From positions 43,775-107,774 of the IMG/VR virus record IMGVR_UViG_3300050015_000656: a DNA stretch of 64,000 nucleotides; one strand, written 5' to 3'. Shown one piece after another: positions 1 to 64,000 of the stretch. Both the position numbers and the translations under genes were made by a program. The notes beneath the pieces were generated by a model. The model had not been told where the DNA came from. It saw nothing but the letters and a program-made list of their open reading frames with translations, and searched no databases. This DNA is from a virus. Every line of letters begins with the position of its first letter. Position 1 is the first letter of the stretch.

Positions 1-31
1 CTTTTACTTTTGCCACAATCTTTACATTTTA

Positions 32-41
32 CTATAAATAC
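32..41 (-). promoter_or_regulatory. GTATTTATAG motif (putative late promoter)
   Basis: The minus strand reads GTATTTATAGTAAA here, the best form of the recurring upstream motif of this genome. It follows the terminator at 52-80, so it should serve a minus-strand gene that lies beyond the left edge of the window. Confidence 0.5.
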
Positions 42-51
42 GATAATAAAA

Positions 52-80
52 AAAATCCCAATTGTTTACATCGGGATTTT
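52..80 (-). terminator. Rho-independent terminator
   Basis: Minus strand: stem AAAATCCC / GGGATTTT followed by a run of eight T. It ends the transcript of the structural protein gene that stops at 107 and directly precedes the next promoter motif. Confidence 0.75.
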
Positions 81-106
81 CTCGTTAATTTCTGTTGTTT
101 GTACTA

Positions 107-1006
107 TTATATGTCTGCAATTACATCTTTAAAGTTTTGTGTCTCATCGATATTTGTCCTTTTTTGCTTTACTTCATATAGTGGAACATCGGTTACTGAG
201 TCTTTAATTTCAAATAAATTAAACTGGTCTGTGATGACATTATTTTGGTCATAGTATGTTAAAATACCTTTCTGAACGTCTTTAACTTGATTTCCCGCAA
301 GAATATTAGCAAGTGTATCAATGGTGTTCTGAACTAAGTCGATTTCAATAGCAAGCGGTGAAAAAAATGTGTTTGACATTAAAATTGTTTGTCCGGGATT
401 ACCAATGAACGGAAATACGTTTGGTTTCACATCGGAAGAACTGCTTGGAGTCAATTGTAAGAAAAGTAGTGTGCCTGCATCGTCAAAACGATATCTGATT
501 GCCTTTTGAGTTGTATTTCCTACGTTTTCACTTATCAGAACTGCTTTATTTGATGTTGCAACATATCTTACCACATTTCTTAACTTAGTACCGTCTGTAT
601 TAATATATTCGATTCTATACCCCTGCAATGCGTTATTTGCCTGTAATGTTGCTGGAATAGTGTTGATATCAATCACAATTCCTTTGACGCTTGGAAGCGA
701 TGATAATACGCTACAGTCGATAATAACAGTACTATAAGTTTTAGGTTTGATGTAAATCGTGTAAATTCCCAACTGGTTAAATATTGTTGCAGGCAGTTTA
801 AGATTATACAAACCCTCTAAAAGGTTTTCATTACCCACAATTTGTTCGGTATCCGGAAGATAGTTATAAGAAAGAATTTCTTGTGGAACTAATGGGTAAA
901 TTATATCGTTCTGAATTTCTCTGCTTGGCGTATAATTATAATACATGCTGATATCGTTTAAATCAACATCAGAAGGTCTAACCACACCATAAACACCTAT
1001 CGCCAT
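107..1006 (-). CDS. Putative tail or baseplate structural protein
   Basis: 299 residues with no family that I recognise. The sequence is beta-rich, without signal peptide, membrane segment or catalytic motif. It lies last in the baseplate transcript (gp25-like, gp6-like, fibre, 1661-2104, this gene) and ends at a terminator, so a virion role such as baseplate, neck or tail completion is the likeliest reading by context. The homing nuclease 1008-1664 sits immediately upstream with one base between its stop and this start, which suggests that this gene and 1661-2104 were adjacent before the nuclease inserted. Confidence 0.6.
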   Translation of the reverse strand: MAIGVYGVVRPSDVDLNDISMYYNYTPSREIQNDIIYPLVPQEILSYNYLPDTEQIVGNENLLEGLYNLKLPATIFNQLGIYTIYIKPKTYSTVIIDCSVLSSLPSVKGIVIDINTIPATLQANNALQGYRIEYINTDGTKLRNVVRYVATSNKAVLISENVGNTTQKAIRYRFDDAGTLLFLQLTPSSSSDVKPNVFPFIGNPGQTILMSNTFFSPLAIEIDLVQNTIDTLANILAGNQVKDVQKGILTYYDQNNVITDQFNLFEIKDSVTDVPLYEVKQKRTNIDETQNFKDVIADI

Positions 1007-1007
1007 C

Positions 1008-1664
1008 TTAAACTTTTATTAATTCTTCTTTACTTATCGAACATTTTGTTCTCTTAACAACATTATCTCTCCAAGGTATAAATACAAGATTATTTAAACT
1101 TGCAATTATTTCTGGTTTAATGTCATTTTTAAATCCCTCAAAAATTGAATATTTATGGTCCAAACAATATGCACCGTCAATTCCAGAAACACCCCTTTTC
1201 TCATAATTTTCCAATAAACTAATTGGTTGTTTATTGGTTAATTTAACAACCAATAATCTATATTTTTTATATTCGGGTAAGTTTTTTAAATATGTGTTAT
1301 ATTCAATACCTGTGCGTTTAACTAAACCTACAGAAACTCCTTCACTAACAGTTCTCCTATAATTAACGGTAGTTAAATATTTATCTAAATATGAAGCATT
1401 TATATTCAACACTTTACTGATTTCCTTAGCACTTTTATATTCAAACAAATATAATTTACGTATTTCATCCCTTTGTTTTTCGCTTAATATAATTTTAATA
1501 CCATTACTTTTCCCTTTTCTTAATACATGTTCTCTTTTTAAAATCCTGTTTATCGGAGTGAGACTTGTGTTAAGTAGTTCTCCAATTTTTTTCGTACTTA
1601 ATCCATCAATCAAATAATAATTTTTGATTTTATTAACTTCAATATCAGAAAATTCTATCCTCAT
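1008..1664 (-). CDS. HNH homing endonuclease with helix-turn-helix repeats
   Basis: 218 residues. The N-terminal half carries two helix-turn-helix-like repeats (residues about 8-50 and 60-105, with DGLSTKKIGELLNTS and EYKSAKEISKVLN), probably for DNA recognition. The C-terminal half has an HNH-type core, YCLDHKYSIFEGFKNDI, then NLVFIPWRDNVVK, where His and Asn would bind metal and cut DNA. This arrangement is usual for free-standing phage homing nucleases. Its ATG overlaps the TGA of 1661-2104 as ATGA, so it is probably translated by coupling and does not break a reading frame. A mobile gene, not a phage structural gene. Confidence 0.8.
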   Translation of the reverse strand: MRIEFSDIEVNKIKNYYLIDGLSTKKIGELLNTSLTPINRILKREHVLRKGKSNGIKIILSEKQRDEIRKLYLFEYKSAKEISKVLNINASYLDKYLTTVNYRRTVSEGVSVGLVKRTGIEYNTYLKNLPEYKKYRLLVVKLTNKQPISLLENYEKRGVSGIDGAYCLDHKYSIFEGFKNDIKPEIIASLNNLVFIPWRDNVVKRTKCSISKEELIKV

Positions 1665-2104
1665 GTGTTATTAACTATATTAAAGAAATTACCGCCAGCA
1701 TATGTCGTCAAATCAACCAAACTTTGAATATATTCAAGTCTGTAGTTTTGGTCAAAAGCCGACAATTCTTGTCTTACTATAAATACATCATCATAAATTT
1801 TTGGGTTACTGATAATGTTTTCTTTATTCGGGTCTTTATAAATCGGTGCAGTAATGAAGTCTGGACTGCTATATCCTTGTCCAATAAAGCTAAACGTAGT
1901 CCCACTTGTTTCACCTGTGAGAATGTCTGTATATTTTATGCCACCAAGATAATACACTACTTTTGAACCTGCTGTTGAGACAAAATAATCTACACCATCA
2001 AATGTCGGACTACCGTTACCAACATATTGCAATAGAAAATTACTTGTGATTGTATATTTTCGCAATTCTGTTAATCGACTACTTGATGAACCTGTTACTA
2101 CCAT
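1661..2104 (-). CDS. Putative small tail structural protein
   Basis: 147 residues, no recognised family. It lies directly downstream of the Thr/Cys-rich fibre gene and upstream of 107-1006, inside the baseplate cluster. The start is supported by a GTATTTATA motif at 2117-2124, 12 nt upstream. The C-terminal part has a QELSAFDQNYRLEYIQSLVD segment that looks helical, the rest looks beta-rich. A virion role is inferred only from position. Confidence 0.55.
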   Translation of the reverse strand: MVVTGSSSSRLTELRKYTITSNFLLQYVGNGSPTFDGVDYFVSTAGSKVVYYLGGIKYTDILTGETSGTTFSFIGQGYSSPDFITAPIYKDPNKENIISNPKIYDDVFIVRQELSAFDQNYRLEYIQSLVDLTTYAGGNFFNIVNNT

Positions 2105-2116
2105 TTTAATTTTATT

Positions 2117-2124
2117 ATAAATAC
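2117..2124 (-). promoter_or_regulatory. GTATTTATA motif
   Basis: Minus-strand GTATTTATAATAAAA, 12 nt before the start at 2104. It overlaps the stop codon of the upstream fibre gene, so 1661-2104 may have its own transcript in addition to read-through. Confidence 0.5.
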
Positions 2125-4976
2125 TATACTGGTGCTATATCACCTGCATATACATCATTAGGACTACCTATGACATAATTACCAACAATATTTGACACAC
2201 CCACCAAGTATGCATCGGCAGATGCTGCAGACTCTGGACAAATACTTGCAGCTCGTGTTGTAAGATATAAATTATCTCCTGCATTAACTATAAACGGACC
2301 CCAAATTCCACCAATATATCCACTGAAACTACTTGCAATACTACAGCTACATTTGGTTACACCATTACATACGATACAAACACCTGCAGTGCCTTTAAAC
2401 GCATTTTTACCAAGACTATATGCAACACATAAATTAAATGAATCTCCTGCACACATAGATGGACACAATTGACCCTCACACGTAGAATTAAATATATCCA
2501 AATATATCTGACAAACATATGATGCAGTGGTTGTGGTTGTTGTAGTAGTTGGCAACGTAGTTGTCGTTGTAGTTGTTGTCGTAGGTGGAGGACCGCCTGC
2601 ATAGCTACAGCAACAATATGGATTACATCTTGCAAAATTGCCAGAAATTGGTGTAACACCAATACATACTGCTGACATACTACCACCATGACAAGAAATA
2701 TTTCCCACTTCAGTATAATTAAACATACGAACATCGTCACCAGGAAGAACTTGGAATGAAATTGAAGGCATTAAACAAACCTGTGCTTCGGTTATGCAAC
2801 AACATAGCATTGGATTACCATTACACATTACACAGAAACGTGAGAACGAACCCGGTGCTTGGTCATAATTAACACATAAATCACCAGTTATGCATGCACA
2901 ATAACATTCACCTGCGCTCATTGGATATGATGAAGCCAAGCAAAAATCTCTTGCACTATAAATACCACCATCATTGCCTGGAGCAACATATGTCATACAT
3001 AAATCAATATATTTTACCGCAGGTGGTGGAAGTGTTGTGGTAGTCGTGGTAGTTGTTGTTGTTGTGGTTGTCGTAGGTGGAGTTCCCCCTGCATAACTAC
3101 AGCAACAATAAGGCGTTCCTAATTGATAATTGCCAACAATCGGAGCAACTGAACGAATACATATGCCTGACATTGTACCACCCGGACATGTAATGTTTGC
3201 TACTTCCGTATAATTACACATGTACACCGTATCACCTTGATGAACAATAATTGTGGTACTTGGTATAGCACAAACTTCTGTTTGGTCTATGCAACAAGTT
3301 AAACAACATGACCCATTATGACCTATACCCGCACGTGAGTATGAACCCGGTGCTTGGTTATAATTAACACATAAATCAGCCATTAAACAAACAGAATAAC
3401 TATCGCCCGGAGCCATTGGACTCGATGTTGCTAAACAAAATTCTCTTGTACTATAAACACTACCGTCATTACCGGGAGCAGCATATGTTTGAAATAAAGT
3501 AACATAATTCGGTGGTGGTGCAGTAGTCGTTGTGGTAGTTGTTGTCGTTGTAGTAGTCGTTGTAGTACTTGTTGTGGTTGTCGCCTCTGTTGTAAACACC
3601 GATTGACCATCATATGCAGTTCCTGCATTATTGGTTGCATATACACCTACATAATAGGTTGTAGCTGGAATTAAACCAGTCATTAAACTTGCAAAGCCGA
3701 CACCAACAGTATTATTGCCATCAGTTGTTTTAAAATTCGCAGTTGTTGGGTTTGGACTTGTACTCCAAACAATACCACTTACAGTTATTGGTGCGCCACC
3801 GTCACTAAGTATGACTCCACCGCCTTGTGCTGTTGTTTGAGTTACACTACCTGCGCCACCAGTTGCTACTGTTGGTAAATCTGCTGCTGTTTTGAACAAT
3901 ACTTCATTACCATAAGCGATACCCACAGCATTAATTGCATATGCTCGTACATAATATGAAGTAATCTTAGTCAATCCTGTGATTGAAGACGTAAATGTTC
4001 CAATACCTGTTCCATCGACAACAACATTGTCCAGAATTGTCGGAGTACTACTTGTGCTCCAAACTATTCCTTTCTCAGTTACAGGATTACCACCTTCTGA
4101 AGTCACATTACCACCACCTGTTGCAGTTGTTTGTGCAATTGCAGTAATACTGCTTGTGGTTACAGTTGCAAGTCCCCAAGTACTGAATGACAATTCACTA
4201 CCGTACATAATATCTGTATTATTAACTGCATATGCTCGAACAAAATATGTTGTTGATGTAGTTAAACCCGTCAAATAACTATTAAAATTACCAATTCCAA
4301 ACCCATTCGTTGTTGTATTGCCTGCAATGGTAGGTCCAGAGAATAATCCCCAAGCAACACCACGTCTGATTATCGGACTACCGCCATCAGCAGTTATTTC
4401 ACCACCAGTGGTTGCACCACTTGACGTAATATTTGTTATTGGTTTTGTAGAAATTGTAGAAATTGCTAATGTCGTGAAATTTACTTCCTCACCATAAACA
4501 AGTCCAGCACTATTAATAGCATATGCACGTGCATAATATGTAGTAAGATTTGTTAAACCGCTTATTGGCACTGTAAAAGTACCTAATCCACCTGCAACAA
4601 TTATTTTTGTACTTGCTGTTGTCGGATTTGGACTTGTACTATATACAAGACCTCTTTGTGTAACAGCATGTCCACCGTCTGCAAGAACCGCACCACCGCC
4701 AATTGCAGAGTTTTTAGTAATTGTTGAAAATGTGTTTGTTGATACTGTTAAAGTAGTTAAAGGCGGTGCTATATAAGCACTAAAGAAACCAATATCTTCG
4801 GCATCCTGTGTCAAACTAAATTTGACATAGTATGTTTTGCTCAAATCGGGAACAAGCGTCATTGTGGTTGCCGTACAGCCAGTAATGAGAATACCCGTTT
4901 CCGGGTCTCTGTACGAACACGGAGCAGTTGTTCCGGTTGTCATTATCCGATATATTGTTTTCTTTATGAGTTCCAT
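2124..4976 (-). CDS. Thr-linked, FN3-like and Cys-rich tail fibre protein
   Basis: 950 residues. After a short N-terminal region there are about four beta-sandwich repeats of some 95 residues (about 75-465), each with a GGG/GGE turn, DGG, and a phrase like RGLVYSTSPNPTT, resembling fibronectin-III-like repeats of Bacteroidota surface proteins. Then come poly-Thr tracts (about 465-485, 630-645, 790-815) that separate two near-duplicate Cys-rich domains (both with NYTEV and YCCCSYAGG) and a shorter, related third one. The start codon overlaps the stop of gp6 as TAATG. Probably a receptor-binding fibre or whisker attached to the baseplate. The poly-Thr runs look like flexible, possibly glycosylated linkers. 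Confidence 0.75.
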   Translation of the reverse strand: MELIKKTIYRIMTTGTTAPCSYRDPETGILITGCTATTMTLVPDLSKTYYVKFSLTQDAEDIGFFSAYIAPPLTTLTVSTNTFSTITKNSAIGGGAVLADGGHAVTQRGLVYSTSPNPTTASTKIIVAGGLGTFTVPISGLTNLTTYYARAYAINSAGLVYGEEVNFTTLAISTISTKPITNITSSGATTGGEITADGGSPIIRRGVAWGLFSGPTIAGNTTTNGFGIGNFNSYLTGLTTSTTYFVRAYAVNNTDIMYGSELSFSTWGLATVTTSSITAIAQTTATGGGNVTSEGGNPVTEKGIVWSTSSTPTILDNVVVDGTGIGTFTSSITGLTKITSYYVRAYAINAVGIAYGNEVLFKTAADLPTVATGGAGSVTQTTAQGGGVILSDGGAPITVSGIVWSTSPNPTTANFKTTDGNNTVGVGFASLMTGLIPATTYYVGVYATNNAGTAYDGQSVFTTEATTTTSTTTTTTTTTTTTTTTAPPPNYVTLFQTYAAPGNDGSVYSTREFCLATSSPMAPGDSYSVCLMADLCVNYNQAPGSYSRAGIGHNGSCCLTCCIDQTEVCAIPSTTIIVHQGDTVYMCNYTEVANITCPGGTMSGICIRSVAPIVGNYQLGTPYCCCSYAGGTPPTTTTTTTTTTTTTTLPPPAVKYIDLCMTYVAPGNDGGIYSARDFCLASSYPMSAGECYCACITGDLCVNYDQAPGSFSRFCVMCNGNPMLCCCITEAQVCLMPSISFQVLPGDDVRMFNYTEVGNISCHGGSMSAVCIGVTPISGNFARCNPYCCCSYAGGPPPTTTTTTTTTLPTTTTTTTTASYVCQIYLDIFNSTCEGQLCPSMCAGDSFNLCVAYSLGKNAFKGTAGVCIVCNGVTKCSCSIASSFSGYIGGIWGPFIVNAGDNLYLTTRAASICPESAASADAYLVGVSNIVGNYVIGSPNDVYAGDIAPV

Positions 4977-6823
4977 TATACAACAGACTTTCTCAGATAT
5001 ACTTTAATGTCCTTTTCGGGATATTTTATTTCAAACATACCGTCTTCGGTAGAATAAATAGTGTTGTTGATTATTTTAATCTCACCAGTTGTGGTATTCA
5101 AGATTTCCTGAGAAACAACGTTGTTCGAATACTGACCACCAACTCTATTATAAACCTTAATACTGATGACGTTTATAACACCATTTGCAGAGAGTATTTG
5201 TTTCTGAAGTCTACCAAGGAAAATATTTTCGTCCATTTCGTAGTTGTTCACATCAAAATAATCTCTGACAATTGTAATAATGCTATTGGCTATCTGATTA
5301 TCTGCAATGTTTTCCACATATACGTCAATATCGAATGCCAAGTTGTAAATTTTACCGTCTTTAATCTCCACATAGTCATTTACCATGCGGAATTCGGTTA
5401 GGTATTCCGCAATATTATCTTTTAACAGAGTATTGCTTGTATTTGACAACTTACCGTCCACACCAATGCCGAGCATCGAAATAACTACCTTATTATTGTA
5501 TTTAAAAGCATTTGCCCTAAAAGGTGAACCAAACTTACCTGGCATTTTATAGAGTTGTAATAAATAATCTGTAAGCGTGACATCCCTTGTTTGACTTGCA
5601 AAATTAAACTTGATTAACTGTCTTATTTGCTCAATGCTCAAACCATCATTACCGCCAATGGCAGGTATTGGATTATTAGTTTTTAAACTTCTCTGTACAC
5701 TCTGATTAAAGTCAGAACGTGAACCTGCAACTCTCAGAGAATATCCACCGAGTTGTGTAAGGGTTGCTGCACCGAGATTTGAATTAATACCGCCACCAAC
5801 TCTATATCTCACAAATAATGTATAGTTTGGTTTAAGTTTTTCACCCAAAGCGGTGTTATTTAAGAAGTTATCGAGAAAATACTTATTACTTACACCAACT
5901 TTAATAAAGCCGTTTTTAAATGCGTCAGCATCTGCATCGCCACTACCGAAGGTCAGTTTACAATAACCGTTTGGGGTATATTCTTTAATGAATTTCTTCG
6001 TTATGTCAATCCAACGAGCAGCTTTAATACCCGTATTCTGTGTGTTAACCGAACTGCTGAAGTTCTCAACAAAAACTCTTTGCTGTGCAAGCCACTCCAC
6101 TTCATAAAATCTATTTTCACTTGTATATAAATCTGAAAGCGGTGGATTGTTAGTATAATTTGTACCTTCGAGCAAAATAACGTTTTCTATTTCAATTACA
6201 TCTGGGTCTGGAAGTGTTATACTAAAAAATGATGTAACGTCTTGTGGATTAATTATTCTTTTATATATGCTTGTTGAACCATTGATAACTACTTCTCTTT
6301 TGGTAACATTATAGCTTACGATAATACCATTTGAGTTTAAGTTTGGTATAATTGAACGATTAGGGTCACCAAGATTGCTCATAGGTGAATTCCAGTCAAT
6401 TGTGTCTTGTGTTTCAAATATTTTACCACCACCAAGTACCTGTGCGCCAGGAGCAAGCGTAGGATAATAACTGGCATCGGGTCTATCACCAAGTACAGGA
6501 ACAGTTACAGAAAAGTCTACTACTGTTACAGAAGGTCGTCTGCCGGGAATATTAAATCCCATATTTTTTGCAATATTTAATATTGATGACCTCAATTGTG
6601 CATACTCCAATTGTGTTTCTTGAAATGCTCTGTCAGTATTAACGCTCAAGTTATTACCAACACCCGCATTTAAGTCGATTAACATAGCACCAACGGAACT
6701 ATCGGTAAAATCAGATAAAACTTCTGGATATGCTTGACGAATAAACGAAATCAAATCTGTTTTGATTTCCCCAAATGTTCGTGAGCCATATTGAATTATG
6801 TTTGTTGAATTGTCAGTAGCCAT
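4976..6823 (-). CDS. gp6: Baseplate wedge subunit, gp6-like (baseplate J family)
   Basis: 615 residues. The N-terminus has the typical opening of gp6/baseplate-J proteins: a region with FIRQAYPEVLSDFTDSSVGA and DLNAGVGNNLSVNTDRAFQE, where the protein folds around its neighbours in the wedge, and GFNIPGRRPS soon after. Length is close to T4 gp6 (660). In T4 this protein forms the dimeric ring that ties wedges together around the hub. Neighbours fit: a gp25-like gene lies upstream, with a homing nuclease between them, and the fibre gene starts inside its stop codon. Confidence 0.85.
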   Translation of the reverse strand: MATDNSTNIIQYGSRTFGEIKTDLISFIRQAYPEVLSDFTDSSVGAMLIDLNAGVGNNLSVNTDRAFQETQLEYAQLRSSILNIAKNMGFNIPGRRPSVTVVDFSVTVPVLGDRPDASYYPTLAPGAQVLGGGKIFETQDTIDWNSPMSNLGDPNRSIIPNLNSNGIIVSYNVTKREVVINGSTSIYKRIINPQDVTSFFSITLPDPDVIEIENVILLEGTNYTNNPPLSDLYTSENRFYEVEWLAQQRVFVENFSSSVNTQNTGIKAARWIDITKKFIKEYTPNGYCKLTFGSGDADADAFKNGFIKVGVSNKYFLDNFLNNTALGEKLKPNYTLFVRYRVGGGINSNLGAATLTQLGGYSLRVAGSRSDFNQSVQRSLKTNNPIPAIGGNDGLSIEQIRQLIKFNFASQTRDVTLTDYLLQLYKMPGKFGSPFRANAFKYNNKVVISMLGIGVDGKLSNTSNTLLKDNIAEYLTEFRMVNDYVEIKDGKIYNLAFDIDVYVENIADNQIANSIITIVRDYFDVNNYEMDENIFLGRLQKQILSANGVINVISIKVYNRVGGQYSNNVVSQEILNTTTGEIKIINNTIYSTEDGMFEIKYPEKDIKVYLRKSVV

Positions 6824-7515
6824 TATATTATGTTTTTTAAAATTCGATTAATATTATTTATTTCGCTGTATTTTATTCTCAACAATAAGATATTTTTACT
6901 GTTGGCATATAAATTTTTTGCTTCGTCATTACTTTGTCTTATGTTAAGTTTAGCACTACCGCCCCAATATTCGATTGGTTTAAAGTGTTGTTCTCCGTCA
7001 TACTCAATAAGTATGTTTACCGTTGGTAAATAGAAATCGAATGATAGTTTATTTTTACCACAATCAGCAAATCTTTTTTCTTTAACATATTCAATCATAT
7101 GCATATCCAAATATTTTTTTATTAATAATTCGCCTTTAGATAATTTACATATTGAGCAACCTTTACCGTTTAAATGACCGTTTGGTGTCTGATTGAATAT
7201 GCCGTGTTCTGGACAAATTATATTAATTTTATTATGTGCATTAACGTATTCAACTAAAGAATACCCATATCTATTGTTGTGTATTAAGTTTGCTTTATCA
7301 ATAAATTCATTTAATGTTATATAATTACCAGCACATTTGGGACATCCATGATTACGTAAATGATGTTTTGGTATTTGTTCGAAAACTCCATGTTCTGCAC
7401 ACACTATTTTAATTCTCGAAACATTATTAACATAGTCCACTAACGAATAATCGTATTTCTCGTCATGAATTTTCTTAGCCTTTTCAATAAATTCTTCAGT
7501 GGTATATTTTTTCAT
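6823..7515 (-). CDS. Vsr/PD-(D/E)XK homing endonuclease with zinc repeats
   Basis: 230 residues. Two N-terminal repeats of about 55 residues begin FIEKAKKIHDEKYDYSLVDY and end with a Cys-x2-Cys pair (GCPKC, GCSIC), resembling the DUF723 zinc-binding repeat. The C-terminal 90 residues form a Vsr-like nuclease with FDFYLP, ILIEYDGEQHF and LLLRIKY, giving the acidic and His residues of the active site. It is one of four paralogues here (also 13239, 25991 and 56987). It lies between gp25-like and gp6-like genes, and its stop overlaps the gp6 start as TAATG. Confidence 0.8.
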   Translation of the reverse strand: MKKYTTEEFIEKAKKIHDEKYDYSLVDYVNNVSRIKIVCAEHGVFEQIPKHHLRNHGCPKCAGNYITLNEFIDKANLIHNNRYGYSLVEYVNAHNKINIICPEHGIFNQTPNGHLNGKGCSICKLSKGELLIKKYLDMHMIEYVKEKRFADCGKNKLSFDFYLPTVNILIEYDGEQHFKPIEYWGGSAKLNIRQSNDEAKNLYANSKNILLLRIKYSEINNINRILKNII

Positions 7516-7518
7516 ATT

Positions 7519-7917
7519 TTAAAAGTTTAAATCTAATTGACCTGATTCGCTGAAGCTATCTTCGGTATAAGTGAATAATATTGTTACGTTAAGTTGATTT
7601 TCAGATATTGGTTGACCATTATCATCGAGATTCCAATTAAAATTTATTTTATTGATTTTTAAGTTTGGAATGTACTTCGACACAGTAGTTTTGATTTCTT
7701 GCTCAACATCTGTAGCGTTTAAAGTATCGTTAGGTTCGAAAATGTATTTCAGTAAGTTTGTACCGTATTCCGGCTCATAATACCTTTCTCCTTTCTGAGT
7801 GAGCAACAGCAAAAGCAAGTCAGAACTAAACGCTTCCTTAGTTACTTGTGTCAGTAAGAAATACGTGTTTTTACTTAAATCGTCATTCAAAGGAAATTTG
7901 ATATTGTACGTAATCAT
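7519..7917 (-). CDS. gp25: Baseplate wedge subunit, gp25-like
   Basis: 132 residues, the same size as T4 gp25. It has the family signature LLTQKGERYYEPEYGTNL followed by LKYIFEP, and ends in a beta strand rich in hydrophobics. In contractile tails gp25 bridges the wedge to the sheath and primes sheath assembly. It is the first gene of the baseplate transcript, with a GTATTTAT motif at 7932-7939 and a terminator just upstream at 7952-7978. Confidence 0.85.
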   Translation of the reverse strand: MITYNIKFPLNDDLSKNTYFLLTQVTKEAFSSDLLLLLLTQKGERYYEPEYGTNLLKYIFEPNDTLNATDVEQEIKTTVSKYIPNLKINKINFNWNLDDNGQPISENQLNVTILFTYTEDSFSESGQLDLNF

Positions 7918-7931
7918 ATAAAGTATTTTCC

Positions 7932-7939
7932 ATAAATAC
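7932..7939 (-). promoter_or_regulatory. GTATTTAT motif
   Basis: Minus-strand GTATTTATGGAAAA, 14 nt before the gp25-like start and just after the terminator 7952-7978. This terminator-motif-gene order recurs through the window and supports a promoter function. Confidence 0.55.
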
Positions 7940-7951
7940 TTATAAATAAAA

Positions 7952-7978
7952 AAATCCCGACATCGATTGCCGGGATTT
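7952..7978 (-). terminator. Rho-independent terminator
   Basis: Minus strand: stem AAATCCCG / CGGGATTT with an 11-nt loop, then a run of T. It closes the operon that starts at the glycosyltransferase 11888. Confidence 0.8.
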
Positions 7979-8001
7979 GTCTAAACTTGTCCGAATTGTT
8001 A

Positions 8002-8484
8002 TTATACTTCTGCGGTTTTTTTACCACGCTTGCCTTTCTTCTGTGCTTTTTCTTCGTCTTCCTGCTGTTTCTTCTTGTCATAGAGACTTTTTATCGACTC
8101 GTGTAATACGATGATAGGTTTGTCGCCATACTTAGCAAGAACGCCTGTATGAGTGTTGAAATTTGGTTTTTCGAGTGTCAGAACATCAGCATCGCTGATA
8201 CCAACACCTGCAAGGCACTCATCAATTGCAATTACCTGCATGTCTTCTGGTAATTCAGAGAAAATCGATTCGTTGATAACCACAACAAAATTAATACCAC
8301 CACCACCATCTGTATTGGTAAGTGCTTCAATGAGGTCATTTGCTTTAAAAAGTTTGCAGGGGTCATTCTTCTGTTTGTCGTTACAAAGAACCTCAATTTC
8401 CACCCACTGTGGAATGCTGGTCTTCTCACGAACTTCTTCAAAAAGTAATTTTACTTCATCGGATGCTTTTGAAAGTTTTGCCAT
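8002..8484 (-). CDS. Phage metallopeptidase-like protein, active site degenerate
   Basis: 160 residues. The layout matches the putative phage metallopeptidase family: an N-terminal part, a beta strand INFVVVINESIFSELPEDMQ, then a helix where the family has HExxH. Here that helix reads VIAIDECLAG, so the first His is replaced and no zinc site is visible. The C-terminus is a charged tail (QQEDEEKAQKKGKRGKK) that may bind nucleic acid. Last gene of its operon, before the terminator at 7952-7978. It may be a structural or inhibitory relic of the enzyme. The family assignment is by pattern only. Confidence 0.45.
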   Translation of the reverse strand: MAKLSKASDEVKLLFEEVREKTSIPQWVEIEVLCNDKQKNDPCKLFKANDLIEALTNTDGGGGINFVVVINESIFSELPEDMQVIAIDECLAGVGISDADVLTLEKPNFNTHTGVLAKYGDKPIIVLHESIKSLYDKKKQQEDEEKAQKKGKRGKKTAEV

Positions 8485-8498
8485 TTCGTAATTTGTTT

Positions 8499-8927
8499 TT
8501 AATTGTTAATAATAGAACTATATTTATTTTTAATCAGTTCAACTTCAGCCAATAACTCTGCGAAATTTGGATTGTTCTTGTCAAATGTTTCATCAAGAGT
8601 TTTAAGAAAATCACGCATGTCATATACACTTAGTCTTACTGTTTCTTCGATGTCACGTAACATCGCCAATTGTTGCAAAGCTAAGTCTTTTTCTTTAATT
8701 ACTTGCATTTTGTCAAAATCTTCCTTAATTGTTGCAGCTTCTGCCTCTGTGACGGTTTTAATCTCTTTATTTGCAGTTGCTTTTTCATATGCACTGCTAA
8801 GAGCACCCGAAAATAACGGATTGTCTGCAAGTTTGTTGACTTCAATGATTTTTTTTGCTGCGTCAGAATTAAATTCTCCTGTATCGACAGACTTTTTTAA
8901 GTTTTCTAAAAACGGTGATAGTGCCAT
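8499..8927 (-). CDS. Hypothetical helical protein
   Basis: 142 residues, mostly alpha-helical with many Lys, Glu and Leu, for example EAATIKEDFDKMQVIKEKDL, which could form a coiled coil. No enzyme motif. It sits 14 nt upstream of the metallopeptidase-like gene and 11 nt downstream of 8939-9835, so it belongs to the same operon. Possibly a chaperone or scaffold component, but the sequence does not show which. Confidence 0.5.
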   Translation of the reverse strand: MALSPFLENLKKSVDTGEFNSDAAKKIIEVNKLADNPLFSGALSSAYEKATANKEIKTVTEAEAATIKEDFDKMQVIKEKDLALQQLAMLRDIEETVRLSVYDMRDFLKTLDETFDKNNPNFAELLAEVELIKNKYSSIINN

Positions 8928-8938
8928 GTTATTTGATT

Positions 8939-9835
8939 TTAGTGTATACCCATGTTTTCCATTTCGATTCCTTCGAATATCAGAACATCGTGAGTATTGT
9001 TATGAATTATTCTTTTGAAATATTTAGTAACGCCAAAGCCGTGTAACTGACCATATTCGTCTTTAACATAAACTTCTTTAATGTCAATAATTTCTTTGAA
9101 AATGTCTGAATCCTCAGATATTTCGAGTGTTTTGAACTTAAGCGGAATTAAGAATTCGAGTTGACGATGCTCAAAGCCGATTTTTTTAACGTGAAGGAAT
9201 TCTGCAAGTTGTTCGATTTTATTAACTGCGTCTTTATTCTCACGTTCAACTTTAAGTGGAAATTCCCAAGACTTAACAACTGCAACCTCAAACTCAATCT
9301 TTTCTTCCTGTGCCTTCTCCATTGCCTCATATAATTTTCCCATTCCAGCCACAATTGGCTTATTGTTGAAGATGTACAGTAATTCCAAGTCATCGTCTTT
9401 GGTACGTCTTTCTTCGTATTCCTTGAGAAATACTTCTTCCATTGTCTTCCCGGCATTTTTATGTTTCTCATCGTAAAATCCATAATGCTCATGTGTTCTA
9501 CCTTGAGTATCTTTCATGCCATATGAAGTGCCGTACTTGTCTGCAGCAACCGCCATTTGATGTGGTGTTGCAGTACGCATGAATTTATCGGCTTTCTTGA
9601 GAATTTCGTAATAATCTTTCACGTACTTTTCGTCTGTTTGTCCTTGATAGAATTTTTCAAGAGTTTGATTTCTATGAAGTTTACGAGTTTCTTTTTTATC
9701 TCTCTCACCCAAATCATTTGGGTCGGCTTTCAGAATTTCCTGTTCGGTGTTATATAATGCAATAGTAATTGCAATTATCATGGTGTGGACCTTGATATAA
9801 CACCAGAAATATATTTTCTTGAAGAAGTCTATCAT
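8939..9835 (-). CDS. Hypothetical membrane-anchored protein
   Basis: 298 residues with the start placed at 9835, where ATG overlaps the TGA of the upstream gene (ATGA). This start gives an N-terminus MIDFFKKIYFWCYIKVHTMI followed by AITIAL, a hydrophobic stretch that may be one membrane helix. A longer reading frame exists upstream but would overlap 9832-10494. The rest is charged, with a long helical stretch (FLKEYEERRTKDDDLELLYI) and a C-terminal beta-rich part. No family recognised. Confidence 0.5.
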   Translation of the reverse strand: MIDFFKKIYFWCYIKVHTMIIAITIALYNTEQEILKADPNDLGERDKKETRKLHRNQTLEKFYQGQTDEKYVKDYYEILKKADKFMRTATPHQMAVAADKYGTSYGMKDTQGRTHEHYGFYDEKHKNAGKTMEEVFLKEYEERRTKDDDLELLYIFNNKPIVAGMGKLYEAMEKAQEEKIEFEVAVVKSWEFPLKVERENKDAVNKIEQLAEFLHVKKIGFEHRQLEFLIPLKFKTLEISEDSDIFKEIIDIKEVYVKDEYGQLHGFGVTKYFKRIIHNNTHDVLIFEGIEMENMGIH

Positions 9836-10494
9836 TTTTGCATGTCGGCTATTATCTGAGACACACTGTCCGGTAATTTTCTTTTCATTGTCCATTGTGA
9901 ACCAAATGTTCCGGGAGTTTCATACTTTTTCGCATTGCGTTCTTCGACAACCTCCAACGGTATTCTGTTAACAATTACATCCAAGTCGTCTTTGAAACTC
10001 TCGTATGAGATAATTCCAAGCGCATGCATTCTTGACAATCTCTGCTCTGGAGTGGTCTTGGCAATGTATTCGTCCATTCTTTTGGTAAGACTGACAACAC
10101 CTGCAGAAACAACTTCGAAGGTTTTGATTTTCTTGTAAAGTTCTCTTTCGAAAACAAATACGTATGCCTTAGATATGTTATAAATAACCTTATCAAATGC
10201 TCGTACATACCATTTTACTGGCAGTGGCTTAAGTTCACCACGTTTATAGTCAACAGCATTATAGAAAAATTTTCTATACTTATCACTGTCGAGAATCTTC
10301 ATGATTTCCTTATACCTTCTTGCTCTTGCATCGTTCCATACAGAAGCAGTTGTAATGTTATTTACCGCAAGGTATTGCATGAATACCGGATGACAATCGT
10401 TTACATAACGACCTGCGAGACTTCTACTTAAATTAGTAAGCCATCTAAAGAGTATGAATCTCTTTTTTTCTTTGTTTTTAGTTGGTATTTTCAT
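9832..10494 (-). CDS. Hypothetical protein
   Basis: 220 residues, basic, mainly helical; no motif that I recognise. It begins with Lys/Arg-rich MKIPTKNKEKKRF and later has a region NDARARRYKEIMKIL. It is 11 nt downstream of the glycosyltransferase and overlaps the next start by four bases (ATGA), so translation of the pair is likely coupled. Conserved operon position suggests a virion or assembly role, without direct support. Confidence 0.45.
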   Translation of the reverse strand: MKIPTKNKEKKRFILFRWLTNLSRSLAGRYVNDCHPVFMQYLAVNNITTASVWNDARARRYKEIMKILDSDKYRKFFYNAVDYKRGELKPLPVKWYVRAFDKVIYNISKAYVFVFERELYKKIKTFEVVSAGVVSLTKRMDEYIAKTTPEQRLSRMHALGIISYESFKDDLDVIVNRIPLEVVEERNAKKYETPGTFGSQWTMKRKLPDSVSQIIADMQK

Positions 10495-10505
10495 TGTTTT
10501 TAGTT

Positions 10506-11888
10506 TTAAACTACTGCCAAAGATTTCATAACTGCAGCTTTGTAAAATTCCGCACGTTTTTTAGTAACTTCGGCAAGATTATATTCTTCTTTAAAGTCCT
10601 CATATAGCTGTTCCCCAAGTTGTTTACGAAGGTCTGCATCTAATATCAGTCTCTTTAAATACTTCTGCCAATACTTTCTGGCATTTTTTTCTGCAGGAAT
10701 CAACACACAATTTTCCATGTGTCTACCATCCACATCGTATGGTGGAATATCTGAACAGACAATTGGAAGTTTCCTTGTCCAACATTCAACCTGTTTCAAA
10801 TTTGACTTCATCCTGTTAAATGGATTGTCGGCAAGTGGTGCGATTACTATATCGGTTTCATCCAATACCTGTGCGTATGTATTGGCTTTCTGTGTCCATC
10901 TACGAGCAAAGTTACCTTCATTATCATACTTCACATTTCTTTCGAAGTTGCCGAGCCATTCGAGATAATCTTTGTCTTGAATATTTCTGTGATTATCGGT
11001 CAAAATCTTTTCGTAAACAAGATATACGCTTTCTTCTGACTTAATATCACGTTGTTCCTGATTGAAAACTTTACCCCTGTACTTTTCTTTTAATGCTTCA
11101 GGTAAACCAGGAATTAAATCAACATTACCACGACTTTTGTTAATTATTTTAACATTACCAATGGTCCAAAGTCCTAATTTCTGCAATTCAGTACCAAATT
11201 CCTGGTTGAATGTAATATCAGTTGTATTACCTTCTGTGTCCCAACCTGCAATAATGACTTTGAATTTATCATGGAGCATTGGGTCACCATTAAGTACATT
11301 GAATACTCCATCGAGTTGTTCAACGTCACCCATGTGAGAAGAACCTGCCATGTAAGTAATTCTTACACGACCATCTGGGTCGGGTTTCCAGTTGTTCTGA
11401 AACTGCTTCATCCAAGTAGGGTCAATACTGTTATAGAACACCATGACATTATCCTTACCTGTCACTTTACGAATTTCGTCCGCAAATATGTCCGTAGTTG
11501 TAGTAACATAGTCAGCAATCTTTAAGTTTTCCAGAATTGGAATATGCATTTTCTTTTCCTGTGCAAGACCATAGAACGGGTGATTCTTATGTAGTTGCCA
11601 GTAGTCGTCAATGTCCACAATCAATATTACACCTGACTTACGCAATTCAGTTGCAAGTAACTGCATCTGTTTTGGGTCGGGAAGAAATTGACGGTGATAA
11701 TGTATAATGTGAAATGTTTTGAGATAATCAATTGTCTTAGGGTCATTAAAGTCTAATTCGGGGTTGATTTCAACATAAAAATCTTCTGAATGATTCCTAT
11801 CGAGTTCCGTTGCCGGGGTTAATGTTCTGAAGTAGTTTACACCTGCTCCATCTAAGTTGTAGAATAAAATTCTAATTTTTCCGTCCAT
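10506..11888 (-). CDS. GT-B glycosyltransferase (GT4-like)
   Basis: 460 residues from the ATG at 11888, which gives MDGKIRILFYNLDGAGVNYF, a typical Rossmann start; an upstream ATG at 11921 would add 11 unlikely residues. The N-domain has IIHYHRQFLP, and VDIDDYW; the linker has NSIDPTW; the C-domain has IRITYMAGSSHMGDVEQL-like nucleotide-sugar sites, then DIVIAPLADNPFN and KQVECWTRKLPIVCSDIPPY. GT4 enzymes transfer a sugar from a nucleotide sugar. The acceptor may be phage DNA, virion protein or the host surface. First gene of the operon, with a GTATTTATA motif at 11928-11935. Confidence 0.8.
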   Translation of the reverse strand: MDGKIRILFYNLDGAGVNYFRTLTPATELDRNHSEDFYVEINPELDFNDPKTIDYLKTFHIIHYHRQFLPDPKQMQLLATELRKSGVILIVDIDDYWQLHKNHPFYGLAQEKKMHIPILENLKIADYVTTTTDIFADEIRKVTGKDNVMVFYNSIDPTWMKQFQNNWKPDPDGRVRITYMAGSSHMGDVEQLDGVFNVLNGDPMLHDKFKVIIAGWDTEGNTTDITFNQEFGTELQKLGLWTIGNVKIINKSRGNVDLIPGLPEALKEKYRGKVFNQEQRDIKSEESVYLVYEKILTDNHRNIQDKDYLEWLGNFERNVKYDNEGNFARRWTQKANTYAQVLDETDIVIAPLADNPFNRMKSNLKQVECWTRKLPIVCSDIPPYDVDGRHMENCVLIPAEKNARKYWQKYLKRLILDADLRKQLGEQLYEDFKEEYNLAEVTKKRAEFYKAAVMKSLAVV

Positions 11889-11927
11889 CTTGTGTTTATA
11901 AAATATTATAAAATTATGCAATTAATT

Positions 11928-11935
11928 ATAAATAC
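11928..11935 (-). promoter_or_regulatory. GTATTTATA motif
   Basis: Minus-strand CGTATTTATAATTAA, 40 nt before the glycosyltransferase start. A small inverted repeat, TGCCA-CT-TGGCA, lies just upstream at about 11954-11966 and could be an operator or a second hairpin of the preceding terminator. Confidence 0.5.
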
Positions 11936-11984
11936 GTAAAAATAGCGGAAAATCTGCCAAGTGGCAAGACATTTTAAAAAAAAA

Positions 11985-12001
11985 GCCAACAAATCGTTGG
12001 C
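11985..12001 (-). terminator. Rho-independent terminator
   Basis: Minus strand: GCCAAC-5 nt-GTTGGC followed by nine T. It ends the operon of 12026-13982. Confidence 0.85.
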
Positions 12002-12025
12002 TTAATATCGTTAAATTAGATTAGG

Positions 12026-12394
12026 TTACTCATTACCAGGAACTTCGGTGTCGTGTAATTTCTTCCCAATCTTTTTTCTTGGAGTAGTGTCAACCCTCAT
12101 ATCAATATTTTTGGGTTCTTCCACAGGTGCTGTTGTAACAACTGGTTTACCTGCATTCATACTATTGTTCAACTCGTTAGTGCTTACTTCGATGACGCTA
12201 ATGAGTTTCTTCACTCTTAATTTATGTACTGAGAGTGGTAATGAATGTATTTGTAAGAAAATAGTTTCACCGGGTTTAACCTGAATACTTTTTCTCTGCA
12301 TAGAATCAACATAGTCAATCGACAGTGTTGTGTTGAATTTCAAATCACGCTTTCCTGCGGTATTTGTTAAGTTTGTTATTTTGTAGTTTGCCAT
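12026..12394 (-). CDS. Hypothetical small protein
   Basis: 122 residues. The first 75 look like a compact beta domain (IQVKPGETIFLQIHSLPLSV), followed by a disordered basic tail with Pro and Thr. No family recognised. It lies 8 nt downstream of the ParB/ART-like gene and just before a terminator, so it is the last gene of a three-gene unit. The fold could be a capsid decoration or head-fibre domain, but this is a guess from composition. Confidence 0.45.
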   Translation of the reverse strand: MANYKITNLTNTAGKRDLKFNTTLSIDYVDSMQRKSIQVKPGETIFLQIHSLPLSVHKLRVKKLISVIEVSTNELNNSMNAGKPVVTTAPVEEPKNIDMRVDTTPRKKIGKKLHDTEVPGNE

Positions 12395-12402
12395 TGTAGT
12401 AG

Positions 12403-13242
12403 TTATTTAAGTCCTTGTATTAATGTATCGCCATATTTAATGCCATCATATCCCATATGCTGTGCTTTTTCGGCAATTGCTTTATTTTTTAAGTTAATTG
12501 GTGGAACTTTATATTGTTCACCTAATTTTTCAAAGTTTACGTGCGGAAACCATGCTTTAGCAAGTACTTCTGCAGGTATTTGGCTGTCCTTATACTCGAT
12601 GCCTAAGTCATTGGTATCAAGTAAGTTTTCAAAATCAATCTGATATTTAATAAATCCTTCAACAGGTGTTAATGTAAAGAAATTTCCAATGACGGACCTT
12701 TCTTTAATTGGTTCTCTACGATACGCAATTATCGACTGGTCATTTTTGCTTGGATTTTCTGATTCAACGCCTGCATTATTTTCTTCAAGTGCTGAAAGAA
12801 ATTCATTGTAGCTTACACCTGAGTTTGTTTGATTATTTGCATTAAGAACATCCTGTCCGACCACTTCTTCCATTTTCTGCACTTCGGTATAGTCATAAAC
12901 GTCCTGTATTTTATTTAAAAGTCTGCAGGCATCTTTAAATTCTAAGTCGATTTTAATTGCTGTCAACGGTAAGTTATCTGTTGTGGCAAAAACATACCGA
13001 TGATGCCCGTCACAGATGGTATTTTCTTTATCAAGCCAAATTGGATTCATATCATTTGGCTTTGCTTTTTCAACATCATCAGAAAAAGTAAATCCTTGTG
13101 ACACATTTAAATTTTTTAACTCTTCTGGACTAATTTGAATGTATTCATAATCAACACCCTCCTCATCGAGTTGTTTCACGACAGCATCAACAGGTGCGCT
13201 AATCTGTGGCAAATAGTACGGCTTGTGTTTCATTCTTATCAT
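12403..13242 (-). CDS. ParB-like and ADP-ribosyltransferase-like two-domain protein
   Basis: 279 residues. Residues about 15-105 resemble a ParB/sulfiredoxin-type domain with MNPIWLDKENTICDGHHRY, where DGHHR corresponds to the conserved DGxHR box. A middle, polar linker follows (about 125-160). The C-terminal part ends in NKAIAEKAQHMGYDGIKYGD, a phrase found near the end of many ART-fold and phage-delivered toxin domains, although no complete R-S-E or H-Y-E triad is clear. The start overlaps the stop of the nuclease 13239-13982 (ATGA). A modifying protein acting on host or phage proteins is possible. Confidence 0.5.
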   Translation of the reverse strand: MIRMKHKPYYLPQISAPVDAVVKQLDEEGVDYEYIQISPEELKNLNVSQGFTFSDDVEKAKPNDMNPIWLDKENTICDGHHRYVFATTDNLPLTAIKIDLEFKDACRLLNKIQDVYDYTEVQKMEEVVGQDVLNANNQTNSGVSYNEFLSALEENNAGVESENPSKNDQSIIAYRREPIKERSVIGNFFTLTPVEGFIKYQIDFENLLDTNDLGIEYKDSQIPAEVLAKAWFPHVNFEKLGEQYKVPPINLKNKAIAEKAQHMGYDGIKYGDTLIQGLK

Positions 13243-13982
13243 ATTACTGACAAATTTTTTAATTCACATTCTAATGCTTCTTTAACAGTGCCTAATACAG
13301 AATAAGGTATTTTAATTAATTTATAGCCATTGTTAATAGCATAATTAATTTTAATTTTGTCACGTTTTTTTGTATCCAATAAAGCATTGTCACCACCAAA
13401 AAAATCAACAGATTTATAATGTTGAATTCCATCGAACTCTATGAATATTTTATGTTTGGGTAGATAAAAATCATAATATAAATTCGAAACAGATTTTAAA
13501 TTATTAAATGTTACTTCACGCTCAAAGTTAATGTTGTGTTTCAACAAAATATTTGCTATTTGTTCTTCATTATGTGAAGCACGACATTTTCTACATCCAT
13601 ATCCATGTAAATGTGCATGGGGCGTTTGTTCAAATTTACCATGCTTATTACAAATAATCGTTATTTTGTTTTCATATCCACCATATTTTACTAACGAATA
13701 ATCAAATCTATTGCCGTGCATTTCTTTTGCTTTTTCAATAAAAGTTTCATTGGTGAACCTATTTTCTTTTGAGATTTTTTCGTATTGACATTTCTTACAC
13801 CCATATCCCGTTAAATGGTCATTCGGTGTTTGCAAAAATTCTCCATGTTTAGTACAAATAATAATAACTTTATTTTTGTTGCCAACATACTCAACTTTCG
13901 AATAATCATATTTATCACCATGTTTATTTAGTGATTTTAATATGAATTCTCCTGTGTTTGATTTTTTTGTTGACCTAATCAT
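13239..13982 (-). CDS. Vsr/PD-(D/E)XK homing endonuclease with zinc repeats
   Basis: 247 residues, paralogue of 6823-7515. Two repeats (FILKSLNKHGDKYDYSKVEY and FIEKAKEMHGNRFDYSLVKY) each end with a Cys pair (GCKKC, GCRKC). The nuclease domain has YDFYLPKHKIFIEFDGIQHY, and LIKIPYS. It leads its transcript, with a perfect GTATTTATAGTAAAA motif at 13997-14004, and its TGA overlaps the ATG of 12403-13242, so the mobile gene now carries the promoter for the genes behind it. Confidence 0.8.
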   Translation of the reverse strand: MIRSTKKSNTGEFILKSLNKHGDKYDYSKVEYVGNKNKVIIICTKHGEFLQTPNDHLTGYGCKKCQYEKISKENRFTNETFIEKAKEMHGNRFDYSLVKYGGYENKITIICNKHGKFEQTPHAHLHGYGCRKCRASHNEEQIANILLKHNINFEREVTFNNLKSVSNLYYDFYLPKHKIFIEFDGIQHYKSVDFFGGDNALLDTKKRDKIKINYAINNGYKLIKIPYSVLGTVKEALECELKNLSVI

Positions 13983-13996
13983 AGAATTATTTTACT

Positions 13997-14004
13997 ATAA
14001 ATAC
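13997..14004 (-). promoter_or_regulatory. GTATTTATAGTAAA motif
   Basis: Minus strand, 14 nt before the start at 13982 and just after the stop of the HAD gene at 14006. One of the strongest copies. Confidence 0.55.
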
Positions 14005-14005
14005 A

Positions 14006-14575
14006 TCAGATTATAATTTTTTTTAGTTCGTCTTGAATAATGCATAATGCATTCTGACTTCGACTTGTTTCTGTCAAAGCAATAGTACCTTCAGTTGCAC
14101 GATAAATATTAAATTCAACACCCGATGGTAGTTTACTTCTGATTTCTTCGTATGCTTCAATATCAACATCACGGTCCTCATAGACGTTTATTACCTTCAA
14201 GTCTGGTAGTTGCTGTACATAACGCATAACCTTAACACCTTTGTTGCCTTCTGCACGTTTCATGTCAAATTTATCGACTTTGATTTTATTTGCATCAAGT
14301 ACTGCTTCAACTTCTGAACGTAGTTTTTCCATTCTCGATGTTAAAACAATAACATAAGTTCCGGGAGTTACAATCTCTTTTTTGAGTTGTTTTAACACAC
14401 TTGGAAATGGTTTGATGTCAAAAACCTCTAAGTCCAGGCTTTCTGGTCTACCCCACCATCCACTAAATGGATATTCTTTATCCATTTTCTCCGACCATTC
14501 TTTTTTACCTGTTTCTGGCATAGGAGAATTCATAAGTGTCCCGTCAAAATCAAATACTGCTAATCTCTTAATCAT
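14006..14575 (-). CDS. HAD-superfamily protein of the Swiss-army-knife RNA-repair type
   Basis: 189 residues from the ATG at 14575, which overlaps the upstream TGA (ATGA). The N-terminus RLAVFDFDGTLMNSPMPETG is HAD motif I (DxDGT) with the NSP extension seen in HAD domains associated with the Swiss-army-knife RNA-repair proteins; the following GWWGRPESLDLE supports this. Motif II is VIVLTSR, and a late YEDRDVDIEAY gives the acidic pair of motif IV. These enzymes are predicted phosphatases for RNA ends or nucleotides. It is in the same operon as the giant protein that contains CCA-adding and 2H modules. Confidence 0.65.
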   Translation of the reverse strand: MIKRLAVFDFDGTLMNSPMPETGKKEWSEKMDKEYPFSGWWGRPESLDLEVFDIKPFPSVLKQLKKEIVTPGTYVIVLTSRMEKLRSEVEAVLDANKIKVDKFDMKRAEGNKGVKVMRYVQQLPDLKVINVYEDRDVDIEAYEEIRSKLPSGVEFNIYRATEGTIALTETSRSQNALCIIQDELKKIII

Positions 14576-15069
14576 AACAAACAATTATATTTTATTTCAT
14601 TAATATTGCTTATCTCTGAGCAATACGGTGCAAATATATCTTTTTTTATTAAATAAATGTTCATTTCCTTAGTAATATTTCCTTCTTGTTGAACGCTAAA
14701 GGTTTCATATCGAGTTTCAGGATGCTCAACAATACAATCGTGAATTCTTTGCTTCTCAATTATGTATGCTGTTTCTCCGTCTGCAATAAGCCAATAATCT
14801 GCTTTGGTAATCAATAAACCCGACCACCTGCCATTACAGCCAACCTCAATACAAATATTGCCCGTAATATAAGACATTTCATCATACTTACATTCAAGAG
14901 TCTTTGAGGATTTACTGAAATCTCCGTTGAAAAGAATTATGTCGTAGAAACTATAATCTTCTCTTTTCATGTTTTTGTATGCGAGAGGTAATACCTTACT
15001 ATTGATATCTTCTAAGACGAATTTTTCAAAATCAAATCCTTTTGCAGATGCTTCTTTCCAACTTGGCAT
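14572..15069 (-). CDS. PD-(D/E)XK nuclease-like protein
   Basis: 165 residues. A short helical start is followed by YDIILFNGD, then TLECKYDEMS, which gives the D-x(n)-E-x-K pattern of a restriction-type nuclease fold, and a later GLLITKADYWLIAD strand. It is wedged between the giant protein gene (2 nt away) and the HAD gene (4-nt overlap), so it is translated with them. The activity could be DNA or RNA cleavage or holding of ends. The alternative is a non-catalytic subunit, since the motif is short. Confidence 0.5.
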   Translation of the reverse strand: MPSWKEASAKGFDFEKFVLEDINSKVLPLAYKNMKREDYSFYDIILFNGDFSKSSKTLECKYDEMSYITGNICIEVGCNGRWSGLLITKADYWLIADGETAYIIEKQRIHDCIVEHPETRYETFSVQQEGNITKEMNIYLIKKDIFAPYCSEISNINEIKYNCLL

Positions 15070-15070
15070 A

Positions 15071-18000
15071 TTATTCTACTTCGGTTACTTTTCCTGTTAA
15101 TATCAATGGTTCACTCAAATTTACCCACATGCTTAATTGATTTGACATCATTGGTTTACCACCCTGTGCACGATTTACGGCAATAGTTATATGTGGCTTC
15201 TTATTCTTTGTGAGATATTTATCCACCACCACACCAACTGCCATAACCATATCATCCATAGAAAATTCTGTGGCTTCCATAACAATAGTCATGCCCAAGA
15301 ATTTCAAATACTCTGGAGCAATCGGACCTAAGTTCATTGTCATGTGATGTGCAATAGTTTCCCAACCTTCGGGAATCATATTACCAAGTCTCTTAAGCAA
15401 TGCTGTACGGGATTTGTCATCAAGCACCACGGCAGTATATTTCACATTTTTATTCATGTCTTCGTCAAGTACTTCGTTATCAACTAATTTGTGATATAAA
15501 TCGTGTTTTAATTTTTCATCATGGCTGAAATCCTCATAATTATTCTGTAAGAATTCCAATACGGATTTATCTGATGCACTTTCATATCCACCTTGATTCC
15601 ACTCATAATATTTATCCGTAAAGAAATTAATATCAACCTGTTGTCCATTTACGTTCCAAGTAGGCTTCTCTTGACCTGTTTCAGGATAACTATATTCGTT
15701 AAGTGTAATTGGTTCGCCTTTAACATTCTCATAATACTCCGGATAAAAATTATATTGAGGATTACGTCTTTTTGCAGCTCTTAAGAAGTCATTAACAATT
15801 TTTATGTTGTCATAATCATATTCATCTGCAGCAAAATCATAACTACTGTCAGCCAAACCGAAATCATTTGTGCTTCCAATTCTGTTTACAAGCATCCATT
15901 CAGTCAAATAATTATACATGGCTTCTGTATCACCCTCAATAAATCCCAATGCTCTACCAATATTACCATGATTAAAATAACCGTCCTTTTGTGCAAGAAA
16001 TAAATTGCCCTCTTGGTCAATTATTCCTCTGACTCCCGGACCGATATTCCGTAATGATTTAGGATTTTCATATATTGGTGACTTTTTACCATTTCTATCT
16101 CTTACCATAGCAACTGGTTCTTCTTCCTGTGCCTGTACTGCACCCCTTGCAATCACGTCTTGTTCTGCACTCTGATTTGGCATGTTAAACATCCTTTCAG
16201 CAGCTTTATCGGCAATACTTTCATCTACACTACCGTCAAGCATAAGTTTATCGCCATCATTGCCTTTATGACCTTTCCAAGTATAAACCAATTCAGTACC
16301 GTTAAGCATTCTGTTCTTCTCGAATGGTTTAATGTACTTCTGTCCTTCTCCGGGTTTAACATACGCAATTGTAATATGTGGATGATAATCGGGGAATGCA
16401 CTTGTATGTGGTAATGCTTTCATTATCTCATTTAATTTTGTAAGTTCTGGAGATTCAACATCGAACTTAACAACATCAAACTTAGGATTACCAGTGAAAA
16501 ACGATATGCCCTTAATTCCTATCTTAATTGGTTCTATCGGCATATTTTTTTCAAACAAACTAAAGCAATCTTCTGAAGTTACTTCATCGTGAAAACCATA
16601 TAATATTGTAGTATGTGGTTCTGTTTCAATTCCATATCCTGGCTCGTCATAAACATCATCAGGAGAAATTATTGACGTAATTTTTGTCCAAATCGGAACG
16701 TCAAGAAACAACATCAGACATCCATATTCTATTTTGTCCGTGGGTTTTACTTCTTCCTTAATCATTTCGCCATTTTGTTTCGCCAAAGCTAATAAATCTT
16801 CACGATTATTCCTAACCTTATCTGCATAAACCTTTAGCAATAATGATTTTTGCATGTCGCCAATTGCCTTACCCTGTAAACCAAGTTGTGACAAATCATT
16901 ACCATTAACAGCTAATTCGTTGACAGTTTTAGGATATTTGCCCTGTTGAAATTCTTCTGAGGCTTTTTGAAGTCCCATTGGAATTATCTGACTCTGTAAT
17001 GCCTGTGGACTTAGCAGATACATATTATGTGCAATTGACCTATCGAGAACATCATGTGTTATGTCGGGTAATGTAAACGCTAATTCAAGTGCTTTAATTT
17101 CCTTATATGTTGGGATATCACCTTTGAGATTATTCTTGTAAAATTCCGAAGGACTCTGAACAGTACCAACTGCCAACAGATAAATAAATTCACCCATTGT
17201 TTTAACATCGGCAATTCTATCGCTAATCTGCTTTGGCTGTCCACCGAAAATCTGTTCATATAAGCCAGTATTCACAAGTAAATCCGCACCCATTTTCACA
17301 TTACCCTTCTTGATTATCTTATCGAATTCCGTTAAAATTCTCTCTGGTGCAATTTCTTTAACCCTCTGGGCATTTTCTTTTATCATCTGCATAGTCTGTG
17401 GCTCAATTGTAAACCCGAAACGTGATGCAAATTGTACTGCACGCAACATTCTCAATGGGTCATCACTGAATGCCTGTGGATTAACAATACGAATAATTTT
17501 GTTTTTAAGGTCTTCTTGACCACCAAATGGGTCAACTATATTACCCTCTGAATCTTTTGCAATAGCATTAATTGTAAAATCCCTGCGTTCCAAGTCTTTT
17601 TCAATCGGTAGTGCATGGTCAGACTTAACATCAAAACCTTGATGACCACCTTCACCCGTAGCTGTTTCAGTACGTGGAATAGCAATGTCAATATCATCGG
17701 TAGCACCCTTTGGCTTGAATTTCAACACACCAAATGATTTACCAACAGCATCTACACGACCATATTTGCCAAGAAGTTGTTCAAGTTCTTCAAACGGCAC
17801 ACCAGTAATAAGCACATCCAAATCTTTGGATTGTTTACCAAGAAATTCATCCCGGACCGCACCACCAACACTATAAATTTTACCACCAAGTTGCTCAACC
17901 TCTTGTTTGAAAGGCAAGTCTTGTAATGACATTATTTCCGCTTCGTTCATGACTGATTCTTCAAGTGCATTATCTCCATAAAAACGTATTGATTCCGCTA

Positions 18001-21000
18001 TGAATTCCATAGTCGGATTTTTTTCTTTTGCCAAAGATAAGAATTTTTCGTAATATGGCAACGCTTCTTCTCTTTTTGGTACAGTTTCCCAATAACTTGA
18101 ATGAAAGTTTCTTTTTTCTTCTGGATATAACGGTGCATTTGACTCTCCAACTAAGATGATATTATCTCTTTTATATCGTTGAACAGTCAAAAAATTAGTT
18201 GGTGGGGTTTTATCCCAATGTTCCTCATTTTCAATGACTCCCAAGCTATTGAGGGTATAGAGTAATTCGAAGTGTATAACAACACTTTTTTGTTCAGTGT
18301 ATAAGTTTCCTTCTTTGTCAACAACACCCCGGACATCACCCCAAATATTTTTCCAAGATTTCGGATTTTTTATTATTACCAACCCATTTTCGGGATTATT
18401 GTAAACGATATCTTCGGAATCCTGCTCCCTGTTGAACCTATCGTTGAATTCTGCATCAGGATTCGGAACATTAAACATTTTTTCCGCAGCAACATCCGCT
18501 ACACCTTCGTCAACACTTACTGGTTCTCCTTCAATAAAAGTATAATATTCTTCATAAAACTCATATTGTGGATTTCGTCTTTTTGTGGCTTTCAATATAT
18601 CAATTGCATTGTCATAGTTATGCGCATTTGAATTAATATATCTTGAAGAAATGTCCCCCAAACCGAAATTATTTGTTAAGTCAACCCTATTAAGTAATTG
18701 ATATTTATCTAATTCTGAATATATTCTTGCATCAATCGTGAATAATCCCAATGCTTTTGCTATATTACCGTGGGTAAATGAATAATCTGCTTGTGCAACA
18801 TATAGATTTCCATCTGTATCTGCGATTGCCCGTACATCCCTTTGAAATCTTTCTAAGGATTTGGGATTTTTATAAATTTGACTAACTCTTCCAATGGTAT
18901 CTACTACTTCTCCAACAGGTTCATTCGTATTTTTTTCTATCTCACCCTGTGCTTGAACGTCTTGTTCTGCATGTGGGTCGGGAATATTAAATGCTTTCTC
19001 AGCATATTTATCAGCCACACCTTCCATTTGATATTTCTTACCACCCGTAGGTTTGAAATTCTTCTTAAATGCAGTGTACATCAGACTTGAAATTCTTTCA
19101 GATTCTCCTTCTTCACTGATACTCTCTGTTCTTTTTCTGAAAAGCAATTCAACTTTATTTGCAATGTCATGGGCGTTATCGTATGTATAACCATAATGCT
19201 TGATAAGATAGCTTTCAACCCTTTCATGAAGTAAAATCCCTTCAAAGTCGTTTGGCTTTGTCAAATGTACGTCATCAACCCAAAGTTCGTCTGCTGGAAT
19301 GTGCTTAGCATATTTTTGCTGTGATTTTGGTAAGTCATAGTCAACCCAATGATTGCCACCTTCAACCCACTCAATAAAACCACTGTCACGCACTTCGTCA
19401 CCATTAACTGCATAAACGGGATTGACATCAATACCGTCATTGTATGTACGGATTAATTTCTTATCCAATTCATGTGTAGTATTGTCTTTCTCAATCTGTG
19501 GTTCACTTACAGGAAATTCTTCTTCGTGTATTGTGTTTTTCATTTTATCGAGATACTGCTCATAGTCTGTATCTTGAAATATTTCAGAAGTTTCTTCGTC
19601 TGGCTCATCGTATGCTTCTAAACCATTAATCTCATAGAAAGCATTCATTCTCTTTTTAAAATCATCAGTAATATCGACTTTGCCAATATAATGACCTTGT
19701 ACTGCCCTTCTGAATCTAACTTCTTTTAAATAAGTAAAATCACCTATTTCCCAATGAGAAATGTCCGCATCGGGTTTTTCGTTTATTTCATAAACATAAA
19801 AAACTCCCGGATTTTTACCGTGTTGCATAAACATCGAATACAGTCCCATTAAAGCACCACCAACACTTTTACTTGCAGCAATTTCTGGTGTTTCACTAAC
19901 CCAAAACGTATCATACTTATATATTGGATTACCGTCATCGTCAATTGCTTCGTAATAACCTTCGGGTTCAAATTCAATCGTTTCACCCATATATTTTTCA
20001 ACAGCACGATAATATTTTTCACCACCACTTGTTACCACTTCATTTATTGCAGTATTGGGAAGTCTGTACATCAACTGCATAGTCTGGAAGTCCTTATTCC
20101 TGCCTTTGTTCATGATAAATCCCAATGATTTATACCATGCAGTTAGTTTAGACTTACTTGCGCCCCACATACTATCGGGAGTTAATGTAACAATTAATTT
20201 ATTTCTGTCGGCATAGTCAAAGATAAGTTTCATTGCATCATTGGCATATCCTTTACCTCTGAATTCTTTGTTGATAAAAATTTTATCTATTGCGATGTAA
20301 TGATTCTGACCTTGAACGCCTCTGTCCATGATACCTACCTCACCAACGACTTGACCATCATCAGTTATCTTAAGCGAATCATATCCGCTTAAATTGTTTG
20401 GTAGATTAAGATTCACAGACTCTTTAATACTACCAAATGTCAAGTTGCCAATATCTCCTTGATTACAGGCAGTGCTTGTACCGTCACCATTACCACCAAG
20501 TCTGCACTTTTTCTTAACATCAACAGTTTTACTGCCAGATTGAAACGACTGAACTCTTTCTGTTATTTGAAATTCGTCTTGGGTTGCATCACCGACAACA
20601 TGGTTATATTCTAAGTCTTCGTTTACTTCACTGTTTGCGTTTAAATCGTTGCTTATTGAGGGTGAAGTGTCCATATTATTGTATGTTGGAAAATTATCTT
20701 GACCAAAACTATTGTCTGTCGAATATAATGCTGAACCGTCTTCGTCAACTTGAACAGGTTCTGGCATATTATTAGATTTAAAAAAATAATTACCAAAACC
20801 TACATCAAAAAATCCCAAATTACCATTTGGTTTATATCCTAAGTTATTTGGATTTGTATAATCTGTACTTTCTAAGCCGTATTTTTTTACTTCTTCGCCA
20901 ATTTTAAGTATTTTATCAAAAAATTCTCTGTCTTGTGGATTTCTTGCAAAGTATTTTTGAACCTTATCTTCATCCACATTGTCATCGCCAAAACGATTGT

Positions 21001-23137
21001 GTATGAAATGGTCAAGAACATCGCCATAGTTTGCACCCATTATTTTTTCAAACGCAAATTTCATTCTTTCAACTCTTGCAATAAAATCAGCCTTATCTGT
21101 TCTTAACTTCTCTAAGATTATCACATAAAGGTCATATCTCGTTTCGCCCGACAATGTATTAGACTTAATTGAGTAGACCTTATATGGTTGAGCAATGTAT
21201 TCTAATGGTTTACCAATAAGTTCAAGATTTTCATTTGCTTCGCTTTGGTCCTTAGTAACCTTTAATACTAAATTGTTTCCTATATCATATGCATAGCCAA
21301 ATACACCATCACCAAGAGGTTTTGGCTGACCATATCCAAACTTCTGTGCTACACTATTCGCCACTTTATTAGCGACTTCTCTCGGAAATCCTGTAGGTTC
21401 TTCATTCAGTACTTCTTCACCTTCGGGTAAAGAAATTCGGTTTTCTGGTGGTAAATCCGGTACAACTACACCCATGCATCCACCTATGTCATAGTATGTT
21501 AAAATACCGTTCTTATATCCCAAATTACTGAGAGTCATATAATCGTCTGACTTAATCATCAGTGCAAGTAATTCTCTTTTAATGTCATAGAGTCCCAACA
21601 TAAAACGATATGCCTTTTCTCTATCGCCTGCAGCAATATTAGCATCGGGATTTGCCGTTAAAATTAGTTTAGCTAATTCTGGAAAATCGTTAAATGTTTT
21701 TCCAAAAAATTCCGTATCTTCTTTCTTAGGTTTACCTTTGATTAAAATTCTCAATAACCTACCGTATAAGTCTTCACCGAGCGAATTAATTATTTCAGTG
21801 TATCTTTCAAATTCCTGATGTGGTTTATCAACAATATTGTCTTCGATAAGCGCATAAACTGCTTTGTTTTGTTCGGTGTCAGTTACCTTATACACATTGT
21901 AAACCATTGCAAGTGTTTTAGGCTTACCCCTGCTAATTTTTAAACCAGCATCGACCTCACATGCATCAGTAGTAATTTTTAAAACCCTGTTGTTATTAAC
22001 CTCATAAGCATATCCATATCCACCACCACCAAGATATTTAATAGCACCAAGATTTAACTTCTGTGCAACCGCATTAGCAAGAGTATCAGAATATTCTCTT
22101 GGTAATTGCATTGCTGCAACTTTTGGACTACTCTCATTTATTTCTACAGTTTCTTCCTCAAGTGGTTCTCTATCATAGAATTTACCTCTGATAAGATAGT
22201 CTTGAAGTTCCAATAAGTTACTATAAAATTTCTTTTTCTCAGGTACGTGTTCAAGTACTTCTTTAAGGTTGTTTACTACATCATGAAATTCATCGACAAT
22301 ATATGGAGCACTTGGAAGTTTTGATGTTGGATATTTGTCTCTGTTGAGTACAAATGAAATAAAATCTTCATTAATTACGCCAGGTCCGTCACCTACACCG
22401 TAAGGCATAAGTCCCCACATAGCTTGTCGGGTATCAACGGCATCTTGTGGTGGTAAATCACCAAGCATATCGTCATTACCATCGGCAAAGTTATAAAGTT
22501 CATACATTTGATACTTTTGGTTTTTGCCACTATAATGAGTATCTACAACTTCATCATTTAACCCATAGTCGGTTAAAACTATTGCAGGTTTACCGTTACG
22601 CAGTACTTCTCCAAAGGTACTTGGTCTACCCATATCGCCTGAGTTTTGAGCATAGCTTGCAACAAAATCGGCTAATGAAAATGCAAATTCGTTTTTATTC
22701 CAAAAAAATTCTTCAAGTTCGGGTGATTGTGGAAATATTTTCTTATGCCCCTTACTTAATTCTTCGGCATTCTTAAGAAACTCTTTTAAATCATTCAAAC
22801 TTGGAATACCTGTTACTTGTTTAATACGTGCTTCATTGACTTTCTTAGCCTTTTCTGCTATCAACCAAGTATCGTCATCCATAGAATCAATAACCTTTGC
22901 AAGTATATGATGATTGCTTTCAAAATATCCTGCACCTGTCTCTGCTTCGTTTTGACCAACACCTTTGGGGTTTTTCGCAAGTTTTAATACCTTTTCACCA
23001 TCAATGTCATAAACGATTCGACCACTACCACTACCAATTCTCGGTAAGTATTGATTTGCGTACTTTATTTTTCCATTAAATGATTTAATTTTAAGGAATT
23101 CTGGTAAGAAATTCGTTTTGAATTCAGCGTATGTCAT
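15071..23137 (-). CDS. Giant multi-enzyme protein: kinase-like, GNAT, ART-like, CCA-adding and 2H modules
   Basis: 2688 residues. Modules in order: three kinase-like folds (about 30-240 with GSGSGRIVYD and DYG; 365-560 with GGGGYGYAYE; 605-780 with GDGVFGYAYD), GNAT acetyltransferase (about 915-1020, EFRGKGYANDAM), ART-like (about 1035-1190), a putative HExxE region (about 1300, LLHERVES), two related repeats (about 1372-1535, 1541-1730), class II tRNA nucleotidyltransferase (about 1745-2080) with VGGAVRD, DLDVLI, RRDFTINAI, DPFGG and DDPLRMLRAV, a 2H phosphoesterase (about 2135-2290; HTTILYG, HPHITIAYV), a third repeat (about 2306-2475) and a C-terminal 2H-like domain (HHMTMN, PHITIAV). The borders carry INE, LNE, VNE, MNE or VDE. 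This fits a head-packaged polyprotein cut by a T4-type protease. A GTATTTAT motif lies at 23159. Confidence 0.75.
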   Translation of the reverse strand: MTYAEFKTNFLPEFLKIKSFNGKIKYANQYLPRIGSGSGRIVYDIDGEKVLKLAKNPKGVGQNEAETGAGYFESNHHILAKVIDSMDDDTWLIAEKAKKVNEARIKQVTGIPSLNDLKEFLKNAEELSKGHKKIFPQSPELEEFFWNKNEFAFSLADFVASYAQNSGDMGRPSTFGEVLRNGKPAIVLTDYGLNDEVVDTHYSGKNQKYQMYELYNFADGNDDMLGDLPPQDAVDTRQAMWGLMPYGVGDGPGVINEDFISFVLNRDKYPTSKLPSAPYIVDEFHDVVNNLKEVLEHVPEKKKFYSNLLELQDYLIRGKFYDREPLEEETVEINESSPKVAAMQLPREYSDTLANAVAQKLNLGAIKYLGGGGYGYAYEVNNNRVLKITTDACEVDAGLKISRGKPKTLAMVYNVYKVTDTEQNKAVYALIEDNIVDKPHQEFERYTEIINSLGEDLYGRLLRILIKGKPKKEDTEFFGKTFNDFPELAKLILTANPDANIAAGDREKAYRFMLGLYDIKRELLALMIKSDDYMTLSNLGYKNGILTYYDIGGCMGVVVPDLPPENRISLPEGEEVLNEEPTGFPREVANKVANSVAQKFGYGQPKPLGDGVFGYAYDIGNNLVLKVTKDQSEANENLELIGKPLEYIAQPYKVYSIKSNTLSGETRYDLYVIILEKLRTDKADFIARVERMKFAFEKIMGANYGDVLDHFIHNRFGDDNVDEDKVQKYFARNPQDREFFDKILKIGEEVKKYGLESTDYTNPNNLGYKPNGNLGFFDVGFGNYFFKSNNMPEPVQVDEDGSALYSTDNSFGQDNFPTYNNMDTSPSISNDLNANSEVNEDLEYNHVVGDATQDEFQITERVQSFQSGSKTVDVKKKCRLGGNGDGTSTACNQGDIGNLTFGSIKESVNLNLPNNLSGYDSLKITDDGQVVGEVGIMDRGVQGQNHYIAIDKIFINKEFRGKGYANDAMKLIFDYADRNKLIVTLTPDSMWGASKSKLTAWYKSLGFIMNKGRNKDFQTMQLMYRLPNTAINEVVTSGGEKYYRAVEKYMGETIEFEPEGYYEAIDDDGNPIYKYDTFWVSETPEIAASKSVGGALMGLYSMFMQHGKNPGVFYVYEINEKPDADISHWEIGDFTYLKEVRFRRAVQGHYIGKVDITDDFKKRMNAFYEINGLEAYDEPDEETSEIFQDTDYEQYLDKMKNTIHEEEFPVSEPQIEKDNTTHELDKKLIRTYNDGIDVNPVYAVNGDEVRDSGFIEWVEGGNHWVDYDLPKSQQKYAKHIPADELWVDDVHLTKPNDFEGILLHERVESYLIKHYGYTYDNAHDIANKVELLFRKRTESISEEGESERISSLMYTAFKKNFKPTGGKKYQMEGVADKYAEKAFNIPDPHAEQDVQAQGEIEKNTNEPVGEVVDTIGRVSQIYKNPKSLERFQRDVRAIADTDGNLYVAQADYSFTHGNIAKALGLFTIDARIYSELDKYQLLNRVDLTNNFGLGDISSRYINSNAHNYDNAIDILKATKRRNPQYEFYEEYYTFIEGEPVSVDEGVADVAAEKMFNVPNPDAEFNDRFNREQDSEDIVYNNPENGLVIIKNPKSWKNIWGDVRGVVDKEGNLYTEQKSVVIHFELLYTLNSLGVIENEEHWDKTPPTNFLTVQRYKRDNIILVGESNAPLYPEEKRNFHSSYWETVPKREEALPYYEKFLSLAKEKNPTMEFIAESIRFYGDNALEESVMNEAEIMSLQDLPFKQEVEQLGGKIYSVGGAVRDEFLGKQSKDLDVLITGVPFEELEQLLGKYGRVDAVGKSFGVLKFKPKGATDDIDIAIPRTETATGEGGHQGFDVKSDHALPIEKDLERRDFTINAIAKDSEGNIVDPFGGQEDLKNKIIRIVNPQAFSDDPLRMLRAVQFASRFGFTIEPQTMQMIKENAQRVKEIAPERILTEFDKIIKKGNVKMGADLLVNTGLYEQIFGGQPKQISDRIADVKTMGEFIYLLAVGTVQSPSEFYKNNLKGDIPTYKEIKALELAFTLPDITHDVLDRSIAHNMYLLSPQALQSQIIPMGLQKASEEFQQGKYPKTVNELAVNGNDLSQLGLQGKAIGDMQKSLLLKVYADKVRNNREDLLALAKQNGEMIKEEVKPTDKIEYGCLMLFLDVPIWTKITSIISPDDVYDEPGYGIETEPHTTILYGFHDEVTSEDCFSLFEKNMPIEPIKIGIKGISFFTGNPKFDVVKFDVESPELTKLNEIMKALPHTSAFPDYHPHITIAYVKPGEGQKYIKPFEKNRMLNGTELVYTWKGHKGNDGDKLMLDGSVDESIADKAAERMFNMPNQSAEQDVIARGAVQAQEEEPVAMVRDRNGKKSPIYENPKSLRNIGPGVRGIIDQEGNLFLAQKDGYFNHGNIGRALGFIEGDTEAMYNYLTEWMLVNRIGSTNDFGLADSSYDFAADEYDYDNIKIVNDFLRAAKRRNPQYNFYPEYYENVKGEPITLNEYSYPETGQEKPTWNVNGQQVDINFFTDKYYEWNQGGYESASDKSVLEFLQNNYEDFSHDEKLKHDLYHKLVDNEVLDEDMNKNVKYTAVVLDDKSRTALLKRLGNMIPEGWETIAHHMTMNLGPIAPEYLKFLGMTIVMEATEFSMDDMVMAVGVVVDKYLTKNKKPHITIAVNRAQGGKPMMSNQLSMWVNLSEPLILTGKVTEVE

Positions 23138-23158
23138 GCCAACATTATTAAGTTATTA

Positions 23159-23166
23159 ATAAATAC
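23159..23166 (-). promoter_or_regulatory. GTATTTAT motif
   Basis: Minus-strand GTATTTATTAATAA, 21 nt before the giant protein start and after the terminator 23185-23206. Confidence 0.5.
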
Positions 23167-23184
23167 AAACTTGATTATAAAAAG

Positions 23185-23206
23185 AAAGGACATCTTACTG
23201 TCCTTT
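23185..23206 (-). terminator. Terminator that contains a stop codon
   Basis: Minus strand: AAAGGACA-6 nt-TGTCCTTT then CTTTTT. The TAA of 23195-24007 lies in the stem-loop, so the last codons form one arm. Confidence 0.75.
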
Positions 23207-24007
23207 ATTTTTGTTTTTGTTTTGTAATTCTCGTATGGTTTCGTAAACCACCGATTTTATCATTTCCTTATTCTCTGTAAGCACTTCTTTGATTCTTTCA
23301 ACAGCATACATTTCAAGTATGGTTGACTTAATGGCTTCCTCCACAATCGGACCGAAGTTTTCCATGAGATAGTTATTCACTGTTCTCTTTACACTCTCAG
23401 TTAAATAACCCTCATTAATCATTGGCATACCATTGTTTCCGAATGACACTGCAGGTGGATTTAATAGACTTCCATCAGGATTAACGGGTTGTCCCTTGGC
23501 ATTGTATAGCTGATTTGCAGCCATTGCTCTATTGTTATTAAAACCTTCGATAGATTCAGCAAGAGTTCCATTATTACCTGCCACACCAACACTTCTGAAT
23601 TTTCTTTGAAAATCACTGAAGATTGCATCGTCTCTTTCTGGTCCCATTCCCATATCGGCTTCATTAATTCTTCCCGGCTGAACATACTGTGGGGGTTGAT
23701 TGTGTTGCGGTGCTGCAGGAGCAACATAATTTGTAGAATTTTTTAATTCCTTAATTTTATTTATCGCTTCAGGTGTTACGACACCACTTTTAACTGCGCC
23801 ACTAATAATGTCTGCCCTTTCATTCATTGTCTTTATATTGTTCACAACAGGAGTATTCTGACCTGTATGAAGTGATGTAAGCAAGCTATTTAGGAATACA
23901 TCTTTTGCAGGTATTGTAGTACCTTGCATTGTTTCACCAAGAATGCCTTTTTCCTTTTTGCGGGTATCTATCTCAGTTCTGAGTTTATTTAAATCGGGTT
24001 TTGCCAT
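23195..24007 (-). CDS. Putative prohead core or packaged protein
   Basis: 270 residues, polar and helical, with a Pro/Gln-rich middle (NYVAPAAPQHNQPPQYVQP) and a helical C-terminus from about 200. It has two (I)-N-E sites, GRINEADMGMG (about residue 115) and PMINEGYLTES (about 200), matching the I/L-x-E cleavage rule of T4 gp21. This, plus its place between the giant protein and the next packaged-type proteins, suggests a head-internal or scaffold role. No sequence family recognised. Confidence 0.45.
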   Translation of the reverse strand: MAKPDLNKLRTEIDTRKKEKGILGETMQGTTIPAKDVFLNSLLTSLHTGQNTPVVNNIKTMNERADIISGAVKSGVVTPEAINKIKELKNSTNYVAPAAPQHNQPPQYVQPGRINEADMGMGPERDDAIFSDFQRKFRSVGVAGNNGTLAESIEGFNNNRAMAANQLYNAKGQPVNPDGSLLNPPAVSFGNNGMPMINEGYLTESVKRTVNNYLMENFGPIVEEAIKSTILEMYAVERIKEVLTENKEMIKSVVYETIRELQNKNKNKGQ

Positions 24008-24042
24008 TATCTTAAAATTATAAAATTTTATTATTTTTTATA

Positions 24043-24050
24043 ATAAATAC
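24043..24050 (-). promoter_or_regulatory. GTATTTAT motif
   Basis: Minus-strand CGTATTTATTATAAAA, 35 nt before the start at 24007. Confidence 0.45.
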
Positions 24051-24054
24051 GTGG

Positions 24055-24945
24055 TTATTTGAAAAAAGTCGGTTTATTTAGATTTTCTTGTGCAATATTT
24101 GTTCTATTTAATTCATTCACTGCATCACTTTCGGCATTTTTAAAAAATCCGACATCGGTTTGCTTCTGACTTGGCTGAACTAATTTCACGTATAAGTCTT
24201 TAAGATTTCCAACAACTGAATTAGGGTCAATGCTTTGTAACTGATTCTCTGTTTTCAATACCATATCGCCATTCTCTGTACTAACCACCCAATATTTTGC
24301 TCTTGAACCACCTGCTCTCATCTGATTTACCATACCCCACAGATGTTTAACTTCATCGGCAGTAATATCTCTTTGTTTTTTAGCAACATTTGAGAAATTT
24401 CTGAACTTATTCTTTTGTCCTGCAAATGCAGATGGTTGTGGTTCGGGAAGTTTTTGTGCAGTAGTATTACCCACAACATTTGTTTGTGGTTCACCGCTAT
24501 CTATTTGTACTGCAGCCACAATGCCCGTCATTTGGGAATCATTGGGGTTATATCCTTCGGGAAATTTATCTTTGTTTGTACTGAAAATTTCACCTGTCGG
24601 TAAAAAGGATGTAATTTTATCTACTCTGAATAATCTCCATCCGGGTTTAGCCTTTCCCTTTTGATTATAATATACTTTCCTACTGTCGGTGTTACCTGCT
24701 TCCTGCCATGCACGAAGTAACATATATCCACCTTCCGCTTGTGCTTTCTGTGATTTACTATGACCCAATACCATTGGCATTATTGTTCGATAACCTTTCA
24801 TAATGGTGTCATCACCAGCATAATATATGTGAACATACTTATGCTTATTAATAGCATCGGCAATAGTACCCTCTCCAACACCTTCATTTAAAAGTTGCCT
24901 GAAGTGAGTCAGGGTTTCCAAGAATATTTTAGCCTCACTTAACAT
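24055..24945 (-). CDS. WYL-like domain protein with capsid-targeting-like N-terminus
   Basis: 296 residues. The first 21 residues form an amphipathic stretch that ends FRQLLNE, followed by GVGEG. This resembles the capsid-targeting peptides of T4 internal proteins, removed after (L/I)-x-E. Residues about 30-115 resemble a WYL-type SH3-like domain: HKYVHIYYAGDD, then YRTIMPMVLGHSKSQ, LLRAWQEAG and GWRLFRVDKITSF. The remainder is low complexity and helical. WYL domains bind nucleic acid or nucleotides in transcription and defence regulators. A phage protein that enters the host with the DNA is one reading. Confidence 0.5.
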   Translation of the reverse strand: MLSEAKIFLETLTHFRQLLNEGVGEGTIADAINKHKYVHIYYAGDDTIMKGYRTIMPMVLGHSKSQKAQAEGGYMLLRAWQEAGNTDSRKVYYNQKGKAKPGWRLFRVDKITSFLPTGEIFSTNKDKFPEGYNPNDSQMTGIVAAVQIDSGEPQTNVVGNTTAQKLPEPQPSAFAGQKNKFRNFSNVAKKQRDITADEVKHLWGMVNQMRAGGSRAKYWVVSTENGDMVLKTENQLQSIDPNSVVGNLKDLYVKLVQPSQKQTDVGFFKNAESDAVNELNRTNIAQENLNKPTFFK

Positions 24946-24946
24946 C

Positions 24947-25186
24947 TTATGCTGTTCCTGCGTTGTACTCTCTGTTACGGTTGAATTTGTTTTTAGCTAT
25001 TAAAGTTTTTCTTACTTTAATGTCAGTTGCACCGCCAACCTCACCATTTACTTCGCCCTTACCTTGCTCGTCACCAGTTGACAAAGCATCTGGGTTTCCT
25101 GCATTATATGGGTCGTTGTTATCATAGTCGTTTTTAGCAACTAAGTTTTTTCTGAATGGTACGCTGATATCTTCTAATCTGCTCAT
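24947..25186 (-). CDS. Small protein with an internal duplication
   Basis: 79 residues. Two similar segments, FRKNLVAKNDYDNNDPYNAG and VRKTLIAKNKFNRNREYNAG, flank a Gly-rich linker, so the protein is a tandem duplication of a 20-residue unit. It is the first gene after the motif at 25218-25225 and ends 2 nt before 24055-24945. The basic, Asn-rich repeats may bind a surface or nucleic acid. Function unknown. Confidence 0.5.
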   Translation of the reverse strand: MSRLEDISVPFRKNLVAKNDYDNNDPYNAGNPDALSTGDEQGKGEVNGEVGGATDIKVRKTLIAKNKFNRNREYNAGTA

Positions 25187-25217
25187 TTTATTTTGTTTTA
25201 TATCTCAATTATTTACT

Positions 25218-25225
25218 ATAAATAC
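25218..25225 (-). promoter_or_regulatory. GTATTTATAGTAAA motif
   Basis: Minus-strand TTGTATTTATAGTAAATA, 31 nt before the start at 25186 and directly beyond the stop of the Nudix gene at 25228. Confidence 0.55.
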
Positions 25226-25227
25226 AA

Positions 25228-26013
25228 TTAATCGTACTTTTTAAACGATAATGTTATGTATTCAATCAAATTTGGTACAATGTCCAGGTAATGCATTTCA
25301 TCCACATCATACCAACCATAGTTTGTGTTTTCGGCATTATCTAACTCAATTTCAGTTGGGTCGCCCTCATATCGACAAGCAAAAACTGTTTCAATGCTCT
25401 CAGGATTCCTTTGTATTGTGAAGGTCCTGACAAACTTATTAATTTCCAACCCAATTTCTTCAAGTATCTCTCTCTCAATAGCACGCTGTGGAGTTTCACC
25501 CTTCTCAATAGCACCACCAACCAATGCCCATTTCTCCGGCATCCAAGGTGCTTCTTTGCCTCTTTTCAACAGTAAAATCTTATTGTCGTTATTTACAATA
25601 ACTGCAACGGCATTTTTTTGTTTTTCTTCTTTCTTCTCTTTCTTTTCTTCATTCAGTGTTGGCATGGGACTATTCGGCATTAATTCTGAATTAGGATTTG
25701 ATGTCATATCCTGCTTGGTTTCTTTTGACCTTGCCACACCTGCTCTATCTTGTGCTAATGAAGTTTCAATAAACTGTCTCATTGCTTCCCCACCAGCAAG
25801 GGCATATTGTGTTTTATCATCAGTCTGTGGATTAAAATAATCAAAGAAGTTTTTAAGTCTTTTCATTGCTTGATATGTTAAATTACCGTTCTTAAGAATG
25901 AAATTAGCACGTTTAAGACCATTTTCATTCGAAGTGGATGCTTTAGCCACCGCAATACCATTAAGTACATTTGAGGGTATCCTATATGTCTTATCTTTGA
26001 GATATTGGTTCAT
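25228..26013 (-). CDS. Nudix hydrolase fused to a virion-type N-terminal domain
   Basis: 261 residues. The C-terminal domain (about 130-261) has the complete Nudix box, GGAIEKGETPQRAIEREILE followed by EIGL, so it should hydrolyse a nucleoside diphosphate linked to another moiety. The N-terminal 110 residues are helical and contain YRIPSNVLNGI and AGGEAMRQFIETSL; this region resembles domains in other virion-associated phage proteins. The two parts are joined by PTLNEEKKEKKEEKQ, which holds an LNE site, so a head protease could release the free enzyme. The N-terminus overlaps the end of the upstream nuclease by 23 nt. Confidence 0.8.
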   Translation of the reverse strand: MNQYLKDKTYRIPSNVLNGIAVAKASTSNENGLKRANFILKNGNLTYQAMKRLKNFFDYFNPQTDDKTQYALAGGEAMRQFIETSLAQDRAGVARSKETKQDMTSNPNSELMPNSPMPTLNEEKKEKKEEKQKNAVAVIVNNDNKILLLKRGKEAPWMPEKWALVGGAIEKGETPQRAIEREILEEIGLEINKFVRTFTIQRNPESIETVFACRYEGDPTEIELDNAENTNYGWYDVDEMHYLDIVPNLIEYITLSFKKYD

Positions 26014-26710
26014 ATGCTTCTAAGATTTTGTTTATTCTGTTGATTTGGTCAAACTTTATTCTCAATAGAAAGTAGTTGTTTGATTCTGCAAAAGTATTTT
26101 TTATTTCATCGTTAATTTTCTGGATTCTAAACTTATCAAGTCCACCGAAATGGTTATTAGCTATAAAGTGTTGTGCACCATCAAACTCTATTAATACGTT
26201 GTTCTCTGGAAGAAAAAAATCGAATGCAAGTTTATTTATATTTTTACAGTCATTAAATTTTTTCTCTCTTTCAAAAGCAATTGAATTATTTATTAAATAT
26301 TTTGCAATCTCTCTTTCTCCGATAGATTCTGTACAACTGGGACAACCACATCCTTTTAAATGAGTATTTGGTTTTTGATTAAATTTTCCATGAATCGGAC
26401 ATAATATTTCTACATAAATATGTGCTGTTATATAGTTAACATTAGAATAATCATATCTATCTCCGTGAATTTCTTTTGCTTTAGTAATAAAATAATCAGT
26501 ATTTTTTCTTAATTTCATTTTACCACACAATGGACAACCACAACCCTCTAAATGAGTATTTACTCGCTGTATGAATTCGCCATGTGTGGGACATGATATG
26601 ATAATATTATCGTGTGTATGTTTAAAATCAACCAAATCATACTCATAATAATTATTGTGCACAGCATTTGCTTTAGCAATAAACGCATCTATAGTTAATA
26701 TCCTTGCCAT
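25991..26710 (-). CDS. Vsr/PD-(D/E)XK homing endonuclease with zinc repeats
   Basis: 239 residues, paralogue of 6823-7515. Repeats FIAKANAVHNNYYEYDLVDF and FITKAKEIHGDRYDYSNVNY carry the Cys pairs GCPLC and GCPSC. The nuclease part has AFDFFLPENNVLIEFDGAQH and LLRIKFDQINRI. The start overlaps the stop of 26710-27333 (TAATG) and the end runs 23 nt into the Nudix gene, so it is inserted with almost no intergenic DNA. Confidence 0.8.
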   Translation of the reverse strand: MARILTIDAFIAKANAVHNNYYEYDLVDFKHTHDNIIISCPTHGEFIQRVNTHLEGCGCPLCGKMKLRKNTDYFITKAKEIHGDRYDYSNVNYITAHIYVEILCPIHGKFNQKPNTHLKGCGCPSCTESIGEREIAKYLINNSIAFEREKKFNDCKNINKLAFDFFLPENNVLIEFDGAQHFIANNHFGGLDKFRIQKINDEIKNTFAESNNYFLLRIKFDQINRINKILEAYEPISQR

Positions 26711-27333
26711 TACTTTGCTTCGAGTAGATTTTTCAGTTTATCTTTAGATTCTTTATCAAGTTTGTCAATCAGGTCAGCAATTTTTTCAAGTTTCTTGTCG
26801 CCAATTTCTTTATCCTTGCTTTTACTTGCCATTTCATCTTCACTACGTTTCTCGATAACCCTATCTTCAACAACCGTAGCCTCATCAAGATTTTCAGGTT
26901 CTTTAAATGCATCTTCAAAGTGTTTTTCAACTACCTTAACAATTTTTCTTGCCCATTGGTCATCGAATTTCTGACATTCCTCAGTATGTTGACCCTCAGA
27001 TGATTTTCTATAATCTGGCTTTAATTTATTTGGATTTCTGTAGTAATGACCTAAAATATCAATAAATCTTTCGTGCATAAGTTGTGACAGGTCACGGAGT
27101 AATGCTTTTTGTTGTGAATTTTCTTCTTTTCCTTCCATGAATGGAAACATAGAAAAGCCAAAGCGACCCAACATATCATATCGAAATGGTTGTGTGCCTA
27201 TTTTGGCATTAATGTCAGTAGTACCATTGGCTGCAGTTTCTAAATCAGCACCTGATGTAGGCACGTCATTTTTTCCAATTAGGTCACCGTTAGAGTCTAT
27301 GATTTCTAATAATTCGCTCTTTTTGAATTTCAT
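26710..27333 (-). CDS. Hypothetical acidic protein, possibly packaged
   Basis: 207 residues, acidic and Lys-rich. The middle (about 75-145) is helical with LMHERFIDILGHYYRNPNKL and WARKIVKVVEKHFEDAFKEP; the rest is a charged helix with DKKLEKIADLIDKLDKESKD. A site NLDEATVVEDR may be a cleavage site of the head protease type (LDE). A GTATTTATA motif at 27350 fits virion expression. Function not seen. Confidence 0.45.
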   Translation of the reverse strand: MKFKKSELLEIIDSNGDLIGKNDVPTSGADLETAANGTTDINAKIGTQPFRYDMLGRFGFSMFPFMEGKEENSQQKALLRDLSQLMHERFIDILGHYYRNPNKLKPDYRKSSEGQHTEECQKFDDQWARKIVKVVEKHFEDAFKEPENLDEATVVEDRVIEKRSEDEMASKSKDKEIGDKKLEKIADLIDKLDKESKDKLKNLLEAK

Positions 27334-27349
27334 GATGCAATATTTTCAT

Positions 27350-27357
27350 ATAAATAC
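27350..27357 (-). promoter_or_regulatory. GTATTTATA motif
   Basis: Minus-strand AGTATTTATATGAAAA, 16 nt before the start at 27333. Confidence 0.5.
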
Positions 27358-27388
27358 TATTAAAATGCTAATACGCACCACGAAATTA

Positions 27389-30300
27389 TTATTCCGGACC
27401 ATCGCCACTATCATCGTAGCCAAAATCTGCAGCTTCTTCTTCCTGTTCGCTTTCCATGTTCTCCACATAAGTGTCGAATGCACCCATTGCTTCGGGTACT
27501 TCCACGAAAAGTTTATCCATAGTTATGTGTGCAGGAAGTCCAAATTGTTTCACAAAGCCGGGGAAGTGTAATATTCTTTTTTCTATCTTAGCTTTTAAAT
27601 ATTTATCCTTCTCAGTTTCAACATTAGCCTCTTCGAGATTTTTCAGTTTTTCTTGCTGTTCTGCTCTTTTTGTATCAAGTTCAAGTTCGATTTCACTCTT
27701 AGGTACTTCAACATTGTCTCTGATAATTTCCATGAAAATACCATTGAATTTACCCACATGATATTGGCTACCATCCTTAACGAGAACTAAATCACCCTTA
27801 TCATATTTGTCATTAATTGACTTGATTTGTGGTTTACCGCTTGCTACCATTTTGTCGTTCAAGAACTTCAAAGCACCTTCGTAAATTTCGTAGTAAACTT
27901 TATCGTCTTCGTGCATCTTAAAACCATTCCACACAAGTCTTGGGTCATATCCGGTCTTATTCCAGAATTCCACTTCTTTAGGTTCGAGATACATTGAATC
28001 ATCATAATCGTCACTGTCAAAGTTTTTAAGTTCGAGTTTTCCTGGTTCGTAACTACATTTAGTTATTTCCTCAATAGTACTTTTGTTGCCAAACTCATCT
28101 TTGACTTTCTTTTTCACAATCTTAGCAAGCATTGTATTAATTACCTCATCCTCAAAGCCAACAAGTATTGAACTAACTCTGCTGTTAAATGCATCAAGGT
28201 ATTTCACGACATTATAATAACCTGTCATTGTGGGATTCTCTTGAAGTTCTTCTGCACTAATTAAAGTAGATGCAAACCTGTCTTCACCAGTATCTTTGTC
28301 CTTAATTGTAGCTGAACTACCGTGAGACTTCAAATAACCTGTATTAACTTGGTATACAACAGAATCTAATTCGGGTTCGGGTGGCATATAATTAGCCACA
28401 AGTCTTAATTTATCGTCCGATGTAAGTTTTTCTTCCTGCTTGGTGAAATTAATCTCTGCCTTATACTTTTCGAAAAGCGCATCAGCAATTCTATGACGTT
28501 TCTGTAGTAATAACTCCATGTGTGCTTGCATTGCCTTATCCCTACCGTTCTTATCCTTACCTCTTTTCATGTAGGCATTTAAAGACATTTTAACCCTGTT
28601 CTTGGTTGCGATTTTCTTCAATGGAATTCTCTTATAGTATATGTCATCGACATAATCGTAGTAGTAATCAACAAACTCCTTACCCTTACCGTGGAGAATA
28701 AGTTCGAAACCTTTGTCAATGAATTCTTCGATATACTCAGGCATTACTTTGGACTTAATTGTATTACCAGTGAGTTTGACTTTCTCTTTCATTTCACCTG
28801 TCTTTTTGTCTTTAACATTCGACAAGGTTGCATAGTTGATACGTGAAAGGTTCAAGCATGAAAGGAATTCACCGTCATTATCAACCGACATGTACGGTAA
28901 TTTCATTTCCTCAGTGTTAAACTTTTTAATAAGTGCAGAAACACCTGTTTTACCACCATACTGCCACATATCCTCAATTAATCCCTCAGTTATTCCCTCA
29001 GTTATTCCCTCATCGGTAACTCTTATTGTGGTCCTGTCAGGAATATGGAAGTTTATACCGTCTGTTACAGCAAGCAATGCAACACAACCAAAACGATTGA
29101 ACCATGTGATTGCATGACGAAGTTCAAGACGACCTGCACAAGTAATACGAGCTGCACAAGTATTGTCCGACCAGTTGAATGACATATCCGAACCCAAAGC
29201 ACCGAAAAGTGAGTTGTTCAAAATCTTAATAGGCAACTGCTTAACTTTAAACATTGCACGGTCCGCAGTGGTGAGAGTATCACTCAAATATTTTTTATGA
29301 ACGTCAGGGTCAATCAGTTGTATCAACATAAGTTCTTCCTCGTTCAGTTTATCTGAATTTGCAAGTTTCTTATAAATGTTACGAGTAGTTGTAAGATACA
29401 ACAACATTTTTCTGATAACACCCGTGATGTCGAACATCGGGAATATGTTCCAAGTTAACTGGAGCATAGGGTAAAGTGATGCGTAGTCAATCTTAACAAG
29501 TCTCTGTGTAAAACCAACCTTATAACATCTTGCAAGACCACCCGAAAAGTTTTCTTTCACATCGGAATGTGGAATAGCAAGGTCATTCTCATAACTCCAT
29601 GCAGTCAAAAGTAAGTTCCAGATTGCAGCCGTACCCATAGTACAAACTCTCTGATAGGTAGTTGGTACAATCTTAGCCAACATGAATGCTGACTGATTAT
29701 AAAGTTCATCGACCTGTTCTGTTTCCCAAAGGTCATCGAGCAAGTAATTCTTAACAAGATTTTTACCACCGATAAAGGTTGTCATTTTCTTTGGGGCAGC
29801 TTCTGCTCTGAACCACTGAACAAATCCCGGACATTCATCAAGGCATTGAGTTCTTAATCCAGCATATTCTATATCTGAAAGATTGGCTTTATTTGCTTGT
29901 ATTCTGTATAATCTTCTTGAACATGTTTGAAATTCATCGGGTATCTGCAAATAATCGTTGGTTTCACTGACAAGAAACATTTTATTTTCAGTATAGTATC
30001 TGCCGATTGCATTGTCTTCTCCGGGAATATATGTTCTGTTCGGTCTGGCAATCTTCTCATGCTTGGCGATATACTTCAAACCATTTGCTTTGATTTCCGT
30101 GTTTACTGCAGCGGTTTTCTTAACAGCATGAATGATATCAATGACTGAAAGTCCCCACATTTCGGTTGCAGTAAACTTCTCAGCAGTATTACCATATTTT
30201 ACTGAAACATTGGGTCTTCTTTTAATATAGGTGTCTTTCTTTAATGTGGTTTGAAGTTTACCCATATTCATTTTGAGTTCCTTTGCCCTACCGAGAATAA

Positions 30301-31084
30301 AATCAAAGTCAAATCTCTCTGAATCATATCCACTGATAACCGCAGGTTGAAGATAAACTACCAAGTTAAAGAAGTCCTGTATAAGTTTTATTTCGGCATC
30401 GTCATCATTCGACTTCTCAACTTCTAATATTGTTTCAAAGCCACGATTGTCTCTTACACCAATGGCGAAAACTCTTGCTCTCTGGTATCTTAAACCTGTG
30501 GTTTCAATGTCAAAAGTAACCTTATGAACTTGTTTATATTCTTCGAAACCTTTAAAGAGTCTTGATTGTGTTGAAATAAAGAACTGTTCAACTATTCTTG
30601 GTGCATAAAAGAATTCCCTGTAAAGATAAATTGGTTCACCCTTTGCATCCTTAACCTCATTACCGTCTTCGTCATGAAGTTTTTCATATGGATAAACTCT
30701 ACCGTCCTTTAAAAACTCAATAATGTGATTATATGATTTGCTGCTTGTTATCTTGAAACAATAACCATTTTTCATTCTCTTATGACCACCAGTCTTAAGC
30801 GGGGTAATTGTTATACCATGCTTAATCATCATATTAGGAAGAATGTCGGGGTCATGGGCATATAACTTTAACTTGTTTGGAGTTAAAGACAAGTCCTTCA
30901 TGTACATGAAAGGAATATATGTTACAGGACGTATTTCGGGAGATTTGCCTGGCTCATGTATAATACACTGAGCAATATTGGTATCGGGGTCGGTTTCAAC
31001 GTTAACCAAATACTTTAATTCGTTATTATAGCCGTCAAGGAATTCCTTGATTTCGGTAATAATTGCCGATTTGTTTTCTACCAT
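27389..31084 (-). CDS. Family B DNA polymerase
   Basis: 1231 residues, longer than T4 gp43 (898). Exonuclease motif I is VTFDIETTGL (about 190-200) and motif II YDSERFDFDFI. Polymerase motif A is IDYASLYPM, motif B is the KxxxNSxFGxLG form with KILNNSLFGALGSDMSF, and motif C is LLAVTDGINF instead of the usual YxDTDS. A small tandem repeat, EGITEGITEGLIED, follows motif C. The C-terminus is acidic. Near-adjacent to 31087-31446 and the helicase, forming the replication group. The extra length lies mostly in the thumb and C-terminal part. Confidence 0.9.
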   Translation of the reverse strand: MVENKSAIITEIKEFLDGYNNELKYLVNVETDPDTNIAQCIIHEPGKSPEIRPVTYIPFMYMKDLSLTPNKLKLYAHDPDILPNMMIKHGITITPLKTGGHKRMKNGYCFKITSSKSYNHIIEFLKDGRVYPYEKLHDEDGNEVKDAKGEPIYLYREFFYAPRIVEQFFISTQSRLFKGFEEYKQVHKVTFDIETTGLRYQRARVFAIGVRDNRGFETILEVEKSNDDDAEIKLIQDFFNLVVYLQPAVISGYDSERFDFDFILGRAKELKMNMGKLQTTLKKDTYIKRRPNVSVKYGNTAEKFTATEMWGLSVIDIIHAVKKTAAVNTEIKANGLKYIAKHEKIARPNRTYIPGEDNAIGRYYTENKMFLVSETNDYLQIPDEFQTCSRRLYRIQANKANLSDIEYAGLRTQCLDECPGFVQWFRAEAAPKKMTTFIGGKNLVKNYLLDDLWETEQVDELYNQSAFMLAKIVPTTYQRVCTMGTAAIWNLLLTAWSYENDLAIPHSDVKENFSGGLARCYKVGFTQRLVKIDYASLYPMLQLTWNIFPMFDITGVIRKMLLYLTTTRNIYKKLANSDKLNEEELMLIQLIDPDVHKKYLSDTLTTADRAMFKVKQLPIKILNNSLFGALGSDMSFNWSDNTCAARITCAGRLELRHAITWFNRFGCVALLAVTDGINFHIPDRTTIRVTDEGITEGITEGLIEDMWQYGGKTGVSALIKKFNTEEMKLPYMSVDNDGEFLSCLNLSRINYATLSNVKDKKTGEMKEKVKLTGNTIKSKVMPEYIEEFIDKGFELILHGKGKEFVDYYYDYVDDIYYKRIPLKKIATKNRVKMSLNAYMKRGKDKNGRDKAMQAHMELLLQKRHRIADALFEKYKAEINFTKQEEKLTSDDKLRLVANYMPPEPELDSVVYQVNTGYLKSHGSSATIKDKDTGEDRFASTLISAEELQENPTMTGYYNVVKYLDAFNSRVSSILVGFEDEVINTMLAKIVKKKVKDEFGNKSTIEEITKCSYEPGKLELKNFDSDDYDDSMYLEPKEVEFWNKTGYDPRLVWNGFKMHEDDKVYYEIYEGALKFLNDKMVASGKPQIKSINDKYDKGDLVLVKDGSQYHVGKFNGIFMEIIRDNVEVPKSEIELELDTKRAEQQEKLKNLEEANVETEKDKYLKAKIEKRILHFPGFVKQFGLPAHITMDKLFVEVPEAMGAFDTYVENMESEQEEEAADFGYDDSGDGPE

Positions 31085-31086
31085 AA

Positions 31087-31446
31087 CTATTTTTTAATTG
31101 TTTTTATTAGTATCTTTCTTCGTTTGTCAAAGGAATATATCGTGTCATTAATATGACACTGATTGCTTAAAAGTACTGCTTGAGGATTCTTTGGTAATAC
31201 ACCAGAGAGCCATAATGCTGAAATAATGTTATTACCAATTATCTGATAATGCATGTCAGTCTTTTTAATTTTAAAGTCCAAATATACTAAATCTTCCCGA
31301 TTCTTCAAGAAGTTTTCAAGAATTAACGTAAATATTGTATTTAATTCTTCCTTGAACTGTTTATCCGAAACGTCAACACCTATTGCAATCATCTGCAATA
31401 ATGTATCACGCATAGGATTCTGACCCCACACATATTCACTTCCCAT
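31087..31446 (-). CDS. Hypothetical protein between helicase and polymerase
   Basis: 119 residues from the ATG at 31446, MGSEYVWGQNPMRDTLLQMI; a longer frame would begin with TTG at 31467. It overlaps the end of the helicase gene by 11 nt and ends 2 nt before the polymerase start, so the three are one transcript. Mixed helix and strand content with no known motif. Possibly a small replication or recombination factor. Confidence 0.5.
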   Translation of the reverse strand: MGSEYVWGQNPMRDTLLQMIAIGVDVSDKQFKEELNTIFTLILENFLKNREDLVYLDFKIKKTDMHYQIIGNNIISALWLSGVLPKNPQAVLLSNQCHINDTIYSFDKRRKILIKTIKK

Positions 31447-33223
31447 GTTTTGCCTTAATTTTCGCAATTAAATCATTAATAATACTCTGATTAATGTCCG
31501 ATTCATATTTTTCTCCATCAATTACTTGTGAAAGTTCTGCTCGCTTAGATTCAATTAAGTCGAATACATATTCATCAATAGTATCTTTATATATGAAATA
31601 ATACGCATTAACTGCATTTTTTTGACCAATTCTTAAAATCCTATATATTATTTGGTCTGCATCTGAAGGAGTCCAAGGCACTGTAATAATACCAATTTTA
31701 TTTGCTGCAGTCAGTGTAACACCTTCAGAAATGGTTGCTTGAGAACCTAATAAAAGTTTTATTCTTCCATTTTCGTCTTGAAAATCTTTTAATATTTCAG
31801 CACGTTCAGTATCTTTTTCATTTCCCGTATGTAGTGCAGATTCTTTGGGATATGATTTATTTAATTCACACAAACTATCTTTATAAAAATCTACCACAAC
31901 AAATTTTTCACCGCATTCTAAAATAGAATCAATTAATTCTTTCACGCCATCAACTTTTAGATGTGAAGTATATTCTCGTAATTTACTTAATACTGCTAAT
32001 GGATGTGTAATTATTTTATCTGTGAATTCATTGGCAACACCCTCTTCAATTTTGAAATATGTTTCATATTCTTTTGGTGTCATTTCCAACATAATTCTTT
32101 GTGTTGTTTTTTCAGGTAAGTCTTTAATGACTTCTTCAAGTTTTTTCCTGTATGTGAAAGGAGCAATTTTATTAAATAATTCTTCAAATTTTGTCATACT
32201 TATATCTGTTTTCCATCCCAAGCCATCGACATTATACTCCATACCGCAATAATACTCATTAAAATATTTCTTTGTAGCAAAATCAGTTGGCGATATTTGG
32301 TGCAATACACTATATAATTGATGCGCACGAGATTTTGCGGGAGTCCCCGACATAAACACTTTTGATGCTTTACCATTCGTAAAGATATCATCCTTAAATA
32401 TTCTTTTAAATGCTTTGTATGTATTTGTCTTGGTTGAAGCAATACGATGACACTCATCTACAATCAAACAGTCAATTTTTCCTATATTTAATTTATTAAA
32501 TTTATCTTTTACCTTATTAAAATCAGACGAATTAAAATAATCGTAATTGACAATAATAAACTTGGCATCTTCGAGACTACACTTGTTTTTTTTACCGATA
32601 ATAAAAGAGGTTGAATTTGTAAATTTTTCAATTTCATTGCGGTAATTAAATTTTAGAGAATTTGGCGTAATTACAAAAACTTTTTTAAAGCCATTCATTT
32701 CTGCATAAGTTATTGATATTAAACTTTTTCCTGACCCCATTCCTAATGCCAATAACGCATTTCTAACTGCATTTAAAAACATGCTACCTACGATTTGATG
32801 AGGATATAAACGAATTCCCGGCTTCAAAAACCTATGAATATCTTCACTATATTTCTCATATGTCGTCTCTAATTCTCTCTTATATTGTACCCAATGCTCT
32901 TTCTTAATATTAAGGTCGGCAATAAATTTGCGTTTTTCTTCTTCAGCAATTTCAATTTTACTAATTTGATTTATAAAAATTTTACGACTTTCGTCACTGC
33001 CGAAATCAAAATAGATTTTCTTAGAACTCCTATACTTCTTAATAAGAGACAATAATGAAGCTGTGGTTACTTCCCAAACCATCATACTTGAATTCCATTT
33101 TCGAGTCTCTTCGGGTAAACTTTTTATTTTTTCAATAAGACCTTCATTATATGAAAATCTAAGATAGTATGCCTGTCTTTTGGCAATTCTTTCACAAGAA
33201 ACTACAAATAATAATTGTTGCAT
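31436..33223 (-). CDS. SNF2-like superfamily 2 helicase with HARP-like N-terminus
   Basis: 595 residues with the start at the ATG 33223 (MQQLLFVVSCERIAKRQAYY); an upstream ATG at 33289 would add 22 hydrophobic residues that overlap the promoter. The N-terminal 90 residues resemble a HARP-type annealing domain. Then come Walker A LGMGSGKSLI, DECH box LIVDECHRIAS, motif III FMSGTPAKS, motif V LLGSQATISEGVTL and motif VI DQIIYRILRIGQKNAV. Probable role: branch migration, fork remodelling or annealing, as for T4 UvsW. It is first in the replication transcript and has a host-like promoter. Confidence 0.85.
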   Translation of the reverse strand: MQQLLFVVSCERIAKRQAYYLRFSYNEGLIEKIKSLPEETRKWNSSMMVWEVTTASLLSLIKKYRSSKKIYFDFGSDESRKIFINQISKIEIAEEEKRKFIADLNIKKEHWVQYKRELETTYEKYSEDIHRFLKPGIRLYPHQIVGSMFLNAVRNALLALGMGSGKSLISITYAEMNGFKKVFVITPNSLKFNYRNEIEKFTNSTSFIIGKKNKCSLEDAKFIIVNYDYFNSSDFNKVKDKFNKLNIGKIDCLIVDECHRIASTKTNTYKAFKRIFKDDIFTNGKASKVFMSGTPAKSRAHQLYSVLHQISPTDFATKKYFNEYYCGMEYNVDGLGWKTDISMTKFEELFNKIAPFTYRKKLEEVIKDLPEKTTQRIMLEMTPKEYETYFKIEEGVANEFTDKIITHPLAVLSKLREYTSHLKVDGVKELIDSILECGEKFVVVDFYKDSLCELNKSYPKESALHTGNEKDTERAEILKDFQDENGRIKLLLGSQATISEGVTLTAANKIGIITVPWTPSDADQIIYRILRIGQKNAVNAYYFIYKDTIDEYVFDLIESKRAELSQVIDGEKYESDINQSIINDLIAKIKAKHGK

Positions 33224-33245
33224 GAAATTTATTACAATTGTGGTG

Positions 33246-33276
33246 CAAATATAATAATAAAAAATGTAAATACAAG
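33246..33276 (-). promoter_or_regulatory. Host-like promoter (TTG - N19 - TATATTTG)
   Basis: Minus strand: TTG (33273-33275), 19 nt, then TATATTTG (33246-33253), matching the Bacteroidota primary-sigma consensus TTTG/TTG ... TAnnTTTG. It lies 22 nt before the helicase ATG and suggests early transcription by host RNA polymerase. Confidence 0.6.
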
Positions 33277-33296
33277 AGATATTAAACAATTACCAC

Positions 33297-33304
33297 GTAT
33301 TTAT
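33297..33304 (+). promoter_or_regulatory. GTATTTATAGTAAA motif, plus strand
   Basis: Plus-strand CGTATTTATAGTAAATTG, 17 nt before the only clear plus-strand gene. The motif has turned with the gene, which shows that it is directional and belongs to the gene behind it. Confidence 0.6.
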
Positions 33305-33321
33305 AGTAAATTGTATCTGCT

Positions 33322-34218
33322 ATGAATAAATGGAATTTTGAATCATGCAAAAATGAAGCATTAAAATATAAAACTAAAGGTGATTTTTTTTTAAATTCTG
33401 GTAGTGCATATAATGCTTCTCGAAAAAATAAATGGCTTGATGAAATCACCAAACATATGATTATATTTAATAAACCAAACAATTATTGGACTTTTGATGC
33501 CTGTAAAAATGAAGCATTAAAATATATAACAAAAATTGAGTTTAGAAATCAGTCCAGTTCTGCATATCAGACTGCGAAAAGAAAAAAATTTTTAAATGAA
33601 ATATGCGGTCATATGATACCATTAGGTAATCAACATAAGAAATTAATATATTCGTATGAGTTTTCGGATAATTATGTATATGTTGGTTTAACATATAATA
33701 TCATAAAAAGAAATTGGGAACACTTAACTGATATTAAAAGTCCCGTCTACAAACGCATATTAAAAACTAATATAATGCCAATTCATAAAATATTGATAAA
33801 TGAATTTGTTGATGTTAATGAGGCAAAAACATTGGAAAATTATTGGTACGAGAAATATAAATCAAATGGATGGAAAATGTTAAATAGGGCGAAAACGGGT
33901 GCATTGGGTGGAAATAAAATTTATTGGACTTTTGAGAAATGTAAGGAGGAAGCATTAAAATATAACACAAAATATAAATTTATTAAAAATTCTGGTTCCG
34001 CATATAATTCAGCACTAAAAAACAATTGGCTTGATATAATAACAACACATATGATTAAAACCCAGAAACCCACAGGATATTGGAATATTGAAAGATGCCA
34101 TGACGAAGCAGTTAAGTACCAAAGAAAATATGATTTTCAAAAAAATTCACCAAGTTCTTATTCTGCTGCAAGTAAAAGGGGGTGGATTAATATAATTTGT
34201 GGTCATATGCATCGTTAA
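33322..34218 (+). CDS. GIY-YIG homing endonuclease with four 45-residue repeats
   Basis: 298 residues, on the strand opposite to its neighbours. Two repeats precede and two follow the nuclease; each has the form W-F-x-x-C-K-x-E-A-L-K-Y ... S-A-Y ... H-M, for example WTFDACKNEALKY and GSAYNSALKNNWLDIITTHM. The repeats probably bind DNA. The central domain (about 113-190) has YSYEFSDNYVYVGLTYNIIK with the GIY-YIG-like Y...YVG, followed by Arg, His and Glu (ENYWYEKY). It ends tail to tail with 34215-34616, overlapping by 4 nt. Confidence 0.8.
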   Translation: MNKWNFESCKNEALKYKTKGDFFLNSGSAYNASRKNKWLDEITKHMIIFNKPNNYWTFDACKNEALKYITKIEFRNQSSSAYQTAKRKKFLNEICGHMIPLGNQHKKLIYSYEFSDNYVYVGLTYNIIKRNWEHLTDIKSPVYKRILKTNIMPIHKILINEFVDVNEAKTLENYWYEKYKSNGWKMLNRAKTGALGGNKIYWTFEKCKEEALKYNTKYKFIKNSGSAYNSALKNNWLDIITTHMIKTQKPTGYWNIERCHDEAVKYQRKYDFQKNSPSSYSAASKRGWINIICGHMHR

Positions 34219-34616
34219 ATAACAGTAGTCTTAGTAATTGAATCTGATATCAGTATATTTATCTGACCATCAACAGGAAATTTAATTTTACCACAACCAC
34301 CATTATTGCCTGACGGAATAAAATCGACTACAAATTCTCCCAAGTATCTTCCTGGCTTAGAGGTATTGCCTAATTTAAACCTATAAATTAACGCATAGAT
34401 AAAATTGTTTGGATATTGTGGTCTAAGTCTGGTATATTCAATACTTGCAGGAACGTTGGCAATTCGATATATTCCCGTTTCAGCATCTATCATAGAAAAC
34501 GTAACTGCCACATTTGTGAGCATTTCATCGGTAATATCGTATTGTTCTCTTATGTCTTGAGTAAGATGATATTCTAATTCCGGAAGTGTACTGTCTTTTT
34601 TTATAAAAAAATTCAT
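34215..34616 (-). CDS. Putative baseplate or fibre adaptor protein
   Basis: 133 residues, beta-rich. It resembles the N-terminal immunoglobulin-like domain of baseplate upper proteins (BppU type), with TFSMIDAETGIYRI and GRYLGEFVVDFIPSG. It is the last gene of the tail-fibre cluster, downstream of 34619-35344 with its own GTATTTATA motif at 34634-34641. Probably attaches or caps fibres. The similarity is weak. Confidence 0.45.
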   Translation of the reverse strand: MNFFIKKDSTLPELEYHLTQDIREQYDITDEMLTNVAVTFSMIDAETGIYRIANVPASIEYTRLRPQYPNNFIYALIYRFKLGNTSKPGRYLGEFVVDFIPSGNNGGCGKIKFPVDGQINILISDSITKTTVI

Positions 34617-34618
34617 AA

Positions 34619-35344
34619 TTAATTATATTTAGTATAAATACCATCGACTAATATTGTTGTTATTGCATTTCTGAAAATATCCCAAGTACCTTGTGTTAAT
34701 ACCAATCCACTTTCAGCCATTCCAGCACCTGCATAATCATTGGTTGACATTATATAATCCAAAATTCCCGATTTTTTATCACCAATTGCAATACCGAAAC
34801 GACCCAATTGCGTGAATTCATATATTAAACTTTGTGCATCATCAAACAATTTTTCACCATCCGTCAATGAAACATATTGTGGAACAACAAACTTTATATA
34901 GTATGTTCTCAGATTACACGCTTCAAGCAATTTTGCGTGATATTTATGCCAAGACATCAGAACGAATCCCTGTGCTTGTTGTTGAGAATAACCCTTTGAC
35001 ATTAAATAAATTACTGCATCAGTTGGATTATCGCTGATATAATGTTTAATTGCAACATCTTTTTCAACATTAGTCATGTTAGACCATCCCTTTGCCTTAC
35101 ATAGGTCTCTGATTTCAAAACGAACAACCATATAGTCATTTGCAGTAATTTCACCACTGGCATATCCTTGTTTCCAAACACTACCTACTTGCCAAATTCT
35201 TTTGATTTTCCAGTTTCCCTTTGCGGGGTCACTGAAACTTCTTGATGTGCCAATATAAATGTTAGTATTTGACACTTGGTCAACCAATACGGTTGGTTCT
35301 GTGTTTATTGGCTGAAAGTTGATATTTGATTCTTCTAATGGCAT
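34619..35344 (-). CDS. Putative tail protein
   Basis: 241 residues, family not recognised. It has a beta-rich start, a middle helical segment (SKGYSQQQAQGFVLMSWHKY) and a C-terminus with GTWDIFRNAITTILV. No catalytic motif. It lies between the LRR-like fibre gene and 34215-34616, with a motif 16 nt upstream (35361). A tail or fibre attachment role is inferred from context. Confidence 0.5.
   Translation of the reverse strand: MPLEESNINFQPINTEPTVLVDQVSNTNIYIGTSRSFSDPAKGNWKIKRIWQVGSVWKQGYASGEITANDYMVVRFEIRDLCKAKGWSNMTNVEKDVAIKHYISDNPTDAVIYLMSKGYSQQQAQGFVLMSWHKYHAKLLEACNLRTYYIKFVVPQYVSLTDGEKLFDDAQSLIYEFTQLGRFGIAIGDKKSGILDYIMSTNDYAGAGMAESGLVLTQGTWDIFRNAITTILVDGIYTKYN
34634..34641 (-). promoter_or_regulatory. 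GTATTTATA motif
   Basis: Minus-strand GGTATTTATACTAAAT, 17 nt before the start at 34616. It lies inside the 3' end of 34619-35344. Confidence 0.5.
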
Positions 35345-35360
35345 GGCTTTAAATTTTAAT

Positions 35361-35368
35361 ATAAATAC
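35361..35368 (-). promoter_or_regulatory. GTATTTATA motif
   Basis: Minus-strand AAGTATTTATATTAAAA, 16 nt before the start at 35344. Confidence 0.5.
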
Positions 35369-35379
35369 TTAGATTTTTT

Positions 35380-37683
35380 CTAATAGCTTATGTTATAATA
35401 TATGTATCGTTGATTATTATTGATGCTACTGATTTTTGCATTTTGCATCCAATATACTTTTTGTCCTTGCGTCCAAGGAGTATTTGTACCTGTTCCAGTA
35501 TAATCAAGACCCTGTACCAAGAAGTTAACTTGTGACTCACTTAAGTTCCACTGACCAGTTGTACCTGTTCCAAGTGGAAATGTTCCAGTATCACCTAATT
35601 GTTGAGTTCCACCAGTAACGGTATCACCAATATTGGTTATTTGAATATTCAATGAATAGTTTGTGAAATTCTTTCTATTGATAAACAAATAATTTATAAA
35701 ACTATTCGAACCAGTAATGCCTGTACAACCATTGATATAGAACGCATATTGTGAATAATTTAATGTTACACCCGATAAATTACCTGTCATATATATACAA
35801 CCATTAAAATCTGCAGAATATGTTCTATTAGTAAAATTAAAATCAGTTGCAATATTACTGGTTATTTTAGTACCATTTGCAAAAACTTGATACGGATTGG
35901 TCATTTTTAACTGACCACCCAAATTAGTGCCGTCAATTCTTAAGTCAACATTATTAACATTCCATGCGCTTGTACTTCCAGACAATAATGAACAATTACT
36001 TAGTACAATCTGATAAATTGTTGATGTACCTGTAAGCCAATTAGTCAAATCACCATGTAAATTTGGACAGTTGGTTGCATTAAAATTATAAACCTTACTT
36101 ATATTCAATTTTGATAAGTCTGAATAAAAATTATTATTGCTATATAAGGTTAGGTTGCTCATTTGATTATCAATAATAAAATTTGATAAATCACCAAATA
36201 TTCCACCAATATAACTGACATCAAATTGATTGATACTTTGTGTGTGAAAAACGCCAGCAGTTTTACCTGAATAATATGGTGTACTACTCAATGTAAATGT
36301 AACACCACTATTACTATTCACACCCAATTGATATAATGTATTTGGTATTGTCATACCACTAACATCACCAGTTAAAAAATTTGTATCTAATGATAAGTAT
36401 TGCAACTTGGGTGGAAGCACCAATAATTCTATGTTTCCCGTCACATACGTATTTCTAATTGTAATTGATGATGCGCTTAATGGTATTACAAAGGTACTGA
36501 GTGTTCCATGCAATTTTGACCTTCCATAATAATTAAGAAAATTAATGCTCTGCATTTTTTCGTTGAAAACAAAATCGTTGATACTCATGTCGAGATTGTT
36601 CAACGCATACATTGTCAAACTACTGAAATAGGTGAGACCACTATAATTCATGGGTATTGATGTTATGCCCGTACTGAAATATATTTGAAAATTTTGAAGT
36701 GTGCTTGGTAATGTCCATCCAGAAAGACTTCCAGAAAAATTGGAACTTGCAGGAAAATTATTTTGGTTGCCATATAACAAAAAATTACTAAGATGAGTAT
36801 TACTAATGTCCCAATTTGATACATCGCCCCTTAAATATTGATTACTGTATAAATCAAACGAAGTCAATCCTGTATTAAACGTCCAACCACTTACATTACC
36901 AGTAATACCATTTGAATTAAACAAATACCAATATATGTATTTTAACTTAGAAACATCCAAGGTCGTTGCATCGCCAGTAATTCCATAACATTCCTGTATG
37001 TATGAATAAATTAAATTAGGACTATTGGTAATGATATCATTAAGACTTCCAGTTAGATAGCTATATAAATATGATAACACTAACCTTGTTAATTTAGTGA
37101 ATCCATTACCAAGATTTCCCGTGAAATGTGTATTAACCAATTCCAGGTCTTCGACATTATTAAGATTTGTAATTGTGTTAATATCACCCGACAAAGTATT
37201 ATCAGCAATACGAAATGTACGAAGATTTTTAGGAAACACGCCATTAGTTATATCTTTATTAAAGGTTGTGTAATTGTAATAATTATTACCATTATAATTC
37301 AATATAACTGAATTCAAATTAGGAAATTGGTTCATGAATTTCAACAAATCACCAGCATAAGAATATCCATAATAAATATAATTATTGTATGGTTGAATTT
37401 TAGTAATTGCATCTAAATTACCTGAAAAATAAAAATTTTTATAACTACTTTCATTCGTTGCTTGCAATCCTTGATTCTGAAGACCATCATAATAAAATCT
37501 GTACTTCTGAGTACCCGCAGGTGTTTGATAATAAAAATTCACAGGATTACTCGGAGTCATACCTGTAAGTGTAAAACTCATTGAGTTACTATATAGCGAA
37601 TTTAATCGTAAATACGAATCAACAATTTGTGCCTTAAACACACTGTCGCCATTTTTTAATATTCTACCGTCATTAATTAACAT
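35380..37683 (-). CDS. Leucine-rich-repeat-like tail fibre protein
   Basis: 767 residues. From about residue 100 to 620 there are many irregular 20-25-residue repeats of the type NLRTFRIADNTLSGDI or LTGDVSGMTIPNTLYQL, where Leu and Asn positions repeat as in an LRR solenoid. N-terminal residues (MLINDGRILKNGDSVF) and the C-terminal TPWTQGQKVYWMQNAKI part are distinct. LRR folds bind proteins or glycans. Its place after the YadA-like fibre gene, 8 nt away, makes it a receptor-binding component. LRR-type fibres are unusual among T4-type phages. Confidence 0.65.
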   Translation of the reverse strand: MLINDGRILKNGDSVFKAQIVDSYLRLNSLYSNSMSFTLTGMTPSNPVNFYYQTPAGTQKYRFYYDGLQNQGLQATNESSYKNFYFSGNLDAITKIQPYNNYIYYGYSYAGDLLKFMNQFPNLNSVILNYNGNNYYNYTTFNKDITNGVFPKNLRTFRIADNTLSGDINTITNLNNVEDLELVNTHFTGNLGNGFTKLTRLVLSYLYSYLTGSLNDIITNSPNLIYSYIQECYGITGDATTLDVSKLKYIYWYLFNSNGITGNVSGWTFNTGLTSFDLYSNQYLRGDVSNWDISNTHLSNFLLYGNQNNFPASSNFSGSLSGWTLPSTLQNFQIYFSTGITSIPMNYSGLTYFSSLTMYALNNLDMSINDFVFNEKMQSINFLNYYGRSKLHGTLSTFVIPLSASSITIRNTYVTGNIELLVLPPKLQYLSLDTNFLTGDVSGMTIPNTLYQLGVNSNSGVTFTLSSTPYYSGKTAGVFHTQSINQFDVSYIGGIFGDLSNFIIDNQMSNLTLYSNNNFYSDLSKLNISKVYNFNATNCPNLHGDLTNWLTGTSTIYQIVLSNCSLLSGSTSAWNVNNVDLRIDGTNLGGQLKMTNPYQVFANGTKITSNIATDFNFTNRTYSADFNGCIYMTGNLSGVTLNYSQYAFYINGCTGITGSNSFINYLFINRKNFTNYSLNIQITNIGDTVTGGTQQLGDTGTFPLGTGTTGQWNLSESQVNFLVQGLDYTGTGTNTPWTQGQKVYWMQNAKISSINNNQRYIYYNISY

Positions 37684-37691
37684 AGTATATT

Positions 37692-39881
37692 TTAATAAAC
37701 AAATCCTTCAACTAATAAATGTGCGCAAAGTGGATTTACACTTGTTGAACAACATCCAACTCTGAAAAATATATCAACACCACAAGTATCTGGAACACCT
37801 TGATGTCTTGTACTTAAATCCAACTCATATGTTTCATTCGTCAAAACATCTGAAATTTGTTGTAAGTTAGCTAAATTATTCATTGAAAGGCTTGGGTCTC
37901 CCGGACAACAGTTGTTACCAATGCTTACAGAGAAACATGTTGGAGAAGCATTACATAATATTATGAGTTTTGCACGGTTAAGTAATGCAACTTTGCCGGA
38001 TGGTATACTAAATATTAAAGTATCTCCGACATTCTTCAAGTTAATATCTCTAACCACAATATAGTTTGGAACTGTAACACATGTTCCAACATCAGTTTGC
38101 ATTATTGTTTGAGTGGGATATGCAAATTTCTGTCCAGTGTACAATATTTCGGATGTTGAACTAACCCATTCATTAATGATTGGAACTTGTTTAATTAATG
38201 TGCTTCCTGTGTCCCACACTAAACCTTGTGTTGCAGTTGCGCCATTTGGCACATGTACTACCGCCAAGCAAGCATCAAGTTTAACTGATTGATTTACAAA
38301 ATCACCACATATTAATGTGCAACTTGCACAGTTTGCAATGTGTAGTTTACTTGAACCAGTTTCATTATAACCAGCACATACACCAATCGCAATGTTATTA
38401 CACCCACATATATTATTTTTAAGTGTCTGATTACCAATTCCAATATTAAAAGTACCACCAGTTATATATTTTAGTGATTGAGAACCAATTGCAATATTAT
38501 CTATTCCAGAAACATTACATTGTAGTGCTTGTATACCAATTCCAATATTATCATAACCATCAACATTACATGTCATCGAATTTATACCAATTGCAATGTT
38601 TGAATCACCAATTGTATTTGCGCATAATGCTTGATATCCGAGAGCAATATTATAATTTGCAATAGTATTATTACCCAATGTATTAAAACCTAACCCAATA
38701 TTGTATTGTCCACTAAGATTTTGTGTCATTGATGTTTGACCTAAAGCAATATTATTTCCTCCGCTTGTATTACTACAAAGCGATTGACAACCAATTCCAA
38801 TGTTATTAGTACCACCAGTATTGAAATAAAGTGCTCTATATCCAATTCCAATATTATCATATCCTGTAGTATTATAAAAAAGTGATTGATAACCAACACC
38901 AATATTCTGATAACCACTACTATTAGTACTAAGTGCAAATGAACCAAGTGCTACGTTACCAAATCCATTTATGTTACTATTAAGTGCAATTGTACCAACA
39001 GCAGTATTATCATATCCACTAACGTTAGCACTAAGTGCTTCATATCCAAATGCGGTATTTTGACTACTTGTATTACTTTTAAGTGCAAATGAGCCAACAG
39101 CAGTATTACTATTACCAATTATAACAGACATAAGAGCACATGCACCAATAGCTACGTTTCCCGTACCTGTTGTTGTATTAGTACCCGCAGATACACCAAA
39201 ATAAGTATTATCACATAAAGTACTACCGCTTATTGGTGTTCCACAACCTGCAACAGTTGAGCCATTAAGTGCATTAGACCAACCAATTCCACCACCAGTT
39301 GAACCTGTTGGTATGTGAGTATCCACATATTCTTTATCGACCAATGAACGATTTGTAAAGTCTGCACTATAATCTGTAACATATTCAATACCTGGGAAAT
39401 TAACACCCGAAGCACCTGCTTTAATTGTGCCGCCACTAAATGACATATAACCACTAAAACTACAACCACCAAGTTTTCTTGATGCAAGTGATATATACGG
39501 ACTTCCACCGGGGTTACCGTTAATGTATAATGTTGCTTCGCATCCACAGACGTTAGGTATATCGGTTGATATTGCAAGCGAATATGCATTAGTTCCTAAA
39601 TCAAGAGAAGTATTTCCTGTTAATGTTCCACCTAATATGATATTTGCACCACTTGTACTTAAACCATTTGTACCACCTGTAATACTTCCACCGCCACCGC
39701 CAAGTGAACATATTGTCACAGTGTTAGCCTGACTTGTCATGACTATGCCTGTTCCTGCAGACAATGATTTAAATTGTAGGTTATTTCCGTTATTCTTACC
39801 GGAAAATATCTGTGCACCACTACCTAGATTTTGACCTGTTGTTGTATTACCAACCAAATTTATATTTGACCTATTACCCAT
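37692..39881 (-). CDS. Tail fibre with YadA-like head repeats
   Basis: 729 residues. The N-terminus has shaft repeats (GGTNGLSTSGANIILGGTLT). From about 230 to 480 there are more than a dozen 14- to 20-residue repeats of the kind NTAVGSFALKSNTSSQ or GYDNIGIGYRALYFNT, the left-handed beta-roll repeats known from trimeric autotransporter adhesin heads. The C-terminus is a beta domain (residues about 590-729). Probably a trimeric fibre that ends in a receptor-binding tip. A GTATTTATA motif lies 16 nt upstream. Confidence 0.8.
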   Translation of the reverse strand: MGNRSNINLVGNTTTGQNLGSGAQIFSGKNNGNNLQFKSLSAGTGIVMTSQANTVTICSLGGGGGSITGGTNGLSTSGANIILGGTLTGNTSLDLGTNAYSLAISTDIPNVCGCEATLYINGNPGGSPYISLASRKLGGCSFSGYMSFSGGTIKAGASGVNFPGIEYVTDYSADFTNRSLVDKEYVDTHIPTGSTGGGIGWSNALNGSTVAGCGTPISGSTLCDNTYFGVSAGTNTTTGTGNVAIGACALMSVIIGNSNTAVGSFALKSNTSSQNTAFGYEALSANVSGYDNTAVGTIALNSNINGFGNVALGSFALSTNSSGYQNIGVGYQSLFYNTTGYDNIGIGYRALYFNTGGTNNIGIGCQSLCSNTSGGNNIALGQTSMTQNLSGQYNIGLGFNTLGNNTIANYNIALGYQALCANTIGDSNIAIGINSMTCNVDGYDNIGIGIQALQCNVSGIDNIAIGSQSLKYITGGTFNIGIGNQTLKNNICGCNNIAIGVCAGYNETGSSKLHIANCASCTLICGDFVNQSVKLDACLAVVHVPNGATATQGLVWDTGSTLIKQVPIINEWVSSTSEILYTGQKFAYPTQTIMQTDVGTCVTVPNYIVVRDINLKNVGDTLIFSIPSGKVALLNRAKLIILCNASPTCFSVSIGNNCCPGDPSLSMNNLANLQQISDVLTNETYELDLSTRHQGVPDTCGVDIFFRVGCCSTSVNPLCAHLLVEGFVY

Positions 39882-39897
39882 TTTATTTTACTATTAT

Positions 39898-39905
39898 ATA
39901 AATAC
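39898..39905 (-). promoter_or_regulatory. GTATTTATA motif
   Basis: Minus-strand AGTATTTATATAATAG, 16 nt before the start at 39881. Confidence 0.5.
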
Positions 39906-39907
39906 TA

Positions 39908-42010
39908 TTAAGATATTATTAAAATTTTAAATTCTTGACCATTTGCAGGTGGAGAATCGAATGTTACACAAACACAATTAGCGTTTGGTCTCTGTACGTT
40001 TGTGTAGATTGTATCGTATGGACTACTACCTCTCACTACTTCAACTGCAACAAATTGTTTACCTTTGGCATGATTAATTGTAAATCCGGTTGCAGTGCTA
40101 TTACCTGTAATTGTAAATTCTGATAGTGATGAACCACCAGTTGCACCACTTACATATGGTACTTTATGAACTTGACATGTTCCAGAATCCCAAACCAATA
40201 CACTATCACTGCAAGTACCGTCTACAATATACCCAGATATATATGGTGAACCACAAAGTAGTACACAATTACCCTTTATCATCGAGATATTGTTGCAAGA
40301 ATTAAGACTTAACTCTGCACAATTCATCATATTAACACAATATGCAGCAGATGGATAAGAAAGACACGTGTACATTGCATTTGCACCACATGTTGGTATT
40401 ACGCATGTCATTACGCTTGTAGTGTCAATATTAATTAACGGTGGGTCATTAAATGCCATTGGTTGACGTGCTGCACTTAAAATCACACGATTATATTCAT
40501 GACAGCCATCAAAAAGTAAACAACCACTATTACCCGATATATGAAACGAATATCCGTCAGTATTAGTAATATAAGTATTTCCAGTTAATGCGCCACCAAG
40601 AGCAATATTCTGACCAACTTTAGTAAGACCATTATTTGCTGTCGAAACACTTGTACCACCAGTAATCTGTGATATAACCCAACCCTTATTTACTAACGAA
40701 CAATTGCTAAAATGAGCACTATAGTCTGCACAATATTCAATACCTGCAAAATTAGTCCATGTACCCTCAACACAAATAGCAGCAGCATTTTGGCAAATAC
40801 ATGTCTTATCACCACAACCATTATCTGATAATAAAATAATTCCACCTGTTGAAAGATATATCTGACCTTGATTTAAATGATAACAAGTATATAAATTTAT
40901 GCTTGGATTAGTAAGTTCAATACTACTACAATATTCTGTGGTTGGGGTATAATTGCATCTATATGTTTTTAATGTTAAATAACCTGCAGATTCACTAATA
41001 CATCCGTATTGCCTGCTACTATAGCCATCATCACCCAATTGAATTATCTTTGTTCCACCATAACAAGCATCTACACACAATTCAGCAGTATTGATACCAT
41101 TATAGCCAGCATTATTAAATTTACTCCAAAGTCTACATTTATCCACACATAAAAAACGCTGATTACTATAATCATCATATCCATATAAAAATACCGATGG
41201 AGTTATAGTTAAGCCATTGTTACAACCAAGTGTTGAACCTGTTACAATGAAATTTCCAGCATCCGTATTAATTGAAGTGTTGCCTGTTAATGCACCACCA
41301 AGAACAACAATTTTATCACTAAGAGTTAAACCGTTTGTTGCACCTGTAACATCACCGCCACCACCTTCAGGAACAGCAGTACTTAAAGCACCTAAACCAT
41401 CTATATATAAAACACAAGTTGCTGTTGTTTTTGCAGGTAAACCATTAAAAGTAACCGCACTTGGGGTCATTTGTATACTCGTATAACATGCTGTGGAATA
41501 ATTACAAGCACTAAAATAGTTACAACCCTGTGAAGCACAAATCATTGCACCTATAGTTTCTGGAGTAGAAATAACACCGGATAAATATGCTTGTACTGAA
41601 TCCACATACATTTCACCGCTATTATTACCATCATAATTAGATATATCAACATAATTATTAGCAACAGTAAAATAATTGTTACCAGAAGTATCGGTGAAAC
41701 AAATGCAACCACTATCAGTATTAATACCAGTATTACCTGTTAATGTTCCACCCAATATAATATTCTGTCCCGATTTGCTCAGACCATTTGTTGCACCAGT
41801 AATACCTGCAAAATTCTGCCAAGTAGCATTACCGTTTTCATCAGAAGCCAAGTACTTACCAAGACCTGCTTGTGGACATATGTGTAGTGTTGCACCACAT
41901 TCAACAGTAAAATCACCATAAATTGCAGTACAACCCGATAAATAAAGTGAATCACCTGCTAACTGTTCAAACTTGCAATTACTTAGGTTGGGTTTTGTAT
42001 CAATTGACAT
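39908..42010 (-). CDS. Cys-rich modular tail fibre
   Basis: 700 residues. The N-terminal anchor, KPNLSNCKFEQLAGDSLYLS, is shared with 42842, 46645 and 55850. Three ATNGL-type shaft repeats follow (about 70, 215, 445; for example GATNGLSKSGQNIILGGTLT), separated by beta regions rich in Cys (CAELSLNSCNNISM, YCVNMMNCAE). The C-terminal ~70 residues (about 630-700) form a compact domain with GFTINHAKGKQFVAVEVVRG. Likely a side fibre or adhesin subunit. A motif at 42031-42038 precedes it. Confidence 0.7.
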   Translation of the reverse strand: MSIDTKPNLSNCKFEQLAGDSLYLSGCTAIYGDFTVECGATLHICPQAGLGKYLASDENGNATWQNFAGITGATNGLSKSGQNIILGGTLTGNTGINTDSGCICFTDTSGNNYFTVANNYVDISNYDGNNSGEMYVDSVQAYLSGVISTPETIGAMICASQGCNYFSACNYSTACYTSIQMTPSAVTFNGLPAKTTATCVLYIDGLGALSTAVPEGGGGDVTGATNGLTLSDKIVVLGGALTGNTSINTDAGNFIVTGSTLGCNNGLTITPSVFLYGYDDYSNQRFLCVDKCRLWSKFNNAGYNGINTAELCVDACYGGTKIIQLGDDGYSSRQYGCISESAGYLTLKTYRCNYTPTTEYCSSIELTNPSINLYTCYHLNQGQIYLSTGGIILLSDNGCGDKTCICQNAAAICVEGTWTNFAGIEYCADYSAHFSNCSLVNKGWVISQITGGTSVSTANNGLTKVGQNIALGGALTGNTYITNTDGYSFHISGNSGCLLFDGCHEYNRVILSAARQPMAFNDPPLINIDTTSVMTCVIPTCGANAMYTCLSYPSAAYCVNMMNCAELSLNSCNNISMIKGNCVLLCGSPYISGYIVDGTCSDSVLVWDSGTCQVHKVPYVSGATGGSSLSEFTITGNSTATGFTINHAKGKQFVAVEVVRGSSPYDTIYTNVQRPNANCVCVTFDSPPANGQEFKILIIS

Positions 42011-42030
42011 AACTTCTTATCTTATTTAAG

Positions 42031-42038
42031 ATAAATAC
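42031..42038 (-). promoter_or_regulatory. GTATTTAT motif
   Basis: Minus-strand AAGTATTTATCTTAAAT, 20 nt before the start at 42010, just after the weak terminator at 42081-42099. Confidence 0.5.
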
Positions 42039-42080
42039 TTAAAAACACAGACTTAATCCATTAGGCATAGAAAAAATAAA

Positions 42081-42099
42081 ACCCACTGAAATTGTGAGT
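42081..42099 (-). terminator. Rho-independent terminator (weak stem)
   Basis: Minus strand: ACTCAC-6 nt-AGTGGGT with one G-T pair, then TTTTATTTTTT. It lies after the stop of 42111-42842. Confidence 0.5.
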
Positions 42100-42110
42100 C
42101 TTAATTACAA

Positions 42111-42842
42111 TTAAAATGTTGGTGCTTGTGCGTCTAACCATGTGCACGTACCACCAATTTGAAAATCACTTGTGCTACCCGGAACACAACTTACTCCAAC
42201 TATCTGTATTTGACCACGTGAAAGACCACTGCCATTTACTGTACATGCAGATACCCCAACACAATAATCATCACCCAAACCTACAACAACATTATATTGA
42301 CAATAACAAACGCCAGTTCCAGGTGTTGCAAGTAAAGTAAATGGATTTGGATTGAAAATGTGTGAATCAGCATATGCACCACCCCAATCACCCGCATCTG
42401 CTTGAGCAGTCATGCCAAAGCATAAATTATAACAATCGCCAAGTTCTAATGGTGTACTTGGACACACATACGCACATATATAACAATAACATTGGTCACC
42501 AGAAGAAGTGCTACATATCTCAAAATTAATGTACTTAACCGTAGGCGGTAAAGTAGTTGTAGAGGTTGTCGTACTCGTAGTAGAAGTACTTGTTGTCGTA
42601 GTTGTCGGTGGTAAAGTAGTTGTAGTTGTTGTCGTAGTGGTAGTCGTTGTAGTAGTGGTAGTTGTTGGTGTATTCCAATTTCTGAAATTCAACATACTGT
42701 TGCAGCTTCCACCATAAGTAGGGTCAAAGCCACCACATGCAACAGCAGAATTCCTTGCAGCCAATAAATCATTTGACGGTGGAACTACTGCTGCGATAAC
42801 ATCAGTAAGGCAGAATGTCGTATTATTGGGTACACTTCCCAT
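42111..42842 (-). CDS. Poly-Thr-linked Cys-rich fibre protein
   Basis: 243 residues. The N-terminal 57 residues end in a short conserved-looking piece (GGSCNSMLNFRNWNTP). Then a Thr/Ser/Pro tract of about 40 residues, interrupted by LPP, leads to a Cys-rich C-terminal domain (about 100-243) with SGDQCYCYICAYVCPS and similar pairs. The plan repeats the C-terminal arrangement of 2124-4976, so it may be a stand-alone version of that fibre module. The start overlaps the stop of the S74 fibre gene at 42842 (TAATG). Confidence 0.6.
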   Translation of the reverse strand: MGSVPNNTTFCLTDVIAAVVPPSNDLLAARNSAVACGGFDPTYGGSCNSMLNFRNWNTPTTTTTTTTTTTTTTTTTLPPTTTTTSTSTTSTTTSTTTLPPTVKYINFEICSTSSGDQCYCYICAYVCPSTPLELGDCYNLCFGMTAQADAGDWGGAYADSHIFNPNPFTLLATPGTGVCYCQYNVVVGLGDDYCVGVSACTVNGSGLSRGQIQIVGVSCVPGSTSDFQIGGTCTWLDAQAPTF

Positions 42843-44794
42843 TATCCTAATCTATTTTCCAGTTCAGCAACTTTATTTTTTAAGTATGCAAGTTCCTTAA
42901 ACACGAAGTCCATTTGTGCAATGGTTAACATACCATCAGCACCAACTCTCACTAACTCAGGATTTACTTTTTGTAGGTCTTGAGCAATAACACCATATCT
43001 AATTTGATTTGGCTCAGAAATTAACTCATATTGTTTATACTCGACATTAATTGGAGATATACTTATTGGTTCTATGCAAGTTTTTAACCTACAGTCAGAA
43101 CTTAAAATAAAGTTTGATGCTGTTATTGTTGAACTTGCACATACTTGACCACACATACATATTAAGCCACTTGCACCACCGCTTACACCTGCACCAGATT
43201 TAATCATAACATCACCACCAGCTTTAGGTGTTCCACCAATACCATCAACAGCATAGCCACCACAAATAAATATACTACCCCCCGCACCCGCATATCCTAT
43301 TGCACCATATCCAACTCCACCACAAATACACATTGTAGTTGCATCAGTAAAGGCAGTACCACCACCCTGTCCACATATTCTTGAACCTGAAGGTAATGTT
43401 AATGTGTTTGTTGTAAAAGCAAACCCATTACAAAATAGACCAGATGGACCAATGTAGTTGTTTGGTGCAATTATATAATTTGATGCACCTGCCCCTTTAG
43501 GAGTTATAAATATGCTAATGTCGGTAGAAGTTCCTGCAGGACAAATATATGCATTACCAACACCCGCTTGTGTTGGACTTCCCATTATAAGATAGTTAGT
43601 ACTACCATTCTTTGCTGCAATAAACACACAATTATTGTCAGCAGCCTGAATTGTCAAACAACCGTTATTACATAAAACATTACTCGTAAAAGTAGCCGTT
43701 GTATTGCAAACATTATTTCCTGTTGCATTAAAAACAGTAAGGCGATTCGCAGTACCACTCATTGAAGATGTAGTGTTCGCTGTTACCCAACGTTTTACCC
43801 AATCAACATCAGGAATACTGCGACAATTTGCATTAAATTTTGTACAATAATCAGCAGTATATAGCATACCAGAATTTCCTACGCCACCACCCACAGTAAC
43901 ATAAATTGCATCAGGTCTAACAGTAAAATCATTTGAGCAAACACCGTTTGTTGAAGTAAATTGTGCCGTTCCACTTGCTGTTATAGAACCAGTCCACCCA
44001 AGTCCCGTTTGTACTCCACATCCCAAAAATCCACCACAACGAACACTCATGCTACCACAACAACTATTAAAGATTGAGCACATTGTCAAGTCATTTCCTG
44101 TTCCACTTGCATAAAGCAGTGCATGTCCGGTAATTGTACCACCAAGACAAACATTAGCACTATCATATTTACAAACACCATTTGTTGCGCCAGTTAAAGT
44201 ACCGCTTCCACCACTACCACCAGAAGTTATATAATATCCCGGATATGGAAGTACCCAACCCGTTGAAGTTGAAGTAGCAATTAATACAGATTTATCTATT
44301 TGTCCCGGTGTCGAAGGTTCAGTTGTTGTCAACAGACCTGCAACACTTGGACTTAAAAAGTACGTGCAATTCGCAACTAATCCCGTTAATCCTGTTACAT
44401 ATCCTGCTTGTGTCAAATCAAAGCAATTGGCATTATAACATTTGCTTACTATGCCTAAAACTTCGCCATTATATGCACCATTTGCTATTGGCTTACTATA
44501 CACCCCACTACCGAAGCCAATTACATCACCACAATTAAATCCATGTGATGTTTGATTTATTAATTTTGTAAGACTTTCACCTTTAGCAACTTCCCAAGTA
44601 CCAATGCCTGAAGCATTTGATACCCATGCCTTTCCTTGCCCTGCACCATAAGAAGCACTAAATCCTGTTGGACCACAGATTTTTAATTGACCACAGATTA
44701 CTGTCTGACCAGATAAATGTATTGAATGACCGGGAAATTGGTCGAAGTGGCAATCGTCCCAATTTTGTTTTGTATCTAATTCTGCTGTTGACAT
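42842..44794 (-). CDS. Tail fibre with peptidase S74 chaperone domain
   Basis: 650 residues from the ATG at 44794 (MSTAELDTKQNWDDCHFDQF); an ATG at 44842 would extend through the promoter. After the shared anchor come shaft and Cys-rich beta modules (about 80-570). The C-terminal 85 residues form a Peptidase_S74 domain: SSDCRLKTCIEPI, with the Ser and Lys of the self-cleavage site, then RYGVIAQDLQKVNPELV and a final trimerising coil AYLKNKVAELENRLG. These domains help fold trimeric fibres and then cut themselves off. A strong sign of a trimeric beta-helix fibre. Confidence 0.85.
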   Translation of the reverse strand: MSTAELDTKQNWDDCHFDQFPGHSIHLSGQTVICGQLKICGPTGFSASYGAGQGKAWVSNASGIGTWEVAKGESLTKLINQTSHGFNCGDVIGFGSGVYSKPIANGAYNGEVLGIVSKCYNANCFDLTQAGYVTGLTGLVANCTYFLSPSVAGLLTTTEPSTPGQIDKSVLIATSTSTGWVLPYPGYYITSGGSGGSGTLTGATNGVCKYDSANVCLGGTITGHALLYASGTGNDLTMCSIFNSCCGSMSVRCGGFLGCGVQTGLGWTGSITASGTAQFTSTNGVCSNDFTVRPDAIYVTVGGGVGNSGMLYTADYCTKFNANCRSIPDVDWVKRWVTANTTSSMSGTANRLTVFNATGNNVCNTTATFTSNVLCNNGCLTIQAADNNCVFIAAKNGSTNYLIMGSPTQAGVGNAYICPAGTSTDISIFITPKGAGASNYIIAPNNYIGPSGLFCNGFAFTTNTLTLPSGSRICGQGGGTAFTDATTMCICGGVGYGAIGYAGAGGSIFICGGYAVDGIGGTPKAGGDVMIKSGAGVSGGASGLICMCGQVCASSTITASNFILSSDCRLKTCIEPISISPINVEYKQYELISEPNQIRYGVIAQDLQKVNPELVRVGADGMLTIAQMDFVFKELAYLKNKVAELENRLG

Positions 44795-44808
44795 ATTAAT
44801 ATTTTCTA

Positions 44809-44816
44809 ATAAATAC
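44809..44816 (-). promoter_or_regulatory. GTATTTAT motif
   Basis: Minus-strand AAAGTATTTATTAGAAAA, 14 nt before the start at 44794, just after the terminator 44835-44858. It lies inside the longer reading frame and so argues for the shorter start. Confidence 0.55.
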
Positions 44817-44834
44817 TTTAGAAAGGCAATAAAA

Positions 44835-44858
44835 AAACCCATCGAATTCGATGGGTTT
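44835..44858 (-). terminator. Rho-independent terminator (perfect palindrome)
   Basis: Minus strand: AAACCCATCG-AATT-CGATGGGTTT and more T. It ends the unit holding the GT9-like glycosyltransferase. Confidence 0.85.
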
Positions 44859-44882
44859 CCTTAAAACTAAAAACTATGGCAA

Positions 44883-45794
44883 TTATTTCTGCTTGTTTAC
44901 GGCTTCAATAATCTTGTTTATGTCAAACAGGTTGACAGTATCATATGGGAAAGCCTGGATTTGCCCACTAATATCGAATTGCTCCAAGTATGAGAACTTG
45001 TTAAGTTCATTTATATACTGTGCATTTGGAAGTACATTTATATGTTCCGGATAACCAAAAACTTCCGGCTTATTACCAATCCAAACAACGGTTGATTGCA
45101 GGTCGAGAGCTGCAGCGACATGTTGGCTGAAACTATCTATGAAAAGTCTCTTTGTACTCAAAGGAAACACCGCATATAATTCTCTATATGGCAAGTTAAG
45201 CATTTCTACTCCTTGTAAAACAGGTTGCTCTGGGGACTTAATATGAAGTATACGGTAAGATTTACTGAAATAATTCACGAGTTTCTGTGCAATCTCAACT
45301 GGCATATCCCTAAACCAAGATTTCTTTGAGTATTGCCCCGTAGGACTGCCACCATGCGTTTGTAATAACATGATTGGTCTGTTATCAGGTTTAATCTTAT
45401 CTCTCGCTATTTCGAGTTCTCTGGGGTTTATATAGATTTTTGGTTTATAACCATCATAAGGAATTTTATACATATCACACCAACTTTGAGTCAAATGTTT
45501 TCTCTGTAGGATATGGTCTTCGGTGTGATAAACCTCTTGTCTGAATATTTTTGTTGTCGGTCTAATGAAATCTGCGAAAAAATATTGCATCTGACCAAAG
45601 GTATAAAATCTGAATACATCTGGGTTGTAAAAGAACGGACCATCCCAAGCAGTTACAACAATTATTTTATAATCAGGGTATGCCTTTTTAATTGCACGAA
45701 TAACTGCAACACTCATAACTTGCTTACCATGACCACCTTCCGTATGAAAAATTATATATTTATCATCGTCTCTTATTTTATCATCTGTTACCAT
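44883..45794 (-). CDS. GT9-like (heptosyltransferase-type) glycosyltransferase
   Basis: 303 residues, GT-B fold. The N-domain opens with YIIFHTEGGHGKQVMSVAVI (the GxGxx nucleotide-binding start of GT9) and YKIIVVTAWDGP. The C-domain has RPIMLLQTHGGS and the family's late signature FIDSFSQHVAAALDLQSTVV with WIGNKPEVFGY. These enzymes use nucleotide-activated sugars. Being inside the fibre cluster, it may glycosylate fibre proteins (Thr-rich tracts) or change host surface sugars. A GIY-YIG gene lies 24 nt upstream. Confidence 0.75.
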   Translation of the reverse strand: MVTDDKIRDDDKYIIFHTEGGHGKQVMSVAVIRAIKKAYPDYKIIVVTAWDGPFFYNPDVFRFYTFGQMQYFFADFIRPTTKIFRQEVYHTEDHILQRKHLTQSWCDMYKIPYDGYKPKIYINPRELEIARDKIKPDNRPIMLLQTHGGSPTGQYSKKSWFRDMPVEIAQKLVNYFSKSYRILHIKSPEQPVLQGVEMLNLPYRELYAVFPLSTKRLFIDSFSQHVAAALDLQSTVVWIGNKPEVFGYPEHINVLPNAQYINELNKFSYLEQFDISGQIQAFPYDTVNLFDINKIIEAVNKQK

Positions 45795-45818
45795 AATTTT
45801 GAATTTTTATATTAATTA

Positions 45819-46526
45819 TTATTTATATTCCCAACAAAAACCACCAGCGTGCTTTCTCTCTTTTTTTAAGCAATGATTTATATTTGGTTGAAAAATGCTT
45901 GTTATTGCCGATGCTTCCTTTTGACTTTTATATTCTTTAATAAAATCACCACTTTTAGATAATTGTATTATTGGTATGTTGTCTTTTTTTGTTTCTTTAA
46001 ACACAAACGAATTTGCTTTTTCTTCGGACGAAAATAAATACGTGCTCCTATATGATTTTTTTCCTCTTTGGTCGATTACTTTTGAAATTATATCAGCACT
46101 AACACCATATGTATTTGCAACTTCATTAACAGAATCATATCTTTTTAAAAATTTACCTTCTTCGGAATATTGATAAACAGGTTTTAAGTAAGTACAACCA
46201 CCATCACCACCATCAGTTAAATTTGTCAATTTAATTCCCTCATTTCTGTACTTTTGTATGTAATATCTTTCTAATCTTTCATGCTCACATATCTTCAATT
46301 TATTATTGTATTCGTGCTCACATTCATCAAGTATTTTAATTTCCGGTTTTAATCCTAATGCAAGTATTTTATTAATGACATTATCTTTATGTGTGTTCTT
46401 TTCTCTTTTCTTACCATTCGTATTTAAATGCTCATGAAATCTTTTATTTAAGTCATTAGCAAATCCAACATAAAAAATACTGTCATTTCTTGGGTCAATC
46501 AATCCGTAAATGTAAACAACTGCCAT
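45819..46526 (-). CDS. GIY-YIG homing endonuclease with NUMOD-type motifs
   Basis: 235 residues. The nuclease domain (about 1-95) has VVYIYGLIDPRNDSIFYVGF, then NDLNKRFHEHLN and CEHERLERYYIQKY, giving Tyr, Arg, His and Glu of the GIY-YIG site. The C-terminal half has two NUMOD-like DNA-binding segments, PVYQYSEEGKFLKRYDSVNE and PIIQLSKSGDFIKEYKSQKE. Two such modules are usual in phage nucleases of this family. A GTATTTATA motif and a terminator lie upstream. Confidence 0.85.
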   Translation of the reverse strand: MAVVYIYGLIDPRNDSIFYVGFANDLNKRFHEHLNTNGKKREKNTHKDNVINKILALGLKPEIKILDECEHEYNNKLKICEHERLERYYIQKYRNEGIKLTNLTDGGDGGCTYLKPVYQYSEEGKFLKRYDSVNEVANTYGVSADIISKVIDQRGKKSYRSTYLFSSEEKANSFVFKETKKDNIPIIQLSKSGDFIKEYKSQKEASAITSIFQPNINHCLKKERKHAGGFCWEYK

Positions 46527-46549
46527 ATTATAATTTTTTATACTTTTTT

Positions 46550-46557
46550 ATAAATAC
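46550..46557 (-). promoter_or_regulatory. GTATTTATA motif
   Basis: Minus-strand CGTATTTATAAAAAAG, 23 nt before the start at 46526, directly after the terminator. Confidence 0.5.
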
Positions 46558-46594
46558 GAGAAAAAATCAGAAAATCTATATTTATATAAAAAAA

Positions 46595-46620
46595 AATGGA
46601 GAAAATTTCTTCTCTCCATT
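46595..46620 (-). terminator. Rho-independent terminator
   Basis: Minus strand: AATGGAGA-10 nt-TCTCCATT then a run of T. It closes the large fibre gene 46645-51231. Confidence 0.8.
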
Positions 46621-46644
46621 TTTTGATATCGTAATTAACTATTA

Positions 46645-49600
46645 TTAGTTAACGAAAGCCAAACTGTACCATGCTGTTGATGCTGTGTCATACATTAATT
46701 CAAGTGCACCAAAGTCAGTATTAATCAATCCAGTTGCTGAACCATCGATGTTATGACCGCCACCATTAACCGTGATATTGTTTACTAAGGCATTACCACT
46801 TATGTCTTTGATTTTGAATGCCTGTCCATTGATTGGTGTAGCAGGTAATGTAATTGTTGTTCCAGAAGTAGGATTAACCAACTGTACATATGTACTACCT
46901 GTTGTCAACGTTGTTGAAACTGCAACAGTTGTCTTAGCATAAATGTTGTTCTTGTCACCAAGACTTGAACCTACAACAGTTTTAATTTCACCGGAAGTAT
47001 TTCTTACAAGTACTGAATCACTTATAGTACCAGCATTTGGTATAGTAGCTAAACATGTTATACCACAAATTATAACATTTGTTGGATTTACTACTATACT
47101 ATTTGTAGTGAAGCCATCAGTAGTTTTTATTTCTCCACATGAACTAAGTGCAGTAATATTTGTAACAGCATTAACATATTTTCCAATCATTTCAGCTTTA
47201 CAAGTACCTGCATTTAAACATAAACTTGCAGAATAATCATTATTACATTTATATACACGAGAATAAACCGTATAACTATTAGGGTCAACACTCGTAAATG
47301 CTCTACAAGTTACAGAATTATCACCAATAAATAAGCTACTTGATGTAGATGTAATATTAGTATTTCCAGTTAAAGCACCACCAAGACTAACTATGCTACC
47401 TGCTTTGGTTAAACCGTTATTTGCAGTTATTGTTGTTAATCCTGTTAATGTAGCAACACTAAGTGTTCTAACTTCACCGCCTGTATTTCTTACAAGAAGA
47501 ACATCAGAAGTTGCACCTGCTGTAGGCACAACACCAAGAGTTAATTTACCATTAATTGTTAATCCAGATGTACTGAAATCACCTTTAATAAGTGCATTAG
47601 TACCAGTACCAATATAAAGTTGATTTGAACCAGCAGTTACTGCAGCACCAGCACCCTTACCAAGAATTATGTTATTACAGCCAGCCGAGATATTCAAACC
47701 AGCAGCACAACCAATTGCAATGTTATCATTACCACTCGAAATATTCGCCAATGCATTTTGACCAATACCTAAGTTATTACTACCTGTAGTTACTATAGCA
47801 CCACCCATAAGTGCTTGACAACCAATACCAATATTAAAAGCACCTGTACTAAGACAACTCATTATCTGTGTACCAATACCGATGTTTTGGCAACCAGTCA
47901 TTAAACTACTACCAAGTGCCAATACACTTCTACCAATAGCAATGTTACCACTTGCAGTTGGCTGTGCATAATATAGTGTTGAAAAACCAATAGCAAGGTT
48001 ACATGTACCACCACCAGAAGCAGGACCTGCAGCATAACCAATCCATGTGTTAGCATTACTTAATGTACTACCAGCAATTTTTAATATTGTTGAACCACTC
48101 TGCTGATAACCAGCTTGAGTATTCAATTGTGCACCACCACAAACGTTAAGAGTAAATGCACCTGTTATACTTGTTGTACCTGTTAAAGCACCACCAAGTT
48201 TAACATTTGTTCCTTGTTTTGTTAAACCGTTATTTGCAGTTTGAATACCGCTTGTAGTAGTTTTACCAGTTACATAACCTGCGTCAACAAGTGAACGTGC
48301 TGTAAAACCTGCACAATAATTACCAGTATATTGAATACCAACCTGAGTAATACGTGAGTCTGTTATTACCAATGTTGGACTACCTACTCCAGATAATGTA
48401 AGTGTTGTTGCACCTGTTATTGTACCACCAAGTTTAACTTGTTGAGCTGCTCTTGTTAAACCATTTGTTGCTCCAGTTATAGCATTTGTTGCAGTTATTA
48501 AATCTGAACAAGCAACCACAAGACATTCACCTGCGTTATATCCAACAGGAATTGCGGGAACTGCACCACAGTTTGCAGCACAAATACTAATAACACCCGC
48601 AGAATAACTTAAAGCAGTACCTGCAAGGTTAGGGTCAACACATAATCCAGTACCTGCTGTAGATAAACCACAACCTGTAGAACCACCGTTTCCTAAGTTA
48701 ACACAAACTGTATGTACTCCACCAACCATTGAAATCGCAATACCTGCTCCTGCTTGAACATCAATGTTCGTTGCAAATAATGAGAAAGTTAATGAAGTTA
48801 CACCTACTGTTATTGGGTTAAGTGTTGTTAATGCCCAAAGAGTATTATTTTGTGTTGAACCTGACGTTACCGGGATTAAGTTACCATTAGAAACTTCACC
48901 TGAAGGTGTTCCATCATAGTCAGTTGCACGTGTCCAAGTACTTGTTGAGGCACTATATATACCATTGGTTGAACCAGATGCTTGATTTTTAACAAGAATT
49001 CTGTCTCCAGTTACTGTTAAAACACCATCAATTGTTTGGTTACCGCTTAAAGTTATTGGACCTGTAGTTGCCAATCTTACTGCTCCGTGAACGTTAAGTC
49101 CAGTAGCAATACTGTCAACATATTGTTTATCAACCAAAGAACGATTTGTATAGTTCAAACTATAATCAGATACATACACAATACCTGTTTGTGCAGCACC
49201 TGCTCTATTATCGAAAATATTAAATCCTGAAGAACCATTAAAGTCAGCTAAGATACCAATAGCATTTGTTGTACCATTACCAATAGCACCACTACCAGAT
49301 TCTGATTTGAACATTACTGTACCATTGCTTTGTCCAACAATAATTAAATCAGTTTCACCCGATGTTGCAAGTCTTAAGCCACAAAATCTTCCTAATGTCA
49401 ATGTACGATTACCATTATCAGATTCAATAATAGTATTTGCAACTAAAGCACCACCAAGGCAAACTTTTTGTCCTGTTGTACCAATACCATTTGTTGCTCC
49501 GGTTAATCCACCAAGAGACGTAACTGATGTTGTACCAAGTACACCTGTTGAGGTATTAACACAAACTAAATTATTTGCACAACCAATAAGATTCTTTAAT

Positions 49601-51231
49601 GCTACGGATGAACCACCTAAGTTTACACCACCAGTTGCACCACTAATATTTATTTGATTTACGTTTTCACCTAAAACGAATGCACCTGTGATGCAAGTAT
49701 TTCCTGTTAATGCACCACCAAGAACAACTCTATTTCCAACCTTAGTTAAGCCATTATTTGCTAAAGATATGCCAGTACCACCTGTGATTAAATATTTAAC
49801 CCAAGAAACATCTGGAATTGATTGTTCGGTTTGTGCAATGTATTGACAGAATGGTTGAGTATACTCAAGACCGTGGAAAAGTAATCCACATTCTGTTGCA
49901 ACTGCAATTTTATCTTGAGATACTGATACTGATGTTAAACATCCGCTTGGTAATGCCTTTGAACTCAATACCACTGAACAGTTTCCTGGACACATTTTAA
50001 TGCCAAGTGCTTCACCAACACCATCGATAAGATTCAGTTGTTTTGTATTAATATCAATTGTTGTTGCACCAGTTAATGTACCACCAAGTCTTATATTGTT
50101 ACCTGCTTTTGTCAAACCGTTGTTTGCACTTATTGCAGTTGCACCAGTTATAGTTGCAACGCTTAAACATTTAACTCGTTTGTCAGTTGAATTCCAAACT
50201 AATACTGAATCTGATGTTGTACCACCAGTTGGAGTTGTGAAAAGTTTAACACCACCAGTAAGTGAAACAGTACCAGCATTAAGTGAAACAACATTAGTAG
50301 CACCATCAACACAAGCCAATGCTCCACCTGCTGATACTAAACCGATTCCATCTGTTGTTCCATCGATATACATTAATCCACTATTACATACTGACATAGA
50401 AATTTGATGTCCAGCAATATCAATACCATCGCTTACACATGCATATAATGATAAATTATTATTAGTAAATTTATAACATGCATTCGTATCTTCAAAACAT
50501 AGTGAGTTACCTGCTAATCCAATTGTTGTAGTACCAGTTAATGTACCACCAAGTTTAACATTTGTACCTTGCTTTGTTAAACCATTATTCGCAGTTTGAA
50601 TACCAGAAGTAGTAGTTTTACCTGTTACCCAAGCAGCATCTGGAATTGAACGTGCTATAAAGCATGTGCTATAATCATTACCATACAATAAAGCATTTGT
50701 ACCTAACAATGTTGTTCTGCAACAGCCATTACAATTATAAAATTCTGAAAAAACACCATTATTTAATTGTGCGCAAACAATAACAGCACTATGACCCATA
50801 CAACTATTTGCTGCAGCTACAACCATGTTACATGAACTTTCAGCAGGAGCACAACTTGTACCGACATATAATTTAGTTCCACTTGCTGTTGAGCAAGTGC
50901 CGTTTCCTGCCATAAAATATCTTAAAGCAACATCTGCAGGAATAGCAACGCAAGTATTGCCAGTTAAAATACCACCAAGTTTTACTTGTTGTGCTTGTTT
51001 TGTCAAACCGTTGGTTGCACCAGTTATTGCTGACCCTAATACACAAGCAGTTTTACCTGTTACATAAGCTGCATCAGCTAATGAACGTGCAGTAAACGTT
51101 GAACTTTGGTCTGAGGTATAACAGATTGTACCAACAGATGCAATCTTCGTATCACCCGATAATGTTAATGGAGTGCCATCTGTTTGCTCAAACTTAGCAC
51201 AACTTAGATTTAATTTTGTTGAAAATGCCAT
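46645..51231 (-). CDS. Long modular tail fibre (1528 residues)
   Basis: Starts with the shared anchor TKLNLSCAKFEQTDGTPLTL. The body alternates about eight shaft repeats (NGLTKQAQQVKLGGILTGNT type) with beta regions. Around residue 715-800 it has the module GDRILVKNQASGSTNGIYSA and TRATDYDG common in phage tail fibres. About 1080-1220 carries YadA-like repeats (NIGIGTQIMSCLSTGAF). The C-terminus (about 1450-1528), with INGQAFKIKDISGNALVN and LINTDFGALELMYD, is nearly shared with 51298-52053. Likely the long side fibre. A variant promoter motif lies at 51255-51262. Confidence 0.75.
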   Translation of the reverse strand: MAFSTKLNLSCAKFEQTDGTPLTLSGDTKIASVGTICYTSDQSSTFTARSLADAAYVTGKTACVLGSAITGATNGLTKQAQQVKLGGILTGNTCVAIPADVALRYFMAGNGTCSTASGTKLYVGTSCAPAESSCNMVVAAANSCMGHSAVIVCAQLNNGVFSEFYNCNGCCRTTLLGTNALLYGNDYSTCFIARSIPDAAWVTGKTTTSGIQTANNGLTKQGTNVKLGGTLTGTTTIGLAGNSLCFEDTNACYKFTNNNLSLYACVSDGIDIAGHQISMSVCNSGLMYIDGTTDGIGLVSAGGALACVDGATNVVSLNAGTVSLTGGVKLFTTPTGGTTSDSVLVWNSTDKRVKCLSVATITGATAISANNGLTKAGNNIRLGGTLTGATTIDINTKQLNLIDGVGEALGIKMCPGNCSVVLSSKALPSGCLTSVSVSQDKIAVATECGLLFHGLEYTQPFCQYIAQTEQSIPDVSWVKYLITGGTGISLANNGLTKVGNRVVLGGALTGNTCITGAFVLGENVNQINISGATGGVNLGGSSVALKNLIGCANNLVCVNTSTGVLGTTSVTSLGGLTGATNGIGTTGQKVCLGGALVANTIIESDNGNRTLTLGRFCGLRLATSGETDLIIVGQSNGTVMFKSESGSGAIGNGTTNAIGILADFNGSSGFNIFDNRAGAAQTGIVYVSDYSLNYTNRSLVDKQYVDSIATGLNVHGAVRLATTGPITLSGNQTIDGVLTVTGDRILVKNQASGSTNGIYSASTSTWTRATDYDGTPSGEVSNGNLIPVTSGSTQNNTLWALTTLNPITVGVTSLTFSLFATNIDVQAGAGIAISMVGGVHTVCVNLGNGGSTGCGLSTAGTGLCVDPNLAGTALSYSAGVISICAANCGAVPAIPVGYNAGECLVVACSDLITATNAITGATNGLTRAAQQVKLGGTITGATTLTLSGVGSPTLVITDSRITQVGIQYTGNYCAGFTARSLVDAGYVTGKTTTSGIQTANNGLTKQGTNVKLGGALTGTTSITGAFTLNVCGGAQLNTQAGYQQSGSTILKIAGSTLSNANTWIGYAAGPASGGGTCNLAIGFSTLYYAQPTASGNIAIGRSVLALGSSLMTGCQNIGIGTQIMSCLSTGAFNIGIGCQALMGGAIVTTGSNNLGIGQNALANISSGNDNIAIGCAAGLNISAGCNNIILGKGAGAAVTAGSNQLYIGTGTNALIKGDFSTSGLTINGKLTLGVVPTAGATSDVLLVRNTGGEVRTLSVATLTGLTTITANNGLTKAGSIVSLGGALTGNTNITSTSSSLFIGDNSVTCRAFTSVDPNSYTVYSRVYKCNNDYSASLCLNAGTCKAEMIGKYVNAVTNITALSSCGEIKTTDGFTTNSIVVNPTNVIICGITCLATIPNAGTISDSVLVRNTSGEIKTVVGSSLGDKNNIYAKTTVAVSTTLTTGSTYVQLVNPTSGTTITLPATPINGQAFKIKDISGNALVNNITVNGGGHNIDGSATGLINTDFGALELMYDTASTAWYSLAFVN

Positions 51232-51254
51232 AATTTCGTATTTTTATGTTATTT

Positions 51255-51262
51255 ATAAATAG
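51255..51262 (-). promoter_or_regulatory. Variant motif CTATTTATA
   Basis: Minus-strand AACTATTTATAAATAAC, 23 nt before the start at 51231; C replaces the usual first G. It could still drive the long fibre. Confidence 0.35.
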
Positions 51263-51297
51263 TTAAAAAGCCGATAAGTCTTTGCATTATGTTAAAT

Positions 51298-52053
51298 TTA
51301 GTTTATGAATGCAGTTGCACTCCAAGAGTTTCCATTATTGACCAAAGTAACTGAGCCAAAGTCTGTATTAACAGTCGCACAATCGGCACAGTTAATGCAT
51401 CTTCCATTACCATTTACAATTATCATACACTCTAATGCATGACCACTAACATCAGTAATTGTAATCCTCTGACATGGTTTTGGTGTTACTGGCAAACAAA
51501 TTGTTGAACCACTCTGAGCACCAATAAAATCATTCGAACAAGTTGCCACATATACAGCAGTAACTGCTTGACAATAAACATTAACCTGATTTGATTTACC
51601 CGTTACATATCCTGCATCAACAATTGAACGTGCAATATAATTCAAACTATAATCACCCGCATAAGTAACACCAATTTGATTTGAAGCAAAACGTGAGTCA
51701 ACAAATGTTAATGTTGAGCCAACCGAGAGCGTAAGTGTAGTACCTGTGATTATTGAACCACCCAATCCAAGACTTTTACCTGAATTATATAGACTTAAAC
51801 CGTTGGTTGCACCTGTGATAGTTCCACCTAATGATTTAAGTACCAAATCACCGTCACCGATACCAGTTTTATACCAATATTCACTACCACCAATGTTAAC
51901 AGTTAAACCAGTATACCTAACACCACCGACACCACCAGTAATATTACTGTTCGCTTGACCTACGCTCGTATATGGTGTAAGGTTGCATAAATATCTGCTA
52001 TCCGTTGGTTTCGGAGCACTTGTGTAAATATTATCACTTAAATTTATTGCCAT
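51298..52053 (-). CDS. Short tail fibre
   Basis: 251 residues. The N-terminal anchor AINLSDNIYTSAPKPTDSRY, followed by the EYWYKTGIGDGDLVLK segment, is shared with 52065 and 53979. One shaft repeat (GATNGLSLYNSGKSLGLGGS) follows, and the C-terminal part (about 170-251) matches the end of the 1528-residue fibre (ITDVSGHALECMIIVNGNG). It joins two module sets seen separately in its neighbours, which points to recombination among fibre genes. No promoter motif directly upstream, so it is probably read with 52065-56974. Confidence 0.65.
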   Translation of the reverse strand: MAINLSDNIYTSAPKPTDSRYLCNLTPYTSVGQANSNITGGVGGVRYTGLTVNIGGSEYWYKTGIGDGDLVLKSLGGTITGATNGLSLYNSGKSLGLGGSIITGTTLTLSVGSTLTFVDSRFASNQIGVTYAGDYSLNYIARSIVDAGYVTGKSNQVNVYCQAVTAVYVATCSNDFIGAQSGSTICLPVTPKPCQRITITDVSGHALECMIIVNGNGRCINCADCATVNTDFGSVTLVNNGNSWSATAFIN

Positions 52054-52064
52054 ATCTGTATTTT

Positions 52065-53966
52065 TTAACTATTTCTAAATTGTATTGGATTTGCATCTGT
52101 TGCAGCATATCCACTCATATAGACTTTATAATTTACACCCGCCCAACATCCCTGTGCCGAAGTAATTGCTATTGGACATTCATCTGGATATTTATCTGAC
52201 GGAGCATTGTTAATTCTACCGTTATCAAGTGCGTTTACAAACCAACAGGTCTTTGATGTTGAGGTTGCAGGTATTGCAAGCCAAGTCCATTCACCACTGC
52301 TACTAAATGTAACTGTAACTGTTCCATTACTATCTGCAACTGGTTTTGCAATACATCCTGTTGTTATAAGAGCATTTGTTACTCCGGGACGACTACCTGC
52401 AGCAAGTTTACCATAATAATATGGATAAATACCTGTTATTGAAGCATTTGATACATTTGAACAACCACTTACTAATGGTGTGTTATAGTTTGTTCCCGAA
52501 CTACCTTTTGGTTGAACGCCACAATCATATCTTGTACAAACACTCCATGTCTGACCGCCTAATAATACACTATATGCAGTTGCTGTTTCAACAGCAGGTG
52601 AACTTGCGCATGCTTGAAATCCCACAGGCATTTGACTGCCTGTAAAACTATATGCATTTGGTAAACCGCTTCTGAATGGAGAAGCACTACAATATTGTGG
52701 AGAAATACTACCTCTACTAAATGTTGCAGTAACACTCAAACTTGCTATTGAGCAACCAACTTCAAATGTGCCAGAAGGACTTAAACCAATGCTTACACTT
52801 GGATTTACCAAAGAAGTCGGAAATAATTCTGGTGCTAAAATCTCTTGAAGTAAGCATAATGCTGTTTTTCCCGTTAAATTATCTCCTGCAGTTACACCAC
52901 CAACTGTTTTTGTTGCGGGGTTAGCAAGATTATAAGTACCACCAGTAGCAACAAGACTTTCTGCAAATTGCTTAGTTATAAGCGAGTTGGCTGAAAGACC
53001 CGGAAGATAACTACCACTATATTGTAAATTAAAACCGCCACCTAAAACTGTATTTCCTGTTAAAGTACCACCTAAAGCCAAACCCGCCATTGTAGCTGTT
53101 AAACCATTTGTGGCATTCACACTAACTGTATGTGTACCGCCAGATTGAACAACTGTTATGCCAGGACCACCCAGAACATCAGAAACGTGATTAAATAATA
53201 CAAAATTTAATGATGTTACACCGACAAATATTGGGTCTGGTGTTGAAAGCACCCATGAACTATTTGCATTTGTGTTTCCACTTAAAACCCACATATATGA
53301 ACCACTCTCCACTTCAGTACCGTCAAAGTCTGTAGTACGACCCCAAATACCTGTTGAGGCACTATATACACCATTTGCAGTATCACCAGTGGTAGAATTG
53401 TTTTGATTTTTAACCAAGACTCTCATGCCAGTGGTTGTCATATACCCATCAATTAACTGATTACCGCTTAAAGTGATGTTGCTTGTTGTTGCCAAACTAA
53501 CCGCTTGTTTTGGTTTTAATCCGGATAGTATTGCATTTGCATAACCTTTATCAATTAAAGAACGGTCAGTATATGATGCACTGTAATCACCTGCATATCT
53601 TAAGGTATATTGTGAAACAGTACCATCAAAGACAGTATTTCCTGTTAATACACCACCTAATATTGCTGTTGTACCACTTTTAACAAGTGTTAAACCATTT
53701 GTTGCACCTGTCAATACGCTTGTGCCACCTAATGATTTGAGCACTAAATCTACGTCAGCCACTCCAATTTTATACCAATATTCTTTATTAACACCACCTG
53801 TCTGAGTACCGTTTATTAATACAGTTAACCCCGGAAATCTTTCGCCCGAAGGTATAAGCATATTAACCTCAGTTGTGCCAGTATATGGAACAGTAATGTT
53901 CAGATATCTACTATCTGCTGGTTTCGGTGCTTGGACCTTAATATTATCACTTAAATTTATTGCCAT
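52065..53966 (-). CDS. Tail fibre of the NLSDNIK family
   Basis: 633 residues. Anchor AINLSDNIKVQAPKPADSRY with EYWYKIGVADVDLVLKSLGG, then the GMRVLVKNQNNSTTGDTANG / TTDFDGTE module (about 190-260), shaft repeats, and a C-terminal domain of about 260 residues shared with 53979 and 55850: FEVGCSIASLSVTATFSRGS, YPYYYGKLAAGSRPGVTNAL, TCWFVNALDNGRINNAPSDK. The shared C-terminal domain is likely the receptor-binding tip or a folding domain used by three fibres. Confidence 0.7.
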   Translation of the reverse strand: MAINLSDNIKVQAPKPADSRYLNITVPYTGTTEVNMLIPSGERFPGLTVLINGTQTGGVNKEYWYKIGVADVDLVLKSLGGTSVLTGATNGLTLVKSGTTAILGGVLTGNTVFDGTVSQYTLRYAGDYSASYTDRSLIDKGYANAILSGLKPKQAVSLATTSNITLSGNQLIDGYMTTTGMRVLVKNQNNSTTGDTANGVYSASTGIWGRTTDFDGTEVESGSYMWVLSGNTNANSSWVLSTPDPIFVGVTSLNFVLFNHVSDVLGGPGITVVQSGGTHTVSVNATNGLTATMAGLALGGTLTGNTVLGGGFNLQYSGSYLPGLSANSLITKQFAESLVATGGTYNLANPATKTVGGVTAGDNLTGKTALCLLQEILAPELFPTSLVNPSVSIGLSPSGTFEVGCSIASLSVTATFSRGSISPQYCSASPFRSGLPNAYSFTGSQMPVGFQACASSPAVETATAYSVLLGGQTWSVCTRYDCGVQPKGSSGTNYNTPLVSGCSNVSNASITGIYPYYYGKLAAGSRPGVTNALITTGCIAKPVADSNGTVTVTFSSSGEWTWLAIPATSTSKTCWFVNALDNGRINNAPSDKYPDECPIAITSAQGCWAGVNYKVYMSGYAATDANPIQFRNS

Positions 53967-53978
53967 ATCTATTGTTTT

Positions 53979-55844
53979 TTAACTATTTCTGAATTCCATT
54001 GGAGCACTTATTGCACCAACAGTTCCACTCATATAAACCTTATAATTTATGCCCGACCAACATCCTTGTCCAGAAGTAATTCCAATTAAACATTCATCAG
54101 GATATTTATCTGATGGAGCACAATTCACATGACCATTATCAAGAGCATTTACATACCAACATGTTTTTGCTGTTGCTGTGTATGGAATTGCAAGCCAAGT
54201 ATATTCACTTGTACTTGAGTTGAAACTAACCGTCACAGTACCGCTACTGTCTGCAACAACCTTAGTTCCACCAGTTACAAGAGAATTTGTTACAGCCGGA
54301 CGACTACCTGCAACGAGTTTACCATAATAATACGGATAAATTCCTGTTAAACTTGCAGATATTGCAGAAGTTTCTCCTGCAATTAATGGCGAACAATAAT
54401 TATAACTCTTACTATCTTTTGGCTGAACTCCGCAATTATAATGCTGACAACTTCCCCATGTTTGTGTACCATATAATAATTCATACGTACCTGCAGGAAA
54501 AGTAAATGTGGGTGAAGTGCAACTAAATGCACCCGGAGCAGTTTGTGTACCTGTAAGGCAATATAAGTTAACACCATTACTTCTTTTACTACATGTTGCA
54601 GTAAACTGTGGATTAATACAGCCAGCATCAAAACAACTTAAAATACACAATGGAATATGACAACCCACTTCAAAAGTACCTGAAGGACTTAAACTCATAC
54701 TACTACTTGGATTAGTAAGTACTGGATATAATGTTGGGACTAATAATTCCTCGAATAATTCAAAAGAAGTTTTACCAACTAATGATGTTCCTGCACAAAT
54801 TCCACCAACACATATTGCAGCAGGACTTGCTAAGTTATATGTGTCACCACTACCGCCAGTACCACCGCTTGAAAAAATAACGATTGTGTCACCACTTTGA
54901 GTAACAACAGTGTTTCCACCACCCACAATAGTTCTGAAATTCAATGTGGTATCACTAATATTTATTGTTGTGTCTTTATAAACATCAACACCAATTCCGA
55001 CATTTGAACCTAAAACTGTTGGAGTTTTTCCAGAAAAATAAATCAGGGATTCGTCAGCAGTAATTTTCAGCAAGTCTGGAGTTTTACTCTGAATTGTTTT
55101 AAAATTCAACACATTATTAACTTCACCTGCAAATACTGGCGCACCATTAGTATATGTACTACCTGTGGTAAGACTTCCAAGTACTGTGTTTATAACCGCA
55201 GTTGAGCCGTTATTATAAAAACTTCCTGTTACCCAAGCAGTTGTAGTGTACGGAAATGTTGTTACACCATTATAATATGAACTTACTGTCGGATTAATAC
55301 CAATCAAATTGGTAACATCGCCATCAACAAAAATCCAACCAACACTATAGTCTAAACCTTCATTCCAAATCCATGACTTAACCTGCCCGGTTGATTTTAA
55401 GTAACCTCTTTTAGCAATATTATCACTCGGTGTACCAGTATGAATTTTAAAATCAGTACCCCTATAAAAATAATTATAAAGTGAATTATAATTACCATCA
55501 TAGGTATTGTCAGTCATGTTATCAATTGGAAGTGTCTGAATACCAGTAAATCCACTGAAATATCCAACATTAGTTCCACCTGTAACAAAATCACCAATCG
55601 GAACAGTTGAGTCGTATTTCTTTTCAATAAGATTAATATCAGCAACACCGTCTTTATACCAATATTCAATATTAGTTCCACCGCTATTAACAAGTACAGT
55701 TAAACCATTATATCTTACAGGAACAGGTAATAATGCATTTGCTGAAGTTACTGAAGCATATGCGGTATTACCAGTGGTTAAATATTTTGACTCACTCGGT
55801 TTACCCGCATTTATTTTAATGTTATCGTTTAGTATTATTGCCAT
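53979..55844 (-). CDS. Tail fibre of the NLSDNIK family
   Basis: 621 residues. The anchor AIILNDNIKINAGKPSESKY and EYWYKDGVADINLIEKKYD match the neighbouring genes; the middle (about 90-330) is unique, with TYDGNYNSLYNYFYRGTDFK. The C-terminal 240 residues repeat the domain of 52065 and 55850 (YPYYYGKLVAGSRPAVTNSL, YVNALDNGHVNCAPSDKYPD). The middle may be a host-range segment exchanged between fixed ends. No own motif is visible; it probably shares a transcript with its neighbours. Confidence 0.7.
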   Translation of the reverse strand: MAIILNDNIKINAGKPSESKYLTTGNTAYASVTSANALLPVPVRYNGLTVLVNSGGTNIEYWYKDGVADINLIEKKYDSTVPIGDFVTGGTNVGYFSGFTGIQTLPIDNMTDNTYDGNYNSLYNYFYRGTDFKIHTGTPSDNIAKRGYLKSTGQVKSWIWNEGLDYSVGWIFVDGDVTNLIGINPTVSSYYNGVTTFPYTTTAWVTGSFYNNGSTAVINTVLGSLTTGSTYTNGAPVFAGEVNNVLNFKTIQSKTPDLLKITADESLIYFSGKTPTVLGSNVGIGVDVYKDTTINISDTTLNFRTIVGGGNTVVTQSGDTIVIFSSGGTGGSGDTYNLASPAAICVGGICAGTSLVGKTSFELFEELLVPTLYPVLTNPSSSMSLSPSGTFEVGCHIPLCILSCFDAGCINPQFTATCSKRSNGVNLYCLTGTQTAPGAFSCTSPTFTFPAGTYELLYGTQTWGSCQHYNCGVQPKDSKSYNYCSPLIAGETSAISASLTGIYPYYYGKLVAGSRPAVTNSLVTGGTKVVADSSGTVTVSFNSSTSEYTWLAIPYTATAKTCWYVNALDNGHVNCAPSDKYPDECLIGITSGQGCWSGINYKVYMSGTVGAISAPMEFRNS

Positions 55845-55849
55845 ATCTT

Positions 55850-56974
55850 TTAACTATTTCTTAATTCCATTATTGTTGCTGAAGCAGTCTGATAATTACT
55901 GATATAAATCTTGTAGCACTGACCACCCCAAAGTACTGTTGAAACAGGACAAACGGTTGTATTTGAAGGAAATAGATTACCACCAGGACTTACAGCACCA
56001 CCAATATTACCGTTATTAAGTGCATCTACAAACCATTTTGTTTTAGTTGCTGAAGCATCTGGTGTTGCAAACCAAATATAATCATCTGGAGAGCTGCTGA
56101 AATTAATACAAAGTGTACTTGTACTTAAAGCAACTACTTTACAACCACCAATTATCATTGCACATGTTGCAATTGGTCTATTAATACCTGCAGGGCAACC
56201 ACCACTTGCTACTTTACCGTAATAATAAGGATATAAGCCACAAACACTTTGTGCAATTGGTGCTATACAACCAGCAGGCAATGCAGTGCAAAATACTGCA
56301 CCACTGCTATCATATGCGGGTGTTGGACCTGCATCATAACAAACTGTACCATATGAGGTATTATTGCCGGGAGTTATTGTGTGAGCAGGCATTGCATAGG
56401 TTGATGTTAATGTAGTCAGTAAGCAATTACAGAAACCACCATTCATGTCTTGATATCTATGAGTATTTGGTAAACCACTTCTGAAACAGCAAGTACCACA
56501 ATATTGTGGAGCAATTGAACCTCTGGTGAAGTTTAAACAACCCGTAACACTCACACTCACACCAACTTCATAATATGTTGTTGAAGGACTGATGTAGAAT
56601 GAAAGTCCAGGTGCTGATACAGCAGGACTAACTGTTGGTACTAATATACTCTCAAGTATGTCTGAAATTGGCAATCCATATATTGGACTTCCACAACATA
56701 ATCCACCTACTGTACATGTTGTTGGCGATGCACCGCTATACACTCCACCGCCACCAGTACCTGTTGAAGGTTCTAAGGTAATTTTACCATTACAATAAGT
56801 TAATACATCGAAATTAGTTCCACCAGTTACAATGACAGGAATAAAGTTACTGCCATCAGATATTGAGAAACCTGTTACATTTTCAATTTTTGTCTGACCC
56901 GATAATGTTAGTGTTGTACCCTCTAATTGCTTAAATTGTTCATCACTAAGGTTTGGACGTGCGAAAAATCCCAT
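55850..56974 (-). CDS. Short tail fibre with shared C-terminal domain
   Basis: 374 residues. It combines the other anchor type (FARPNLSDEQFKQLEGTTLT, as in 39908, 42842 and 46645) with the C-terminal domain of the NLSDNIK family (about 120-374: YEVGVSVSVTGCLNFTRGSI, YPYYYGKVASGGCPAGINRP, WFVDALNNGNIGGAV). This hybrid is direct evidence for modular exchange. First gene of the fibre run; no promoter motif is seen immediately upstream. Confidence 0.7.
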   Translation of the reverse strand: MGFFARPNLSDEQFKQLEGTTLTLSGQTKIENVTGFSISDGSNFIPVIVTGGTNFDVLTYCNGKITLEPSTGTGGGGVYSGASPTTCTVGGLCCGSPIYGLPISDILESILVPTVSPAVSAPGLSFYISPSTTYYEVGVSVSVTGCLNFTRGSIAPQYCGTCCFRSGLPNTHRYQDMNGGFCNCLLTTLTSTYAMPAHTITPGNNTSYGTVCYDAGPTPAYDSSGAVFCTALPAGCIAPIAQSVCGLYPYYYGKVASGGCPAGINRPIATCAMIIGGCKVVALSTSTLCINFSSSPDDYIWFATPDASATKTKWFVDALNNGNIGGAVSPGGNLFPSNTTVCPVSTVLWGGQCYKIYISNYQTASATIMELRNS

Positions 56975-56986
56975 ATGTTTTTATTT

Positions 56987-57703
56987 TTAAATTATTATAT
57001 TATTTTTTAACACTTCTGAAAGATTTTTTCTTTCAGTATATGGAATACGCAATAAAGTAATATTATTTTTCTCTGCATATTCAGATTTAATTTTATCATT
57101 CAATTGAGTAACCATGTATTCGCTTTCACCACCAAAACATTCAACGGGTTTAAAATGTTGTCTTCCATCATATTCAATAAGTATATTTTGATTTGGTAAA
57201 TAAAAATCATACCTCAAATTTCTACGATTCCTACACCCGTTAAAAGTTTTTTGTTTTTCATACTTAATTGAATGTTGATTCAGCCAATAACCAATTAATT
57301 TTTCACCCACACTACCAATCATCATGCTTTTCTTATTTACCCTTTTAATAAACCTTTCACGTCTAATTCTTGGTTTAATATTTTTATTACATACTGAGCA
57401 ACCAATTGGACCGTGTAAATGATTAATTGGTGTTTGTGTGAATTCTATGTCATGTTTTTTACATGTGATTATAATTTTAGTTGACATATTAACATATTCA
57501 CACTTCGAGTAATCAAAAATATCGCCATGAACATTAACTGCTCTTTCAATAAATTGTATTGTTGTTAATGACTTATTCTTCTTCTCACGATTTATTTCAA
57601 TAACACTTAATCCGGATTCAAAAAACGAGTTATATTTTTGTTTATATGTGTGCATTTCTCTTTTCATTTCTTCGTAACTGCAAGCCGTACCCCTAATTAG
57701 CAA
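56987..57703 (-). CDS. Vsr/PD-(D/E)XK homing endonuclease with zinc repeat
   Basis: 238 residues, paralogue of 6823-7515 but with only one full zinc repeat (FIERAVNVHGDIFDYSKCEY ... GCSVC) after a distinct N-terminus with YEEMKREMHTYKQKYNSFFE. The nuclease domain has LRYDFYLPNQNILIEYDGRQ, HF and LLRIPYTERKNL. It is preceded by a GTATTTAT motif at 57735-57742 and a terminator. Sits between the fibre run and the Ro60-like cluster. Confidence 0.75.
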   Translation of the reverse strand: MLIRGTACSYEEMKREMHTYKQKYNSFFESGLSVIEINREKKNKSLTTIQFIERAVNVHGDIFDYSKCEYVNMSTKIIITCKKHDIEFTQTPINHLHGPIGCSVCNKNIKPRIRRERFIKRVNKKSMMIGSVGEKLIGYWLNQHSIKYEKQKTFNGCRNRRNLRYDFYLPNQNILIEYDGRQHFKPVECFGGESEYMVTQLNDKIKSEYAEKNNITLLRIPYTERKNLSEVLKNNIII

Positions 57704-57734
57704 ATCCGAAGTTTTTCCTTCGGTTTTATTTATA

Positions 57735-57742
57735 ATAAATAC
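57735..57742 (-). promoter_or_regulatory. GTATTTAT motif
   Basis: Minus-strand TTGTATTTATTATAAAT, 31 nt before the start at 57703 and after the terminator 57783-57810. It may also supply the fibre genes downstream. Confidence 0.5.
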
Positions 57743-57782
57743 AATAGAAACAGATTAAAAACTTACAGTTGTGGAAAATAAA

Positions 57783-57810
57783 AAACCCCGTAAGATTTCT
57801 CCTACGGGGT
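57783..57810 (-). terminator. Rho-independent terminator
   Basis: Minus strand: AACCCCGTA-10 nt-TACGGGGTT then TTTT. It ends the transcript of the ARPP-1-like and Ro60-like genes and separates it from the fibre genes. Confidence 0.85.
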
Positions 57811-57830
57811 TTCGATATACTTATTCAATC

Positions 57831-58928
57831 TTATAGACTGAAATTTTTCTGCTTACGAGCCTTCTTACGAAGTTCGTTTACTTCCCTGTATGCGTCAGGA
57901 TTAAACCTTTCACGCTTAACAACTGATACAAGGTGATTGAATTCGTTCTCAGTAATTACCTGTCCGATATAACCTTCTGCCTTGAGAACATAAGATTTGG
58001 GAGCACGGAGTGACTGAGACTGACCTTCGGTATCAAGTTTTGCTTCGAAGGTTAAATCAAGAATTTCTTGAATCTTTTCAGTAACATCAGCAGTCATTTT
58101 AGCTTTTGTCTGCTTCAATGCTCTTTCAAGCAAATCAACAACATTTTCCCTGTGAGTCTGCTTCAATTCCTCATATGTCTGAGTAAACTCATTCATAGTA
58201 GTTTTGTTCTTCAACTCACTAATAATTGCCAATGAACCGTAGCAGTCACGAATCATTAAATCCCATACCTGTTCAGCGTATGTGAATGAAGGAAACTTGT
58301 CTATTGCAACAATCTCACCATCAATCAACACGATGATACCAATCAAGTTCTTTGGACGTTCAAAGTGTGCAATGAACTGTTCAAGTTTCTTGTCGAACTT
58401 CTCGAAGTAGATGTTCAAGTAGTTACCAGTACCAGACTTGGTATCTACACCTAACTTCTGAATAGCAGGGTAAATATTACCGTGACCTGATGTCTGACCA
58501 ACTGCATCAAACAACATTTCACGCATAGATACGGGAATCATACGGAATTCCTGAGTTCCACGGAAGTATCCGGTCTGTCCACCTTGTACACAACCTGCGT
58601 CATGGAAAGTTGTCTGAGCACGTGGCTCAACATAACCAGCCTTTACCATACCGTGGTTCTGTGCCTGTTGCTTAGTTAAAACAGCCATCTGAGTAGGAAG
58701 AATAACTTCCTTATCCTGTTGGTTGGTAAACGTGATTTGACCATAGGTAGAGTTACTTGACACCAATGATGTCAAGGGATTCGCAAAGCGAGTATCCAAT
58801 GAAAACTCAGCATCGGTTGTAAGGCATACAATCTGCATATTTAATATGCTTTGTACAATAATATTACCATCTTTATCTTTGACAGGACGGCAACCTTTCA
58901 ATAATTCTGAAAAATCTTTTGTATTCAT
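57831..58928 (-). CDS. ARPP-1/DUF6569-like protein
   Basis: 365 residues. The central part (about 60-240) resembles the ARPP-1 family: a beta region with VILPTQMAVLTKQQAQNHGM, CVQGGQTGYFRG, the motif RMIPVSMREMLFDAVGQTSG and LIGIIVLIDGEIVAIDKFPS. The C-terminal 130 residues are helical and basic. ARPP-1 was named from contexts linked to ADP-ribose metabolism, and its biochemical role is not known to me. It is the downstream partner of the Ro60-like gene; an HNH nuclease has separated the two. It overlaps that nuclease's stop (ATGA). Confidence 0.55.
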   Translation of the reverse strand: MNTKDFSELLKGCRPVKDKDGNIIVQSILNMQIVCLTTDAEFSLDTRFANPLTSLVSSNSTYGQITFTNQQDKEVILPTQMAVLTKQQAQNHGMVKAGYVEPRAQTTFHDAGCVQGGQTGYFRGTQEFRMIPVSMREMLFDAVGQTSGHGNIYPAIQKLGVDTKSGTGNYLNIYFEKFDKKLEQFIAHFERPKNLIGIIVLIDGEIVAIDKFPSFTYAEQVWDLMIRDCYGSLAIISELKNKTTMNEFTQTYEELKQTHRENVVDLLERALKQTKAKMTADVTEKIQEILDLTFEAKLDTEGQSQSLRAPKSYVLKAEGYIGQVITENEFNHLVSVVKRERFNPDAYREVNELRKKARKQKNFSL

Positions 58929-59485
58929 AACGTATTGATTTTAATGTTATTAATTTCACACTCTAATTTATATGCATTAAATGCTAATTCTTCTGTTTCA
59001 AATCTACCTAAAAATTTTGTTTTACCTTGAATGTTAATTCTTGAAATCCAAGGTTTTTGATATTTTTCTTTAACATACGATACTCCAACATATTTACTAC
59101 TACTTTTCATTTTTGTTCTCGCATGATGAGTATTTTCTCTTGAAGTGCACCATTCTAAGTTAGAAGAAAAATTATTTTTCTTATTTCTATCTTTATGATT
59201 TACTTCATCCAAATTATTTGGATTAGGAATGAATGCTTCTGCAATTAATCTGTGTAAACAAAATGCTTTATTTATACAATTTTTCGATAAAGTAACCAGC
59301 ACATATTTACCTTGATTAATAAACGTACCTTTCAACGAACCCTTCAGTCTTCGACTGACACCATTTCTGTTAATTTCATTTCTATCCAAACTTCTAACTC
59401 TTCCAAAATTACTTATTTGATAATAACCCTCATATCCGACAACATCTTTCCAATTTTCAAACAATATTCTTGGGTAGTGAAACAT
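58925..59485 (-). CDS. HNH homing endonuclease with NUMOD4 and AP2 domains
   Basis: 186 residues. N-terminal NUMOD4-like segment WKDVVGYEGYYQISNFGRVR; HNH core with LHRLIAEAFIPNPNNLDEVN, HKDRNKKNNFSSNLEWCTSR (His, Asp, Asn, His); and a C-terminal AP2-type DNA-binding domain, SSKYVGVSYVKEKYQKPWIS and FLGRFETEELAFNAY. All three parts are typical of free-standing HNH homing nucleases. It sits between the Ro60-like and ARPP-1-like genes, ending in the ATG of the latter. Confidence 0.9.
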   Translation of the reverse strand: MFHYPRILFENWKDVVGYEGYYQISNFGRVRSLDRNEINRNGVSRRLKGSLKGTFINQGKYVLVTLSKNCINKAFCLHRLIAEAFIPNPNNLDEVNHKDRNKKNNFSSNLEWCTSRENTHHARTKMKSSSKYVGVSYVKEKYQKPWISRINIQGKTKFLGRFETEELAFNAYKLECEINNIKINTL

Positions 59486-59497
59486 ATTAATTTGCGT

Positions 59498-61141
59498 TTA
59501 AGCGTTTACACTAATTTTTTTAATTCTCTTAACAGGAGCAGCTTCAAGAGCAAGAACCTGGTTTTCAAGCCAACGTTTGGTGTCAATTTCAAGTAACCTT
59601 GCGTTAATCTGTGGCTGTAAAGCTGCAGGGTTGTTAATTGCCATTGTGACAACACCCTTACCTAAAGTCCTTACATTAGCACCCATTTCGGCACTGGTAA
59701 TCGGTGAAATCTGGAATGTTGGTACACTCCTTCCACTTTCTGCTTGCCAGATTGAGATAACTTCGTTAGTCAATCCATCGTAAGCGTTTTCGTAACCATC
59801 GGTTAAGATGAAAATTGCATCGTATGGCTTTGAAGGGTTTTCTTCCTTCAAAAGTTCAATAAATGCACTTGCAATATCACTTGCAAAACCTTTAGTATCA
59901 ACTCTGTTAGATTCCCTTGCAGATGCCATAAGAACCAATGAAGTGAAATCTGCAATTGCCCTTGGGGTATTCTTTGATTCGGTCTTGTCACCTGTCATTG
60001 AGATACTACCGTCAACAATAATACCGATATTCTGGTAGAAGAAACCTGCAATTTTCTTTTTATCTGCAAGTTTTACAATTGCTGACCTTAATTCTGGTGT
60101 GAAAGTTGTTTCATAACCAGTTTTGTAAAGTGCAAGGAAGTCTGTTGCCTTTTCAACCTCAACGTGTTTTTCAACACCGAGTTTTGCGGTTGATTTGGTC
60201 TGACGGACCTGCTGGTTTACAGAAGTTACCTTCACATTCTTACGAATGAGTGCCTTTGTAGCTTCTCTCTGAACCTTAGTTGACCACAATGAGTGATACT
60301 GAGGGTGTGAAGTACTTGCAACCATACCGATAAGAACTTCTTCCGGTACTGAACTTACAGAAGTAATGTCAGTTTTTGCCTTCTGGTATTCTGACAAAAG
60401 TGGAAATTCGTTTGCAGGATACTGAACGCCAACAAAGTTAGCACCACAATCCCTCTTGAACAAGAACATCAATAACTTATATGCACGAGTATCACTACCG
60501 TTAAAGTACTTGAGAATGTTCTTAGTTGCAATTGTCAATTCCTTGTCACTTCCGTACAAACCATTTGTGATTATGTTCTTCTGTGCAATTGAAAGCAATA
60601 CTGATGTCTTTTTAACACCATAAACGTGACGTAAAATCTGAGCAATCTTGTTACGGTACTTCAATGAGTAGAATTCCAAGTTAGTTTGACCCCAGATAAA
60701 GCCAAGAATGATTTTCCTTGACCTTTCGTTGTTAATCTTAGCATCCTTTAAGTCTACGAAAAGACGTAATACATATGGAAGACCGTTTTCACCCAAGTTG
60801 TTGAGTGCGGTAAGAACTGCCTTATCACTAAGACCATTATCATACCAGTCGATTGGATTAACAATATTACATGCGCCACCCTTCAAAGTATTTTTAAATT
60901 CGTTTAAAAGTACCTCAGACACGAACTGTCCAGTCGCACCCTTTTGACTTGCTATAATCAAAGGGAGTTCCTTAGAAAGACCGTACATCTTCTTGATTTC
61001 CTTCTGGAGAGCAATTGCTTGCTCATCCCTGCTGTGGTAGTAAGTTGCTGATGCTTTGCTACCTGATGCTGTGGTAAGACCGTCAATCAGTGTCTGTTTA
61101 ACGCTTACAAGCATTTTCTGTGTTAATACCAACTTTTCCAT
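59498..61141 (-). CDS. Ro60-like (TROVE/vWA) RNA-binding protein
   Basis: 547 residues, near Ro60 (538). The N-terminal ~350 residues are helical, with the HEAT-type region of TROVE proteins, including NERSRKIILGFIWGQTNLEF and YSLKYRNKIAQILRHVYGVK. The C-terminal vWA domain (about 365-520) starts with GIIVDGSISMTGDK, carrying the metal-site DxSxS, then FILTDGYENA. Ro60 proteins form a ring that holds misfolded RNAs and Y RNAs. Here it lies directly downstream of tRNA-like RNAs and has a host-like promoter. The name rests on pattern and length; a vWA protein of another class is possible. Confidence 0.55.
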   Translation of the reverse strand: MEKLVLTQKMLVSVKQTLIDGLTTASGSKASATYYHSRDEQAIALQKEIKKMYGLSKELPLIIASQKGATGQFVSEVLLNEFKNTLKGGACNIVNPIDWYDNGLSDKAVLTALNNLGENGLPYVLRLFVDLKDAKINNERSRKIILGFIWGQTNLEFYSLKYRNKIAQILRHVYGVKKTSVLLSIAQKNIITNGLYGSDKELTIATKNILKYFNGSDTRAYKLLMFLFKRDCGANFVGVQYPANEFPLLSEYQKAKTDITSVSSVPEEVLIGMVASTSHPQYHSLWSTKVQREATKALIRKNVKVTSVNQQVRQTKSTAKLGVEKHVEVEKATDFLALYKTGYETTFTPELRSAIVKLADKKKIAGFFYQNIGIIVDGSISMTGDKTESKNTPRAIADFTSLVLMASARESNRVDTKGFASDIASAFIELLKEENPSKPYDAIFILTDGYENAYDGLTNEVISIWQAESGRSVPTFQISPITSAEMGANVRTLGKGVVTMAINNPAALQPQINARLLEIDTKRWLENQVLALEAAPVKRIKKISVNA

Positions 61142-61195
61142 AGTGAATGTTTAAAAATTTACATTACAATTATTAATAAAAAACATTTCAGAGTG

Positions 61196-61226
61196 CAAAT
61201 ATACTATTAAATCTGAAACATCAAAA
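61196..61226 (-). promoter_or_regulatory. Host-like promoter (TTTTG - N18 - TATATTTG)
   Basis: Minus strand: TTTTG (61222-61226), 18 nt, TATATTTG (61196-61203), followed by GCAC as in the helicase promoter. About 55 nt before the Ro60-like start and just after a terminator. Suggests early, host-driven expression. Confidence 0.6.
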
Positions 61227-61252
61227 CATATTCGAAAAAAAAACAAAAAAAA

Positions 61253-61290
61253 TGGGCGAGTAGACACATTTCTATGTCAGTCCCCGCCCA
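61253..61290 (-). terminator. Rho-independent terminator of the RNA region
   Basis: Minus strand: TGGGCG ... CGCCCA with an inner GACAT/ATGTC arm, then a long T run. It ends the transcript from the tRNA region before the Ro60-like gene. Confidence 0.8.
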
Positions 61291-61697
61291 TTTTCTCTTC
61301 GAAAAACACTTCTCTCTATTAAGGAGAAGAAGTTTAGTTGTAATTTGGTAAGTTTGTCCCTCTTCTTCATGAGAGGGATTACATTTTTCAATCTACTGTA
61401 TTCACAACAAGTTCTTCTGTCAAATTGCTGCTTCAGGTGGCACGCTCCGAAGAACCCGACATCTACTCACAACAATATGTCTTTTTTTATGAAAAAATAA
61501 GCACTTCTGCTTAAAAAACCATTCTTAATCATCAAATGTTAGGCGACACGCCCCGTTTTTTGTAAAAAACACTCTGGTGCCGACAGCCTAAAAACTTCAA
61601 GCGGTGGGGTTTACTTGATTTAATTTAAATTTGGTTTAACCCTTACCACTTTTAAAACTTGGGGAACATTTTAATAGTATTTGTTGTTTTTCTTTTG
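61291..61697 (-). ncRNA. Structured noncoding RNA segment, unassigned
   Basis: 407 nt without a coding frame. On the minus strand it holds a hairpin with CCCTCT/AGAGGG arms (61358-61377), a 7-bp pair GTTCTTC/GAAGAAC around 61411-61455, and two near-identical 14-nt boxes with plus-strand form AGGYGRCACGCYCC at 61435-61448 and 61541-61554, each preceded on the minus strand by TGTCGG and a hairpin. Possibly the 3' part of a large ornate RNA or a set of Y-type RNAs bound by the Ro60-like protein. I cannot assign it to a known family. Confidence 0.45.
61395..61414 (-). repeat. 20-nt element, copy D
   Basis: Plus-strand actgtattcacaacaagttc; minus-strand form GAACTTGTTGTGAATACAGT. Fourth and most divergent copy. 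A TTGACA lies 17 nt upstream of TACAGT here only. Confidence 0.4.
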
Positions 61698-61790
61698 ATA
61701 GTTTAACTGACTATTGACTTTACCACTTGTCTACTTCCCCAAATTTGTTTTGTTATTTGTGGGGAAGGAAGGACTCGAACCTCCGATATT
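61698..61790 (-). ncRNA. Circularly permuted tRNA-like RNA
   Basis: On the minus strand the 3' half comes first: variable ATATC, T-stem GGAGG-TTCGAGT-CCTTC (61768-61784), acceptor strand CTTCCCC (61761-61767). Then a 20-nt A-rich link (61741-61760) and the 5' half: acceptor GGGGAAG (61734-61740), TA, D-arm GAC...GTC with GG in the loop, and a hairpin ATAGT-CAGTTAA-ACTAT (61698-61714) in the anticodon-arm position. All seven acceptor pairs match. Base 33 is A, not U, which argues against a decoding tRNA. The topology fits a tRNA-mimicking module of a bacterial Y RNA, or a permuted tRNA. Confidence 0.6.
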
Positions 61791-61810
61791 ACTGTAAACA
61801 CTTTTAGTTT
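61791..61810 (-). repeat. 20-nt element, copy A
   Basis: Plus-strand actgtaaacacttttagttt, directly before (minus sense) the 3' half of the permuted tRNA-like RNA. Confidence 0.5.
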
Positions 61811-61924
61811 TCCCTTCGTATCTTCACCCGAAAGTTTGTGTTGCCACAGGGACAGTCGGGAATTCCAGAAACACGGTTACTTTACTTTCGTAAGAGGCTT
61901 TTCCGTGCATACCTGAAAAATTTG

Positions 61925-61985
61925 TGGGGAGAGCAGGCTTCGAACCTGCAAATCATTGAGTTCAAATCAATTGCTTTACCTTTTA
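61925..61985 (-). tRNA. Partial tRNA, Ser(UGA)-like, lacking its 5' acceptor strand
   Basis: Minus strand: late D-loop with AGGTA, D-stem strand AAGC, anticodon arm ATTGA-TTTGAAC-TCAAT (anticodon TGA), a 5-nt variable loop, T-arm GCAGG-TTCGAAG-CCTGC, acceptor strand TCTCCCC, discriminator A. No GGGGAGA precedes it; the 20-nt element stands there instead. A matching 5' piece lies at 63042-63052. The short variable loop is unlike a normal tRNA-Ser. It could be a split or degraded tRNA, or part of a tRNA-like RNA. Confidence 0.5.
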
Positions 61986-62004
61986 CTGAAAACACAATCA
62001 GTTC
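61985..62004 (-). repeat. 20-nt element, copy B
   Basis: Plus-strand actgaaaacacaatcagttc, directly before (minus sense) the partial Ser-like tRNA. Confidence 0.5.
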
Positions 62005-62198
62005 TCTCATCTAAGAGAGCAGTGAGTATGTATATTGAAATTGGATTATGGTCTACATGAGAATGAGCGTGTTATCAGCATAATCCTTAACCAACCTTAT
62101 TTTCTCAATTAGATGTAAAAACTCAAAAAAATCAATATATTTGATAAGTTTTCAATATAGCCATACGAATAAAGTTTTTTTAATTAAAAGTGGTTAAA

Positions 62199-62525
62199 AT
62201 GACAAATCAAACATTCAGTGGACAATTGGGTTTTGTTATTAAAAAAATCCACGCAATTAATAAAAGCGGAAAATGGTTCTATTTTTTTAGCAATACCGAT
62301 ATAACTAATACTATTTCAAATAATTACAAAATAGTTGGTGTTGATGTTAATATATTCTCTATCACAAATAACTTAAAAACGTTAATTGATATTGTTGGCT
62401 CTTTGAAAACCAATGATAATGAATTAAATGATTTATCTATAGAACCATACCCACTATTTAAAATTCCTGAAATAACTCAAGAGAATTCTTCTGAGGAATG
62501 GTATCTGATATTTATTACAGGTTGA
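62199..62525 (+). CDS. Hypothetical plus-strand protein
   Basis: 108 residues from the ATG at 62199 (a GTG at 62190 is also possible). Composition looks like a folded protein: MTNQTFSGQLGFVIKKIHAI, and YKIVGVDVNIFSITNNLKTL. No family recognised and no GTATTTAT motif in front. Its last 72 nt overlap the end of the minus-strand gene 62454-62747, so one of the two may not be real. Lies inside the segment between the two tRNA-Ser-like pieces. Confidence 0.35.
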   Translation: MTNQTFSGQLGFVIKKIHAINKSGKWFYFFSNTDITNTISNNYKIVGVDVNIFSITNNLKTLIDIVGSLKTNDNELNDLSIEPYPLFKIPEITQENSSEEWYLIFITG

Positions 62526-62747
62526 TGCCTTATCCCATTCTGGAATTAGATTAATTATTCTTTTAATATTTTTTTCTGGAGTCCAACAACTAAGTAATCC
62601 ATTCTTAGTTATATCAATATTAAAGTAAACATGCAAAACATTATCACTTGAATAACCGTGATATTTATAGTATGCAAAGAACACTCTCCTTTCATACCAT
62701 CGTAGTAGCCAATACATAAATTTATTAACTGGATTATATTTTTTCAT
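62454..62747 (-). CDS. Hypothetical small protein
   Basis: 97 residues from the ATG at 62747 (MKKYNPVNKFMYWLLRWYER); a longer frame would run back through the promoter motif at 62763-62770, which sits 15 nt upstream. Aromatic and basic, no membrane segment, no known motif. The good promoter motif supports it as a real gene. Confidence 0.5.
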   Translation of the reverse strand: MKKYNPVNKFMYWLLRWYERRVFFAYYKYHGYSSDNVLHVYFNIDITKNGLLSCWTPEKNIKRIINLIPEWDKASTCNKYQIPFLRRILLSYFRNFK

Positions 62748-62762
62748 TATTGATATATAATT

Positions 62763-62770
62763 ATAAATAC
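62763..62770 (-). promoter_or_regulatory. GTATTTATAATTA motif
   Basis: Minus-strand AGTATTTATAATTATA, 15 nt before the start at 62747, touching the stop codon of the DUF1566 fragment. Confidence 0.5.
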
Positions 62771-63033
62771 TAATAATAATTATTAGCAAAACCACCAATT
62801 GCCGTTTTGTTTAAAAAGAGTTTGTTCAATTCATCTTTACTGGGTAAATACCAATCGCTATAGCTACCTAATACCAAATCAGAACACAATTTTGCAGCAT
62901 AGTTTCCTGCCCCCTGATTACTGACTACAGTGTTTGTGTTCGCATTTCCAGTTCCCAATCCTGTTGCTGTTGCCCCTGTTGTAGTATTAGTTCCATTATA
63001 CCATTGTATACCTGTACTATAGTATCTTTTGTT
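62770..63033 (-). pseudogene. Fragment of a DUF1566 (Lcl-type) domain
   Basis: An 88-codon open segment without a convincing start, encoding GIQWYNGTNTTTGATATGLG, then CSDLVLGSYSDWYLPSKDEL and NKTAIGGFANNYY before the stop. This is the middle of a DUF1566 domain, which normally continues with WSSTE after the YY; here it is cut off. Such C-type-lectin-like domains occur at the tips of phage fibres and adhesins. Probably the remnant of a fibre gene brought in by recombination. A small gene starting at an internal ATG (62958 or nearby) is less likely. Confidence 0.6.
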
Positions 63034-63041
63034 TTATTTTT

Positions 63042-63052
63042 GCTATCTCCCC
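63042..63052 (-). tRNA. Possible 5' piece of the Ser-like tRNA
   Basis: Minus-strand GGGGAGATAGC: the exact acceptor strand for TCTCCCC of 61925-61985, the usual TA and the GC that starts its D-stem. About 1.06 kb upstream of the 3' piece. The sequence that follows (AAAAATAAAACAAAAG then ATACTAT) resembles the one after the 5' half at 61698 (AAAAGAAAAACAAC ... ATACTAT). Short enough to be chance. Confidence 0.3.
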
Positions 63053-63140
63053 ATATTAATACTTTGTTAAAGAACGTTTAAAAATTTAAGAAGAATTTCG
63101 TCAGTCTTGTTTTGTAGTTTTCTGATTTGCCGTCAAATTT

Positions 63141-63160
63141 ACTGTAAACACCAACAGTTC
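63141..63160 (-). repeat. 20-nt element, copy C
   Basis: Plus-strand actgtaaacaccaacagttc. Flanked on the minus strand by AAGAAGAA just upstream and TTCTTCTT about 60 nt downstream, which can pair. No tRNA fragment follows it. Confidence 0.5.
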
Positions 63161-63247
63161 TTCTTTTATTTCTCGAAATCTATTGGCGCAGTCTTCTTGT
63201 GACTTACCTTTGTCGGAGTGTTATGCCGAGACCATTAAATTTCATTG

Positions 63248-63320
63248 TAGCGTTGGACAGGACTCGAACCTGTGATTCCGAGCTTATGAGGCTCGTGAGA
63301 TGCCGCTTCTCTACCCCGCT
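63248..63320 (-). tRNA. tRNA-Met (CAT) with imperfect acceptor stem
   Basis: Minus strand: AGCGGGG, TA, D-arm GAG-AAGCGGCAT-CTC, anticodon arm CGAGC-CTCATAA-GCTCG (anticodon CAT at 63286-63288), GAATC, T-arm ACAGG-TTCGAGT-CCTGT, then CCAACGCT. Anticodon, T and D arms are good. In the acceptor only AGCG/CGCT and part of GG/CC pair; the middle is mismatched. CAT could also mean Ile2 after lysidine modification. The stop codon of the upstream nuclease gene lies in the acceptor and D region, so the insertion may have replaced the first bases of the tRNA. Confidence 0.75.
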
Positions 63321-64000
63321 ATATGCTTCTCAAAATTTTCAAATTCCTTTGTTACAAAGGATTTATCGAATTTTCCTAAATCTTTTATAACATATGGTTC
63401 ATACCCACAACCAATAATTTCTTTAATTTTTAATTTATCTCTATTCTCTGTTTGTAATAATGAATGATTTTTCGATATTTTCTTATAATGCCAAGCACCA
63501 TTCCATAATACTGCAATTTTATAATCTTCTATAATTACATCTGCATCCCATCCATTAAAAATTTGTTCATTACAAAGAACCAACTTAAATTTCTCACAAC
63601 ATAATTTAGCAAAATATATTTCGTTTTTACTTCTTTTATTTTGTGATTTTACAGAACATAAACCACCAATTCTTTCATACCCTTTCAGTGGCATTCGGAA
63701 TTTTGTGGCACATGAATGTCCACAAAATCTTTGGTTTACTTTCTTCTGTTCAAAACTATTTTCACAATATTCACAATTAATAATTTTAACCTTTTTGTTT
63801 TTTAATGAAAGTTTATCTTTTGTTCCTTGTGAATGTACTCTCTTATTAGCACAGCCTCGTGAACAATAATATATTTTCTTTTGTGGGTGTAGTTTTTCAC
63901 GTTCATTTACAATAAAAATTTTAGCACATGAAATACATTTAACCGAATAATCAACAAACTTACCATATTTTTTATCATTTTTTTGAGTATTTTGAAACTC
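63311..64000 (-). CDS. Zinc-ribbon PD-(D/E)XK-type homing endonuclease (partial)
   Basis: 230 codons visible; the frame is open to the right edge, so the start lies outside. Zinc-binding pairs are CISC ... YYCSRGC and CEYC ... RFCGHSC, followed by the nuclease region with GWDADVIIEDYKIAVLWNGA and WHYK, then DKLKIKEIIGCGYEPYVIKD. The phrase VLWNGAWHYK is typical of a family of free-standing phage nucleases. Its TAG stop lies inside the tRNA-Met. Insertion beside tRNA genes is common for such elements. Confidence 0.75.
   Translation of the reverse strand, partial: EFQNTQKNDKKYGKFVDYSVKCISCAKIFIVNEREKLHPQKKIYYCSRGCANKRVHSQGTKDKLSLKNKKVKIINCEYCENSFEQKKVNQRFCGHSCATKFRMPLKGYERIGGLCSVKSQNKRSKNEIYFAKLCCEKFKLVLCNEQIFNGWDADVIIEDYKIAVLWNGAWHYKKISKNHSLLQTENRDKLKIKEIIGCGYEPYVIKDLGKFDKSFVTKEFENFEKHIAG

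What the first reader, a model, noticed from the sequence alone, without database searches (positions are those of the whole stretch)
15071..23137. Giant multi-enzyme protein with protease-site-like sequences at its module borders
The 2688-residue protein combines kinase-like, GNAT, ART-like, tRNA nucleotidyltransferase and 2H modules. The borders carry (I/L/V/M)-N-E or V-D-E: INE near 333, LNE 579, VNE 838, INE 1031, VDE 1540, MNE 1731, VDE 2305, LNE 2479. T4 prohead protease cuts after (I/L)-x-E. Inference: a head-packed polyprotein, cut into enzymes in the capsid and injected with the DNA.
Basis: partly seen in the sequence, partly recalled or inferred. Interest (0 to 1): 0.92.

Follow-up and report, generated by a model that had tools for sequence, protein, structure and literature searches.

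The report
Capsid-protease-cut enzyme polyprotein in jumbo phages
A giant phage gene appears to make one long chain of about a dozen enzymes and domains, joined by the cutting sites of the phage's own shell-maturing protease, so the chain is probably packed into the head, cut apart there and delivered to the host cell with the DNA.

Summary
Window 15071-23137 (minus strand) is an intact 2688-aa ORF with three kinase-like domains, a GNAT, a CCA-adding enzyme, two 2H domains and modules not identified here; the "ART-like" module is unconfirmed. A longer record carrying the same 28-kb stretch at 100% identity encodes a T4-type (S77) prohead protease beside a scaffold-like gene and a gp23-like capsid protein with a candidate ...MINE|S site that is nearly invariant in 80 relatives. 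In 54 non-redundant relatives, homology-segment ends coincide with [ILVM][ND]E 3.4 times more often than chance; [ILVM][ND][^E] shows 1.0. Modules are swapped while the L/I-x-E at the junction stays. Distant phages, including isolate XacN1, encode the kinase alone behind a T4-internal-protein-like leader ending in LxE|. The gene just upstream carries such a leader in 37 of 37 relatives. Best explanation: a polyvalent effector polyprotein that is head cargo, cut in trans by the prohead protease. Packaging, cutting and injection are inferred; no virion data exist. New variant of a known kind (polyvalent proteins plus T4 internal proteins).

The parts
15071..23137 (-). whole polyprotein ORF, 2688 aa
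   Evidence: identical in a longer record
22133..23137 (-). module 1 (res 1-335): N-terminal MTYxEF... leader-like helix, kinase-like domain A, helical part; conserved INE257 and border INE335
   Evidence: phrog_4301
21401..22132 (-). module 2 (336-579): kinase-like domain B, ends VLNE579
20741..21400 (-). module 3 (580-799): kinase-like domain C, ends QVDE799
20558..20740 (-). disordered linker 800-860 with VNE840 and ITE860
20420..20557 (-). 46-aa conserved tag peptide 861-906 (..VKKKCRLGGNGDGTSTACNQGDI..SIKE) followed by different modules in different phages
20039..20419 (-). GNAT acetyltransferase module 907-1033, ends AINE1033
   Evidence: Pfam PF13508/PF00583
19025..19522 (-). module 1206-1371, HExxE...Y..AH motif (zincin-like, tentative)
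18506..19024 (-). repeat module copy 1 (1372-1544), ends SVDE1544
   Evidence: paralogues 1545-1732 and 2307-2481
17942..18505 (-). repeat module copy 2 (1545-1732), ends VMNE1732
16754..17941 (-). CCA-adding / tRNA nucleotidyltransferase module (1733-2128), ends MIKE2128
   Evidence: PF01743 3e-23, PF12627, phrog_2244 2e-67; stand-alone ORF in sisters
16220..16753 (-). 2H phosphoesterase-like module (2129-2306), ends SVDE2306
   Evidence: PF13563 2e-6, weak Acb1 match
15695..16219 (-). repeat module copy 3 (2307-2481), ends TLNE2481
15461..15694 (-). small module 2482-2559, ends VLDE2559
15074..15460 (-). C-terminal 2H-like module (2560-2688); separate 126-139-aa ORF in about 20 sister loci
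   Evidence: HxT motifs HMT and HIT
24055..24945 (-). adjacent upstream gene, 296 aa, with a leader helix and LLNE21|G; (L/I/V)(T/K/N/S)E|(G/A/S/N) in 37/37 relatives
23195..24007 (-). adjacent upstream gene, 270 aa, with INE116 and INE199, recurrent INE|G/A sites in relatives

Best explanation
The gene encodes a head-cargo effector polyprotein of a T4-related jumbo phage. The precursor enters the prohead core through its N-terminal segment (MTYxEF..., reminiscent of the T4 capsid-targeting sequence). After shell assembly the phage's S77 (gp21-type) prohead protease cuts after L/I-x-E in the flexible linkers, releasing about a dozen small proteins (three kinase-like enzymes, an acetyltransferase, a CCA-adding enzyme, two 2H phosphoesterases and others). 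These stay among the DNA and enter the host at infection, where they modify host proteins and repair RNA or blunt nucleotide-based defence. Shown here: ORF, modules, protease gene, sites at borders, their conservation through module exchange, stand-alone relatives with T4-like leaders. Inferred: packaging, cutting in trans, injection and the function of each module.
For: 1) A longer record containing the identical 28-kb stretch has an S77/head-maturation protease (Pfam S77; phrog_207 1.8e-27), followed by a scaffold-like gene and a gp23-like capsid protein, the T4 order 21-22-23. 2) The capsid protein has a candidate propeptide end MINE60|S, nearly invariant in 80 relatives (I77 L2, N78, E79, S73 A5). 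3) The gene just upstream starts with a ~20-aa helix ending (L28 I8 V1)(T23 K7 N6 S1)E37|(G20 A9 S6 N2) in 37 relatives. T4 internal proteins read in the same way: MKTYQEFIAE|A...TITE|A. Published gp21 specificity is L/I-X-E (PMC9026906). 4) In 54 non-redundant relatives, 166 of 389 homology-segment end clusters lie within 10 aa of [ILVM][ND]E against 49 expected (z 17); [ILVM]xE 304 vs 164; controls [ILVM][ND][^E] 195 vs 195, [ILVM]ED 6 vs 7.8, DxE 50 vs 45. 5) The tag peptide ends in [ILV]xE in 27 of 28 polyproteins while what follows differs. 6) Border sites keep L/I-x-E in sisters; E102, 283, 723, 2074 and 2237 mostly do not. 7) AlphaFold2 puts E335, 579, 799, 840, 860, 906, 1205, 1544 and 1732 in segments with pLDDT < 50. 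8) In distant phages the same kinase is a ~220-aa protein with a leader such as MKEFIKQKLNE|S, or is preceded by (V/I/L)(N/K/T)E|A inside other proteins; in isolate XacN1, MKQVRLSQFLSE|A.
Against: No virion or cleavage data of any kind. P1' at the borders is often D/E/N, whereas the leader sites have G/A/S. About half of the [ILVM]NE/DE in this ORF are not at module borders, so the short motif alone does not define cutting. The 1365-1372 border has no fitting motif. In many sisters the last 2H module, and in several the CCA module, are separate ORFs without a recognisable leader, so these activities may not need packaging. A leader-type N-terminus is not over-represented in the whole proteome (12 vs 12.5). 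Relatives are not independent samples.
Confidence: 0.72

Rival explanations
1. A polyvalent protein in the sense of Iyer et al. 2017 that works as one long chain, or is cut by a peptidase inside itself (the HExxE module 1206-1371); the L/I-x-E at borders is incidental linker sequence.
For: Polyvalent proteins share this domain repertoire (kinases lacking the C-lobe in Bacteroidetes phages, GNAT, ART, NTase), and embedded metallopeptidases are proposed to release domains (PMC5512222). This ORF has a possible zincin-like motif.
Against: The border enrichment is equally strong in 45 relatives lacking that module (3.3x against 3.2x). Incidental linker composition is made unlikely by the matched controls. 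The same motif ends leaders of neighbouring and stand-alone proteins.
Confidence: 0.13
2. The polyprotein is cut by the prohead protease but mainly as a core/scaffold component; most pieces are degraded or leave the head, and few enzymes are injected.
For: T4 gp22, gp67 and gp68 are cut at many L/I-x-E sites and removed (PMC9958956; PMC9026906). Sites are numerous here.
Against: Catalytic motifs are kept in CCA (GGAVRD...DLD), 2H (HxT twice in each) and GNAT (RGKGYA) modules. Sites avoid folded domains. A scaffold-like gene already exists next to the protease.
Confidence: 0.08
3. The enzymes are made and used inside the infected cell, not packaged; the ORF is a fusion whose sites are cut by another protease or not at all.
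For: Stand-alone CCA and 2H ORFs without leaders in sisters. Phages commonly encode intracellular RNA-repair enzymes (general knowledge).
Against: Kinase relatives carry T4-like leaders. The adjacent upstream gene has a leader and site conserved 37/37. The site matches the specificity of the phage's own protease family.
Confidence: 0.07

Closest known systems
Polyvalent proteins of phages and conjugative elements (Iyer et al. 2017, PMC5512222)
   Same: Single chains with many unrelated effector domains; same kinds of kinase, GNAT, ART and NTase domains; ART-PolyVal (PF18760) in two sister chains; some likely packaged and injected.
   Different: There, release is ascribed to peptidase domains in the chain, with an analogy to RNA-virus polyproteins. 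Here sites for the phage's separate capsid protease lie at the borders, also in chains without any embedded peptidase-like module.
T4 internal proteins IPI-III and Alt, processed by gp21
   Same: Head cargo delivered to the host; N-terminal targeting leader ending L/I-x-E; Alt is cut at ITE-6 and LTE-619 (PMC5694885).
   Different: T4 cargo consists of single proteins trimmed at their ends; here many enzymes are chained and the sites separate them.
Giant phages SPN3US, phiKZ and 201phi2-1 with cleaved head proteins
   Same: Many head proteins cut after x-x-E by a gp21-like protease, with injected cargo.
   Different: In SPN3US 13 of 14 mapped sites remove N-terminal propeptides (PMC10052503); no chain of enzymes is described there.
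Polyproteins of eukaryotic RNA viruses and retroviral Gag-Pol
   Same: One precursor, several enzymes, virus protease, cutting linked to particle assembly (general knowledge).
   Different: No homology; DNA phage; cargo for delivery rather than replication proteins.

Membership tests
Polyvalent proteins (Iyer 2017) | several unrelated effector domains in one polypeptide of a phage | tested here: met
Polyvalent proteins (Iyer 2017) | shares domain families of the class (kinase without C-lobe, GNAT, ART-PolyVal, NTase) | tested here: met
   GNAT and NTase in this ORF, kinase fold, ART-PolyVal in sisters L136/L138; a missing C-lobe was not checked residue by residue
Polyvalent proteins (Iyer 2017) | packaged and injected | not testable with these tools
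   needs virion proteomics
gp21-type prohead protease substrate | phage encodes an S77 protease in a T4-like head cluster | tested here: met
   (in the longer record; the window's own record is a fragment without it)
gp21-type prohead protease substrate | L/I-x-E sites in accessible linkers, conserved among relatives | tested here: met
gp21-type prohead protease substrate | cut in vivo or in vitro | not testable with these tools
   no virions or enzyme
T4 internal protein / CTS cargo | short N-terminal leader ending in L/I-x-E | tested here: inconclusive
   MTYxEFxxNFLPE|F resembles MKTYQEFIAE|A, but E13 aligns in only 17 of 31 and P1' is F/L
ADP-ribosyltransferase | module 1034-1205 matches an ART family or fold | tested here: not met
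   no Pfam match at E up to 10, poor model and no fold match

The most novel reading that the evidence does not exclude
A DNA phage polyprotein system: one precursor with one targeting leader loads a dozen effectors at fixed ratio into the prohead, and the shell-maturation protease dices it there. The L/I-x-E borders act as a cassette grammar through which modules (and a portable 46-aa tag) are exchanged between phages, and free-standing T4-style cargo becomes part of a chain simply by fusing leader sites.
Probability: 0.55. Interest if true: 0.88.

Novelty: new variant of a known kind. Interest (0 to 1): 0.78.

Why it matters
It would join two known ideas, polyvalent effector proteins and T4-type head cargo, by a concrete mechanism. 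It predicts exact N-termini for about a dozen virion proteins, explains how large effector sets could be loaded with one targeting signal, and makes the cargo of uncultured jumbo phages readable from sequence through the L/I-x-E borders. It also points to tRNA repair (CCA addition, 2H) as something these phages may deliver at the very start of infection.

Tried and rejected
Embedded peptidase as the processor: rejected as the main cause, because the border motif is equally enriched in chains lacking the HExxE module. Linker composition as the cause: rejected by matched controls. ART identity of 1034-1205: not supported. Membership in the bS21 freshwater phage clade (PMC9723584): no S21 gene in ten records. 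A proteome-wide scan for T4-like leaders gave no excess (12 vs 12.5), so the leader pattern alone is not informative; only its conservation in named families is. The P0001 query in viral contigs returned only the identical record; relatives came through the capsid protein and then the kinase alignment. In the phage-genome collection the kinase has one relative, XacN1, and the tag peptide only chance-level hits. The S77 search of the window's own 107-kb record was empty and had no positive control; the longer record settled it. No paper found in the held library describes prohead-protease processing of an enzyme chain; subscription papers and preprints are mostly outside it.

Full report
WHAT IS THERE. 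The ORF at 15071-23137 is on the minus strand, 2688 codons, no interruption. The window is part of a 107,774-bp virus record. A 299,144-bp IMG/VR record holds the same ORF and a 28-kb stretch around it at 100% identity; I used the longer record to read the rest of the genome. Pfam and PHROGs recognise GNAT (about 912-1010), CCA/poly(A) polymerase (1754-1964) and a 2H domain (2172-2265); the C-terminal 2560-2688 is a second 2H-like domain. AlphaFold2 on residues 1-917 with 11 relatives gives three compact kinase-like domains joined by disordered segments 203-253, 322-336, 572-582 and 799-917; Foldseek's best PDB matches are p38/JNK kinases, aminoglycoside phosphotransferases and methylthioribose kinase at E about 3e-4. 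A module occurs three times (1372-1544, 1545-1732, 2307-2481). The ART-like label for 1034-1205 could not be confirmed.

THE MOTIF. [ILVM]NE occurs 11 times against 3.6 in shuffles (p about 0.001); NE alone, [ILVM]DE and [IL]xE are not significantly enriched. From this one protein the case would be weak.

THE PROTEASE. The longer record has an S77 match in a 649-codon ORF; PHROGs call it head maturation protease (1.8e-27). It is followed by a scaffold-like gene and a gp23-like capsid gene, the order 21-22-23 of T4. The ORF is long because an intein sits at EADHPD|C...HWTGN|SS; most sisters have the uninterrupted EADHPDSSIISLQNISH. Capsid-protein alignments of 80 relatives show MINE60|S almost invariant; that this is the propeptide end is my inference from T4 gp23, which loses 65 residues. 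The published specificity of T4 gp21 is L/I-X-E (PMC9026906).

RELATIVES. The capsid protein led to 80 related loci. Of 24 larger records searched, 14 carry homologues of this ORF in varied architectures. An alignment of the first module then brought 71 loci and 54 non-redundant chains. I defined module ends without reference to the motif, as clusters of ends of local alignments among the chains, and asked how many have the motif within 10 residues, with circular shifts of motif positions as the null. [ILVM][ND]E: 166 of 389 against 49 (3.4x). [ILVM]xE: 304 against 164. Changing the last residue ([ILVM][ND][^E]) gives 195 against 195; [ILVM]ED 6 against 7.8; DxE 50 against 45; [^ILVM][ND]E 91 against 66. 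Both the hydrophobic residue and the glutamate matter, as for gp21. Relatedness inflates z values; the ratios and controls carry the argument.

JUNCTIONS SURVIVE EXCHANGE. A ~46-residue tag (..VKKKCRLGGLGNTSxACNQGDIxNLxIKxLNE) occurs in 28 chains; 27 end in [ILV]xE (INE, LNE, VNE, LKE, IDE, LTE...), and what follows differs (GNAT-like, ART-type HGTN, W.WVSP, EGVGDKYAEK and others). In sisters the last 2H domain is often a separate ORF of about 127 aa that begins at the 2559 border, and the CCA enzyme a separate ORF beginning at the 1732 border: the modules are independent units.

LEADERS. The gene just upstream begins with a ~20-residue helix ending (L/I/V)(T/K/N/S)E|(G/A/S/N) in 37 of 37 distinct relatives. 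T4 IPII and IPIII read MKTYQEFIAE|A and IPI MKTFKEF...TITE|A. In distant phages the kinase stands alone behind such a leader (MKEFIKQKLNE|S, MKNLIKKRVTE|S, MKKLIKNLLRE|A) or inside other chains directly after (V/I/L)(N/K/T)E|A; in isolate XacN1 it starts MKQVRLSQFLSE|A. So the free protein looks like T4-type head cargo, and the chain looks like several such cargoes joined at their sites. The start of this ORF, MTYxEF..NFLPE, resembles the T4 leader, but a site there is uncertain.

MECHANISM AND LIMITS. The simplest account is import of the chain into the prohead core, cutting after L/I-x-E by the S77 protease, retention of folded enzymes, and injection. T4 gives precedents for each step: cargo with a targeting leader, Alt cut at both ends (ITE-6, LTE-619; PMC5694885), and an injected ADP-ribosyltransferase. 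An embedded peptidase, as proposed for polyvalent proteins (PMC5512222), is unlikely to be the main processor because chains without the HExxE module show the same enrichment. Against the account: border P1' residues are often acidic, unlike the G/A/S of the leader sites; separately encoded CCA and 2H ORFs lack leaders; nothing was measured on virions. I put 0.72 on the chain being cut head cargo of this kind. The delivered activities (tRNA 3'-end repair, 2H phosphoesterases that might act on RNA ends or CBASS signals, kinases and acetyltransferase on host proteins) are inferred from domain families only.

Noticed in passing
L010:14639-16588 (minus), longer record 295639-297588: The prohead protease gene carries a ~400-residue intein inserted at the conserved EADHPDSS motif (EADHPD|CVNASES...HWTGN|SS); about 15 of the ~75 sister protease genes share it and the rest are uninterrupted, so splicing may gate protease activity.
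   Followed up: partly
window 6823-7515, 13239-13982, 25991-26710, 56987-57703 (minus): Four paralogous ~230-250-aa ORFs (repeated CxxHG..F.Q.P..HL.G.GC..C units plus an IEYDGxQH endonuclease-like end) sit between structural genes, with GIY-YIG-like (33322-34218, 45819-46526) and HNH-like (1008-1664, 58925-59485) ORFs: a heavy load of homing-endonuclease-like genes.
   Followed up: no
longer record 235886-236332 (L007:11886-12332, minus): 148-aa metalloprotease-like protein (HELVH) with a leader GSPQRLFEMMRRVNNLNE|S; its neighbour 233175-235874 starts with a similar GSTDRLLEVFQKVNKVKLNE|D, suggesting further head-cargo proteins.
   Followed up: partly
longer record 131723-134491 (L001:14607-17375, minus): 922-aa protein with six [ILVM]NE sites, second only to the giant ORF; possibly another multiply cut head protein.
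   Followed up: no
window 14006-14584 and 12403-13242 (minus): Genes just downstream: a HAD/polynucleotide-kinase-like phosphatase (phrog_415) and a 279-aa ORF whose first half matches phrog_2859 and whose second half looks ART-like by eye, extending an RNA-repair or effector theme around the polyprotein.
   Followed up: partly
longer record 28086-29351, plus strand: A 421-aa ORF elsewhere in the genome contains the GVADKAAEKLFNIPDPNTA motif otherwise found at the start of the repeat modules of the polyprotein.
   Followed up: no

Follow-up and report, generated by a model that had tools for sequence, protein, structure and literature searches.

Predicted prohead-protease sites in a candidate head-cargo gene row, with a giant multi-enzyme protein, of a T4-like large phage

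The two kinds of phage protein closest to the locus described here are already known: the polyvalent proteins, found in phages and conjugative elements, and the T4-type internal head proteins that carry a targeting peptide. For polyvalent proteins it has been proposed that an embedded peptidase frees the domains, in comparison with the polyproteins of RNA viruses (PMC5512222). The T4 prohead protease gp21 cuts after L/I-x-E (PMC9026906); in phages phiKZ and SPN3US the inner-body and ejection proteins are processed after Glu by the gp175/gp245 protease, a diverged relative of gp21 (PMC5694885). Nudix and 2H domains that occur in fusion with head proteins have been interpreted as packaged (PMC9503650), and domains of the Nudix, 2H, tRNA nucleotidyltransferase, GNAT and WYL kinds have been considered as means of opposing host nucleotide signalling and RNA damage (PMC5512222, PMC9503650). 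Here we describe a row of genes, 26710 - Nudix - (24947) - 24055 - 23195 - giant, that probably encodes cargo for the head of a T4-like large phage, made to be processed by its own gp21-type prohead protease.

The window analysed is a stretch of 64,000 nucleotides, positions 43,775-107,774 of a 107,774-base contig from an uncultured virus; its features are collected in Table 1. The row is wholly minus-strand, its genes succeeding one another as polB (27389-31084), 26710, 25991, Nudix (25228-26013), 24947, 24055, 23195 and giant (15071-23137); it adjoins polB and tail-type genes and lies outside the capsid operon. We compared it with about 35 related uncultured large-phage contigs, several of which are 200-365 kb long; 37 loci among uncultured viral contigs were matched by the Nudix protein and 6 by 24055, and the row order is preserved in the relatives examined. 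One contig of 299 kb (G001) encodes Nudix and 24055 proteins that are 100% identical to those of the window. A tblastn search of the phage collection with the Nudix protein, 24055 and the KKKC segment of the giant returned no close cultured relative with the row architecture; LR756504 and LR756502, the first matches for the giant, were set aside, since the corresponding place in them has only a tRNA nucleotidyltransferase as a gene of its own.

Table 1. Coordinates of the row proteins, their modules and their candidate cleavage sites in the window
Feature	Coordinates	Strand	Basis
26710: 207 aa, one conserved site, cassette insertion place in relatives	26710..27333	-	sequence and homologs
26710 LDE site, aa 149-151	26881..26889	-	E in 31/32 homologs; L/I at P3 in all 31
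25991, homing endonuclease	25991..26710	-	PHROG 559, 3.1e-62; absent here in most relatives
Nudix protein: helical N-domain, disordered linker, Nudix hydrolase	25228..26013	-	Pfam NUDIX, 1.3e-19; predicted structure; Foldseek to Nudix enzymes
LNE site in Nudix linker, aa 120-122	25648..25656	-	E122 invariant, 30/30
24947, 79-aa row protein without site	24947..25186	-	tied to the set by position only
24055: targeting-like N-terminal peptide, then WYL-like domain	24055..24945	-	sequence, homologs, model, Foldseek
24055 first 21 residues, peptide ending LLNE	24883..24945	-	E21 invariant, 27/27; helix 3-19 modelled
23195: 270 aa, variable middle, conserved C-terminal domain	23195..24007	-	sequence and homologs
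23195 INE site, aa 197-199	23411..23419	-	(I/L)NE in 25/27 homologs
Giant, 2688 aa, modular polyvalent protein	15071..23137	-	
Giant module 1 (aa 1-322), kinase-like by motif	22172..23137	-	G-loop, VLKLAK, DYG by eye
Giant INE site, aa 333-335, module 1/2 junction	22133..22141	-	
Giant module 2, kinase-like by motif	21440..22132	-	
Giant LNE site, aa 577-579, module 2/3 junction	21401..21409	-	weaker across relatives, 9/14
Giant module 3, kinase-like by motif	20759..21400	-	
Giant conserved KKKCRLGG..CNQGDI segment, aa 841-895	20453..20617	-	ends in site, 23/24 relatives
Giant GNAT module	20072..20425	-	Pfam Acetyltransf_1, 3.8e-05, over cut-off
Giant INE site, aa 1031-1033, after GNAT	20039..20047	-	
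Giant metallopeptidase-like module, HERVE at aa 1304	19118..19501	-	motif only
Giant MNE site, aa 1730-1732, before tRNA nucleotidyltransferase	17942..17950	-	
Giant CCA tRNA nucleotidyltransferase module	16790..17941	-	PHROG 2244, 1.8e-67; Pfam PolyA_pol, 3e-23
Giant 2H phosphoesterase-type module	16268..16750	-	Pfam 2_5_RNA_ligase2, 2.2e-06, over cut-off
Giant LNE site, aa 2479-2481	15695..15703	-	
Giant LDE site, aa 2557-2559, before C-terminal module	15461..15469	-	
Giant C-terminal module	15074..15460	-	own gene in many relatives; two H-x-T motifs by eye

Not everything in the row belongs to the candidate cargo. The protein 25991 is an intruding homing endonuclease, has no [LI]NE in its sequence and lies outside the cargo set; it sits within the cargo row, overlapping the start of the Nudix gene, and is one of at least four paralogous homing endonucleases in the window (6823-7515, 13239-13982, 25991-26710 and 56987-57703). 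Homologs of 24947 in L019, L037, L038, L042 and L045 are enlarged by repeated units of their own sequence. Elsewhere, the SNF2-like helicase 31436 has homologs with large inserts of hundreds of residues, intein-like in size (L034:1715-4540, L040:459-3425, L016:211-4209), and at 2124-4976 and 42111-42842 of the window long threonine runs lie between the domains of putative tail/adhesin proteins.

All the motifs named by the earlier note are present in the sequence, and those it placed in the Nudix protein, 24055 and 26710 prove to be conserved. The LNE between the domains of the Nudix protein (aa 120-122) lies in a disordered linker: the predicted structure has pLDDT <50 for residues 99-128, the site among them, with folded domains on both sides. 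This linker differs in length and letters among homologs and contains [LIM][NTSA]E in 30/30; E122, preceded every time by L/I/M-x, is the sole invariant residue from R90 to L147, and mean identity at the neighbouring positions is 0.33. The window's Nudix protein is also matched by the PHROG portal family 15528. In 26710 the LDE (aa 149-151) resembles the Nudix site in that the conserved Glu stands alone amid unconserved sequence, and four relatives carry at this site a cassette of about 75 aa whose far end bears another (L/I)(N/D)E; these cassettes were looked for in the other carrier proteins of the loci compared, and none was found. The two INE described in 23195 are both there, and they fare differently: the one at aa 197-199 is conserved, while the one at aa 114-116, present in the window, is not conserved among homologs.

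The capsid-targeting-like peptide that had been proposed for 24055 ends in LNE at aa 19-21, preceded by MLSEAKIFLETLTHFRQL; E21 is one of the 15 invariant residues of the protein, with L/I at P3 in all 27 homologs, and E4 near the start is invariant as well. The structure model has a low-confidence helix (residues 3-19), the site, and then a folded domain; Foldseek places this domain closest to the WYL proteins PafBC, BrxR and CapW, in weak matches with E-values of at least 0.0045. CapW/BrxR-type WYL proteins act as regulators of bacterial defence systems, and for this reason a counter-defence role is an attractive one that 24055 may have. The 24055-like WYL proteins of the 636- and 735-kb phages were considered and rejected as counterparts; the N-terminal peptide is absent from them.

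Judged by composition in the window alone, single motifs are mostly within chance: shuffling gives p = 0.13 for the [LI]NE of 24055, p = 0.35 for that of the Nudix protein, p = 0.27 for the LDE of 26710 and p = 0.03 for the two INE of 23195, while in the giant the count of [LI]NE is 7, where 2.2 would be expected (p = 0.01). Read by themselves, these mostly non-significant single occurrences would favour an origin of the motifs in chance or linker composition, but comparison across relatives puts the motifs far above chance. The Glu is invariant or nearly so in 27-32 homologs per family, shuffling the Nudix linkers leaves the motif in a mean of 4.9 where the real linkers have it in 30/30, and an unbiased tripeptide ranking of the giant with permuted-motif controls, given below, points the same way. 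On conservation, shuffles and permuted motifs together we reject an origin in chance or composition, which we regard as highly improbable.

The giant is the centre of this system and not an accessory to it. Giants of the relatives range from less than 800 to 2688 residues and differ in their module sets, and the C-terminal module and the tRNA nucleotidyltransferase are separate genes in some of these phages. The three kinase-like modules were assigned by eye from G-loop, VLK and D-x-G motifs; the H-x-T motifs of the C-terminal module, likewise read by eye, suggest that it is of the 2H type, and any role for the KKKC segment is a guess. ART-PolyVal is over the Pfam cut-off in the giants of two relatives (L044 and L040), not in the window's own giant, and this places the family among the polyvalent proteins (PMC5512222).

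Module boundaries in the giant were set blind to the motif: 30 dissimilar giants were aligned locally with one another, and the places where the alignments stop were taken as boundaries. Among 846 tripeptides, enrichment at these boundaries is highest for INE and next highest for LNE; [LIM][ND]E occurs no more than 8 residues from an alignment end at 3.2 times the random rate, as against 1.0-1.5 times for permuted motifs, these ratios being descriptive since alignment ends are non-independent observations. V/F/Y at P3 (2.2) and K/R at P2 (2.3) are also raised, which would be in line with a looser (L/I/M/V)-x-E rule, and control proteins from the same loci have no comparable excess (polB 0.92, helicase 1.23). 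Counted with the wider class [LIMV][NDSTAK]E, a site follows module 1 in 19/21 relatives, where the reversed motif reaches 3/21, and follows the KKKC segment in 23/24, as against 9/24 for the reversed motif, with the module next to this segment varying among phages; after module 2 the figure is 9/14 against 7/14 for the reversed motif. Relatives swap giant modules directly after a site. Around the tRNA nucleotidyltransferase, strict sites occur upstream within 25 residues in 15 of 24 cases and downstream within 40 in 12 of 24. Some junctions have no site or have V at P3, motifs also lie inside modules (aa 255, 1118 and 2235), and an early LPE in the giant's N-terminus (aa 11-13), considered for its targeting signal, differs among relatives.

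The giant of the window contains a metallopeptidase-like HExxE module, and self-release by such a module has been proposed by Iyer et al. (PMC5512222); the giant might accordingly be an ordinary polyvalent protein that stays one chain or releases itself, the capsid protease having no part in it. We consider this unlikely, because the module, recognised by motif only, occurs in just 8/30 giants and the sites persist without it, which leaves an embedded metallopeptidase unsupported as a general processor, and because self-release would account neither for the sites of Nudix, 24055, 23195 and 26710, which are proteins of their own, nor for these sites being identical with the motif of the capsid protein.

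That motif comes from the relatives. The window contig is a fragment in which no gp23 or S77 gene was found; G001 carries the same gene row plus T4-type protease, scaffold and capsid genes, and in G001 and its relatives these follow the T4 order of S77 (gp21-like) protease, scaffold and gp23-like capsid protein. In 7/7 capsid proteins MINE stands at the same place, aa 57-60, with S after it; T4 gp23 is cleaved after FLTE, and the position of MINE is near there. The capsid propeptide is thus predicted to end, on cleavage, in the same motif as the row proteins. In the gp22-like scaffold [LIM][ND]E is found at 4.2 times expectation, an excess that fits a gp22-like protein cut to pieces. Given the motif in this T4-type protease, scaffold and capsid set together with the gp21 rule, the motif of the row is the one expected of the phage's own head maturation.

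Some further features of these head genes deserve record. The gp21-like protease ORF (L080 = G001:C1:285000-299144; also in G002, G004, G005 and G006) has an insert of about 400 residues with intein-like ends (HPD/CVNAS...TGN/SSIISL); the protease of G003 has no such insert. Head-operon proteins of the 640-kb phages L006, L010 and L011 (LR756502.1, LR756504.1) contain arrays of 14-residue repeats of the SYxEY(I/L)AENLDKNI type, with an (I/L)AE motif in each. Flavobacterium phage immuto (L092, 100001-150000) is cultured, has a related capsid protein and is a possible laboratory model; its genes 183 and 192 encode multidomain proteins with several (L/I/M/V)-x-E motifs. Judged by the capsid protein (33%) it is the closest cultured relative; VSE, read by eye, stands at the aligned place in its capsid protein, and its scaffold too is rich in sites.

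Taken together, these results lead us to propose that the row encodes head cargo that is very probably cut by the capsid maturation protease. The precursors would enter the prohead core, 24055 through its 21-residue N-terminal peptide and the others by some part of their own; during head maturation the protease would cut after the Glu of (L/I/M)-x-E, a motif common to the capsid propeptide and the scaffold. The WYL domain of 24055, the Nudix enzyme and the giant's many enzymes would so be released as individual proteins, to be ejected with the DNA and to act early in infection. Cleavage itself, packaging, ejection and the target of each enzyme are steps that we infer, and since the protease acts in the prohead, cleavage and packaging would largely stand or fall together. 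Against the proposal weigh the position of the row away from the capsid operon, the junctions with no site or with V at P3, the motifs inside modules, and the reversed motif coming close to the site count after module 2. The earlier note had read these genes as a run of possible internal head proteins that includes the giant; the conserved sites, the match to the capsid motif and the sites at module boundaries support that reading, which has to be narrowed by removing 25991 and by noting that 24947 carries no site.

The proteins could also be cut by the prohead protease and yet be parts of the prohead core or scaffold, degraded and lost instead of delivered as enzymes. The same density of motifs in the scaffold agrees with this, as does the fact that no enzyme domain of 23195 or 26710 was recognised in Pfam or PHROGs; these two may indeed be lost by degradation, as scaffold-type proteins share the motif. 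Such a fate is improbable for the row, because the sites lie between intact enzyme modules and are not scattered throughout them, and the catalytic domains (Nudix, tRNA nucleotidyltransferase, GNAT and 2H) are conserved.

With the row taken as delivered head cargo, we lean towards viewing the head as a polyprotein-processing compartment, in which effector enzymes are encoded as exchangeable cassettes with a capsid-protease site at either end: a domain inserted between two carrier sites, as in the giant or 26710, would be packaged, freed and delivered, and the clade would vary its delivered set by cassette swaps at the sites. The open-access literature searched yielded no account of a polyvalent protein whose modules are separated by prohead-protease sites and exchanged at them. 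The arrangement suggests how polyvalent proteins could become separate active enzymes, namely through the capsid protease cutting within the head, and it allows the exact cut sites and mature enzymes to be predicted. With a conserved lone (L/I)-x-E between modules as a marker, packaged proteins can be sought in T4-like phages, and the early counter-defence set of these uncultured phages becomes listable; its modules (Nudix, 2H, tRNA nucleotidyltransferase and WYL, with ART in relatives) are of kinds linked to RNA repair and nucleotide-signal defence.

Each described system shares part of this design. As with Nudix domains fused to MuF, portal or capsid protease (PMC9503650), the Nudix domain here is carried by a putative head protein; unlike those fusions, its carrier is an unknown helical domain, joined to it through an invariant predicted cleavage site. 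Head proteins of phiKZ and SPN3US are likewise processed after Glu, where for our row the cutting is predicted from sequence; those phages have an S/A-x-E motif and remove long propeptides, unlike the row, and the phiKZ/SPN3US literature searched describes no chain of several enzymes that is cut into modules. With the T4 internal head proteins (IPI-IPIII and Alt), 24055 shares a short N-terminal peptide ending in (L/I)-x-E, of 21 residues as against about 10 in T4, together with the same protease family and motif (gp21). Kinship with IPI-IPIII or Alt was sought, and no such family appears in Pfam or PHROGs for any row protein; these families diverge fast among T4-like phages. In T4 each internal protein is made singly and cut once or twice, whereas here a multi-enzyme precursor has many predicted cuts. 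The giant is like the polyvalent proteins (PMC5512222) in joining unrelated enzyme domains (GNAT, tRNA nucleotidyltransferase and 2H, with ART-PolyVal in relatives) in one long chain; polyvalent proteins are thought to be packaged and injected, a fate that the giant may share. An embedded metallopeptidase, frequent in polyvalent proteins though not obligatory, may usually be absent from the giants, the motif being present in 8 of 30, and unlike those of polyvalent proteins the giant's modules are punctuated by predicted capsid-protease sites and exchanged there.
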